Assembly (NCBI RefSeq): GCF_030867145.1
Contig: NC_134436.1
Location: forward strand, 6,510,001 to 6,574,000
DNA from: Opisthocomus hoazin
Lineage: Eukaryota; Chordata; Aves; Opisthocomiformes; Opisthocomidae
Direction: 5' to 3'
DNA: 64,000 nt
The translations under genes and the position numbers were made by a program. Below are positions 1-64,000 of the stretch, piece after piece (the first letter of the stretch is position 1; every line of letters begins with the position of its first letter). The notes under the pieces are model-generated. The model saw nothing but the letters and a program-made list of their open reading frames with translations, had not been told where the DNA came from and did no database searches.

Positions 1-869
1 TTCAAAAATCCTAAATGATTAGTAGAAAACTGTCTAGAGCCACCCGAGAGGAAATGTAACGACCAGAAATGCATCTCAACTTTCTTTTCTCTTCAAAGCT
101 TATGGAGCTGCCAGTGGCAACTCAGCAATTCAAAGGTCAAAAATCTTCTCCTAAAGGTCTCTATCTTCAGGTGTTACTCTGAAGACCAGAGAAAGGCATT
201 GAAAGAAATCCTAGAAGAACAATTGCAGTATTACTCAAACAGTGTGCACACCTTTATCTTGATGTGTTTCAAAAATAAGTCTGTAAAATTTTGCACACTG
301 TGAGAATCTTGATCCTATGATATGTGCCCTTCTCATATAGATGTGGGTCCCTCAAAAATTTATACATTATTCCACGTAGCTTCTGAATTCAGCTCAGATG
401 GGAACTTTGGGCTCAGCATATAGGCAACTGTGTGTGTACATACATACATACATACATATATATATACACACACGCATAAAAGCAGAACTCAGGAACCTCA
501 TCAGTGTAGGCATTTCAAAGTTTACACAGGAGCACAGGTGTAAGTTTTAGGGTTGGATGAATGGTTTAGTTTGTTGAATTTTTTTTTTTTTTTGAGGGTG
601 AGGACTAAGGCTGGAGGATTAACATCCATCTCCTAGTTCATCTGTCATTTTGTTCTTTAAATCTTCTCCCATCACAAAACTTCATAGGAAGAGTGGGAAC
701 CAGTTCTGAAGCATTTAGAAATCTGAGTTACATCACTGACAAAATATATTTTTACGTAAAGACGAGCCTCACCACCTCCTCAAAAAACACCAACACAGCG
801 AACCAGGATCAATACTCCCTGTCATTCAAGAACCAAAGAAAAAAAGAACACTTCTGTATATATTCTTAC
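1..869. other. RANBP17 intron 10 (partial)
   Basis: No exon was recognised here. It contains an alternating TG/TACA/TA simple repeat at about 430-473 and a T-run at about 580-593. Confidence 0.7.
430..473. repeat. TG/TACA/TA microsatellite
   Basis: A compound simple repeat: short TG run, five TACA-type units, then TA and CA dinucleotides. Confidence 0.9.
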
Positions 870-1016
870 CTGTAGGCTAGTAATAGTAAAATTTGCTATA
901 AGTTGAATGACTTCTGGGTAATCTTTCACCATTACAAGCTCTCCTAGTTGATAGTTTGTCTTTAGCCGAGCCAAAAACCGACAGAATTCATGGTAATTAC
1001 CCGGATCGGATAAACC
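870..1016 (-). CDS. RANBP17: RANBP17 coding exon 10 (last in window)
   Basis: 147 nt, 49 codons (319-367), [19 protein letters not shown] to [11 protein letters not shown], phase 0 to 0, donor gtaaga. The next expected exon (beginning HWEFAPNSVHYLL in relatives) is not found in bases 1-869, so the gene continues off the left edge. Confidence 0.95.
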
Positions 1017-4000
1017 CTAAATTTGAAGAAGAAAATTTTTAAAAGTTAACAGCTTAATCTTATAGAAATTTTATGAGCACTATTACTAATTGGGTGACAA
1101 TTGTATTTGCATAGGAGTTTCGCTTTGTTTTGTACAGAAAATCAAAGCAAACAGATGTCTGGCTGGAAGTGCTTTTGACAGATTCAGTAAATTAATGAGG
1201 ACTAATTGGAGGAAACAAACCTACAGTTGTTTTAACATTTCAAATAAATAAAAAATAAAAAGATACCTGTGGATTTTCAAGTATTTGTTTCACTCCTTTG
1301 ATTAGATTACCAAGATATTTGGCACGTTCTGGATTGCTGAATAAAGATCTCCTTGTAGAAGCAAACTGAACTAAACAAGAAAGTGCCTGAATAATAATAA
1401 AAAAATATCAGTAAGATTAAAAGAATTTAAACTTTCAGAATAATCAACTCTTACTGTTTGGAGCAATCCAACCTACTGATGTCTGTAGTACATTCTGTGG
1501 CTGAAGATTTTTTTGCAGCAATGTCTATATGATCATCGAACACAAACACGGTTCAGTTTTAAAATTCCCTTTTACAACAGCGTCTGACTTCATCAAAATA
1601 ATTGGGTGGATGTTTTCTTCGTGGTTGAGCAGTGCTGAATTGGGGGAGGAATGGTTTGAATGCTTTCAGATTCAGAAATGAAAACTGGGACTTAAGTTCA
1701 AAGAAAAGACATCGTGACTGGGCACTGAGCCAGGGGACTCATAACAAGCTAATGCACAGCATAAAACAGGGTCTTTTGGACAAAGTATAGATGTAAAAAG
1801 ACTATTATCCGTAATTACTAGAGTGTAAATCACTACATGTCACTTACTAGCTGAGACAGCATTGGTGGAAGGGAATGATACAAATCAAAAAACAGGTCCA
1901 AGGTCTCTGGCTCCAGGAAGACTACGGAAAAAGATAAGTTGGTTTTATCACTCTGTACGAGCAATAATTAAGTATCTTTAACAGAATCATCATCTTTTTA
2001 ACAAAAACAAGAAGAGAGAGATATTACTGTAGCTGAGAATAAACTATGAATAGATGCATTAATTAGTTCATTGTACAATATTAAACAAAGCATTCTTCCC
2101 TTTTTATCACATTTAATCTATCCTATAGCTGATAAAGAACACCTCCCTCAAACTGCCAATGATGCAACACTTTGTCAGTTGCTTACAGAATGCTGTTCTG
2201 TAATAAATGTAGGTAAACAGAGTCCTTCAGGTTACTACAGTAGCACACTATGACAAGACAGGGTCCAGATACCAAGGATTAGTGGAGTCTGTATTTAAAC
2301 AAAGGCAAGTTTTTAACAGAAGTTCCACAGACCGATAAACAGAAAATAATACTTTAAACACTGAGTTACCAATTCACTGTGGAATCAGATCACATGAATT
2401 ACAGTACCATCCTATTATATGAAGGGGTAACAACGAGGTAGAAAAAGATCACCACTAACTCATAATTAAGTAATCCCAGAAATTAAGCAACATTTCAAAG
2501 TTGCCAGTATTTTATAGGAAGACATGTAAAATAAAGTGTCACATAACAAAGGTTAATTTCCTTAGGGACTCGTGTTTAATGACTAAAGGGAGATCCCTCC
2601 ATGGACAATTTAAGGTATCTATACTAAAATCTTGGGAAAACCTATCCCCTTCTCCTTCCTAGGGGGTCTTGTGAAATTACAGTCGCTTGCCCAAATTCAG
2701 CTTTTTGTCAGCATTCCCCTGCTTGCCATATATTATTGCTCTTCATCCCTCACACTGTGATCAGGGGCTACTGTACATCAGCAGAGAAGGAATGGAGTTA
2801 CGCATGGAAATTGATGAAGAACCGTATCGTTGAAATAAGGAGGAATATCAAACACTACAGAGTGTCATGCTATACAGGTAAACCAGATTTAAACCTCCTA
2901 CCTTGGGTATGGGAAACTGTGTAGCTGCTTCAGCTAGATGTAACAGACTTCCAATCAGGCTCTTTTATTTCGCCAAGAAGCAGGATAAATTAGCCTACAA
3001 GGAGCTCCATGCTGCTAGTGCTAAACTGCGCCCGTTACCCAAGATAATTTCATTAAAGCTAGCTTGGACATATTTATACTAGACTGCCATCTGCACTGTA
3101 CAAACCCAGGAAGTCAAACCTCTAGTGTCTAAGAACCAAGACGCCACCCTTCTGCTGCCTTCATTAACAAGCTCATATACTAGATCAAACAAGAACACTG
3201 AAAAAAAACACTCACACAGTTTTCTCACCAGGAAGACAAAAGAAAACAGGCGTGCTACAAATGCTGTACTTCAAGGTGTTCACACGCCAGGGATGAGAAC
3301 AGTATTTAGTGTCTAATTATAATAATTTTATTTAGTGTGAATATCTATGCTATAGACCACAGCTGTTATTTGTGTCTGTAAAAATAACAATAGGGAAAGT
3401 GTGGGAGAAATAGCAGAAGAGGTTTACAAATAACTCACCAGCAAAAAACTCCATTCCACATTCAAAATTATTTATATATTAGCAAGTATTGTGAAAAAAC
3501 AAATTACACAATCCACTGAGTACAGACTTCAGCATATTAACAGCTATGATCCTTGCTTACTTGTTCTCCAGCTTGTTGGAATCTGTACAGTGCACAGGTC
3601 ATCTGCAGATTCATCAGCTGAATTTCCAATGAAATCAAAGTTAAGACAGCTTAGTACAAGCTTCAAAAGTTGCATTGCTAGACTTTGTTGCTGTTGGTCC
3701 TGAAGGGTTACAGGTTTTGCCAAGAGCTATGGAGAAAAGAAATCTTGTTAGGTCACCTACACAGAACATGCTTTAAAAACAATTTTGAAAAGGAAAACGT
3801 TTGGATATAAAACTGCAAAGTTCAGAGCAGGAGAACACATACTGAGAGAAAAATAAAGCCTTCAACAATAAAACGTACAGTCTTTCCTTAAAGGCAAGGG
3901 GAAAATCATTATTACCACCGCAGACACATCCTCCATGTCAAGCTAAAGCTCCCAGACTTCCAAATAATTTTTAAAAGCCTGGTGAAATAATCCTTTTGCA

Positions 4001-7000
4001 TAAAATACTTATGGGTAGAACTCAGCATGTCACTGATACTGACTGTTATAACAGTGCTAACGTTCACTGCAAAAATTAAACTCTAAGCTTTGATGTTTTT
4101 CTCTTTCAGTTACTCCAGACCAGCATGGAGTATGCATCATATGCATCCTATGGGTAAAAAATATGGCAAGAATTGGTTTTTTTTCAGTTTGATGTGCAGG
4201 CTGCTATGCGTTTCCCAGTATGCATACTCAAAGACTCTTCCGATGGTAAGCCTAGAAAACCCTGGCACTAAAAAACAATGAAATGAACAGTCTGTAAACT
4301 GAATGTAGCCATTTACAACACCCCTACAAATATAGCTGTCAGTGCATCTTCTGCTTTGTACCACTGCAGTGTCAGAATAGAAAGGTACTTCGTAAGCAAA
4401 ACAAACCATTGGGACTGGGAAGTCTATACTCCACATACTGTGAGTAAGAACACATTTTTATTGATCCCCTTTTGCAATCATAATAATTTAAGTAACATTT
4501 CATCTTAAAGATATTACTACCTCAAGATTGCACAGACAATGCAAAGGCACTGAAAACAAACCTCAGATTCATTAGTCACTGATGCAGTCTGTGAACATTA
4601 AAAAGAAAACTGACATAATTTTGTCTAGAAAAATAATAAAATGCATGCAAATACAACTTCAATTCATCTGCTCCTTATTTAGAGTCAGTCACATCTCAAG
4701 TTTATTAACAAAAAGTTTTTAAATTCAAATAATAGCAATTAAAATCAACTGTCTGTCCTTAGCTGCCTCATGAACTTGATAATAACTGATATGCACCACA
4801 TTAGAATTGACACTAAATTATAAATTTGGCTTTGAAATCAACAGTGAATTTCTGTATGTCTTGTATAAACATAACCTCTTTTGCTACCAATCCGCTCTGT
4901 AACTTTTATGCTCTTCACATTATCTTAGTGATTCCGTATCTGTTAGTTAAGTGTATTTTTCAGTGTATTATAGACACTGAAATATTTCTAAAACCAGCTT
5001 CCTATACTAAAGCTGGCATTATAAAGATACTTGTTACAATTTTCTTGTATTTCTGTCTGGAAATGTGTGCGATGTCACTCAGACAAACCTTTCAACATAT
5101 GACAGACTAAAAAAGTACCTGCAGAGCAGCCGAACTTGAAGAAAGCTAGAACTTGAAGAAAGCTGCCGCAGGATACAGGTTCTCACAAATGCATTCACTG
5201 TTTTGATGTGTAGTGCGGGTTTTCTATACGTAAGAAGATTCTTCCGAAAACATCCAATTCTTCTTTTAAATTTTATATGATTTCTTCATCAATATGCAAT
5301 CCCAACACTGATGTAAAACATCCTGTGTACATTAGCTTACACATTATTTAATTGCTCTATGTATTAAAAAAAATATACTGCCTGTCACCTGAGCACTGGT
5401 AGCTGACCACATGCACCATTTAAACTTCTCGCAAACGTGAGATAGAACATGCTAGTTAATACTAAAAACACTGTGAAAGAAATTTAAGCTAACATAGTTT
5501 AGTTTTTACAGCAGTACCTCAATCATATACCTCAACCTTGAGAATTACACCTTTAGCCAAAAAGATCCCTACCATTATCTACTGACCCACTGTGATGGCA
5601 TCTGTGTTTAAACTCTTTGCTTAAATGGCTGTGTCTAAATTTCAACAACTAATTCATTTGGTTTTCAGAAAAATTGAATAAACCAGCACTCCAAACAAGT
5701 CAAAGGACAGACATCAGGCAACATTTGAAAAATACACTGCTCTCAAAAGCAAAGAGCTGCTGGAGCTTAAGAGAAGTAGAATGGTCCCTCATGGTGCCAC
5801 TTCCACTGCTACAGCAGGCCTCGGTCAGCACAAAATGGAAAGTGCAAATTCTGGCTCTGATCTCAGTGCAGCCTACCTGGTCCCATGACACCTAGCTTAC
5901 AGCACATTGTTCTTCACCGCCTCCTGTCAAGGCTCTTGAGAGGCTGCAGCCTGAATTACCCCAGAATGTTACACAGAGGATAACGGAACTAATGAGGGAG
6001 AAAAACACCTTGGCCAGATTTGACCACTGAGAAGACACAGAATTTGTCTTTCTTCTTGGTTGCTCCTAGTCTAATAAATAATTCTTTAGCAAATACTGAG
6101 ATGGTAGGCCCAGCAAAACTGAGATACAATTAAATTAAGAAAAACATCAAAAAATAAATTTAGATAGTTCATCCTTTACGGCGAGATATAGACAGAGATG
6201 GCACAGAGAGACAGATTGAGAGAGCAAGAGAGACATGGAGGACGGAAGATCAGAAGTTTTGTCTTTGAACGTTTCTTGGTCACTTGAGCTTAACTGGGTG
6301 CCACGTAACCCATTTAAGTACAGAATTCACCAACTCAGAAGATATTAAGGACTCAAACTGGGACAATTATGATGTTAACAATGTAGGTGAAATTATAAAA
6401 AGCCTCACCTCCTTCAAAAGAGAGCACGCAAGCATCAGTATGTCCTTTAGAGAGGTGTCACGGAATGAGGTAGCTATTTTGCGATGTTTTGCCGAAGGTC
6501 TTGAATAATCAACCTAAGAAAAGTTAGGACATAATAAACAATGCTCCTAGATGATAGGTGTATCTGGCAGATTAATTATTTGACACTAGAAAGGAAAATT
6601 ATGTTCCAGCACTAAATATGTATCTTGACAGCTTCCTGAAGCACGTCCTTTTTTCCCTTTAAAGTTGTCTCTTTTTCTGGATGGAAAGGTCTGAGGTACT
6701 TCCTCAGGTTAAGGTGTAGGCAAGAGAAAATCATTAGCAGAAATACAATTGAAAAAGTTGATCATTCACTTTGCTTTACTAGTTCTAGTGACTATGACGA
6801 GAGAAACTTTACCCCGTATCGCATATGGTATACATCTGGCACAGGCAGAGTCCCTGCACTAACAATTTCTTGTCTCCATGTATTTTGGCAGGAGGAGGAA
6901 GGTATGTTAATCCCTTCATGTCTAAGAAATGTTTCTCCAGTCATTTTTATGCAGGGCAGAAACTTTCAACACACTGCTTTATCAGCAATACACACATCCC

Positions 7001-10000
7001 TTGCAGAAGGAAAAAACCCAAACATGCTTACTAGATTCATTTCCTGAGTCAGTTCTGAGAGAATCATTACTCCTATTATACAATGGTCCACAGTGCCCTA
7101 CGAAAAAAACAAAGAATTGCTCAAACATCACAGCTTGCATTCAGTATCTTCCAGCATTTCTAAAATCAGATGTTATTTAATATTTTCCAACATTTCTAGA
7201 CTGGAGGAATTTTTAGGCTGAGATATCCCAGGCTGTTTAGAAGGCTTTCATGCCAAATCCTATTAACATTACTAGAACTTCAAACTCCCTAATGAGCTCT
7301 GAAAAAAACCCTCATCATAAATTTTAAGAATTGTATGGTAACAAAAACCTGTCTGAAAACAGACTTTAGGTAACTGCAATCTAGAAATTCACTATTACTC
7401 ATTTCTCAAAGGTCTGTTCAGTATTCTAGAACTTGTAAGGCAAGCTGCATGAAATTCAAACCATTAAAAAAAATTAAGCTGTGCACTGATGAAAAAGATC
7501 ACAGAGCACTCTTGGAAAAGAAAAATAGTTTTGAAATGCTATCTATCAAAAAAAATCTAATTCTCTTCCCTCCACAGTAGCATACAATGCATTGATTTGA
7601 ACTGAATGATACATTCCATCTCTGAGAACTTGTGTCTAAAGATGAGGCAGTAGGTGTTAAGTATTTGCACCTGAGGGTGCAATCTGATCATCAGTATTTA
7701 AGTTCTTTGGAACATTTTGAAACTCATACAATGCAGAATTTGGCATTTAATTAATAAAACTTAGCTGTCTTCACTGAGCTACTACAAAGCATTTACAGAA
7801 AAATTAAATCTGCTTTGTTAAAACCAATTAAAATCAACTGCAATCAGGCCCTGCCATTGAGTTGGGGGCAGATCTCTGCATCTACTTTCACAGCTGCAGT
7901 TTGCAGCCTCAGCTCCCCTGGTGTCCAAAAAGCAAGGTCAGCCTTGTCAAAATTTTTTTTATATTTGTCACAACCACACTCATTTTCACAACTCTGAAGA
8001 ACACCCAAAGTTCAGCTAATGAAGAATCCAGCTGCCTACCAAGGGGCCTAACTTTTCACTGTCATCTAGTTTGTATTATGGCTTGCACCAGAGCAAATCA
8101 GAAGTGAAAATTTCAGAGAACTCTCAGGCAAAATTTCTACTGTTGCCCCATCCGCAGTCAGTAAGACTAAACATCCTATACTGTAATATCAACACAACTT
8201 TGTTTTATGTTTCAAGTTCTTAAAACAGTCTATAGGAATGCTCCTTCAATCACACAAACCTGCAAAAATGGAAAAAGCAACCTCCCTCTTCTCATAGGTG
8301 TGAAAAGCTGTGTGGTGAATTATAAGGGAGCTGGGAACAGAACTGCAGATCTAGCTGCTAACCCCTTTTTCTATATTTCTATATTAAATCACACTCAAAT
8401 TCATACTAGACAAACATCAATCTGGAATGCTACTGCATATGTATTTGAAACTACCATATGCTAATTATAATACATATTAGTATTGTTTAGGGATTATTTT
8501 TTCAATTTTTATCTAAAATTTAATTTACTAGTAGATCTATGGTTTAATTTTCTTTTCTACAGGAATTCTTAATTTAACTAAAGAAATCTCTTAAGAAGCT
8601 AAATTTTGTATTTAAATCTCTATTTTTAATGAGCTACACACTCAAGAGTCACACTGCAATCATTTTAATAATAAATGCAAAATCCAATTACAGTACATTC
8701 ATAAAAATAATTGCAAAATGGTGGAGAAGTATACTTGAGTTTGTTTTTAATAAACAGAATATTGCAACTTATCTTTTATTAGACATTCCCAATGTAACTC
8801 AAAAAGTACATTAACTTGAACAGTATTAGAAACATAGTAAGACTGAAAAACATATGAGAAACTCCCTGGCAAGAAACATAAACTGTTAGCTTCCTATTTT
8901 CTTGCTGAGTTGCCAGGATCACAAAGACATACACGCATAACGGATCATTTTGGAAGTAAATCTCAAAATAGCTGAAATTTTCAGATTTGTTTATCTCAAA
9001 ATAAGTACTAGGCTTTACATTCACATAGATGCTCAGAAAGACTAACCTATATTACCTTTCAGGGCAGATTAGCCACCTCCCAGAAAAAAATTTTAAGAAC
9101 CCTCATATACATGTTCAATGTATGAGATAACCAAGTCTGGCGAATAACCCATGACATCCAACCACCTTCTCCAAATTTACTTCCCAGAAGGTGCTGTATA
9201 TCCTGTATCTTTAGCCACCGCGTCTAAAGTACTTACTCTACATTTGGCATGTAAATTTGCATAGTGAACAGTCCATAGCGAATGACTGCACTCTGACATT
9301 AGGAGAAATTACTTCCAATTTTCAAATACTATGTACCAAGATCACCTCTCTATCCTGTAACTCACTTCTTTGTAACGGTGACCAATGCAGTGGGGGAACA
9401 GGAAATAAAGTGGAAAGAAATCTACAACAAGAACATTCCTGTGTCACCTAGTGTGAACTTTCCTCCCAGACTTCCCCATATTCCTACCTAGAATCCATAA
9501 GTTTTGTGGTACATTAGATTTCAACACATATGCTAATATAGGTAAAGTTATAAAAACACTCTAAACATATTATCTATCTCCCTATATCGTACACCATAAT
9601 CCTAGGAGAAACAGAATGTATTTTTTTTTTCTTTCACTCCTCTTTACATGTATAGAGAGAGAATGTACATATATGCAGGTATCTAAGTACCCATGCACAC
9701 AAATATGAATCACCAATTTCTCATAAAGTGAAAAAGGAATGGGGCAAACAAGGACTGTAACCACATAACAAATATATAGTGTCTTGCAATTTTGTGTACC
9801 ACTATTCTATCTTTACACAAGCTTTCCTCAGGAGCAGGGTTCTCTAGTGATTTCTGCTAAAAATTACAGTGCAGGTGAAGTCCCATTGCTTATACAGAAA
9901 AGCGATTCTGTGAAGACCGTAACAGCGAACGTTTCAACAAATAGCTTACACAGGCATCTTTTTGATCAACCCTCCATGACAGGCACTTGAAAAAATACAT

Positions 10001-13000
10001 TTGAATTAGATCTAGTGCCGAACAGTTCGGCACAACTTCCGCAGTCATTATTACAAGAATCACAATCAGACTCACGCTGTAGAACATGTGACAGTCGAAC
10101 TCTTCAGATGGCGCAGTACCAGCGTTTCTAACCAGGTAACTGGAGCTAGCACTATCAGAAATGTATCTCCACATCAGGTGAAAATAATTAAGACATTAAA
10201 TAGCATAGCTTGACAACAGGGGCTGATGTTTTATAACCACAGTACAAAAAAGTGCTTTGGGAAAAGAAAACCATCAAAAAAACACAACAGCGCTATGAAT
10301 ACTGTGAGGCATCAAAACCCACAAACTTGCACAAGTATCAAACCCGCCCTGGTTCTTCACTGTACAGCGACCTTCTGTTTTAAGCAATGCTCTTCACACT
10401 TTTTCCACCCACATGTATAACAACTACGTGACTTAACATGCCAAAAACCAAAAATGAAGAGGTCCAAACAGGAAAAAAATGGCAGAAGTAAACAACTGTT
10501 TCCTACCTGCAAAAATTTTTTTACATCAGCAATAATGTCTCTGAAGATGAGCTGATCTTTTAGTACCTCAAACCATCCTAATTTTGTAATTTTAGCAATG
10601 ACTTGAACAAGAGCTTGGATGACAAAAGGAGCCAGTTTGGGTTGAGATGCTACATAGTTCAGAATGTAATTTCCTGTAAAGAAGCATTTTAAAATCAGCA
10701 ACACAAGTCTTCTGTAAAGAGAATGAATTAAATGGTTGTAATAGAAAATTAAGGCATGGATTTTTTTTTAAAAAATATATTCTTATGATTAGTACAATAA
10801 CTGTAAGTTACATTACATCATTCAATACAGCTAAACATTTAGTAACACAATGCACATTATATACGTGATCATTATTCTAGGACACATACGACAGTGGTTA
10901 GTGAATTCAGAGAACACTGGCAGGTAAAACAAAGCAATTTTTCATTACAGTCCTGTATAGTGGGCACTGATTATTTCACTGTGTAACAGTAGCTGTCACA
11001 GCCAACTCAAGATACACAAGTGTTTTTCAGACAAGCATCCCTACCGAATGTTCTCAATTCAGTCTAGAACATCCCTTCGGGTAATGCACATTGCAGCTGC
11101 AGAAATTCCTCTCTAACTAGAAGGAAGTTAATCTGTTCCAAAAGCTGTTGAAATGTATAAAGTCTATTAAAGTTTTTTTTTACCTAAAAGAACATTGAAA
11201 TCTTCTTATCAGAAGAGGTGGGGATTCTCAGCCATACATTTCAGAGTACTACTATCCACAGAACTGACAAAATAGTGCAGATTTTCTAAAAAAACAAATT
11301 GAATCATACGCTCCTCGTGCGAAGTCTTTCACTATTAAAGACCTAACCTTAGGATATAGCAATGACTTTAACACAGATCCTAAAGAGTAAGGAAAATTTT
11401 GTAGGATCGCAATACTGCAAGTAAGAACCTGCCCTGGCAAGACTTTTACACGTGTTCATAGCTGATCAGGAGCAACGTTACATGTAAGCAACTGGTGGGT
11501 GTATGAGCGTATCTTCAACTTTCGTCCTTTACAAACATGAACTAAATCTCTTTAGCATCTTGTGGATAAACACAAAGTCTGTCTTGAAAAATGAGTATTC
11601 TTCTTTAAATATGAAGTAATCTGAGCTCACATATTTATTTACTTAAATTTTGAAACTAAGAAATGTTATTTGTGAGCTAATTGCACAGAAATGACGGAAG
11701 AACTCACAACCACCTTTATGTTCAGTCTCTCACAATGACTACCTTCTGCAGAACAGGCTCGGTAAATTGACAGAACTAGAGAAAAAACAGACTATCTGCT
11801 GAACAGTTACTGTGCTAACATGAAGTTTCAGACCCAACTAATACAATGAAATTTTAACCACAAACGTTACTTACGAATGTCAATCCTTTGCTCAATAGGT
11901 AATGGAGATGCCCTGCTTACAAGCTTAGACAGGCACGTTGCTGCTAGAAGCTGAGCATAGGACGTCTACAAAAACACATCAAAAGATATTATTCAAAATT
12001 AGGCTAATTAAAGGCAGTGATAATAAGTCAAAACCTGACAAATTATCAATAAACCAGACTGGTTATCAGGTTTTGGTTATGTTTGTTAAGTGTACCAAAG
12101 ATGTGTTTTAGTAATATCTTTGTTTTATTGTAAATACACATAAATTACAAAACACTAATAAAATAGTGCAGACCTAAAAATATCATCCCTTCTAACAGAA
12201 ACCATTCACCTAGAAGTAATTTCACTATTCAGTGGAGTTCTTTGGTTTTGAAATCTTTTTTTAAATCACTTGATAATTTAGAGCCATGAGATGATTACCA
12301 CGGGTCTAGTCCTGAATTAAAGATATTTTCAAGTGTGTTTCCTCTTTTTCTTTCTCAATCTTTCTGAATGATTTGAAAAACACAGAAAGAGTTGTACTGG
12401 ACTCAGCTTGGACTGTCAAACCAGAATCAACTCCGCTATCATTTTATCTAAAGTTAACCATGAAATTAACACCAAAAAAGAAACCTAGTAATGATAACAG
12501 AATGCTTTAAACTAACTCAGTTTAAGGATTTTTTTTTAGTCCAATTTTTTTTCATTGTAGCTAATAGTAGAAACAAGAACAAGGCGATGTTCTAACATCA
12601 GGTTATACCACACTGAGTCCCAGCACTGCTCTACAGATGACACAACCCCTGCTCACAACCCTTCTGAAAGCTAAAATGCTTTCCCTTTTTGTCCCTGACA
12701 TCTCTAATGCAAGGTACTGTCACTTCTACCAAGACCACCTCCAAATGAAAAAAAATTTAGAATCATTTAAGACACAGAATTACGTACAGATAAAGGAAAA
12801 AGCATTTTGCCTTTATTGTACTGACATGGGACTGACCCACGACTAAGAAATCTACGCGAGCTTCCATGAGCATGATTACATTTATGGATAACACATCTTT
12901 CAGATATTTACCGTTCCTTGTTCTAATAGAAGCTGGCATTGGCTGAGACATTCTGGGCTATCAATAAGCTCCAAGAGTACCTTCTCAGCTTGCACTCGCT

Positions 13001-16000
13001 GTGCTAGATCAGTTCCTTCGTATAGGTGGTTGCATAGTACTTCTAGTTCTGCCAGACTCTGTTAGGAAAGAACACAATTGAAACTTCCATGAAGACTTTT
13101 CAACCATTTGCAACCGTAAGATTTCTGTAAGAGATTATAAACCTAAATATCATATCAATAACATGAACTGTTAACTATCTTAAGCCTTCCAGTTCATTTA
13201 CATTCAAATTACAAGAAAACAGGAGGCTGTGACAAGCAGCCAAAAATAACTCTGAAAATTAAGTTGCCATTTCTTATTCTCTCAGCTACTGAAGTGTTTT
13301 TTTAATACGGTTTAACCCATCTGTTTTTCTGAGTCTTCAGATGGGAGGTCCATCGCTTTTCCAGAGAGAGATGAAAAGACAAAGAACAGTGAACAGTTCA
13401 AGCTATGCTACTTGGAAAACTTCCAGCAAATTTCACTTTAAAAGCTGTAATTACTCATCAAATTACCACACCTGGAAAAAAATAGCATTGCCTGTAACTG
13501 TTGATGCAAATATCAGTGAAAGATGGGACAACTCAGAAGCTATAGTAGCAACAGAAGAGATGAAAGTCTTCTCCACTCAGAAGCTGAAACAGCTCTCTTT
13601 GGTACAGAAGGTGGTGGTGATGGGGGAATCTCTTTCTCCTATGTGAGGGATACAATTTATATCTACTAGTCCCTGACTCACAGGAGAGATGAACCCTTTG
13701 AGCACGTTTCGAAAACATTACACAAACAGAAGTTTTAGATCCACTAGGTTCCCACAGCCCATGGAACTCTCATCAAGAACCAGCCACGTCACCAGAAGGT
13801 ACCCAGTGAATATTTCATAACTTGACTGTGGCCTAGAAAGAAGAGCAAAAGAGAACACGCAATATTTGACCGGTCTTATTTAAAAGTTTGAGTCAAAATC
13901 CGGTTCGTGAGCCCTTCCTAAAAGACGGTTTGTACTTGAAAGAAAAGATTTGGTTTAGCACAATCTAGCATCACTTTTACTGTAGGCTCAAATGCCTTTT
14001 AAAAATCTACGACAGTAATAGTGCCTTTGGCAACCAAAGTACTTCTTGGTTTTTGTCAATCAAAGCATGTCATTTCCTAAAGACACACTTCTTATCATAA
14101 AAAAAAAGCCACACCAAACCATGGTCTTTTTCCCAATTTTGTTCTTGTGCATACGGAGTTCCTGGCTTCGATCTGCTTCTTGTGAATTTCAGTCATAATG
14201 ACATTTTAAGGGTCTCTGATTTTCAGTTGAAAAGTAGCCATGTACTTGTTCCTTTGGAGAAATTTTAAGAAATAGCACATCTGCTTCTGGAATGAACAGA
14301 TCAAACATCTCAAAGACTGAGCTCAACAGAGACATCTGTTGTTTTTGATTCCCCTCCCCACTCATGTTCAGAGAGAGTGGAGGGAAGATAACGAACAGGT
14401 AACAATCCCAGTAATGTATTTTTAAACAAAGCAAGATCCACGCCAATTAAAGTGAAAATTAACTCATAAAATGCAAGCGTACACTTTCGGGAAAATACAA
14501 TACAACACAAAACCCACATAACTGGGGTAAACCATGGGAATAAGGACATCTAGCCTAGAGTCTTCAGATATAAATTACAACACATCTTTCCATAATGGAA
14601 TCATTCCTTTATAATCTGAGAAGCATGAACCAGCTTATCATGTCATAACGAGCAAAAGTTAAAGACCTTCAATCAAATAATGATTTGATCCAAAATCTGA
14701 CTTTCAAGTCTGGACAAACTTGGCAACAAGTTTGATAAAGTCCAGAATAAAACTGGGATATCAGCCCAATCACCAAGGTCTAAATCATCTGTATGCTAAC
14801 TGGCATTAAAATAGCAAACCTCTGAAGGAGAACGAGGGAAACCCACCATAAATCTGTTAAGCAAGCCTGAATACAAACAAGATAATGATTTCAAAAGAAA
14901 GCTGGTTTATCGGATATTGAGATCGATGACTTTCAGCACTTTGAAATGCTTTATCTGGACAGGTTTTGTCTCAGGACAAGGTTGTAACAAAGTTTCTCAT
15001 TGGTAGGCTTGAAGTATGGCCAAGAATTGCTCAGAATTCTCAGACTGACAAAGAACTTGTTAGATGTTCTCTGGGTTGTATTTTATGTATAGCATGGAGG
15101 AAACACGCTGATTCTCCTTAATTCAAACAGTGAAATCAAAAAATAACCTGAATTCAGCAAATACAACCATCTTGCGTATGATGGTAACTCAGCTGAGTAA
15201 CAGAGGTATTATTCAACTTAATCAAGAAAAAAAATACTTGGAGAAGCCAACAAGAAGTCAAAAACTAGCACTTTCTATATTAGAGACATTTTTTCTTCAA
15301 GAAAACAGAAGAACGTCACAATCCCATTTTTACTGTGAGACAAACCACGTAAAAGTGATGCCTTCAGATACTTCACTGAAACCCTTATCAACAGCTGAAC
15401 GGCGATTCCTGCCAAAACACCAACCGCAGCAGTGAACAGGACCTAGCAGTCAGACGCTGGCTGCTTTAAGTGAGCCAGGAGCAGAGCAGATCTCTAGCAA
15501 GAGCGGCAATTTCGATCACAAAGCAGTGTTTTTCCAAGAAATTGATTCGCACCCCAATGAAAAACGTCAGATACAGTGGGGGTTTTTTTTCCCCTGCTTG
15601 TCGCACTTCCGTGATATTCCAGAACAAGCTAACCAAAATTCTCCAGGTCCTTCTGGAGCCCCCTCTGCAGCTCTCGAGGTCCCTGGCAGCTCTCCTGGCA
15701 GCCCGTGGCAGAGCCGAGGGCCAGAAGCGGCGGGGGCCCGGCCCCGCAGCACCCCCGGGCAGGCAGCCAGGGCGCCCAGCGAGCTGGCACGCAACCAGGT
15801 GGGTTCCCGAACAAAGTTGTGCTGACACGGACAAATTCCCACAGACACTGTGATTGTAACCAGCGTTCTTCTGACTGAAAACGTTCTACTGAGAAAGTTC
15901 CACCGGCTCCAGGCGGCGGAGCAACAGGATGGGTATGGCTGCAGTTTAGAGAAAGGAAAAAAAAAAAAAAAAGGAAAAAAAGCCATGAGGTGATAACAAA

Positions 16001-16731
16001 AGATGGCTCAGTGGGCCTTTCACGCAGCACGCCTGGTACCCAAGTATTTAAATAAACGCCTAAAATGGCCTCTCTAACGCTGCCACCGCTCCGGCGGCAG
16101 CGCGGCGGGGTCCGGGGAACGCCGAGCACCTGGGCAGCGCCCGCCACGCTGCTCCCGCCGCCCCGCTCCCGCCCTCCCTCGTCGGAGCCGCGGGGCCGGC
16201 GGATGCCGCTCGCCCGGGGCCAGGGGCCGCCTCCGGTTCCCGGGGCAGAGAGCGGGTGCGGCTGCCGCGGCCTCACGCCGGGCCGGAGCAGCCCCGAGCC
16301 GGGCGGGCGCTCGCTGACGGGGCGGGAAGCGCGACCAGCCGCCCGCCGCCGCCCCGCACACCGCGACGGCACCGCTCCAACTTCCACAGCGGGGCCCGCG
16401 CACCGACCCCCCGCCCGACAGCAGCCCGCCCGGGACCGCGACCTCGGGTTGAGCGCTCCGGCGGAGTCCGCCAGCCCCCACCCGCCTCAGCGCCGCCCGC
16501 AGCTCCCCGGGCAGCGCCGCGCCTCACGGTCCCCTGGTCCGCTCGCCCCACAGCGCCCCGAGGGCTCCCCCCGCCCCTCAGGACCTCCCTCCCCGAGCTC
16601 CCGGCCCCCACGACAGCCCCGTCGCGGGCCCGCACGGCCAGGCCAGGTCCCAGCGGCCTCCCCCGCTCCGCCCGCCCTGCCCTGCCCTACCCTACCCCGC
16701 CGGGTCCACCGACCTGGAGGCGCAGCGCCAT
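870..16731 (-). CDS. RANBP17: RANBP17 (Ran-binding protein 17), first ten coding exons, 3' part outside window
   Basis: RANBP17 is an importin-beta/karyopherin superfamily protein, closest relative of exportin-7 (XPO7), thought to bind RanGTP and carry cargo between nucleus and cytoplasm. Joining exons 16731-16714, 13058-12912, 11965-11875, 10673-10507, 7097-7032, 6513-6409, 3726-3561, 1921-1848, 1386-1267 and 1016-870 gives 1101 nt, 367 uninterrupted codons, with consistent phases and GT/AG at each junction inside the window. Residues 1-55 include MALRLQ and [13 protein letters not shown]; 86-141 contain [16 protein letters not shown]; 164-198 contain [17 protein letters not shown]; 319-367 contain [20 protein letters not shown]. 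These match RANBP17 rather than XPO7 as I remember both (for example [18 protein letters not shown]). The piece covers the importin-beta N-terminal domain and the first HEAT repeats, about one third of the usual ~1090 residues. GABRP lies upstream in the same orientation, as in human. Confidence 0.96.
1267..1386 (-). CDS. RANBP17: RANBP17 coding exon 9
   Basis: 120 nt, 40 codons (279-318), [20 protein letters not shown] to [10 protein letters not shown], phase 0 to 0. The acceptor is ttattcag, the donor gtatct. Confidence 0.95.
1848..1921 (-). CDS. RANBP17: RANBP17 coding exon 8
   Basis: 74 nt completing Ile254 and encoding 255-278: [20 protein letters not shown] then LSQL. The acceptor is cgtag, the donor gtaagtg. 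Confidence 0.95.
1922..3560. other. RANBP17 intron 7
   Basis: AT-rich intron of 1.6 kb between coding exons 7 and 8. Short open frames are without recognisable similarity; no repeat family was recognised. Confidence 0.8.
3561..3726 (-). CDS. RANBP17: RANBP17 coding exon 7
   Basis: 166 nt, residues 199-253 plus one base of Ile254. It encodes [29 protein letters not shown] and [11 protein letters not shown]. The last segment is nearly invariant in the RANBP17/XPO7 family. The donor is gtaagc. Confidence 0.95.
3727..6408. other. RANBP17 intron 6
   Basis: A 2.7-kb intron without recognised genes. It holds a 16-17 bp tandem duplication at 5132-5164 and a purine-rich GA stretch at about 6185-6245. 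Confidence 0.8.
5132..5164. repeat. 17-bp tandem duplication
   Basis: The unit gaacttgaagaaagct, followed by a in the first copy, occurs twice head to tail (5132-5148 and 5149-5164). Confidence 0.85.
6409..6513 (-). CDS. RANBP17: RANBP17 coding exon 6
   Basis: 105 nt, 35 codons (164-198), [17 protein letters not shown] to LACSLLKE, phase 0 to 0. The acceptor is ttcttag and the donor gtgagg. The residues separate RANBP17 from XPO7, which as I recall has TKHRKIASSFRDSS here. Confidence 0.95.
7032..7097 (-). CDS. RANBP17: RANBP17 coding exon 5
   Basis: A 66-nt exon, 22 codons (142-163), [20 protein letters not shown] then NL, phase 0 to 0. The acceptor is cgtag and the donor gtaagc. Too short to stand out as an ORF, but it matches the expected residues between FLQ and VDYSRPS. 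Confidence 0.94.
7098..10506. other. RANBP17 intron 4
   Basis: A 3.4-kb AT-rich intron. I see nothing coding, and no CR1 fragment, in it. Confidence 0.75.
10507..10673 (-). CDS. RANBP17: RANBP17 coding exon 4
   Basis: 167 nt completing Arg86 and encoding residues 87-141: [16 protein letters not shown] to [10 protein letters not shown]. The acceptor is tttacag and the donor gtagga. This is the most recognisable RANBP17/XPO7 block of the window. Confidence 0.96.
10674..11874. other. RANBP17 intron 3
   Basis: A 1.2-kb AT-rich intron; nothing else recognised. Confidence 0.8.
11875..11965 (-). CDS. RANBP17: RANBP17 coding exon 3
   Basis: 91 nt, residues 56-85 plus the first base of Arg86 (phase 0 in, phase 1 out). 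It encodes [17 protein letters not shown] through PIEQRIDI. The donor is gtaagt. Confidence 0.95.
11966..12911. other. RANBP17 intron 2
   Basis: A 0.95-kb AT-rich intron; nothing else recognised. Confidence 0.8.
12912..13058 (-). CDS. RANBP17: RANBP17 coding exon 2
   Basis: 49 codons (residues 7-55), starting SLAELEVLC and ending LLLEQGT, phase 0 on both sides. The acceptor is ...taacag and the donor gtaaat. This is the start of the importin-beta N-terminal domain. Confidence 0.95.
13059..16713. other. RANBP17 intron 1
   Basis: A 3.7-kb intron after the six-codon first exon. Its last 1.1 kb towards exon 1 belongs to the CpG island, and an A-run lies at about 15958-15972. Open frames of about 100 codons at 13341-13646 and 15130-15435 show no recognisable domain and were not called as genes. 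Confidence 0.75.
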
Positions 16732-17020
16732 CTTCCCGAGCGGCGCCGGGAGCGGGCCGCCGGGAGGGAACGGGGACAGGGGGCAGTGCCGAGCCGCGCC
16801 GGGGCCGGCGGGCAGCGAGGGGCGGGGCGGGCCGGGGCCGGGGGCGGCCGCTGGGGCGGGGCGGAACCAGCCCCGCCCGGACCGAGGCTGGGGGCCGGCG
16901 GGGCGGGGGCGCCATTTTGTGCTTGAGGGCCGCAGGGAGGGCAGCCGTGGTGCGGCTGGGGCTGCGCGCGGCCTGTGCTTCGCCTCATGGTGCCCGCAGC
17001 GCGGCGGCGGCTCTGTCCTG
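15640..17020. promoter_or_regulatory. RANBP17: CpG island and RANBP17 promoter
   Basis: A CpG-dense, GC-rich block of about 1.4 kb surrounds RANBP17 exon 1, in an otherwise AT-rich window. Upstream of the start (to the right) are GC boxes at 16819-16830 and 16853-16864. GCGCCATCTT (16725-16734) covers the start codon, and the similar GCGCCATTTT lies at 16911-16918 with its GC at 16909-16910; on the minus strand both read like YY1 sites. No TATA box is obvious. This is the pattern of a housekeeping promoter with scattered starts. Long ORFs in both strands here are composition artefacts. Confidence 0.8.
16714..16731 (-). CDS. RANBP17: RANBP17 coding exon 1 (6 codons)
   Basis: It encodes MALRLQ. 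The ATG at 16731 has a strong Kozak context (A at -3, G at +4) and lies in a CpG island. The exon ends in CAG before a GT donor, phase 0, and the next exon begins SLAELE, as in the mammalian protein. Confidence 0.93.
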
Positions 17021-20000
17021 ACTGGAAAGGCCATGTTTTTCACTAGTCACCGCGTTTAAGTGCTGCTGTAAATCTGTATTTGGCTTTGCATGATGCAGAT
17101 GAAGCTGCAATTTCCAAAGAATATGTTGAGATGGTGACAGCACCCGTGAAAGGAAAGCTTCCCTTAGTGAGCGTGGGAGCTTGAGGTCCCACAGTCCATG
17201 GGCTATAACAATATTGCCATTATGCAGCTGGCAATTGACCAGTTGCATGGAGGTAATTCAATGTAGCATTAATTCCCTGCGTTTATAAATCAATAAATAG
17301 AGAGTGGAAGAAGCCAGGAACACTGCTTCAGTCCAGACGGCCACAGAGATGGTGCTGGGACCGTTACAGCTGCGTCTGAAGGGACAGCTTGCTCAGCAAG
17401 CCCAGAGAGCGGGGAAGCCCCCTCTGCAGGTGCCTGTTCTAAAGGAGTGAAGAAACTGAACATAGAGAATGGAGTTGTCTCAGTTTCCATCTGGATGAGA
17501 TGAATCCCACCTTTGCCAGCCACTGGTTCGGATAACAGGTGGAGTCTGTGACATCAAAATTAACGTAAATATTTTACTTCTTAAGTGCAAGCACTGCAAA
17601 GACAGAATCTCATCCAAGGCATTCGTTTTCTGGAGTTTAAGAGTGGATTTAGAGTTCAGGGTTAGTGAGGGAAACACACCGTGTAAATCAGAGACGGAAG
17701 AAGGTCAGTGTGAAGATTATCCACGTTCAGGACAGAAAGTGACTTCAACAATGTCCACAAGTATCTGCATGGAAAAAAGGTCTTCTAGTGCAGCCAGCTG
17801 CTTCACTTCAAAGCAAAAGGCGTACTTAGAATCTTCTAATGGCTGTAAACTGCAGCTGGACACACTCGGAACCGGAATAAGCAATGCTGGCAATCGTCTG
17901 CTGGAATAACTCGCACCAAAGGATGGAGCGCTCCTAACTAAGGCGAGAGCAGTCGTTTTCCTAAAAGGTGACGCTTGTGGTTACGCGAGCTGCCACCGTG
18001 GGCAGAACTTGGTGAGGCTGCATGGTGTGGGCTAAAGGGCCTGTCACAGCTTTGCATCATGTACAATCAGAGAGCAATGAGCTTTTGTCACTAACAAAGA
18101 AACCTAAGAAAGACTAAAGCAGGAGAGGCATCTCTGTATTCCTTGTCCTGCTAAAGGTGAGCAGTGATACTGTACAGCATGGAGCCAGAGCCCAGGGTAA
18201 AACTCAGCGACATGTACATTAGTTTAGGCTTTACAAGACACTTCTGGAGTCAGTGGCGTGGGGAAGAAGGAGGATGAAGGAACAACAAATGCAGCGTGAC
18301 GGAGGGGAGCCAGCGAGGACTGCTGATGTAGCCAGCTGACAGCATTTATGAGTATTGCACCCAAAAAGCTAGAAATTTTTGTTGGGTGCACTGCTGCTTG
18401 ATGTTTTAAAACAGTGGGAAGAATTTTTGCCCTGACCTCCCCTGCTCCAAACTCTGTGGTGATTGGTAGTCCGTGTCATTTTTATTCTGGTTAACAGATG
18501 ATACAGGGCCTGAGCCGTTCATGCAGAATTATTTGTGTTTCCCCACTGCTCCATCATCCACATTGCAAAAATTCCCATGAGAAGCCTGGTAACCCCAGAA
18601 AAAATGTGGAATGAGGACTAGGCAATGAAATGGTGACTTGGGGGTGAGAAACGTCAGCCATAAATTATAATGTGGAAACTGCGGGAGACCTTCTGATGCA
18701 ATATAATTGTAAACTACCTGAAGAGCCAGAAGCAGCTTGCCTGTGTAGGTCAAAAAGGTAAGAGGAAGCTGTTGGATATCTTGCAAAGACCTTGACCCTG
18801 TGAGCAGATCGTCAGCTCTAGCAATGACTATGAACCCTGCTCCAGGTGAGGGGCCATTGCCTAGGCTGTGCCGCCAAGCTATGCAGACATGCAGAAATGA
18901 GTTAAATAATTCAAAAGCTGAGCATACTCTGTGGACAGCATAGGTAGCTGAGCATGAGTGAGTGTTTCCCCATAGTCAGAAACACCCTCTCCCCTCTGGC
19001 CTGGGTCTCCTCTCTGTGTCAACAGACGAGCATGGGCAGAAGTCGGCAGCACAAGACTTGTACCACAAGGTACGCGGGGAGCACAGGCTCTGCTGCGTGC
19101 TCAGCTCCACAGCGCAGCCGTGTGACTGTTTGTACCTTATTTAATCATCAATTGAATCATTTAATCTCTCGGTTGCAAGCAATTGCATTTCTGTATCCGA
19201 TTTCTGTCAACTATAGCCTGATTATTTTAAGGAGAAAAAAATTGGTCTAGCTAAAGGATTAATAGATTCCTAGACTAATACTTGACAAAACTCCTGAGGT
19301 TTAACACAGCAAGTAAGAATGTTACCTTGTGAAACTACTCCAGACTATGTCAGAGTCCTAGCCCAAAGAACAAAGCTGCATTAAGGAGTGTAATTTATTT
19401 AGGAACTTTTATACAATTCCTTTATCATTACATGGGAGGGGGAAATGACACAGTGAAGACGCTTCTGTGACAGGCATCGACAGGAAGAAATTGTACTGTG
19501 AAATTCAGACTTGCTTCCATAGAAGGTAACAACAAAATTCTTGCTGCATTCAGTGGAAGCTGAATTAAAGAAGGGTTTTAGGTCTGCATCGCAAGATACA
19601 GTACTGAGACCTCCCTGCAGTATTAATATACAGTTTCCAGGTCAAGTCTGTCTCATTTTCTGCTAGGTGGAATAAAATCAACTTTCTGGATTTGCTGTTA
19701 CTTTGGATTATGTGAATAGATCTGTTGCTACAGGCAATGCATTCAGAATTAGATCCATTCATTTGCCACACTGCTTAGAGAGGTCTGAATCTTCTGCACG
19801 CTTTTTAAATTTCATTTTATGTGAGTTGATTAAAGCATATTAACAAAACCAGCCATTTCTGTCCACTCAAAAAAAGAACTAGCAAAGTTCAGGGTATCAG
19901 TGTTCCTTTTTTGTATCACATCGGGATTTTTCCTGACATGCAGTTTTCTTACTGAAAGCAATGGCTGATAATTTACAACAAATTATTATATATATATAGA

Positions 20001-22100
20001 AAACCCCACATACAGAGACAAATGCAGTATATTTAATTTAGAACCTTTTGTTCGGGGAAGGTTAGCTTTTTTTTGATAGGTGTAGTCCATTAGGCCAAAC
20101 AGTTGCAGGCTGGTGCTGGATATGGTTCTGCTACACATTTTCTCAAACATTTTTTCCTTTCTGTCTTCCATTTTACATTAACAGCAGCACAAGGCCCTGA
20201 AGAATTCTAGTTTATTTCAATGGCTAATGATCTCAAGATTTTTTTTCTGTGCCATGTACTAGTCTATGCCAATATATTGCCACAATTTAGTGCTTGTTTT
20301 ACTAATCTAATTCATTCATTTGCAATGCAGATTGCAATTGATCTTGAATATATGTCTGCAGATTAAATAGTTCTATAAAAATACTCACATTAAAAAATGT
20401 GATTTCTACCACACAATTTTATGTTCAAATTAATATATAGCGGATAAGCAAAAAAATTATTAGACATATCACTAAGAAGACCAGGAAGAGCCTGAAACAA
20501 CCAAATCAGAAGCTAAACATGAAGCCATTTGATACTCCTAATTAAAACTAATTAATCTTTTCAGTGACACGGTGGCATGCTTTCTACTTATAAGTTGACA
20601 ATACTTCAGGAAGTCTGGAACAAAAGAAATTATTTTTTGCTTGTTTGCTACCTGGACTCAGATCAATAATACCTCGTGGCAAACACAGTCTATAACCAAT
20701 CTCTGAATGTAATTCAAATTGAAAGGAAAAATCTGACTAATGGCAAAAAAGCACAGAGCAGCATGACATTAAAGGAGGAGTTTGTGATGCACTGTATATA
20801 CATTAAAAAGTCTACGCGGTATGTTTATGCATACAGTAAGATTACCCTTAAAGCTTCTTTGATACCATGAAGTTAAATTTGAGTTACCTCAGTGTGTGCA
20901 GTAATCACTACACAGTTTTGTGCATTGGATAAAGAAGACTGCAGATACGAAGGCTTTCTATTCAGATGCCTGAACTTTTGCTTCCTTAGTCATCAGTGTC
21001 GTTCAGTAATTTGCTGCTATTCATCTGTCCTCAACCAATGGGACCTGGTAGGTGTAACTGCCTCCCGAAAGTGATTTTCATAGTTTTCATAGTATCTTCC
21101 ATCACCCATTAATGCAGAGCCAGTCTTCGTGTAATTAGTTAACAAACGCAATTGGAGATATTTTACTGGGTGGTCACTTAAAACTTTGAAGTCTTGAGTT
21201 GTTGAATTGCATTTCATTTGCTGTCTGGTTCATGCTGATCAAGAAGTGGTTGAGATAGTTTGAAAAATTTGCGTGTGTTCTGGTGGTTTTCAGAAAGAAA
21301 AAGCCTGCTCTTCTGTCTGCCATTTCCAGAAGCGTGGCAATGCTGAACACACTTTAGTTGGACTTTTAGTTTAGATGGGTCAGATATAGGAGCAAGTCTT
21401 GGACACTCAAGACAAAGGACAGCTACTGGTTCTGTCATGCAGATCCCTGTGTGTTTGAAGGGCATGCACTGAGCTACAGAACAACAGCCTTCTTGAAACT
21501 GCAGTAATTCTCACCAGACATGATGCTGTTCAGAGTAAAAATAATGATCCCAAATCTTGAACCATTGCCTAGGCTGGTGGGAAGGAGCCACCACTGTTAG
21601 GAGTAGTGCAAGAACTGTTACAAAAAGAAGTCAAAAGGTGTGCTCATCTGTTGGAATGCACAAGAAATCTTTTCTGGGTATTTTTGAGTATTGCTTGTAA
21701 AACAGCACTTACTTGCTTTGGACTGTGATTGCTTCATATATGTATTAAAATGAACAAAATAACCCCCCTGAAAGACAAATAATTTGCCTTTGATGAGACT
21801 AACGATGGAAAATTTCAAAGGAGAAGGAAAATCTTTCTGAAACTTAAGAGAAAACATGAACTAAGGAGATTAAAGACTGTTTTGCAACCTTCATACTTAG
21901 GCTTGTTGCCATGTGAACAATCTCCTGATATTTCTTAGTAAATTATAGAAAGAAGGAAATTGATACAAGGTAAAAATTTTGTTTATGGACATTTTTGCTA
22001 GACAAATTAGAATGAAGCAAATAATAACACAATTTACATTTTAAAAATGAATATAAAATTTGATTCCTTCAGTATATGTAGTAGACAGGTGCATGTTTAA
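17021..22100. other. Intergenic interval between RANBP17 and the KAZALD-like gene
   Basis: About 5 kb between the RANBP17 promoter and the 3' end of the KAZALD-like gene. No coding exon, RNA gene or repeat family could be recognised. The part nearest the CpG island could carry a divergent non-coding transcript, but nothing in the sequence proves one. Confidence 0.6.
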
Positions 22101-22104
22101 GAAT

Positions 22105-22110
22105 TTTATT
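22105..22110 (-). terminator. Candidate poly(A) signal of the KAZALD-like gene
   Basis: AATAAA on the minus strand, 214 bp beyond the stop codon, within an AT-rich stretch. The cleavage site was not determined. Confidence 0.45.
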
Positions 22111-22323
22111 TAACAGTCTAAATGTATGGATTTACAACTGTTCTTATTTCTGATAAGTAGCATAATACACTTCAGCCAAAGTTGAAGTTCAGGAGAGTGG
22201 ATACACAAGTGAATATGTTTGTTATCAGAGGAGCCATTTACAGCACAGAGACTAGTACTAAATATAACAGAGTGTGAAAGGTATTGGACAACAGATGTAT
22301 GAAAATTGTTATTCAGAGTTGTT

Positions 22324-22451
22324 TCAATTTTCATAGTCCCCGGATTCATATTCTTCCTCATCTTCATCATCAGAATGGTCATAATAGTCCCCATATTCAA
22401 TGCTGTAGCTTGCACTTCTACTGCCAGCAGTAAATGCAAATGCAGATGAGC
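22324..22451 (-). CDS. KAZALD-like exon 4: acidic C-terminal tail and stop
   Basis: 128 nt completing Gly255 and encoding 256-296, then TGA at 22326-22324. The tail is rich in Asp, Glu and Tyr (YGDYYDHSDD, then EEEYESGDYEN). KAZALD1 likewise ends in an acidic Asp-Tyr tail. The context suits tyrosine sulfation, which is inference. Confidence 0.9.
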
Positions 22452-25400
22452 CTACAAGACATAATTGAATCCGGATTAAATTAGTTGTAAAAGGGGAATG
22501 AAAGGAAAGGGTAGTTTTGGATCTGTATGGCAAACAGCCTTTCTGAATCCTTGTTAAGTCGTCTACTAGAAGGAGAGGTTTTTTTCCAATGACTTGACCT
22601 CATACCATCAAAGCTCATGGTATGTGAGCAAATTTCTATATCCTTCACATTTTAAGATGTTGAAAGTACATTTAATTCTGAATACTAGTGAACTATGAGT
22701 TCAGTCCTCTGCAGACCCTATGCACCTGAAAATATGACCAGAGTCAATAAAGGTTTGAAAACCACTTGCTGAAACAAGGTCAGTGACAAACCAGACCAGT
22801 GACAAACTCCCCGAGACCGGGAGGCAAGTATACGACAAGGCATCTTTATCCTGCATTTACCAGGAAACCCAGTTTTCTCTGTCGGAAGAAGGATGTTATT
22901 CTGCAGGACTGGGCCCAATGCACGACAACAGTAAAGCTATTTCTTAGCTCAATCCAAACACTCTCATTAAGGAGCAACAACGGTTTCCTTCCTAACTTTT
23001 TGAAAAATAAACAGCTAAGTAGAACTGCCATGGTTCAAAGACTCCCTCAGCTACAGCAGCTGTTGTTCCGGGTGCAGAGCTCCTACTAACATCAACATAA
23101 TAGCAAAATATTACAATATTAACATGTAGGTATTTTTTTTGCCAGAAATCATAAGCACCGACTTTTGAATAGCTAGGACTAAATCTCCAAATAGGGGATA
23201 AAGTAAAAGAAAAGCACACAGGAAAGTTAAAATATGAACATCTTTTGGTAATCTCTCATACTCTTCATTTGTGTTCTGACAAACCCACCCTTTGCAGCCT
23301 GCTTGTATACATTTTTATATTCTTCACATCCAAATAAAAAAAATAAATACCATCAATGACTTTCAATCTTGCGGAGGCGTATGTTGCACCATACTTATTT
23401 TTGGTGTGGCAGATGTAAACACCTTCATCTGATTTTTTGAGGCCTTGAATCTGCAGCCAGCCTGTCACACCATACTTCTGAGGCCCACCTCTTGCCTTTG
23501 AGAAGAGAAAGAAATAGTTGAAATTAAGTAGCTAGGAGACATCATGATATTTGTCAAAACAGTTGTGGCTGGATTAAACAGTGTTCTAGTCTTTGCGTTT
23601 TCTTTATTGCCATCATGCTTTGATTCTCTTGGATTCTGCCTATGGCCTCCACATTCATGCTTTCCCTGCTCTGCTCTTTATAACTCACTGCCCTTCACAG
23701 TGCTCTGATTCCTGGTCCTTATGATGCTTCTGCTTCCCAGCACATCTCCTGTCTCTTCTCCCAGCACCACTTCTTGCTGCAGCTTCAAAGCGTTGCCACC
23801 TCTTCTCAAGCTCGTAAGTTTCTTCAGGATGAGAGTGGCAGGTGGGGCTGGGTGAGCTGTCAGAGCCAGGGGCCTGGCCAAGCTGGCCCTCCTCCAGGTT
23901 TTGATGGGCTGGCATGACATATCGTGAGCTTTCACACTTCTGTGACAGTCAGTTTCACCTTACTCAGGCTAAAGCCTCTTCAAGGGTTGAGCTTTCTATT
24001 TCCAAACAAATAACACAAACACAAAACCATAAACAAATGTTAATAGAGATGCTGTCGTGCTGGCTCAATTAATGAGATAAGTTAACAGGGTTCAGTTTAG
24101 CCTCTGAGGTGACCAGCATTTGGATGTGGCTGCTCGCACCATTTTTTCTGAACAATTTTAAAATCCACTAATGCCACTTGTGTTTATGCTGTCTCTGGAA
24201 ACACTTCTAAATAACTTGGACTTTAGTACCTCAGTACTTTTGGTACTTTAATTAGCTTTTTCTGTGCTTTTTCTATCTATCTTTTTGTTCAGGTTATGCC
24301 CCATGTCCATTGGATCGTCTCATTTGTCCATTGGATCTTCTCATTTTTGGGTTGTGTATCCAGAAAGCTAGATTCTCCATGCATTTCTCTGCATAGTCTC
24401 CACTAATGTTCCTTATCCATTGGAGAAGGCATGCGAATGCAGGTGTCAGCCTTGCTGCAGTCTGCCTGTACAGCTGGCTTTGTGAGCGCATCTCCCGAGA
24501 ATGTTATTGTCATTTAAAAGAATTAGCATTTTGATTTATTTAATTTCAGCTCAGTCTTTCAGGCTGTTTCTAGATTTGCTTGAAGCCTGTACTAATGCCA
24601 TTCTACGCTTTCCCCTGAGATTAAAACACAGTGTCCTCCACAAAATGAGCAAGTTTCTTTGCTTTGCTTTTGAATGCCTCAAGGACTGAACCCAAACGGC
24701 AGGTATCCAGAAACGGCGTCTTGCAAGGGAGAAGTTTAGATACATAGTTATAGAGCCCCTATTGGGAATCTATTTATTGCAACAGTATTGTATCCTGTAG
24801 GAGGAATTCACAGATTAATCACCCTACTCCTCATCCCAAACCGTATCACGTGGAAAACTCAAGTTTTACCTGTACTGAGATGTGGGCATCATCTCCTGGC
24901 AGAAACATTTTATTCCCTTTTTTTTTCCATTCAAGGTGTGGCATAGGGTAGGCTGACACCTCACAGCCAAAAATGACGTCATTGCCTGTGAAATTCTGGA
25001 CGTCCTGAGGTGGCACAGAAATAACAGGAGCTGCAAAGAACCGACAGAACGGTGCTTTAGAAGACAGTGAGCAAAATACAACACAAACACAGAAGCAGGT
25101 AACGTTAATTCCTATTTTACATGATAAAACCAGTTTGCCTTTGCCGTCTTACACATTATGAAGAGCCGCATGGTTCCAAGCAGCTTTTAAAGGTCAGAAC
25201 GCTCTGCGTCTCATTAAAGGGTGAACAGGCTTTTTAAAAACACTTATGTCAAAGGACCCATTGCTCCTTCCTCTTGCACGTGATCATGAAACAAGCTGAA
25301 ATTAAAAGTTTAATTTGTGTCCCATGAGCTATCAGTGTGGACTAGACTCAAGGCCCATCGTTCTAGCAGCCAGCACTCAGCTACACCTTCAGAGGAGAGT

Positions 25401-28400
25401 AGGAGAAATTCCATAGCAGACAATCACAGAGTAACTTGATTGCATGTGATAGTTCTTAATTTCTGTTACATTTTGCTTAGCTTAAAAGCTAAAACAGTTA
25501 GATTGCTAGCTTGTAGAAATTGGTTTTCTGAGTACATCATTGCCTTGAACTTGCTCAAATCTCATCCCCTTCGGTTACCCATGGAACTCATGGCAGCAAG
25601 TACAGAGTAACAGCATTAATGTGTTTCGCATTTATTCTCAAATGCTATCAATTTTGTCTGATGTTCTTCTTATCAGACAACTAATAAACGTGGTTGAAAT
25701 CTAGTTATAAGGTTTTATGTTATGTTTATTATAATTATTAGACTTCCACTTACTTGTTTCCTACAGTTCTCTAACCCTCATTGCCCTCCACTTTTCATTT
25801 ATTGCTTCTGAATTATCCTCTCCCACTTTTTCCCAAAGAAAAAGCTGACCTTAACCACGAGAGGGAGCCAGTCCAGGGATTCGAAGACATTAAAAAAATA
25901 AACTATCACCTGATGCATTCGTACATGATTTAAACACATATCCCTCTGTAAGCATGTAAGAACATACTAAATGTTAACAGGAGATAATGATATTTAGCAG
26001 CAGAAAGCAAAATAAAATATTTACTGTTATCACAGCTTTCTTATTTTGGAGATCTCTGCTTTTTTCCTGATCTATTTGTCCTCAGCAAGAAATGTTTTGC
26101 CTTCCAAAGTCTGTTTTCTTTCTTTCTATTTCCATACTAATGTTTAAAAATGAATGCATTTTCTGGGCCGTTAGACTTGTACTTAATTATTGCCTTTATT
26201 TTTTAACAGATCCCAGATGCTTGGAAATAGAAACTTACAGTAAATAATTAATATATTTTTACTTGCAATATTTGAATCAATATGTAGGTACAGCATTTAT
26301 GCTTCAACGTTTGACATTGTAACAGCCTGTTCCCAGGTTGTCAAGCAAAGTTTCTAATACATTTCTCAGTTTTTCAGGATTGATGTCTGTGCAGAAAATA
26401 TCAAATGCATACTGATTAAAATTAATCGCAAACAAATTATATAGCAAAGTATCAATTTCTCCATTTATGAATACCTCATTAGTACTTTTCTTTTGTGAGA
26501 ACTGTACATTCAGACTCTGTATATTATTTCAAAAATCTTGTATTCAAATCAGCATTAACTCAGTATTTTAGATGAGATTTTTTTTGCCTCTGAGCTTATC
26601 GCATAGGGTCCAATATTAAAACATACTTTGAAATATTGAAACTCAGTGCAACCACACTCCTATTAATGATACATCCACTGTCATTAAGCTTAAAGTGTAA
26701 AAAAGAAACCAAATGTCTATGTTTACTCAAATGAGTTCTTTAAGTCTTTCCTGCACAGAGTCAACATGAAAATCTTTTTAAGTAGGCAGACGTTGACTGG
26801 TTAGTAGTTTTGTTCTGGTGCTAACACAGGTGTCCTGCGGATACACAGACAACACTGAAGTATTGCCAAGAACTGAGTCCTGCTTACGTGGCTGTCCACA
26901 GCCGGCGCTCAGCCGTGCGATGCTGAGGGCTCCGGCTTCACCGCGCCGTGTAAACACATCCGCAGCTTCCAGGACATGAGGGTCTGAGTCACAAATCTGC
27001 ATTATAGCTGTTCGCCTATGGGAAACTTGTCTAGCACTGTCTACCATACACCAAGACAAATTCCACACTGGAAATACCCCTTTCTCCATTAGCCGTAAGG
27101 AGAATCCAGATGATAGCTTAAATGGAAATGGCTATAGTCCAAGTCCCACCAGAGATAGTTAAGGCTTTGCTGGACCAGGGCTGACCTGGCATCATGTGAG
27201 ATCAAACTCATAGCAAGTAGGAAGAACCACAGTTTCGATCTAACCAAACTGCCTTTTCTGAATCTGAAGACACAATAAATACTTGCATTATCTATTCAGA
27301 CTTTAAGTGCTTCCAGAAATAAAACAATACGTGTCTCACAACACCATTTTGCTGTATTCTACAGAAGAAAATTGAAGTAATACTGTCTCGTTTTAACAGA
27401 AATTTACAAACTTCAGTTTTGAATGTTTCATATTTTGTGTTCAGCCAAATTCTCCCATGCATATCTGTGTGTACTTTTTTTCCATAACTGTGTCTTTAGA
27501 AACAGATCTTCACTGTTATGATAACCTGTCATTTTGATTTCTGAAGTAGATAATTTTCTTTTTTAATAGCTCTAGAAAGCATTCTGATGTTGCAGTGTCT
27601 GGAGATGAATGTGCAATAGTTGCTCTTTTCCTTTTAAAGTCTTAGTCATGAATTATCCTCATGTGTTACAGGAGACATAAAACAGAAGCCAGGAAAAGTC
27701 AAAATACTGCTTCACCTTTTACAATCAACATTAACCCAGTATCACTCCAGACTGATGAATTAGCAATTGGATATCTTTTTGCCCCTTAACTCATTAATTT
27801 TTGATAATCTATGTCTGATTTGATGAAAATTGCAGAAAATTTCGTGGCTTGCTTATTTGTTTTTTACTCCAAAATTTACATTTAAAATCAATTATGTGAC
27901 AGCTAAATGCAGAGAATCACTGCTAGCTTGTTCTGTTACTTTGTTAAATCATCAGCAAGAGAGGCTTGAATGTGAATGGGGATGGATTAAGTGTGGAGAA
28001 TCTGTATATAACCAACGTACTTAGTAACCTTGGTAAATTATTACATAAACTGATCAAAACTAGCTTTCAGGAAAAGAAGGGCTTTTTCAGTGTTTCTTTA
28101 GGGAGCTAGGCCTTTTTCTTCCCCTGTCTCTGGTGATAGACGGAAGATAAAAGGCTGTACTCTTCTGATGAAAAGAGTTCATTGTTATTTATTTATTCAT
28201 TGGTTGCTGTATACAATTAATCCATTTGGCATCAATAGGAAACAGCAGATGCTTTGAAGGAGAAACAACAAAACAAAGTACTTGGAGTTGAGTGAAGGTT
28301 GTATTTATAGCTTGGTACCAAAACCCCACAGTGCTCAGTGTTTGTTTCTCATGCAAATTGCCGTCAGCAGAAAGCGAGTGCTGCAGCGAGGTTGCTACTC

Positions 28401-30834
28401 TTAGAGCCAGACTCCCTGTTGCCTTTTGTCATCAGCTGCATCCAGGAAAAACCAGTCTCAGTCCCAGAGCACTTTCACATGCCCACTGTGCTGCTTCAGA
28501 TAGCTGCCGTGGCAGAGAGGGGCTGACTGGTGGGCTCTTACGGGGACCCATGGCAGCACCTCTGGGCCCTACTGCTTGCTGAGAGGCCCGGGCTCCTTCC
28601 CGGCTCTGGAGTACAATCTGCAGACCCAGCGTGGTCATGGCTATGAAGTTTCCTCCAGGCTTCTGTGCAATTCAGTAAGCTGAGCCATCCTAGGCAATTC
28701 CTCTGCATTCCTGGCGAGAGGGTCCAGGCTTTCTGGAGACCCGAGGAAGCAGGGGGAAAGTGGTGGGGGGTGATGCCTGCATGCAGAGCAGCTGAGCTCA
28801 TTCCTCCTGCTTGATCAGCAGTGTTATGTGCCTCAGGAGTGACTGCAAGGCCTGGTGGATGACAGCACTAGCAATTAAAAGCGGTAGTATTTCCAAATTA
28901 AAGGTTTTTGTACGTGGCCAGTTGTGTTTAATTAATTAGAGCAGACCATTGCTTTAAGCCTGTATGCCTGAGCAGCTACCTCTGCTGCGACGTTAAGATC
29001 AGTTGCTGCTTGAGTGGCACTTCTAACTGAAATCTGCCTGAAGGGGTTATGCCGCAAGAACTAGTGCTATTTTAATCCCAAATAAGAACACCTACCCCAG
29101 GGCTAAAAGGCTTTCAGTCACACTGTGGACTGGTATGTACTGACTTCTCTGAATGTCTTTTACTGACAAGCCTCATTTCCCAGCTTAATACCCTAATGGC
29201 AAATAAGGGACTCTTTAATGGACATTTCTCTTGCAACTGGAGAAAGAGGAAAGAAGTCTGGTGTTAGCTATTCGTCACTTTTCCTTTTAAGTATTCAATA
29301 TCCAGTGTTCATTCAATATAAAAGCACAGCATAGAGTCTAAGTTGGAGGCAACAGATTGCTAGCAAGGAGTGGGTAAAATGTACCTCAGTTACTCTCGCA
29401 TGCGGACCTTTACCAGAGATGCAATTTTTGGATTCCCAGAACTGTGACCCTTTTGTCACCCAGAGACCTCTTCCACTTTGTTCATTTGAGAAAATATTTC
29501 ATTAACTTTAAAGAAGATAATAATTTCTCCTTCAGAAAACAAAAATCTGTTCATTGCTTCCTTTTCATTTTATATTCATGTGACTTAGGTGAAAGGTGCC
29601 CGGGAGTAAAGTCTTGTAATAATGTGAAGAATGAGAACAGCATATGAGCAGGAGGCAGGATTCCCCCGTACAACCCGGCTAAGAATCCTTCCACTGACAA
29701 TCATTGCAGAGAACTGTTCACGCACTGTAGTGTTTTTAGGGAAATTATTTCAGTTGGATTTTGTTCTAATTCTGGATTGCCATTTCATGGGTTACCTGGA
29801 TTTTATGATGATTCTGAAATTTGGTTATTTTGGACTTTTTTTGCAAAAAGAGCAGACCTGTTGATTAAGCCTTATTGCCTCTGCTTCACTGATTACTATA
29901 TATACACAGAGGTGGATACACACATTCATATACACATATATACATACATATAATGCGTGTATATATAGGAATGAGATCTGCCTCGCTATCACCACTGTAA
30001 TATCAAGTCAGTCCTCATAATAATTTTTTGTCCAGTCCTCCCAGACTATTGTATCTGTTTATCTACTGCCAACTACACATACAATCTTTGTAGAAAATAT
30101 CTCATACTCTGCTTATTCAGAGCAGATCTAGTCTATACATCTATGGCTTACTAGTCACCATGTGATTTACATCCACTAGTCTCATATAGAGGCTTATAAC
30201 ATACAAGATTAAGTACCACCTGCTGAACCACATGTTTAACACAAAGTAGTATTACGACAAAATAATGATAACAAAAATGCAGTATTAGTTCAATGACGTT
30301 AAACTAGAACATGTAGTAACATATCTAAAAATAAGTCAGATCTTTTTTCAATTTGAAAGTGCCTCTGTACATATTACCTGATTCACATGGTCCTTTATGT
30401 TTCATGCTGATATTCTTTTTCATAGCATAAACCTTGTTGAATTGACAGATGTTCTCGTAGGTTTTCCCTTCAGGTCCGCAGATGCTCTCTTGAGACTTGC
30501 ACACACACTGTGGTTCAGGGACTTCCCCAAACCTTGCTTCATCAGCATCCAGCCTGCACTCAAGGTTATCCCCACATTGCCCGTAAAAATGATTGCCCTG
30601 GTCCAAGTCGCAGATCTGACCTTCCGCATTTCCACACTCAGGACAGCAGCCGCAGCGGTCCAATACGGTCCCAGCTGGACAGTCTTTAGGCTCAGAACAA
30701 AGTGCCACATCGCATTTTCCACAACTATCTGCTTCCCTTAACAGCCTCCACCAACTTTGGTGGTACAAGGCAGGGAAACTCTGAGAAACCTGCACCAGTA
30801 CTACCAGCACTGCTGTAACCATCGGGTGCTTCAT
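22324..30834 (-). CDS. KAZALD1-like secreted protein (IGFBP N-domain, Kazal, Ig), complete CDS
   Basis: Exons 30834-30378, 25030-24870, 23495-23351 and 22451-22324 join to 891 nt, 296 codons plus stop, all phases agreeing; human KAZALD1 is about 304 residues. Order: signal peptide (about 1-20, MKHPMVTAVLVVLVQVSQSF); Cys-rich IGFBP-type domain (about 38-110) with CGCCPEC; Kazal/follistatin-like domain (about 110-150) with CGPEGKTYENIC; C2-type Ig domain (about 153-254) with NDVIFGCEVSAYP and GWLQIQGLKKSDEGVYIC; acidic, tyrosine-rich tail (255-296). Potential N-glycosylation sites are NIS (Kazal) and NFT (Ig). Domain order and the PGDDAHISVQ/TGWLQIQ motifs match KAZALD1, an extracellular matrix protein implicated in bone and regeneration biology. 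Its location by TLX3-side genes rather than by TLX1 argues for a paralogue (KAZALD2/3 type), so no symbol is given. The ATG has A at -3. Confidence 0.88.
23351..23495 (-). CDS. KAZALD-like exon 3: second half of Ig domain
   Basis: 145 nt, residues 207-254 plus one base of Gly255. It encodes ARGGPQKYGVTGWLQIQGLK and the Ig signature DEGVYICHTKNKYG with the second Ig cysteine. The acceptor is tcaaag and the donor gtattt. Confidence 0.93.
23496..24869. other. KAZALD-like intron 2
   Basis: A 1.4-kb intron with a 21-bp direct tandem duplication at 24305-24346; nothing else recognised. Confidence 0.75.
24305..24346. repeat. 21-bp tandem duplication
   Basis: Two adjacent copies (24305-24325, 24326-24346) of a unit beginning gtccattggatc, differing by one base (g/t at the 13th position). 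Confidence 0.85.
24870..25030 (-). CDS. KAZALD-like exon 2: first half of Ig domain
   Basis: 161 nt completing Ala153 and encoding residues 154-206: PVISVPPQDVQNFTGNDVIF, then GCEVSAYP, LEWKKKG and PGDDAHISVQ. It carries the first Ig cysteine and the canonical tryptophan. The acceptor is tttgcag and the donor gtaaaa; it leaves in phase 0. Confidence 0.93.
25031..30377. other. KAZALD-like intron 1
   Basis: A 5.3-kb intron between the Kazal and Ig exons. It contains a TA/CA/TACA simple repeat at about 29895-29967. No other exon or repeat family was recognised. Confidence 0.75.
29895..29967. repeat. TA/CA/TACA microsatellite
   Basis: Interrupted simple repeat of TATA, CACA and TACA units, similar in composition to the one at 430-473. 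Confidence 0.75.
30378..30834 (-). CDS. KAZALD-like exon 1: signal peptide, IGFBP and Kazal domains
   Basis: 457 nt, residues 1-152 plus one base of Ala153. It holds the signal peptide, the twelve-cysteine IGFBP-type module with CGCCPEC, and the Kazal module ending KHKGPCES. The donor is gtaata, phase 1. Upstream of the ATG is a pyrimidine-rich tract ending in ag directly before it, so an additional non-coding 5' exon is possible. Confidence 0.93.
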
Positions 30835-33800
30835 CTTGAGAATGTAACAAACAAGCAGAAAAGGTCCTTGGAGTAAAGCCAGGGGGGGAAAAAAGGAAAG
30901 AAAAGAGCGAGCTAGTGAGAGAAAAACATCACAATCCTTTTTTTGTTTTAGAATATAAGTTCTACTGGAAGCACAGGCTTTAAGAAGAAATCAGCATCAG
31001 ATTCCTAATCTGGAACTGATAATAAAAATGCATACAAACCCACCGGCTTTTCTCTAACGCAGTTTGGAATGCAAGTATTGCTTGCACAGAAACCGAACTG
31101 CCCCTTCTGACAGCTGAGTTGAAGCTCTCTGAAAAGCTGTTTGCTCAGTGTCTCCTTGAGCCAAATTTGCAAAGTGTTGCTCTACTGAAACAACAGTATA
31201 TTGCAGCTATTGTAGAAAGGGGAACAGCGTAAATTAGTGTAAAATGAAGAAATTAACTGCTGTCAGAGCTCCCCCCCCATCAGTTGAAAAAGACAGTCAC
31301 AAAAAGATAAATGCAGGTACAAAGTAGCACCCAAGATACCAGTACCCTAGAGCTGAGCCACTGCTTTAGAGACTGGAGCAAGGTTTAACACCAAATTTCA
31401 TACATTAATGATCATAACTAGGGAGTTCTGAATTAACATTTTACTCCCAGGCTCTTTACAAGCAAGGGACCATCCAAGACAGCTAGAATTGACTTTAAAC
31501 TCTTGGATTTAAGATGAGAGGTGCCTATACCCATTAAAGAACCCATTGTTCTTTCTACATTTAGTTTCTTTTCAGTGTTTATGGGTGTCTGTGGTTTGCA
31601 ACCCAAAGTAATGTGGTCCACGTTTGGCTCTAAGAACAAAGTGCGAAAGGTTTAGAACACGGACAAATACGAGCAAGCTGGCACAGCATCTTTAGACACA
31701 CCAGAAGGAGGTTTTCCTGAAGTATTAGAAGCATCGCTTACCTTTTCATAGCCCTATTCTGTCTTCGTTTCTTAAGATGTACTTGCACTATGAGTTATGA
31801 AGGAGGGTGAAAGAAGTAACTCTTTGTGTCTTTTCCCACTTTTTCTGTGCCTAAATTTCTGCCAGTTCAGGGAGATGGGTTTGCAGGGTCATTTCTCACC
31901 AGGTGTTGCACTTTTGTTTGTATGTCTCAGGATTTAGGCATGCTCCCTACTGTCCTACCTCATACCAGAAAACTCCTCTCCCTTGCAGTGCCGAGGAAAT
32001 TTCTTGTCCATAGACCACAGGCTGCTGTTACCGCTGTCCAAACCATGTGCAGCTCAGCCGAGATGCATCTTCCTGTCTGCTGGAGGTGGTAGTGAAGCAT
32101 AATGGACTTACACACTCTGCAAGTATGGCTTAATAGCACGGGTCAAGGATCACCACTCCCTACGAACGAAGCATCTTTGTGTGTTTGTTAGCTTAAAATA
32201 ACTATGCACATCACATTTTCAAGACAGAAGTATAAGACGCTGTTAATAAGAATTAAATAAAAGAGAAATCATGCTTGTGCTTACCTGAAATCATCCACAG
32301 GTATCTTTTTCTACTCTTTTTATATGCATGGTGCCTAGCTGCTGACATAGGTCAGTGAAGGCTGCGTTTTGTTATACCAGCCTTACCTCCTCTGGTCATG
32401 CCCATAAAGGCAAATCTTCTGGGGACATACGTTTGCTTTCCATCTCAAACATCTCCATGGATTTTCCCAAATTCAGCTTCATACCTTCTGCACCAATTGG
32501 GATTGCCTCTTGCTTTGAGTGAAGCAGCAGGCTGCGTCAAAGTCACTTCTTCTCCCAAACTCTGTAGAATGCAATTTCCCTCTGGCCTGCATCGCTGGAG
32601 CACTGCTTAAGGCCAGCCTGGAGAGACCTGCAAGGCACTGCTTATCTCCATGCGATGGCTGGGCTGATTCACATTCTGTAGTGCGTGTTTTTTGCTTTGA
32701 ACACAGAATCAGACTGTAAAGGAGTAAATTATGTGTGTAATTGATGCTTTTAACATTGAGAGTCAGAAAAAAGTAAACACTGAATTTAATGGGAAATTGA
32801 TTTCTTGTCCCACCTTCTTATTCTGTTTATTGTGTTTTATTTCACACCTCCTCATCAAATTCTAATTGGACATTTAGTTTTGCATTACAGGGTCTACTCA
32901 TCACTGCCTATTTTATTATTTGTGCTTAGAGCTGTAGGGGATGAGTATCTAGAGGACAAGGATTTGCTAGGCTCATATACAGTAAAAAAACATTTATAGT
33001 GGTGAAACTATGTCTGCAAAGTGGAGCCAAATCAGGGAGGGGCTGCCAGCCAGCGCTGCCGCTATTAAAGCTGAGCTTTGCCTGTCATCTTCCAGGAACG
33101 TGAGATTCGAGGGCTGTAAAACAGAAGTATACAAGGAAGTACCTCCTGTGTCCTGGCACTAAGAAAACCCTGTCAAATATCCTAGAAAGCATTCTTGGTG
33201 TTTATCTGATTAATGTAATCTGAGTTCATGGTTGGCTCAGTCTCTAAATTAAGAACTGGGTATGCCTGTGGTCTCATTTAACAGCTGCCCCTTGGCAGGT
33301 GATCTACAGCTGAAGGTTATTTGGCCACTGATCCCTGAGCTCACCTGGAACAAATTGGAGCAGGGAGAGGTTAAACCACTGCAGTATGACCTGGAGAAAT
33401 GGCCTGACAGCTGTCTAAAATGTCTTTTGTTACCAAGCCAGCTGTGACAAGCTGAGAAGAGCATTGCTGTAACTCTCCACACTGGATGGGTGCGTGGCAG
33501 GGTTAGAGCAAGGGGGATAGAGCAGGAGCAAGGAAGCAGAGTGGGATGTGCAGCTGGGTTTGAAGCAGCACATCTAAAGACGTGGTCCCATCTGGTTCAG
33601 TAATAAAATATGCATTATTTCAGTATGTCTCTAATTTCTGAAGCATAGTTTGGTGGAAAAAAGTGTTGATTTTCATCATGAACCTTGAATTATCTTAACC
33701 CTAATTATCTCCTAGAACGAAACACAAGCAGCAGTGGATTAACATCACTGGTGGAGCTGCAAGACAGACATCAAAGTACAGTCTGCTTTTCAGAAGCCAT

Positions 33801-36800
33801 GCCCCAAATGCTGCCTGGAGAGCTAACAAGCAACACAGATGAGGCCTCTGCGACCCCTCCAAGGAGGGGAGGAGGTAAGCAGCTGCAGTGCATGAGGGGA
33901 GCTTTCTACATCAGCTGTGAAATAACGTTTTGGTGAATAATTTCCTTAACAGGCAGGTTGAACAGCATTAGTGTCCCCTCGGTCTCAGCAGCCAGGGTAG
34001 TGCTGACCATACAGCAATTTTGCGAGCTTTTTCTGGATGTTTCCATATGGCGTGATCAGCACAAGGAGTTCTGCCACCATCTCGTGGAAGGGGCAGTACC
34101 CGAGCTGGATGATGGGCAGTGAGGGGACACGGCAGGGTGGCTCAACGCTTCCTGTACTCTCAGAGCGCATCTTCCACCCAGACATAGGCAACGTCTGCAG
34201 AATAATTCCTGTAAGTGAATTGTTAAGGAAATTGTATTCCTGTTAATTTCCTGCTTCTTGGGCCCGGTGTTACGCTAAGCTGCTGACTTGTATTTCGTTA
34301 TTCTACTTTAAATGGTAATAGATAAGGTACATGGCTGATGTAACTTGAAATCCTATTGCTAGTGATTCTTGAGGTACTGCTCTTTCGGACATGGCGTGGT
34401 TCAGCTCTTTATTCTTTTTTGTGTAAATGTGAGCTTTACTTAAGTAAAGATTTCTGAATCTGCTTCGTGCCAGACTTGCAGCTCTGGTTCTTACACAGAC
34501 ATGCACAGGAGCCCCGTGAGGAATGACGGCAAAACACAAAAAATTTTGAAGTGTCCCTTCTACCTTCTCTGTGTGCAATGGTTCCTCTCCTTGAACAGGT
34601 GAAGTTCAGAAACTATAGTGCTCTGTCTCTTAAGTTTTAGTAAGTACCTAATCTTGAGGCTCTTTTAAAGAGAGTAAATCTTGGCTAACTCAACGTGTTT
34701 CTGTCAAAGAAACTGTATACTTGTATTACATGCACAAAAGAAGCATTAAAGAAAATTAATGTTTAGTCTGTTACACTGGGGAACAGCAGACTACACGTGG
34801 CTGTGCGTACTGGGTGTATGCATTGCCTGATACTGTACCAATCTCCTAGGATAATTTTTTCCCCCACAGTATCCAGAATTGAGCTTCAGTTGAGGTGCTC
34901 AGCTCACCTGAAAATAGTATTTGGTTTTGTAGAAATAAATGGCAAATGGTGGAGATTAATGATAGGTGAGGCAAAAATGGTCGGTTGCCATTTGTGGGTT
35001 CGTAACAGAGCTGCTGACCAGCAGCGATACAGGCACGGGCAGTCCTGGATCTCCAAACATTGCCATTTTTGGTGGCAGTCTTATTTGCTGATGCATTGCT
35101 TTCATGAATCTCATCACTAGTGCTGTAAGCACATGAAGTATAAGTTAATTCAACTGTAACATGATTATTAAATCCATTAATCAAAGGCAGGAGATCCGTA
35201 ATTAACTTATTCTCCAGCATCAAGTAAATGATTCTGTTGTGAGCTTTAAGAAAGCAATTGTTCACTGATATGCAAAATACAGTGGGGCTCTTTGACGATA
35301 AGGCTGTGTAATTATATAATTATAAATTTTGCATATTCTAATAACATATATTTTAATTATATTCTTTGTAATTAAAATGGAGGATCATTATTTTATTTTT
35401 GCCCCCCCCCCCTTTTTTTTTTCAGCTTTTACATGTAGTTTGCAAAAAATGGGGGAGCAGGGAAGTTAATGTGTGTCTCCTGCCTGAAAGTTGACTGTTT
35501 TCATGTAAGGCTTCGGCTAGGCTTTTGGTGACTCACCTCAGACCTATCTCTAGCCGTGGCTGACTGTAGAGTTCTGCTGTTTCACATTTCAGCATCATCA
35601 TTGTTGGTGACCGTAGGCATTGAAATTTTAACTTGCAAAGGCAAAAAAAGGGCCTGCTTGCACTATTCTAGCACCAAGTGCTTAGGTTTGATATAATATA
35701 GGCTTATTGATTCCTTTTTGCATAAACAAGTCTGGAAATCCCCTTTCACAAGCTAGTATTTCCTTCCAAGAGGCCAGATATTTCAAGGGTTCTTTTCAGG
35801 GCCTGCCTCACAGCCCTGCTATCCTTTAAGTAGACCAAACTACTGAAAGCTTTGTAGTTTTACCCAGAAACACCCAAGCCTTCTGTCCCAGAACAGGAAG
35901 GTGATACTGGAAACATTTCGGGAGCCAGCAGTAGGTGATCAAGAATCTCTCTGAAGCCATTCTTTTGAGAGGTGAGAGTTATAGTGAAGAAACTCCAAGC
36001 ATTTGTAGAGGGGCTGGAATAAAACAAAATAAACAAACCCCAAACTAACACAATTCTGGCCTTGCCAGTGTTTTCAGGTGCTTCCACCTAACAAAGACCG
36101 AAAGGTAACATCAGCCCTGGCCAGTGGCTGCTGAGAGCTGCGTGTGTTTGTGTGTATTGGTCTGTCCATTTCCCAGCAGAGAAACAGTGAGAGGAGACGC
36201 ACAAGAGCAGGTCTGCGCTGGACATGGGTGGTGCTACTAGTTATCTGTACCACCAAAGTTCTTAAAAAGAGCAGAACACAGTGATTCCTAGGAAAGCCTA
36301 ACAGAAAGAGGGAAATCGCTGAAACTTGCAGACAATGAGTATAGAATCATTTTTCTTGGCAGCCTTAATGTTGATGGATAGGACAGTTTGACTTGTCCAG
36401 TTTATATAAGAGCAGCTGATATAAAATGACTTCATAGCTGGATATTTATGAGAAGTTTCATTTCAAATAATACAGTTTTTGCCTCTGGCAGTGCTGTGGT
36501 TTAGCCCTGTTATGACTGGGAACTAAATCTTTGGGATATTCTAACTGTAACTGCAGGGCTTGTTTGATCTACCCAGCAAAGTTAATATTTTCCAAAGCAA
36601 TAGAAACTGTATAATGGAAGGTCTCATTAGCAAAAACTACCTGTCCCTAAAAGCAGCCAGGAAATCAGGCACAGGGAGGAAACTTGGGGGATTTTCCTTC
36701 AGCTTCACCTGTATTCTCTCACACAGCAATACTGAAGTAGCGTTTTCCATTACAGCAAATGTGCAGATAGACTATAATGATTTCTTCTCTAGAAAAGAAA

Positions 36801-39800
36801 CTAGAAACCAGTTTGTGATATAAAGTAAAATTCTCTCATCTTGTCTCTGCTGCATGTGGATCGTGCATAAAATACTCTTATCTCTTGAGGGAAGAAGGAT
36901 TTATCCCCGGTGCCAGACCGTGCACCCAGGGCAGCATTGCTCCGAGATCTGTCCAGGAGAAGGGCTGAGGAGGAGCTACTAGTACCCCGACTGAAACTTC
37001 CAGGGTTGGTTTTTGAAGTCCGAGTATTTCCCGTTTTGAACCAGAGCAGTGGTATAAGTGGGATATTCTCAGATGATTCACTTGCCCCTTTGGAGCATGC
37101 AGAGCCAAGGGCTGCAGTCAGTGAGGCCCACAGCCTGCATGGTGTGAGTAGAGTAGGACCTCCTGGAGCTGCCAGCTGGGCTGAAGCCTCCCTTTCCTCA
37201 GGCTAAACCACAAATTGGACTCCAAGCCTGCTTTCCATATCTCCTTCGAAGACATAATTAGCTCTGACCATTGTTACAGAGGGAAATAAGTCTGCAATAG
37301 ACACAGGTTCAGGCTGCGAGCTTTAGTAAAACAGCTTCCAAAGAAGTCTTGCAAAAAGCCTGTTGCCTGGACAATAGTGGTCGGGCCAAAACAACCCAGC
37401 AAAGAAGCTGGAGAAGAGAGCAGGAATCTGTCTCCCACCACCGTGCTTCAGTTGGAATTGTTCCAGCATTTAATGCTTCTGACAAACATTTATGTTCATC
37501 TGTGACCAGAGAGCTTGAAAAAAGACACACTGTGCTGTTCAGTGGAGGGGATGTGCAGGTTGTGTGTGGGGAGACAGCATGAAGTGAGGGAATAGGAAAG
37601 AGAACTCTGCGCGAGCACGAGTTAACAAGTGAAGGCCTGAGTCCATTTAAATCAATAGGCAGACTCCCATTAACTTAAGTGGGCTGAGGCTTTCACCCTG
37701 TCCTTTTAGCTTAGCCGGCTTCCTGTTTGAGTTGGCAGGGCAAATGTCTTTGTCCCTGTCCAGCAGAGCATACTTTGAATTGTTTTTCTGTCCAGCCTGA
37801 TGGAACACGCTTAGAAATCTCAGTCTGTTCCAGCCATGGTGTGGCTAGAGATACCAAACGTGAACATCTTGCATGCACTAAAAGTGGCAATGTTTTTGCA
37901 TTAAATGCTGATCTGCTTGTCCTAAAGTAGATGTCTGAAAGCACGAGCTGTCTTGAAGAGCTGCTCTGGTCTTGTATTTGTCATTACATTTCATGACAAC
38001 TGACACGTATCTAAACCTGCACTAGAGAGGCTTTCTATTAAGTGACTACCTCAGCTTTTAGGAAATAGCAGTTAAATGGTACCTATTGATGCTGCAGGAG
38101 TGGATCGCTCTTAGTAGAGTGGAAAGGATACTGCTGTCCTGCTGCTCTCCTGTACGTTGCAAAGGTACACACACTCATGTTTGTGCTTCAGAGCTGGGGG
38201 TTGTGGAGTGCAGGGAAAGAAAATGGCAGGATATGTCTGGGAAAATCTGATAGTATAAAGCCAAAGCTTACCACTATCCTCTTCCAGGGTGGGGGGAGGG
38301 AAATAATATCTGTATTTAAAATAAGGCACTGCAGGTGGGCGTATGACTCAAACTGGATAAACTTAAAATTCTGGACTGGTAGGAGGACTTGGTCCTACAG
38401 CAGTGATGAGAGCCATCTGCATGATCTGACCCTACCTGGGGAGCTTTCATTCCACGTTCTCTGAAGTTTGAGGATTTGTTTTCTGGGGGTCTTAATCCAA
38501 TAAAAACATAATAGACTACCAAATGAATAAAAATCTTTTGTTCATTTAGCTTACTAGCAGCGATGATCAACCAAATGTTAGCTCCCAAAATATGGATTTC
38601 TTGTTTGCAGTTGTAAGTACCTGCATTAATCTGATGAAGAAAGTAAGACGTAATACAGATTTTTCTGCCCAACCAAAGCAGCTTGCAGTTCAATATTGAA
38701 TTCTCCTGGTGTATTGCTAAGAGAGTAAAACACAATTAAAAAGAGTTTCGAACCACAGGAACTTTGAGGAAAACTGCAGTTTGTTTGAGACACAGATCTC
38801 AAAAGGGGAATGAGAAAGAAAGAAAATCCATCAAATTATTCATTACAGACTTAACATTCACCTCATATTAACAAGCAGCCCATTGTCTGATCCCAAGTGT
38901 AACAACAGGCTGTAATTTAAAGCAGCTTTTATTCATTAATGAATAGAAAAGTTATTTCAATGAGAATTTGGAGAAAGCCTATGCCAATTACCAGCACTAA
39001 AGTCTTTGCTTGTAAAGACATGGCTTGCTGGCGGGCTGTGTGTTGTGACACTAAATACAGTAAGCAAATGAGAGTGGTTTCTCCTACCAATTCAATCAGT
39101 AGGTCTGAAATGGAATTAACCTTTTAAAAATGCAAAGTATTCCTTACAGCAGATGGTAGCGTTTGCATATACAAATACTTCTTGGCAATCATAATGTAAA
39201 CCACATGCTCTGAAACAATAGGATTCCTGAGCTGAACCCTTCACCCCCCTGAAAATGAAAAATAACACTGTCCAAGCTCAGACGGGTGGCTGCTGCCGCA
39301 GGACCAGCTCCTGCTCATGCCGGGGTGAAGTGGGCACAAGAAGACTTAGGGGAAAAACAAGGGTGGGGGGCACAGAGGGAAGCAGGGGGATGTTGGGATG
39401 TACTAAAAGGTGGTATTTCTCTATCACTTGCTGCTACGCTCTTAGACTTCTATGTATTGGCTCTAGAGGGCAGCTGCAAATTAGCTGTGTTAGCCTGCTT
39501 TAGCTCTCCTCTATAATGCAGCTCCTTCGTATTTTAAACAGGATAGATTAATCCCCAAAATGCTTTATGCTACTGCTGCTAGGCTGCTTCTAGTCCTTGT
39601 GCTAACTAGGGCGACTCTCCATAGCATGTTACGAGGCTTTATATGCCTCTGGGTTGCACCAGATAGAAGCATTTGCATCTCTTGCAAGCTCCTCAAGTTA
39701 CCCACGTTGCCTGACTGCTGCTCGCTATCCATCGTGCTTTTCTATGCTAACGCACGTTTCCCAAGCATTTGTCCACAAACACTGAAAGTAAGAGAAGCGT

Positions 39801-41989
39801 TCTTAAAAAGTGACAAAGATTCCAGAAGCTGCAGCTTTAGAAAGTACGTGTAAGGAAATGTTACGGCAGACCAGAACATCACTGTAAAGCAGAATAATCT
39901 CAAAAAACAAGTCCGTCCTTTGCTTCATGCTCACTTTCTGCCAAGAGCACAAGCTGGCACTGTGGTGGAACAGTAAACGCTAGGGGTGACTCTGTCCTGT
40001 GGCTCCCCGGACTCGTGGTGCCAGGTTCTCTCAGAGATATAGGGCAGAGGTGGCTGGTGGGAGCTGAAACAGCTCCCAGCTCAGGAACCGTCAGCCTGGA
40101 GGCTCTTTCGGAGAGGAGGCTGCTACTCAGAACCCCTCCTGTTCCCCGTGGAGCCTCTGCAAGACTGGCCCCTTAAGCAAAACAGAGCTGTGGGCACTGC
40201 TTACCTGTGGCTCTGTTCGCACCTGCAGCTGACGTGTTACATACCAGTCCTTTGGGAGAAGGGCTGATTTTTGGTAGGTGTCTGTCAAGATATTGGGCTT
40301 ACCTTTGCACACCGGTAACACAGAAGCTGCTCTGCGCTCCACTGCTACGAGGAGATGGAAGTCTCATCTCTGATTCAGTGGTGCTTCTAGCTTGTGTTAG
40401 ACAACACCTGAAAGAGACATGAAAGACTTGGGATTGTGCAGTGCACCGTCCTGACCGCTCTGAAGAACGCATCTGGGCTCTCAATGCTTGTCCATCACTG
40501 CCCAGCATCACATGTGTGACAACAGCAACACCACTACCAACACCAGGCTGCTCCAGGACATCAGCACAGCTAAGCTGACATGCTTCACTGTAGGATGTAT
40601 TAGCAAAAATTAATTTTGGTCCCTCTGACATGCCCGATATACCTGCAGCAGGATAGAGGCTAGGTGGCTTGCTTACATTATCTTACTTTTGTATCTGGTC
40701 CTTGCTGAGCATCAGTTTGACCACTGAAATGGCCTTAGGACCCTCTGTGTGCACCCTGCTGAGGCCAAAGTCAAAACCTTGTGTTACAGCAGGACTACAT
40801 AGGGAGACAATCATGTGTGAGGTGTATTGAAGTGGTGAAGTCCATCAGTGAGAAAGAAAATTACACGTAGGAGCAAATAAAGCAGGAGTTTATACTTTCT
40901 AGATTTTAGAGTTTCTGAAGCAAGGTGTTTCCCCTGGCCAAGCCAACAGCTCTTTAAGAATATTCTCATAAGATATCTGAAAAAAACCTCTCCTTTCCCT
41001 ACTACCTTCTGTCCCTCCCTTCCTTCTTGCAGTTACCAAAATCAGCAATAAATGAGAATAGACAGAGCGGACACTTTGCAAGACAACATGCTGTTAGCTA
41101 GGCCGGGTCAATAAAAAATGTTTCATTGCACAGAAGCATAACTAAGAACAAGTCCTGAGCAACTTCAAAGCAGCAAAGTTGTAACAAATGCTGCATCTAA
41201 TGTAAGCAAGCCTTGAGAGTGAAAGCCTACCATAGTGTAGAAAGAAATTCCTTTTGTTAACATTAATATTTCACGGCTGATATAGAACACATTAGGGCAT
41301 TTCAGCTGGGTTTTAAAGCAAGAAATTGACACAGAAAGAAGGTAATGATTTTTTTTAATGTAGGATCTCTCTGGGGGTTTGTGTTCATATCACAAACATT
41401 CACTTTATTACATTTTGTGGAATGGAGTTTAAATGCCAGTATATACAAGCCAACATTTCATTATTGGAGTTTGTGTTTATTCACTTGCCATGTCAGTCTG
41501 TTCCCCTTTGTCTTCTTGTGCTGCTCTTTGTAAAAACTATGATTTATGAATATGTGGTTTAGATCCTTCACAATATAGTGTGAAGTGGTTCAATAAAAAG
41601 TTATTAAAGTGGAAAAAAAAAATCTATAGTTTCGCAGTGCTTTGCCCACCTTCTGTAGCAACCGCCAGTAAGAGACTCTTACACTAAGCAAACACCGCGT
41701 GCAATGAGACTGATGTAAGCTACACGCTGAGAGGCCTCACTCAGCCAAAACTCCTGCTGAATGGTAGCCACTGCAGGCAGTTACAGTTTTGACTACATAA
41801 CTGCAGGATTACACCCTCAAAGTTATGAAAGTTGCACAGACCAAAAAAAGGGGGCGTGGGGGGATGGAATCTGCTGTAAAATGTGTAAAACGTTCATTTT
41901 AAAATCGGGAAATAAAGACTTCCAGCCTTAAGTTACATAGTACTAAACAGCATTTGGTTCTCAAATTTAAGTGTGTGGGTGCCACATAC
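30835..41989. other. Intergenic interval between the KAZALD-like gene and GABRP
   Basis: An 11-kb stretch with no recognised gene. It contains a C-run next to a T-run at about 35403-35422, an AT-rich stretch at 35305-35400 with the palindrome TAATTATATAATTA (35309-35322), and a coding-like block at 33954-34102. The part just right of 30834 presumably includes the 5' UTR and promoter of the KAZALD-like gene; no TATA box or CpG island is evident there. Confidence 0.6.
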
Positions 41990-41995
41990 TTTATT
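41990..41995 (-). terminator. GABRP: Candidate poly(A) signal of GABRP
   Basis: First AATAAA I find on the minus strand beyond the GABRP stop, giving a 3' UTR of about 1.1 kb. The human gene also has a long 3' UTR. The site is unproven. Confidence 0.4.
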
Positions 41996-43127
41996 TTTAA
42001 AACAAAGCTCTCGGTCCTGCTGATTGCAGGATAAACAAAGCTGACTGGCATTTTCCAGAGCCCACTTCGTACCTGAATTTCTGCAGAAATGAAATGCGTT
42101 TCAGCCTAAAATAGAGCCTGAGAGGCTGATTTAGGCCATCGTACCTCAGCCCATGCATGGGTTTTTCACCCAGCAGCACTGCTGACTTGTCACAGCTGCA
42201 CAGCCTCACAAAAGAGGGGATGACAAATCAGCTGCTCTTATGCATGTCTGGCAAGAAACAAGAGCTGCTTATAGCGGTGGAAGCTGGCGGAGGCACTCTC
42301 CAGGATGAAAAATAATTTGTGAGGAAGACGTGGAAGGTGGTACAATCCGTTCAACTGCAGCACGACATGAAGAGCATAAGACATGGGTTACAACCTGCCT
42401 GTATTTCGTGTTCCCAAATCTCTGACAAAATGCTGCTCTACAAATAAAAAGCCCTCCGTCTGTCTCAGGGGTGGATACCTTCAGCGAGAGTGACAGGTAT
42501 TAAAAACACTGAGGCCTTACCACTGCGCCGATGCCAGCAGCACCGAAATCACCAGCCTGGCACCACATTGCCCCTGGGACAAGGAAGCACTGCGCGCGGG
42601 AGCTGTTCCCCTGCGCACAGCACGCTGGTGCCATCGGGTTCTGTTACGTGAACAGAGGCACTATTGAGACAGCCATCACAGCCCCTCTGTTACTGTTATC
42701 TCTGGCAAACAAAGAACAACAGCTGTAATCCTACATCCTCTTGGAGGTCGAAACTAGAAGGTTCCAACCCGCTTCAGACTTCCAAGATAATCTGGCCACC
42801 TGCAGTGCTCTGCGGCCTGCCACGTGCAGTCCTACGCACCTGTCTCTGGCCAGGTGAGAGGCCGGATGCCGAAATGAAAAGCGGGTACGAGCACAAGAGC
42901 CCAGCACAGCCACTCAGCTGAACAAGCAGTTGTCCAGAGTCAACGCTGCTAGTGCTGAAGCACCAAGGCTTTGCATCCTGCGTACCTCACACACTCTTCT
43001 GCTCTGTACCTCGGGAAATACAACAGAGCATTCTGTCCATGTTGCATTCGCTGAGGTTAGATACCTAGATGCCCATTGGCAAGATTCGTCTCCTGCTGAA
43101 GTAGGAGGATGAAGCGGCTCATTTCTA
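41996..43127 (-). other. GABRP: Probable GABRP 3' UTR
   Basis: Sequence between the stop codon and the first candidate poly(A) signal. No other coding signal was seen. Confidence 0.45.
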
Positions 43128-43442
43128 CTAAAAATATAGGTAATAAGCCCAATAAAACACATTAACCAGCATGAAAAACAAAGGGAAAAGCAATTTGGAG
43201 TAGTGGTCTACATTGCTGGGGTTCTGAATTGTGAAATAACCAATAATCCTGTGCATTTTGTTTCTCAAGACACGTTTGATTTTCTCATGAGTTTTCATAG
43301 TCAAGTCACTGCAGTTAACATTATCGGTGGAAATCTCAATGCTTGTAAAGCTGATTTTCCGTTTATAGTTGGTGATGGAGCTGTTGAGGATGTCAGCGAT
43401 GTTGACTTCTTCCATTTCTTTAGTGAGCTCATTTGCAGGCCC
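43128..43442 (-). CDS. GABRP: GABRP coding exon 9 (M3-M4 loop, M4, stop)
   Basis: 315 nt, residues 342-445 and TAG at 43130-43128. It begins [18 protein letters not shown] and includes [17 protein letters not shown] and [21 protein letters not shown]4 ends FYWAYYLYF. The short loop is typical of pi. Phase 0 in. Confidence 0.95.
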
Positions 43443-46400
43443 CTAGGAAACGAGAGTACAGTTAGTTTTAGGGTTTGTCTTTGCCTGCAGGGGAAAAATG
43501 CTTTAATCAATAAGGGGACCATAAGGATAAAGATAAAAGAACCCAGCTGCACATGCGTTCATCCTGATATTCAAACATGCCTTTGAGCTGCTGCCTGTTG
43601 TTAGGAGTGTCTGAAGTCCCAGAGATGCCTGTGTTTCCGCCACTGTGTTCCTAGAAGTGTTTTGAGATCTTTGAGAAAGTCTCACTTTATGTCACCGGGC
43701 AACCCAACATCCATCTCCTACAAGACAGCCATCTCTTCACATCTCCACAATAACTTAACGGCTGGGGAACTTGGCAGCAAGGTAGGAAATCTCTTTTCCC
43801 TCTGACAGGATTTGGACCATTGATGACAACTGGACTATAATCATACTTGACTATTTGTTTTCTCCTACTAAAGCAGAGCACTTTGAACAAATCACTCTCT
43901 CTCGCACTCCCCCCTCCCCAAATGTTTTGGGACCGATGATGCTGTGTTCTGGAAAGGTGGGAAGAAGGGTTCAGCTCTCCTCTGGTCGAGGAAATTACCT
44001 TCCAGACCAGTGTCCTAATCAGAGTTATTCCATAGAAGAGCGAAGAGGTGTGTTAAACTGGCTCTTCTTTGGCTGCGCTTTGAGGGGAGCAGAGGTGCTT
44101 CCTGCTCTCGCATGAGCTCAGCTCAGGGCTACAGACCCAGTTGTAGTGGTGGGCGAAAGTGCCTTCCTGAACGTGGTCCCATGAATCTAACGTGACTGTC
44201 AGCTACGGTGGCTGCTCTTTTGGTTGCTGTATAGAACTCTGTCAGAAACACAGCAGCCTCGTGCTGTTCATGCATTTGTTGCACAAAAAAATTTAGATTT
44301 AGTGACAATTAGGAGAAGCAATTGTTACTGTATCCATAACAGGAAGACAATTTGTCTTAGTTAATGGAGGACTAATCATTGTCGATTCAAGATAACTATG
44401 CTTACTAAGGTAGGTCCGGCTTTACCTCTTGAGGTGCTTTAGCTGCACACTTTTGTGATGAGCTGTAGTGAGCCACTGCATATTCCACAAGGGCACCAAA
44501 GATGAAGCTGAAGCAGATGCCGAGGTAAACATCAATGGCCTTAATGAAACAGTTGGTTTTTGAAAGTGAACTTCGTGAGCCGATCATTAGAGTTGTCATG
44601 GAAAGCACCGTCGTTACTCCTTGGAAAGCAGAAAAGGAGAGATCTTCACTTGTGGACACTTTGTAAAAGGCTTGGCCTATCCTTCTACACACGTTGTCAC
44701 TCTCTATTGCTAGCCAGACAGAGCACATCTCTTTTTTCCTAAATCCAAATCATCCATCAACTGAAATGCTTTTGTAGCAGTAGCTACTAACTTCACACAG
44801 GCTCTCCCTGCCTTTAACAACTTGGCTCCAATAGGCACTTGGGTCTTTTAATTTTTCTTGTTTTCAGTAAAAAAATCCCCCCTTCCCCTCCCTGCCCTCT
44901 CCAAAGCATGCTACAAAGAACGTGTGGTCTGTCTTCTGTGCTGTGTATCTGCCTGGAGCCTTGGCTGTAGGCAGCTCTGCAGGTGGGAAAGTGTGCAAGC
45001 CACAGTGTATCTTCCACGCTTCACACTGCTGAGCCAGCTCTGCCACAAGTAGCAGCAGAACAGGAGCAGACTGCTTACCACTGAGCGGAGAGCTCAAGAA
45101 AACTACTGTCTACCCAGCCCTCAGAGGCTCCCCTGCCTGCTTAAATCTTCTCCTTTCCTCAGGCAATAACTCACCAATGCAGGTTCTTGCGGGCACCGAA
45201 TCCAACGTGATCCAAAAAGAAACCCAGGACAGCATGACAAGCAGCGTGGAGGGCACATAGGTCTCCAAAATGAAGTAAAGGACATTTCTTCTCAGCTCAA
45301 ACTGCAATATCAGTCGTGGGTAACTGCCTGTTCATGAAAGGAAGAAACACAGTGAGCATGAGATTCCCAGAGACGCTTGAACTGAAACTGGGACAGCTCA
45401 GCACCAGCCCTTCAGCTGAGGCAGATCAGCAGAGCTGCACTGAGGCCGTGGGAGATGCATTACTTACACAAGCTGGGCTTCTTGTGTCGGAGGTCTTACT
45501 TAGCTAACATGTCCGAGACAAGATGACACATACACACAGCCTGGCTGGACAACAGACATCTAAAGCAACGCGTGGCTTGCAGGGGGGCTCCTGAACTTAA
45601 TCCACAGTGGAAACATTTTATACCAGTGTCTTAACCCAGAGCAGAGAAGGGCTGGTGCTCTCACCTATCCTCTCACACTTGGCACAGCACGTATTTCCTA
45701 ATAACCGCTTTGAAAGGACATTGCCAAGTTCAGTTGTATCTGATGGTTGAGAAATAAACAAAAGATTTTTCTCTTGATTTCAGCAGGCTCTAGCTCACGT
45801 CTCAAAGCATCCAAATAGCTTAGCATCACAGGAAATTAGACCCCCTGTATTAATTAATAGTTGGTGATCCTTGATAACTGTCTTTTTGTGCTCAAAAAAA
45901 TTCAGTCAGTGTTTTACGATCAGTTTGTCGTAATACTGACATAAGGGTTCTGGGGCTGGAATACGAGTATTTTCAGGAGACATTTCTGCTGTTTAAACAA
46001 TAGTTCCCTTTGAAATGTAGAAACAAACCCCATGTTGTTTGTGGGCTGTGTACACTACAGTAAACAACAAAGCATTGTTATTTTTAAAACCTGGTCATTG
46101 TAAGGAAGTTTTACCCCCTTTCATAATGCCTCTGATCAGAGAGAAGAGTATTTACAGTGATAATGAAAAAGACGTTGAATTCTGAGGTACAAAGGGATCT
46201 TATTCCACCATGATAGAATTGTAATTTACAAACAAAAGTATATTTTAAAGTTAATTTTACTCCCAGTTACTGTAAACATGGCTCTCTGCAGTATTTATAG
46301 TCTGCACACCTGTGAGGAAGGGAAAGAGTTTCTTTGCATGTGGATGTGGAAAAGTGGAGATTAAAAAAAAAAAAAAAAATTGAAAATCCATGAAGTGACT

Positions 46401-49400
46401 ATAGTGTGTTAAACCCCTCATCTTTCCATGGATTTCCATCTTACATAATTCCCTGGTATTGTCAACTAATTGGATTTCAGCATCTTTCTGTCCATCTCTT
46501 TTTGTGAGGTTAAGATTTGCTGAAGACTTTGATGGTTCAGGCTTGAGTCAAAAGATACTGGCCCATAGAAGGGAAGAGGGGTGGAAGGGGAAATACTTGA
46601 GAGCTTTTCTTGTTTTTCTCTTTCACCGATTTACCTGTTTCCTGCTGTGACTTTGAGACCAAGGTATAGTAACGCTCCACCGTGTACTGAGAGAGCCTCA
46701 ACTTTTCTATGCCATGGACAGAGTCATTTCCTCTCAGCCACGTGAAGATGACATCGTTTTCATCGTATCCCCCTAAGGAGAACATAAAGACCCATATTAC
46801 TGTGGTTTAGCCAATAAAAACCCAGTTATTGCCCTGGCCTGTCTCCTGGGTGGGAACAGAAACACAATCCAGGAATTGTAGGCTGGACAAAGACCCTCTT
46901 AATGGTGTCAGACTACGGGTGGAGTTTGGCTGTGCTCTCACTGCTGTGCTTTCAGTCTGCTGGTTCAGATTTCAGCAGGAACACGTGCCCCTGTGAATGA
47001 CGCATAACATGCAATGCTGCCGAGAACCGGTTTCAATCATTTACATGAGGCATTTCTATTTTAAAAAATTTTAACATTTTAAAAGATAATATATTCCTGT
47101 CATCTGCAGTTTGATTGCGTGCAGCAGGATAGTAGAATCACAGAATCATTAAGGTTGGAAAAGACGTCTAAGGTCATCAGGTCAAACCATCAACCCAACA
47201 CCACCATGCCTGCTAAACCATGACCCAAATTGCCACATGTACACATTTTTTGAACACATCCAGGGATGGTGACTCCAGCACTGCCCTGGGCAGCCTGTTC
47301 CAATGCCTGACCACTCTTTCAGTGAACAAATTTTTCCGAATACCCAATCTAAACATCCCCTGATGAAACTCGAGGACAAAACTACTGCGGCAATCAACCC
47401 TCGAACATAGTCTCTTCAGTCATGAGAGGAGAGCAGGAGAAACGCAGTGGTTAAAAAAAACAGACTATCGATCCCATTGAGCCCCTTACTAGGTAGCAGA
47501 AGCACATTTCACCGAATTGTCTATTCAAGTGCTTAAAAATACCAGAGATGGCATTTTCAGTTGGTCAAGAGCTTGGAGCTGAGACTGTTATGTGGTTATG
47601 AACCAGGCTCTTCTGACTGGGTGTGCGTTGTCCAGCAAACTTGCTCATAAAAGCAGCTTTTTCTACAAGTCATTCCTCCTGTCCCCAATGGCTTTAAGTT
47701 ACTGAGGACAAAAAAATGCATCCGATGTTTAGGTAGCACTGAATTCCTGCCTCAAAATCATGGGGCAGATGAGATCAACAATTCAAGTAGTTATCAGTAA
47801 ACTGTACATATACTGTCTGAGTAATTGCTTTCGGGGATGTAAGTGACGGCATAACATGTGCTCAGGCTGGACTGAGGAATACCTCAGTCTGAGGGATAAA
47901 GCTTGCACTGAGTCACCAGCCTGCCATTCACTTAAAAAATTTCACTTAATTTAGGAAACAAGCCCATCAATCTCACTAATGTGATTCTTTTATTAAGTGT
48001 CCTTCTTTGAGAAAAGGAGTAGGGATGCTTTGATTCTGATAATAACCTGTCCGTCCTGGTAGAAGGAATAAGATGCAGTTGCAGCTCTGTTTTCATCTAA
48101 TTGTGTTTTCTTATTAGACCCAAGCTCTGGTAATTTGTGTGTGATGAACTCCTAAATGAGGTGTCCAGGGTATGAATCCCTGCATAGAGTCCTAAGCATG
48201 TGACTTTTCAAAGTTGCTAAGGGGTTTTATAAATTGTGGTTACTCAGGAACATTTTTTAATAAAAGATAGATTGTTGTTAATTCATCTGGCATATATTTA
48301 AATAGCATTATTTCTGGGCACTTATCGTAATGAAATCTCCAGTAGGCAATGTGCATGTAATTTCACTGGAATTACACAGCAACTGAGTGTGATGGAGGAC
48401 CCAATCACTGTTAAAACAGGCCCAAACAAGCTTTGCTTTAGCAGAAGAGGCCAATCATTATTATTTCAGGAGCTATTCTTTGTAATAAAGTTAACCATGG
48501 TGAACTAATATCATTTTAATGTGAAAATAATATGTGCTTCCATAGGTGCTTCGTGCTGCAACCCCAGAAGTTAAAATCTGGTCTTTTCGGTTTTGAGATT
48601 TTAGCCGTTTCTTTTTGCGACGTGAAGCAGGAGATGGCTGCGTGCCTCCTGTGGAGCCTCACAGATAAACAACAGCAGCGCTGCTCTTGCTGAACTCCTG
48701 TGTGAAAGCCTTGTAGCATCCTAAATTTTCCTGGAGTCTTTCCCAGCCAGCTTTGCCATGGATGAGCTTTTAATTTAATCGAGAGCAGAACTTACTGATT
48801 ATTCCTTTTGTTGCTGCTTCCAAGGCTGAGAGCCCTCCTGTTGACAAGAGTCCCTTCATGTGCACCCGCTGTAGCAGACAGCCCTCCTGGAGAAGCATTT
48901 ACCACAAAGCTGGGCTGGCCCTTGGTTTCAGTTCATGAGTTCGAGAGGCACGTTTGACTCATACCCTAGGCAGAACCACCCTTTCACACTGTCTTGGGAG
49001 ATGCAACGGGTGGTAGATACCTAAAAATGTGAAAAGTTGCTCCTTGCTGTACTCCATCCCATGCACTTACCCCACAAGTGCTTTTCAAGAAGCTACGTAT
49101 GCAAAAGGGACCAAATTTGGAAAACAGTTGTTAATACTTCAACATTTCTGTGCCAAATTGATATATCTACTCTTTAATGAACATATAATTTATTACCACT
49201 CTTTTTATATAAATGGCACAGTGACAGGAATCCCCTAAGCTGTGGATTACAATGCCAGCATTTGAAGAACGATGAAGCAAAGTTGTTTTCTTTTTGGACA
49301 TTTTTTTTGGATATTGCGGGAATAAAAGTGTACTCCAGAAAGCCACTGTGATGAATCCAAATACTCAAGATGCACAGTTACATATGAATAAACAAATTTA

Positions 49401-52400
49401 AACGGAAGGCAGTTGTTTCACAGAACGTTATACTTACAGCTTTCTAGCTGCAGTCTGCATGTTTGTGTGTCCATGGGGTATTTTGACAGGTCCATGTTAC
49501 AAGCAACAGTAGTAGTGATTCTGTAGGAGGAAAAAGAACTCTGAAAGTTGCAATTAAACCACGTAATGAAATATCTCTGTTTTTCATAGCAAACTGGACC
49601 ACAAAGACTCTGCTCTGTCATTTAGGTCATTTTGACCTATAAAATGATACAGTCAGAGAGAACCCTCCCGAGGAAGATATGCTCTGTGCCGCCACACTGA
49701 TGAAAACTTAACTGAAGGAGGAATTTTGCTTTGCTGTGGTGGGAGATTTAATGTAGATTCACAGGTTTTCCAGTGCTACAGTTTGCACAGCTTCAGAAGC
49801 TGCCACTTGTCACCTGAGGCACGGTAACTAACTCCACACGTATGCTGGCTTGCTCTGCTGTGGAGGATAAATGAGTTGGTTTATAGCAGCTTTGCTTTGC
49901 AGTTAAAGTAACTGGGACACAGTTGAGCTGAGAAGAGGTGAAAATGTATGAATTTCTTACACAATTACAGTGCACGTTTCTGCAGTACATGTACAAATAT
50001 GTTTTTTGCTAAAAAGCAGAAATCATGGCTACATGGCACTGGATAAGCCAATAGTTCCCTGCTATCTGCTAAATGTTTACTGTTATGACGTCCTCCCTCC
50101 ATTCTGCCCCTGCCTCCACCCGACTCGACTTGACTTGTCCTGGGTAACACCTAGACTTGGGAGCTTCCGGAGCAGGCACTGTGCTCAGGACACAGCACAC
50201 ATCATGGTGGGGGATATCCCGATCCTTGGCTGGCATTTCCAGGTGTCCAGAAGAGGAGGCAATGGATCAGAAGAGTATGCTCACAGTTGGCTGGTTGGCC
50301 CCAAACTCATAACCCGTTATGGCTGGTATCTGCTCCTGTCCAGCGTAATTTTGGAAATCTGTTCTGAACCATAACCATCATCAAAGCCAAAGGCTGATTT
50401 ACCTTAAGGCGTACAAGATGGTGCCATTAGAGAACAGTCTGATGAGACGGTTCCCCACAGTGACGTCGTGCAGGAAGGACCGTTTTGACTCCACAATGTA
50501 CGTGTCTGGTACCCAGAGCAATTCCACTAGACGAGCATCTAGCGTGAAGCTCTTGTTGCCGTGAAAGACCAACCGGGGGTCTGTCCAGCGCTGCCGCAAA
50601 TATATAGTAGCTGTGTAATCCTGGGAAAGAGAGGGCAGCCTGTGAGGACGCACGTCCAGGACACCGGCGCAGCACGGCTGTGGGTACGCCACGTGCGACA
50701 GCAGGCAGAACGCGCATTCGTTTAACCTGTCAAAGCTCAGCTTCACACCCGTGCAGTAAATCAGAGATTGTCGTCATCGTTTCATTCACTGTGTTACATT
50801 TCTCACATACTTACGCTCTAAGGTGTAGTGTTTGAGGACTAAAGGTTATCCTTGTAGTACTTTTTTTTTCTTAAATGAGCAATTATTGTAATTGATATTT
50901 TTATGTCCATTTTTCAGGTAAGACAACAGATGGGAAGGGCACAGTTGAGGTCACTCAGCAAGTAACTGACATGAAAAATCAGTCATTGTCTAGAGTTGGA
51001 AAATTACACATGTAGTATAACGTGATCATGAAAGAGACATTGGCTCTTTGGAGAAAAAAGGTGAGCAAACTCAACCTGTTATTTCACCCAGGTCTTAAAA
51101 AACCCCAAACAAATGAAAAAAGCAAAACTTGTAGCATCTTTTTAAATAGGAATTTTGAAGCTAAGGATACTAGGATTAACTTGAGTTTAGCCCACCAAAA
51201 TCTACCTGCAATGACTGAAGTATTTTTAGAGTGCCCTATCATAAAAGAATAAGCTGTGCTCAGCTCGAAAGATAATTTTTTACTGAGACTTCTGGACAGA
51301 CACAGGGCTCTGTTGTACTGCTCCGCTTCCTTCCTTATTGATGAAGTAAACGCAGCCACTCCTTTGAGCCTCAGACCGTGTCGCTGCTCGAAGCCTCATC
51401 TCTCCTCCTTGAGCAGCAACCCCGTCTGTGTCTTCTGTCAGCACCAGCACGCGACAGAGGCCACCCCAACCCTGCACAGAGAGCTCCCACACGGAGGAGA
51501 GGGGAGGGAGAGGAAACGTCGCACAGGATTTTTTTTCTCCATTTGAAAGGGGCCTGATTTCCAGAAGGTGCTGAGGTTTGACCAGTAGGACCTTCGGAGC
51601 CAGCTCTGTTTACTTACAAGCCCACATTACTGTGGCATCTACGTGGTCTGCAGTCATAAATGAGCCCCGTTCCCATCACACCTCTAAAGTGGTCAACAGA
51701 CACACAAAAGCAAAGCAGCCTGAACATCACTGTTAGTTTCTGTGCCAAACACACAGGAACACGTGACAAGTCTCTCGGCCGATCCTACTCTTATCTTACA
51801 GAATAAATTTGAACGACTTACCATGTCGCTCTCTGATATACTAGAAATACTCGCGATGTCCAGACTCATTGCAATTTGAACAGGTTCTCCTGTGGAGAGA
51901 AAGAAAAGCTTAAGGAGAGAGACAGGAGAAGTGGAAAAGCTTAAGCAGAGAGACGGGAGGAGCAAGAGGCCCCGTAAAACCTCTCGGGACGGTGTGCGGC
52001 GCGGGTACTGCTCGCAGCGTCCCACGCGCTCAACGCTCGCTCTAAAGCTGGAGGAGCACAAAGGGTTAGACGCCATTTTAGAGCACTGGACTCACAAATG
52101 ACATCGTGATCCAAAGCAAAGTTGTCCCTGCCAGGGAGCTGGAGCCGCGCGCGAGGTGACAGCAGCAGAGACAGGCACCATGTTGCGGGCAACGGGCCAG
52201 CACCCATGGCCGCGGTGTCCCTGCAGCGCAGCCCAGCCCAGGACACCCACACGCTGCCGAGCGCCCTGCGCTCCATACGAAGCGTTTCTCAGGCGTGGCT
52301 CCCGAGGGCTCTCTGCAGGCATCCCTGTCTCTCAGGGAGGAAAATCTCAGAGGCAGAGGAACTCGGGGACGCCCGGGACCGCACAGGTCCCAGCCCAGCA

Positions 52401-55400
52401 GCGCGGCAGCCTCTGCCTCCGATATTCACAGCGTTACCATTCCGTTTAGGGGACCTAATAAATGCTTACAAATATCTGAAGGGTGGGTGTCAGGAGGATG
52501 GGGCCAAGCTCTTTTCAGTGGTGCCCAGAAACAGGGCAAGAGGCAACGGGCACAAACTGAAGCAGAGGAAGTTCCGTCTGAACATGAGGAAGAATTTCTT
52601 CCCTCTGAGGGTGACAGAGCCCTGGAACAGGCTGCCCAGGGAGGCTGTGGAGTCTCCTTCTCTGGAGATATTCCAGACCCGCCTGGACAAGGTCCTGTGC
52701 AGCCTGCTATGGGTGACCCTGCTTCGGCAGGAGGTTGGACTGAGTGACCCACAGAGGTCCCTTCCAACCCCAACCATGCTGTGATTCTGTTTCCAACCGA
52801 ACCCCGAGCCCCGGGGTCCCGGGTCGCTGCCGGTCCGAAAGCCGCCAGGAGAGGGCAGCTCCTCCCCGGGAATGCGGGGGGTCCCGGGCTCGGAGCGGGG
52901 CTGCGCACTGCCCCCGCCAGACCCGCAGCTCCGTCCCGGCGCGCTGCGGGCAGCCTGCGGGACGCGCAGGCTCTAAAGCTCCTGCCGAGGGGGGCGATTT
53001 GGGGTTTTTGGTTTCTTGTCTTGTCTGAAACTGTTCCGGATTCTCAAGTTAACGACCAGAGGGCGGATCTGTGGGGGCTCGGGGCCTCTGGAGGACGTCA
53101 GACCAGGGCCCTGACCGTTTTTATTTAACCTGCATGGCTAGTGTAGATGCAGTTCATCTCCATTACGTGCTTCAGAAGCATCTGTTCACTGGTGTGACAG
53201 GATAGAGAGGAACTTTCCTGTTCCTAAAGGGGTCAGGCATTCTAGGCATAACAAGCTGGTAAATTCTGCATTGTGCCAGAAATTTATCACCGTGGTCAGA
53301 AAAAGAAGCTCGAAGCTGGAGTAGCAGAAGGTCAGTCTGCAGGAGCTACAATGGGACACATCCAAGTCCTGCTGAAAGCTAATGGGGAATTTTTCTGTTA
53401 AGCATAGCTTCATTAATGGGTTCTGGCAGAAAAGCAAAATTAATAAAAATTATCATAGCTGTTTTTTAAACTGTCATCGCTATTTTTCAGGTGCAGAACA
53501 CCATTCTGAGAAACCCTTTCCTAGGAGCTGTTACAGCACTCACCTGGAAAGTGGGAGACCTGACACCCAAACTGGACAACAGCCTCAGGTTAGTTCCTAC
53601 ATACCCGGCTGTCCTTCAGGTGCTCCCTACGCCCTAGAGTTTCACCAGGGTTTAAAGCAGGTTTAGTCTGTGTCTCAGTGTGAAGTGAAAACATGTGTCA
53701 AAGTATTTCTAGCAAGGAGAACGGCTTTATTCCTCTCTAACCACAATCTACTAAACAGATATACATGAAAAAAAATAAAGCAGAAAATCGCAACGATCAG
53801 ATTCTAAACAAAATCATGTACAATTAGAGCAGAATCTAATTTCTCTGTCAGGTCTTTCACAGAGGTATCGATGTTTATAAATTCCCTGTTCTTAACCGCA
53901 TAGATGGACATGTTCTCATGCCCCACGCGTGCACAGTCTATTCAAGACAACAGTGGATGCACAGAAAGGAGGGCAGCCTTGGCTACTAGCTAATTTGAAA
54001 TGAACACAATCTTTTAAACTGGGGCATCCTGAAGAAAGCTTAAAGCATGCTCTCCCCTCCCCACAAGCTTTACCAACTATTCTTCAAGTGGTCAAATGCA
54101 TGGAGCCAACGTACCACCAAAGTAGGGCCTGAGGTATTTGTTGTATCCCATGGTGAGGTTCTCAAATCCAGGGAGGGATGTTCTGTCGCTGCCGTGCAAG
54201 TCAGCTGTGTGACCCAGGGAGCACCTCCTGGGGACACAAACAGGTATTGTTACGTGTGGCTGGGCATGCCGGGCACCTCTGGTGTGCAGCTGCGGCTGCC
54301 TTTTCAGCTTGTGCTCCAACAAGAAAACAAACTGCATAAAATGCTTATTAAAAGTAAGTAGATCATTGAAATCATGAGCACGTGCTCACGTTGCTTATCT
54401 TGGCTTAATACTAGCACCTTGAAGAGGTGGGAAAATGTCACATTACCTCAGCTGGCAGCTACAGGTTGGCACACATAGTAGCTTAAGGACATTCTTAAAA
54501 CGTCCCAGACAAATCAAACAAGGTCTATACACCACGAGTCTTACTAACAACCCACAATCTCCCCCTTCCCACTCCTCCTTATATAAGGAACATGCATTTC
54601 TTCTTCCTCCTGCTTACGACAGCCCAAGACAAATCTTACTGACCAACAGCTCCTCCTCCCTAATCACTGGTCCCCTCAAGAAGCGTTCATCCTCGTGTGT
54701 TAGCATCAGGCAGCATCCCTCCTGCTGCCATCAGGAGTAAAAGCTCTGAGTGCACTGGAAGGAGAAAGGCAGAGCACCGAGCACTTCACAGACACCAGCA
54801 GAGCTTTGCAGGCTGCACCGGCCCTGGCTGCTGTGCACACAGAGGGTTCAGCTCTAATTTACAATGTCAAAATTCATCTTTTGAGGATGGACAATAAAGC
54901 CAGTACTGACATTATGAGGCTCGCAGCTCTGTACCATTGTATAGACAGCTAGAGGGACAGGGGGTCTGGGCTGCAAGAGGTGAGTTTTATGGTGCAGGGT
55001 CCCTGTGTGGTCAGGTGCTCACTTGATGAAAATGTAAATGAGTGAATCGTTAGGAGTTTGTCACTGCTTTGTGAAGGGCTGAAGGAGGTGGAAGGCAGTG
55101 CCTCTGCCTCTCCCCAGAGTCTCGGGACCACCGGTCCGTGCAGAAAGAAATTTAGCAATGTAGTTACTCAAAGCTCTGATGATCTTGTTTTTAGTTCTGT
55201 TCTCTTCGAAGCCAGGTTAGTAGTCCTTGGAGCTTTGCTGCAGGTTTTAGACCCAAAAGGTCCTTGCAGCAGAACTGAGCCAATTAGTGCACAGCATAAG
55301 CATAAACTGTTCAAAAAATTTAGGACCTGTAGGTTCCAGGGATGGTAATAACACAGCTGGGAGTCCTGGGGGGATAGAGGGGGGGGGGACATTTCCAGCA

Positions 55401-55690
55401 AAACCTGCAAACTGTCCTGGTCCTGAACACGAAATAAGGGTTTGCACTGTTAATGTACGTGTTGCGTTTTAGGGACTTATGCAGGTTGCTCTCTTCTGTG
55501 CCACATCCCTTGCTGCACCCAGCTTCCTGAGGATAGGCCGGATGATTAAAAGCATAATTTCCTTGTGACTCACATTATTTATATGAAACATAATTCAAGC
55601 GTTCCCCGTAAAACAAAACAAACATTCTGCTTACCTGTGGGTTGGAAGGAAGAGACACAGACTGAGGAAGCAAAAATATCTGCAAAACAT
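43128..55690 (-). CDS. GABRP: GABRP (GABA-A receptor subunit pi), complete CDS
   Basis: Ligand-gated chloride channel subunit of the Cys-loop family, found in plasma membranes of epithelia and reproductive tissues in mammals. Exons 55690-55635, 54227-54115, 51889-51822, 50620-50403, 49520-49438, 46772-46635, 45327-45175, 44619-44426 and 43442-43128 join to 1338 nt, 445 codons plus stop (human about 440). Exon sizes 68, 218, 83, 138 and 153 follow the GABA-A family pattern. Features: signal peptide in residues 1-~20; [17 protein letters not shown]; Cys loop C159-C173 ([15 protein letters not shown], 13 residues between); M1 about 240-262; M2 with the anion-selective PAR motif, then [12 protein letters not shown]3 about 303-325; M3-M4 loop; M4 ending FYWAYYLYF. 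Residues [25 protein letters not shown] and [14 protein letters not shown] identify pi. The ATG at 55690 was chosen because only its frame gives a hydrophobic leader and joins exon 2 in phase. Confidence 0.95.
43443..44425. other. GABRP intron 8
   Basis: A 1.0-kb intron between the M2-M3 exon and the last exon; nothing else recognised. Confidence 0.85.
44426..44619 (-). CDS. GABRP: GABRP coding exon 8 (M2, M3)
   Basis: 194 nt completing Gly277, residues 278-341: [36 protein letters not shown] and [12 protein letters not shown], ending AAKAPQE in the cytoplasmic loop. The acceptor is tttccaag, the donor gtaaag. Confidence 0.95.
44620..45174. other. GABRP intron 7
   Basis: A 0.55-kb intron splitting the M2 region; nothing else recognised. 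Confidence 0.85.
45175..45327 (-). CDS. GABRP: GABRP coding exon 7 (M1 and start of M2)
   Basis: 153 nt completing Gly226, residues 227-276 plus one base of Gly277: [18 protein letters not shown], then [19 protein letters not shown] and [10 protein letters not shown]. The PAR triplet before M2 is the anion-selectivity determinant of GABA and glycine receptors. The acceptor is gaacag, the donor gtgagt. Confidence 0.95.
45328..46634. other. GABRP intron 6
   Basis: A 1.3-kb intron with an A-run at about 46363-46379; nothing else recognised. Confidence 0.85.
46635..46772 (-). CDS. GABRP: GABRP coding exon 6
   Basis: 138 nt completing Trp180, residues 181-225 plus one base of Gly226: [18 protein letters not shown], then [19 protein letters not shown] and QET. 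The acceptor is tccttag, the donor gtaaat. Confidence 0.95.
46773..49437. other. GABRP intron 5
   Basis: The longest GABRP intron here, 2.7 kb. It contains an old reverse-oriented CR1 fragment at 47134-47405; the remainder holds nothing I recognise. Confidence 0.85.
47134..47405 (-). mobile_element. CR1 LINE fragment, 3' end, diverged
   Basis: The minus strand reads like the 3' end of avian CR1: ggaacaggctgcccagggca, a decayed RT-ORF end, then the terminal tgattctgtgattct type octamers at 47134-47150. It is 5' truncated and has many substitutions, so it is an old insertion in GABRP intron 5, in the same orientation as the gene. Confidence 0.9.
49438..49520 (-). CDS. GABRP: GABRP coding exon 5 (Cys loop)
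   Basis: 83 nt completing Arg152, residues 153-179 plus one base of Trp180. It encodes [20 protein letters not shown] then CRLQLES, with both cysteines of the signature 15-residue loop (159 and 173). The donor is gtaagt. Confidence 0.95.
49521..50402. other. GABRP intron 4
   Basis: A 0.9-kb intron; nothing else recognised. Confidence 0.85.
50403..50620 (-). CDS. GABRP: GABRP coding exon 4
   Basis: 218 nt, residues 80-151 plus two bases of Arg152: [36 protein letters not shown] and [14 protein letters not shown]. It forms much of the agonist-binding extracellular domain, with the WVPDT motif and potential glycosylation sites NKS and NGT. The acceptor is tttcccag, the donor gtaaat. Confidence 0.95.
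50621..51821. other. GABRP intron 3
   Basis: A 1.2-kb intron; nothing else recognised. Confidence 0.85.
51822..51889 (-). CDS. GABRP: GABRP coding exon 3
   Basis: 68 nt completing Gly57 and encoding 58-79, [20 protein letters not shown] then DM. This is the family's constant 68-nt exon, leading into the first beta strands of the extracellular domain. The acceptor is ctctccacag, the donor gtaagt. Confidence 0.95.
51904..51964. repeat. 31-bp tandem duplication next to GABRP exon 3 acceptor
   Basis: Two adjacent copies (51904-51934, 51935-51964) of a unit beginning aaaagcttaag, with a few mismatches. On the minus strand each gives a pyrimidine tract plus a cttaag core that could serve as a branch point. 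The nearer copy lies 14 bp from the exon 3 boundary. Confidence 0.85.
52446..52790 (+). mobile_element. CR1 LINE fragment, 3' end, fairly young
   Basis: About 345 bp of CR1 in plus orientation, antisense to GABRP. It carries the end of ORF2 (reverse transcriptase): an open frame with [32 protein letters not shown] and [20 protein letters not shown], then the 3' end cccttccaaccccaac followed by tgtgattctg. It is strongly 5' truncated, as is normal for CR1, but the remaining frame is unbroken, so it is less decayed than the copy at 47134. Confidence 0.95.
54115..54227 (-). CDS. GABRP: GABRP coding exon 2
   Basis: 113 nt completing Arg19 and encoding 20-56: [14 protein letters not shown], then [20 protein letters not shown] and YFG, plus one base of Gly57. 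The acceptor is tttgtgtccccag. A nearer ag at 54205-54206 was rejected because it breaks the phase with exon 1. NLT is a potential N-glycosylation site. The donor is gtacgt. Confidence 0.9.
54228..55634. other. GABRP intron 1 (after the start-codon exon)
   Basis: A 1.4-kb intron with a G-run at about 55381-55388; nothing else recognised. Confidence 0.8.
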
Positions 55691-55724
55691 CTCTGGAAAT
55701 TATTGCTGTATTTTCTCTGCTCAT
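55635..55724 (-). CDS. GABRP: GABRP exon with start codon (coding part 55635-55690)
   Basis: The acceptor cttcacag precedes 55724, so the exon has 34 nt of 5' UTR and at least one further non-coding exon upstream. From ATG 55690 it encodes [18 protein letters not shown] plus two bases (AG) of Arg19, a typical signal peptide core aligning with CLSLFTERMC in the human protein. The donor is gtaagc. A second ATG in another frame opens exactly at the exon's first base. Confidence 0.85.
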
Positions 55725-58700
55725 CTGTGAAGCAGAAAAGAAAGACAAAGTTTTGTTGTTCAAGAAAAAACTATTTTAAGGGAAGAGGACAGGGAAAAGA
55801 AATCCTGCACAGTCAGAACCACACACTGACATTTAACATTCCCAGTGTGCAGTAGCTCCTGCCCTTTTTTCTAATTTGTGTCACTTTTCAGCACTGTGCT
55901 GTCTTAACATTTTCCACATAAAGACACCAGTGACAACTCAGGTCCTGAAGTCCTTGACAGGGTCACCGAATTTTAGCTGCCGCTTTGTTTTAGATAGGGC
56001 TTTTCTTCTTTCAGCACAGGACGGCAATTAGCTGATGTTGAGAATGGCACCACGAGAAGGGACTTATTGAACAGAAAAACGTTTAGGCAGTTCCGAAAGG
56101 CAGTCAGACTCTAAAGTCAGGTGAGATCCTGCCCCCCCGCACATGACAGATTCGGCATCTTTTAGTCCAGGGCTCCACTAATCAGCTACACCGAAATGCT
56201 GCAACTCTGCGCTCCGTTAGCTTGTACCTGGGATAAACCCCTGCTGTTAACAGTAATACTGGCAAGTCACTCAGCATGCAGTACAGGATGAAACCATTCC
56301 GCTTTAAATGGGTTTCGTTGACTTTTCTGGGAGTGGAACCAAATCTTGGCTTCTGGCCCGGGACTCCCACGGGCTCGTGCTGGCCCTGGCGCAGGCGCCA
56401 CGATGGGCAACTCGGAACCGTGCACGGCTCCGCTCGGCCTTTTCACTCCCTGCCTGAAACGCTGCAGCAGCCGCGAGCTTTTCTTGAGCGCACAGACGTG
56501 TGTTGCACAGCAAGCTGCTGCAGGATGGGCTGGTGAGCACCACGCTGCCACGGGGCCATCGTCACTCAGCCATCGTTAGTTTGAGCTGGAAGCACGATGC
56601 TGCTCCTCCTGCTCTGCTATGCTGTTTGAATTGTAACCTGTGTGTCAGGGTTTTCCTGCAGATACTGGCAAGGCAGCATCATTCTTGGATGGATATGAGT
56701 CTTCCTCTTTATTACACTGTTACAAATGGGAATGACCATGTAAATCTTCATCCCCGTCCCTTGGCAGCAGTGAGAGCACGATCCCAGCTCCACATTCAGC
56801 ACCTTTCTCATCACACATGGCAGTTAGGGCCTCAACTTCAAACCTGGCTGTTCCATAGTAACCCAGATATGAGGAGTTTTCTGCCTGGGTTAGATTCTTC
56901 CTGTGGTAGTGCAGAGGACACTCTGCCTTCTCAGCTACTTGCACGGTTCTGGGGCTGTGCCGTGGGACAGTAGGGCTCCAGGCAAGGAGAACGTCTTTGC
57001 CCATACTGACCCAGTAAAAACATCTGGACTTTCACCTGCCACAAATGCAGGGCATCTGACTGGAGAAAGGATGTTTTTCAAAACAAAATATGCTCTAATA
57101 TCTGCCCAACATCTGAATTCCTAAAAAGGCTTAGCACTTCTAGCCCTTTCTCTGAACATGATGATCAGATGTTTCCAGATGTTATCAAGTGCTCCTCACT
57201 ATAATGTGAGCATGCAGGGCTAGAGAGAAATTTACCTGCTCACAGCAATGTTAGACCACAGTTCTGATGGGAAAGAAGAAGGATTAGTCCAGGTAGATTT
57301 AAAGAACTTCTAGGAAGAAAAAATAATTCTACAAATTAGCATTAAGTTGAAGTATGAGAATTCATGAACTTCAGCTGAGGAACAACTCCTCATGAGCATC
57401 TGTTTTGCAGGGGAGCTGCGGTTGCTAGCATTTTGGTACAACAGAATAAGTTTCTAAAGAGTTTTATTCTATCTCATCCTAGTTACTAAGACCTTATTTT
57501 AAAAGAAGCAAGCCAAATTCTATTTATTTTGATGACTGACTAAGGGATGGAGACCTCCTATGTAGTAAGAAGCCTTCTTGGGGCACTGTTGTGTCTTCAG
57601 TTAACAGAAGTGAAATGCGCACTGCACTGTGTGCTGTTGCTATCTAGTGAAGACAGCCGAAACAAACCAACTCAGACTCATTTACAGCTGCTGCTGCCAC
57701 AGACCTGAGTGAAGCGCACAGTCCCAGTTTCTCTGCAACTGCTAATTCTTTGCAAAACAAGGAAAATCTTGTTTTCCTCCTTCAGAGAATGGCTGGGAAG
57801 ATAATAAATACATCAAAGACTGCGAGTCAATGAAAGGGGGATCTGTAAGTACCTAAGAGAGCTAGAAACCAGGCATACCAAAGTACTCAAAGGCAAGAAA
57901 AAGGTGACGCCAGCACCCAGAGCTGCGTACAACCCAAGTGTTTCTTTACTCTTCAGCGTGTCAGCTAATACAATGGCAGTTCTGCTTCTATAGTGCAGGA
58001 GCAGCAGAGGTTACCAGCTTCGCTAGTACAGTATACTGGGTAGAAATTATAAGATTGTATACTTATGTTTCTCTGTTCAGTAAAGCATTTTGGTTTAACG
58101 GAAAAAAAACCCCTTAATCACTGTTTAATCTGGGCATTTTTCTGTAGTCAGTGAAAGCACGGCACAGGCAGTAGCAGTCATGAAGGCAGGACTAGTACAA
58201 CTGGTGGAGAGGTTGCTTCCAATGCCAACGTTGTATAAAAATCATTCATTATGCAGACTCAAAATAATGAAAACCTTGAGAACATAACAGCTCGCTCACT
58301 CAGCTCTGTGTTCTCCCTACTGGCCGTGAAAATTACACAAAGATGCAAGTATTGCAGTAAAACGGATCCAACTAGAGTCCTCTGCGGAAGCCTGTGTCTG
58401 CTTCTGGAGAATTTAATGGAAATAATGCGTCTTTCCCCCAGCCAACGGCAGCGGTACGCATCTCCACTGCAGCTCAGTCTGCTTCCTTAATTCTGCTTGA
58501 TGCCTCCATCTTTGAAGGGGTGGTGAGAGCGAAAACACAGAAGGAGGAAAAATCACTGGCAGCCTCGGTAATTCTGTTGGCAGGCAGCGGGGTGCGAGGT
58601 AAGAGCCACACACTGTCACCTGATGGGGCCCAGCACAGCACCCCGGCTGCTCTGCACCCCTGCCAGTGCAGCCCGCAGCCACCGGGCCCTGTCTCCAGCA

Positions 58701-61700
58701 GTGAGGGCTGGGGGGGGGCTGGCAGGCACCGCCGCAGTCCCCCGCCACCTCCCACTTACCAGCTGGAGGCACCGGCCGTGCTCACTGCGCCCAGCTAAAG
58801 ATTGGCACGTTCCCCAATTTTCTGCTGGCTGATGACACCCCCACGCCAGGCAACACAAGCATTTACGAGAAGCTAAAAAGCCACCCAGAAAACCAAACCC
58901 ATGTGACAGGTTTCCTAAGCTTAAGGCAATAATTTACAAAGTCAAATTTTACTAAAGCCAAGCTGCTACAACTACAGAACCTGCAGCACAGGCACGCGCA
59001 CGTCTCGGAGTAAAACCTGGCTAGAGAAGACAGAGAAAACAGAATAAATGCTGAAATAAAACTAGATGACATTTAATTTTCCTACTGAGGTGTTGCCTCT
59101 GTTTATTACACAAAGTGAAGACTTTCACGATGAGCTGAGGCACAATTTGCCTGTCGTGCTCCCCTTGCGCTGCGAGTGAAAGCTCTGCAGGGAACGCCGC
59201 GGGCTGCCCTGCTGCGGGCAGGGGGTTCAGGAGCTGCCCCAGGGCAGCCTGCGTCCCACGCCCGGTCCCGCAGCACCCAGCCTGCCCTCGCACCCGAAAC
59301 CTCAGCCTGCCCCAGCCACTCACCAGACAGACCCTATCTGAAATTTTAAGCAACCATTTTCACTGTTTTTTTTTCACAAGTGCTTTGAGTCCCAGGACAA
59401 GGTTTGATGGACGTCCCGTGAGGACGCTGATTGTCGTCTCAGCCATGGAGAGACGGGGATCGTTTGACTTTGCCACAGCTTGGCTCTGATGAGGAGCAGG
59501 CAGCCCCGGCAGCAGCTTCACCACCTTTCCCCCGCCCAGGCACGTTGTTCATCCTGTGTCAGCACGACCAGCTACAGAGGGCGGACGGAGCCAGGGACTC
59601 CCCTTTTGCTCCCTGTAGTCACTCCTGAGGAAGTCACAGCCCAGGAGAAGGCATCGCTACAGCATCGCCAAGGGTTTCCAGCTTCATGACCAGCTTGGGG
59701 CTGCGCCGTTCTGTGCTGAGCTTTCTTTGGCCACTGACATGGACGCAACAGCCACCAAACGCAATCACCAAATGATGAGCGAGGCAAAAAGCATCATACA
59801 CCCCGGGACCAGGCTTTGCCAAAATGTCACCTCAAGGTCGATTTATTTGTTTATCTAGAAGGGGTTTTGAGTGATTTAAGACAGATATAATCTGTCTTTG
59901 CTTTTTTAATGTTTCTTTTTTTAGCCCGGCCCAGCCTGAAATGCGAGCAGTTGTCTGATCTTGAAAGACAACTACTTTGGGGGTGTGCGTGGGCAGGGGA
60001 TTTTGTAAGGAAAGGTTCATGGCACGACAGCTGCTGCGAAAGAGTCAGGTATTCTGATGATTTATTATGAGAGCTGTTCAAATTTAAACTTACTGACCAA
60101 ACAAATCACTGAAGGCTTTAATTTTCAGTTCATCCAAAATCATGTGCCTCTCAATTTCCCCAACTTTAAACTTTAACTTGAAATTTTTTTTTTTAAACTT
60201 TAAAGCTTGTTCTTTGCAGGGAAAATAAAATAAATAATTGCTTTCTTTTTAGTTTTGAAAGTTGAAATTCTATTTTGGCAGGCTGGGAGATAATCTGATG
60301 CAACTACAAGAATAGAGTTAACAACAGGAAAACATTTGTGCCCAACATTTTTATGCGAACCCGTCTTAACTGGAAACCTTGGTTATTTGATGCTAGAATC
60401 AATTCATACAGAACGAATCCCGTTATTACAGAACTAAAGAGCTAGTGGGGTCCCGTCACGTGTCACGGGATACACGAGCTCGCTCCTCGGCTGGTCGGGA
60501 CGAAACGGGACGTTAGGGGCTGATGGAGAAAAAGGAGGCGGGAGAGTCCGGCACCTGTGGCAGCGGGTGGATGACACTGAAATGAGTTGTTCCTGATCTT
60601 TCAGCTTCAGAAATCTCTTTTCTTGCTTATAACATTTTCTGACTGAAACAAAACATTGAGAAAGGACTTCACATGTGTTAAATAAGAGAAGGCACAACAA
60701 AGCACATAATTCTGGGTTGAAAGGAATGTCTCGTACTGACCCAAACCTTTCATTTTTTCGGATTCTGTCAGAAGCTCAGAAAGTTTTTGTTGTGGTTGGA
60801 ACTGAACCTTTTTCTGTCCTGCTGGTTTGCCTGCCTGAGAAAATCTGAATTCAGCCAGGTTGTTTTATAGCTTAACCAAGTCTAGAAGGCCACTATTGGC
60901 TCCTGGCAGAGCAGGAGGAGCGGTCCAGAGCAGGCGCTGGGGGAGCCCAGGCCCCAGCAAGGCACGTGCTGGCCATGGCGGGGTGTGACACCAGTGCCGA
61001 GAGCCGGCTGCTCACTGACGGACACCAACCGCTTTATCCTGCTCTTTGGGTTTTTCAGCTGCCTTGAGTGGTTATCTGGAATGACGGACAGTAAACAGGT
61101 GACACTGTGGTACTTGTAGAAATCCTTCAAGAACTATGAACTTCTCTTGGTAAAAAGCAGATTTTTTCCATCCACGTCACTGTCATTACATCACATGAAA
61201 AATGACCTCTCAGTTCCAGAAACGCTGGAGGTGACTCGCTGAGGCTGTGGTGCACACCTGCGCCTGCTCGAGGCCACCCTCGCTGCACTCCAGCTCTGAC
61301 CCTCTCACCACGCAGGGACCAGCCCCCGCGCCCACGGGAGAGGGAGTCCCAGGCACCAGCGCCGGGCGACTCAACCATGCCGAGCCCACTCCTCATTGCA
61401 CGTGTGCCGGTACCACCAGTGGAAGACACATTTGTATACAGCCTTTACACACAGCACTACTCTTAGCATGAGAGAGGGGGGAACCAGGCCTACGACTTAT
61501 CAGACACCCCATAAACTGCGGGCCTGACTCGTCTTACGTATTCCAATGAAAGTCAGAAGTAACTCCAAGATACAAGAAGGGTTGACAAAAAATTTGCTTC
61601 AGTCCTTCTGCAAGAATGTTAAAACCACGCCCGAGCAACACATTTATGTTTTCAAGATGTACACTCTCATCCTTCAATCTGCTTGTGGGAAGTGGCAGCT

Positions 61701-64000
61701 CACATCTGCCCACCCAACACGGTACACAGGCCTTCCTGCAGCTTGCAGGGCCCGAGTTCTTTAAAAACATACAGAAAGTCTTAAACTATATCAGAAAGGA
61801 GGTTTGAGAGATTTACTTACCTGAAATAAATTCTTCCTCCGCAATGTCAAGTTTGGCTTCTGTTTGGTCTATTAATGTACTCTGTTTCAGCAAATACAAG
61901 GTACATAAAATATATAAATAACTAGTTTTATACAGAAATTTGGCATGCTCCAGGCAGCTTTTTCTCCTGCACTGGGCACCTTAACCCTAGCTCTGAACTT
62001 GCCTGCAGCTGTCGGTCTCCTGTGGCTGCAGACCGCGAGCTCGCAGCTGTCTGTGCTCGGTCACGTTGGGCAATTACTCCAGGTTTCATTCACTCGGCAA
62101 ACCTGCCCCTCACCGCAGGCAGGGATCCAGGGCGGGGTGCGAACCGTCCATCTTCCCTCCTCTCGCGGGCAGGCAGCTCCCAAGCCCGGCAGCGTCGCTT
62201 TCTACGATTCTGCTCTCTACTTGCCAGCCCTGTAACCGTAACCCTATATATACGGTCCCTCCCACCTCAGCAGTTCCGCTCGCCGAGTCTCCTCCATTGT
62301 CTATGTGCAGGTATTTTATGCGAGACATAATTACTCTTGTTCCTATCAGCTGAGACAAGCATGCACAAGATTAGCTCCCTCGCAGGGTACAAAATGGTGC
62401 ACCCCGAGTGCCTTCCGAACGGCACGTGTAAAGAGGAGGATCGTGACTGTAGGTACTGGGTACATTAACAGCAAGCAAAGCAAAGGTGATTTACTGAGGA
62501 GCTTCACCGAGTGCTCTGCTAGGTTCTGGGTATGCTAGAGGAGGAAAGGGGAAACAAAATGTAATTATTATGGAAAGATTCTCCTGCGAGTGACATTTGG
62601 AAATAATGAGATTGTGTCATTAGGGGCACAAAGGTAAAGGAACATATAGAGAAGATACATCGGACATTTGGATTCTAACTGTTCTCACGTTCTATCAGAC
62701 CAAGGGCACGGTCGATACACCAGAAGGCTACAGCAGACACACAGCTGCAAAGTCCACAGTCAACGGGGAAATTTATCTTCCAAGGTGCCAGGTAAGAGGT
62801 AAATGTAAAAAACGCAGCCTGCAGGTGTGCTGGGTACTTTGGGATTGCTTTCCTCGGTCACCTTGGATGGCCATGACAAAGGGAAGCGGTTTCCCTCATA
62901 GCGCGGTGCTGGCAGAGCTGCCCGTGCCGCCTCCCGAAGCGTGCGTCGCGGCAGGCCCGCAGGGCTGCTGAGCAAGGAATGTGATGCCACCGAGGCGCTC
63001 CTGCGTGCCCTGGCTCACCCCGCCAGCAGGGACTCGCTGACCTCTCCGAGGAGGAAAGGAGCCATGGGCAGAACCACTTCATTCTGTCTGCCTTCTCGGC
63101 GGGCATCTGCCGCCTCCGAGCAGACGGGTGTCGTGGTGTGCCAGCCTCCGAGCACCTTGCCCAGGAGGGGCAAGGACCCTGCGCGGCTGAGGGCGGGGAG
63201 TAGGGATGAATAGAGCTGCCAGAGGCTCATTAATTGCAGGCCTGACAGCACACTGACAAACGAGCACGTAAGAAAAAAATATCAGATGGGGCCCCAAGGA
63301 GCACAGTTCAGACATAATCATTCATCTTACGCATACATTAGTCTGAGTTTCTGCAGGGCAGTGAAACACTCCTCACCGCAGTAAGTTTTGGGGGAAAACC
63401 AGCCATGTAACGTCCTGAATGCCTCCACAGCCCACTTTCCCACTTTTCCCCACACACGTGTTTCGCCCTTGCAAACAGCACGGTCAAAGCTGCACAGCAG
63501 CTGCGTGTCCTTCCATGCCAGCATTCATTTCTCCTCAATAAATACTCAGTATCCACAATAAAGCCATGCACACAGAAACACAAAATGCCAGCATTTGACT
63601 CGGAGCAGTATTTAACATATAGTAGATAAATGATTTTACCTGTTGCATTAAGAGGAATAATTTATACCTGAATAAGTAAAACCTTAAAGCCAGTGAACGC
63701 AGCCACACTAGGCCACTGCAGCTTAATATGAACAATTTTGCTTGCTTTATAACCCCTCTAAAGCCATCAGAACGCTTTGGCATGGCAGGAGTGCCTGGCT
63801 GCAACGACTGGCAGGCCAGTGCCCACGTGCCTGCTAACTGTGTGCCCCTGCCACCACAAAGAGCTTGTTACACGGGAAGAGTCGTGTTAGAAGCAGACAC
63901 AGCACTGAAAAAGCGCGACTGACTTGCCCACAGTGGCTGCGATGAAGAAAAGTGGATCTGAAACCAAGGTCCCCACGTGCTGTTTGCTTTCAGCTTGCTC
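55725..64000. other. GABRP 5' region, upstream intron(s) and promoter side
   Basis: No coding exon was recognised in 8.3 kb. Because exon 55724 begins at a splice acceptor, the promoter and non-coding first exon must lie further right. Minus-strand donor-like sites that could end such an exon are at 57233, 58760 and 61821. GC-rich patches at about 56340-56480 and 58620-58790 are short. KCNMB1/KCNIP1-side genes expected beyond GABRP are not visible. Confidence 0.55.
59878..59898. repeat. Perfect 9-bp inverted repeat with 3-bp loop
   Basis: AAGACAGAT-ATA-ATCTGTCTT. The arms are exact reverse complements. It is short and AT-rich, with no evidence of function. Confidence 0.7.

Follow-up and report, generated by a model that had tools for sequence, protein, structure and literature searches.

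Results

The window analysed here is a stretch of 64,000 nucleotides of Opisthocomus hoazin (NCBI RefSeq assembly GCF_030867145.1, contig NC_134436.1, positions 6,510,001 to 6,574,000 of the forward strand; contig C23 in the genome searches below). It carries a gene of four exons on the minus strand, spanning positions 22324-30834, the same coordinates as those given by the initial annotation. Exon 1 (30378..30834) encodes residues 1-152, with a signal-like N-terminus, an IGFBP domain and a Kazal-like domain, and is delimited by its open frame and a GT donor. Exon 2 (24870..25030), placed by its splice sites and by the I-set match at residues 154-252, encodes the first half of an Ig (I-set) domain, and exon 3 (23351..23495) encodes the second half. 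Exon 4 (22324..22451) contributes an acidic, tyrosine-rich tail and the stop codon, and about 210 bases past the stop lies an AATAAA candidate poly(A) signal on the same strand (22105..22110). The first three exons end in phases 1, 0 and 1, all three introns are GT-AG, and the joined exons give 296 open codons followed by a stop, with no internal stop or frameshift. Within intron 2 (24304-24346) a 21-base unit occurs twice in tandem with 95% matches.

The gene lies between GABRP and RANBP17, as the initial annotation had placed it, and all three genes share the same strand. Exons of GABRP, the GABA-A receptor pi subunit, were found upstream at 43131..50620 by motif and by eye in the translations, the Cys-loop exon among them, while further 5' exons were not located. 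The joined pieces matched the GABA-A pi subunit best in PDB (2.3e-149), with the next subunit at 3.4e-86. The 5' exons of RANBP17 were found downstream at 1267..13055 by tblastn with a sequence of the N-terminal part of the protein, the best exon match showing 92.5% identity; two flanking pieces (L035 and L038) gave no match to this N-terminal bait. Upstream of the first matched RANBP17 exon, at a distance of about 2.4 kb, positions 15500-17100 reach a G+C content of 0.82 with many CpG, which is likely a CpG-island promoter. TLX3 on human chromosome 5 has RANBP17, GABRP and KCNIP1 linked to it on one side, and the same grouping is described on chicken chromosome 13 (PMC2446394).

Pfam analysis of the protein identified IGFBP at residues 38-93 (E 1.2e-6), Kazal_1 at 110-150 (E 1.3e-5) and I-set at 154-252 (E 1.4e-13), all with scores above the curated cut-offs. 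The N-terminus contains a hydrophobic 11-mer starting at residue 6 with a mean Kyte-Doolittle value of 2.76, resembling a signal peptide, and the final 26 residues hold 13 acidic residues and five tyrosines with no lysine or arginine. The gene model, the Pfam matches and these residue counts confirm the complete 296-codon gene with IGFBP, Kazal and Ig modules and an acidic tyrosine-rich tail that had been annotated initially; the gene is real and intact, an observation far beyond chance. Classical IGFBP1-6 have a C-terminal thyroglobulin type 1 domain, and this domain was absent among the seven Pfam families listed for the window protein, so that the protein does not belong with classical IGFBP1-6. 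The four-exon structure, the order IGFBP-Kazal-Ig and the intact frame are all features by which vertebrate Kazald genes are recognized (PMC12955574), as is greater similarity to a Kazald gene than to IGFBP7, which the window gene also shows.

The nearest solved structure for the whole protein is IGFBP7 (IGFBP-rP1; PDB 9zhh, 3.1e-41), which shows the same order of IGFBP, Kazal-like and Ig domains and, in the aligned stretch, also lacks a cysteine at the same Kazal position. These likenesses could be taken to mean that the window gene is IGFBP7 and no Kazald gene at all. However, this genome has its own IGFBP7 gene at C5:64.33-64.34 Mb, whose exon 1 matches IGFBP7 at 3.3e-47, and the Ig part of that gene lies in three matched pieces rather than the two of the window gene. 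Exon 1 of the window gene is 53% identical to that of a second Kazald gene on contig C6, described below, versus 41% to that of the C5 IGFBP7, and the 9zhh alignment stops at window residue 256, before the acidic tail. The separate C5 gene, its three-piece Ig part and the lower identity rule out IGFBP7, and we regard this reading as extremely improbable. The N-terminal region of HTRA1 (PDB 3tjq) likewise has the IGFBP and Kazal-like tandem. After the tandem, however, HTRA1 continues into a protease, whereas the window gene continues into an Ig domain.

The whole 1.48 Gb assembly (415 contigs) was searched with the window protein. There were 54 matches at E <= 1, most of them Ig domains of other genes as judged by query position. 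With all 122 candidates scored, only two loci match the IGFBP-Kazal exon together with each of the two Ig exons at no less than 50% identity, namely the window gene and a locus at C6:65.233-65.237 Mb. The C6 gene (C6:65232851-65236660) also has four exons with phases 1/0/1, and its protein shares 149 of 281 aligned residues with the window protein (53.0% identity). The identities and the tree that involve human KAZALD1 hold provided that the human sequence used is broadly correct. Against this sequence the C6 protein is 71.4% identical (210/294 aligned) and the window protein 47.9% (136/284 aligned); by module, the window protein shares 13/37 residues with KAZALD1 in the N-terminal part, 35/56 in IGFBP, 18/41 in Kazal, 61/99 in Ig and 9/29 in the tail. 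The human sequence used has all five residues named in PMC12486400 (R40, R41, R45, E51 and E60) at their expected places.

A tree of four sequences with one internal branch was built from the window protein, the C6 copy, human KAZALD1 and IGFBP7 as outgroup. The best tree pairs the C6 copy with human KAZALD1 (bootstrap 81%, 200 replicates). The arrangement with the window protein and human KAZALD1 as sisters is rejected (AU p = 0.0057), while the window protein and the C6 copy as sisters are not rejected in this four-sequence tree (AU p = 0.228). These results bear on the reading that the window gene is the KAZALD1 orthologue itself, relocated. The two genes are indeed alike in their domains, four exons, intron phases and a short acidic tyrosine-bearing end, and about half of their residues are identical, but the C6 copy is clearly nearer to the human KAZALD1 sequence used and the AU test speaks against the alternative pairing. 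On these two grounds KAZALD1 orthology of the window gene is rejected as far as these sequences can tell, and a relocated KAZALD1 is hardly credible; the window protein did not fall inside the KAZALD1 orthologues, the outcome that the initial annotation had named as fatal to its proposal. The date of the duplication is taken from block position and the published tree. KAZALD1 in this genome (IGFBP-rP10, Bono1) would then be the C6 gene, which lies on another contig, next to a TLX homeobox, and differs from the window protein in having 6 acidic residues and 3 tyrosines versus 13 and 5 in the last 26 residues, and three N-glycosylation motifs versus two.

Both Kazald genes share their contig region with TLX, NPM and FGF genes. 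A TLX homeodomain bait gave three strong matches in the genome, at C6:65.192 Mb (94%), C23:6.355 Mb (92%) and C5:0.611 Mb (87%), with the next match at 56%; the window gene and the C23 homeobox are 177 kb apart, the C6 Kazald gene and the C6 homeobox 41 kb. The Nucleoplasmin family has four loci, at C23:6.311, C6:64.766, C28:7.35 and C28:8.70 Mb. On C23 the match is to nucleophosmin (NPM1), at 8.3e-38, while the C6 pieces have nucleophosmin as their best solved structure but only weakly (3.8e-17), and this weaker match points to a family member other than NPM1 on C6. Such a weak match would be expected of NPM3, which the C6 gene presumably is. FGF matches lie at C23:6.216-6.236 Mb and C6:64.782-64.788 Mb, so spaced that FGF and NPM are about 75 kb apart on C23, 16 kb on C6 and 6.5 kb at the first C28 NPM; the genome FGF search found no FGF near the second C28 NPM (8.70 Mb). 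TLX, NPM1 and FGF thus stand 0.18-0.32 Mb from the window gene on its own contig. We take the names TLX3 and FGF18 on C23, and TLX1, NPM3 and FGF8 on C6, from position, from PMC2446394 and from the known human arrangement rather than from gene trees. The presence of these neighbours upholds the paralogon inference, and together with the AU test it bears out the proposal that the gene is the 5q35-side (TLX3/NPM1/FGF18) paralogue and not KAZALD1.

In Table 1 of PMC2446394 the other three Lbx/Tlx loci are occupied by Kazald1, Kazald3 and Kazald2, so that the TLX3 locus remains for a fourth Kazald. The window gene lies in exactly this paralogon (TLX3-NPM1-FGF18, with TLX3 and FGF18 named by position and PMC2446394), which is the one unused by Kazald1, 2 and 3. 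Among the Kazald matches at E <= 1 in the genome search, which scored first-look candidates, none lay on C28 or close to C5:0.6 Mb, a result compatible with the absence of Kazald3 and Kazald2 from this genome.

Two further observations were made on the FGF matches. At C28:7344356-7351786 FGF and Nucleoplasmin matches stand about 6.5 kb apart, as for the FGF17-NPM2 pair. FGF17 has reportedly been lost in Galliformes and Passeriformes, going by the title of a 2015 paper, and the published survey of PMC2446394 likewise did not find Fgf17 in chicken; a bird with such a pair may therefore stand outside both orders. Contigs C40 and C41 share similar pairs of FGF matches as well as 3264 bases that are 98.96% identical between L020 (C40:2.14 Mb) and L022 (C41:89.2 Mb); this likeness could reflect sex-chromosome partners or an assembly duplicate.

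Discussion

The identity of this gene is already settled in print, and the finding is in that sense a known one. Keeley et al. (iScience, 10 Feb 2026; PMC12955574) named a fourth Kazald clade Kazald4, assigned it to syntenic block C, identified chicken LOC769726 as KAZALD4, and traced the Kazald family to the 2R early vertebrate genome duplications by a four-clade tree and synteny. Among the papers searched, theirs alone uses the name 'kazald4'. The chicken gene and the window gene are alike in the order IGFBP-Kazal-Ig, in having four exons, in lying in a paralogon distinct from that of Kazald1 and in their occurrence in birds; no difference between them has been demonstrated from the published account, and the window gene is a further species copy. 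The words GABRP, RANBP17, TLX3 and Fgf18 are absent from the main text of PMC12955574, where 'Fgf8/17/18/24' and 'Tlx1/2/3' are present. By elimination through Table 1 of PMC2446394, block C would be the TLX3/FGF18 block. Membership of the window gene in the Kazald4 clade therefore rests on synteny, on this elimination and on PMC12955574. The gene is best explained as KAZALD4, one of four Kazald genes to arise from two early vertebrate genome duplications, kept intact between GABRP and RANBP17, and the published phylogeny and synteny support the early origin that had been proposed from the window.

It might instead be argued that the window gene is a younger duplicate of KAZALD1 that arose in the reptile-bird line and is no 2R ohnolog, since the four-sequence tree retains the window protein and the C6 copy as sisters. 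However, the two copies are just 53.0% identical, both lie within TLX-NPM-FGF blocks, and the best tree joins C6 to human. In addition, Kazald4 is reported from cartilaginous fish, several ray-finned fish, salamanders, lizards, birds and non-placental mammals, with a single Kazald gene in placental mammals and snakes (PMC12955574). A younger duplicate is accordingly very unlikely, if a little less so than the two readings dismissed above. The same published distribution corrects the initial annotation in one respect. Retention in this lineage with loss in mammals is too broad a statement, because Kazald4 also persists outside birds in the groups just named; the loss stands for placentals, which have a single Kazald gene, and fails for non-placental mammals, which keep Kazald4. 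Nor is the role of the gene unexplored, as had been supposed, since Kazald4 has been named and its expression in bird brain published, and LOC769726 appears in a 2024 transcriptome table (PMC11282827); the naming paper dates from February 2026 and may have been too recent for the initial annotation to take into account.

What kind of protein the gene encodes may be suggested by its modules. KAZALD4 is predicted to be a secreted, disulfide-rich extracellular protein, with a growth factor, a receptor or a matrix partner as the expected ligand of its IGFBP-type and Ig modules. In the Kazal-like domain one cysteine of the third ovomucoid domain is without a partner, presumably the fifth by the usual count, and the six-cysteine fold of a functional Kazal protease inhibitor is therefore incomplete. 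On this sequence evidence, the missing canonical cysteine, the reading as an active Kazal inhibitor was rejected, and for the same reason the domain would probably serve as a structural spacer. Acidic surroundings free of basic residues are the usual context of tyrosine sulfation, and each of the five tail tyrosines has at least three acidic and no basic residues within five places, versus three such tyrosines in KAZALD1. The acidic tail, possibly tyrosine-sulfated, may provide another binding site, charge-driven and suited to basic ligands. KAZALD1 is reported to bind TGFBR1 on the basis of docking and immunoprecipitation (PMC12486400). Of the five human KAZALD1 residues docked to TGFBR1 in that paper, docking being weak evidence, R45 alone is unchanged in the window protein; E51 is conservatively replaced by D, and the remaining three differ. 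The C6 copy has four of the five. Taken as a sequence-based view, the window protein would be secreted, would bind its ligand through an altered interface and would not inhibit proteases.

Published expression points to the brain as the main use of KAZALD4 in birds. Kazald4 is reported to be highly expressed in chicken, emu and zebra finch brain, though not in alligator brain, and Keeley et al. propose that it acts in cell proliferation in the brain of birds (PMC12955574). LOC769726 occurs in two of the papers searched, the second being PMC11282827, whose main text mentions it once: Table 2 lists it in the 'extracellular region' row among the genes with higher expression in the chick subcommissural organ than in whole brain at HH30. 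This listing does not seem to be mentioned in the text of Keeley et al. (PMC12955574). A literature search for 'kazald1' with 'subcommissural' found no paper, and 'kazald1' with 'zebra finch' found only the Keeley paper. We speculate, quite tentatively and thinking it improbable on balance, that bird Kazald4 is a secreted brain protein released in part from the subcommissural organ toward the cerebrospinal fluid, that its acidic, probably tyrosine-sulfated tail and changed N-terminal interface would give it a ligand unlike that of KAZALD1, and that this would be a bird-specific neural use of an ohnolog lost by placentals.

In summary, we hold with high confidence that the best explanation as a whole is a KAZALD4 2R ohnolog, predicted to encode a secreted binding protein with a non-inhibitory Kazal-like spacer and, going by published expression, used mainly in the brain in birds. 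The gene exemplifies hidden paralogy: this copy from a whole-genome duplication is missing in placental mammals and bears a mere LOC number in chicken. To what is in print this study makes two small additions, the missing canonical Kazal cysteine and the five tail tyrosines in acidic surroundings. The differences in the tail and the interface would offer concrete parts to test in relation to the strong brain expression of this gene in birds.
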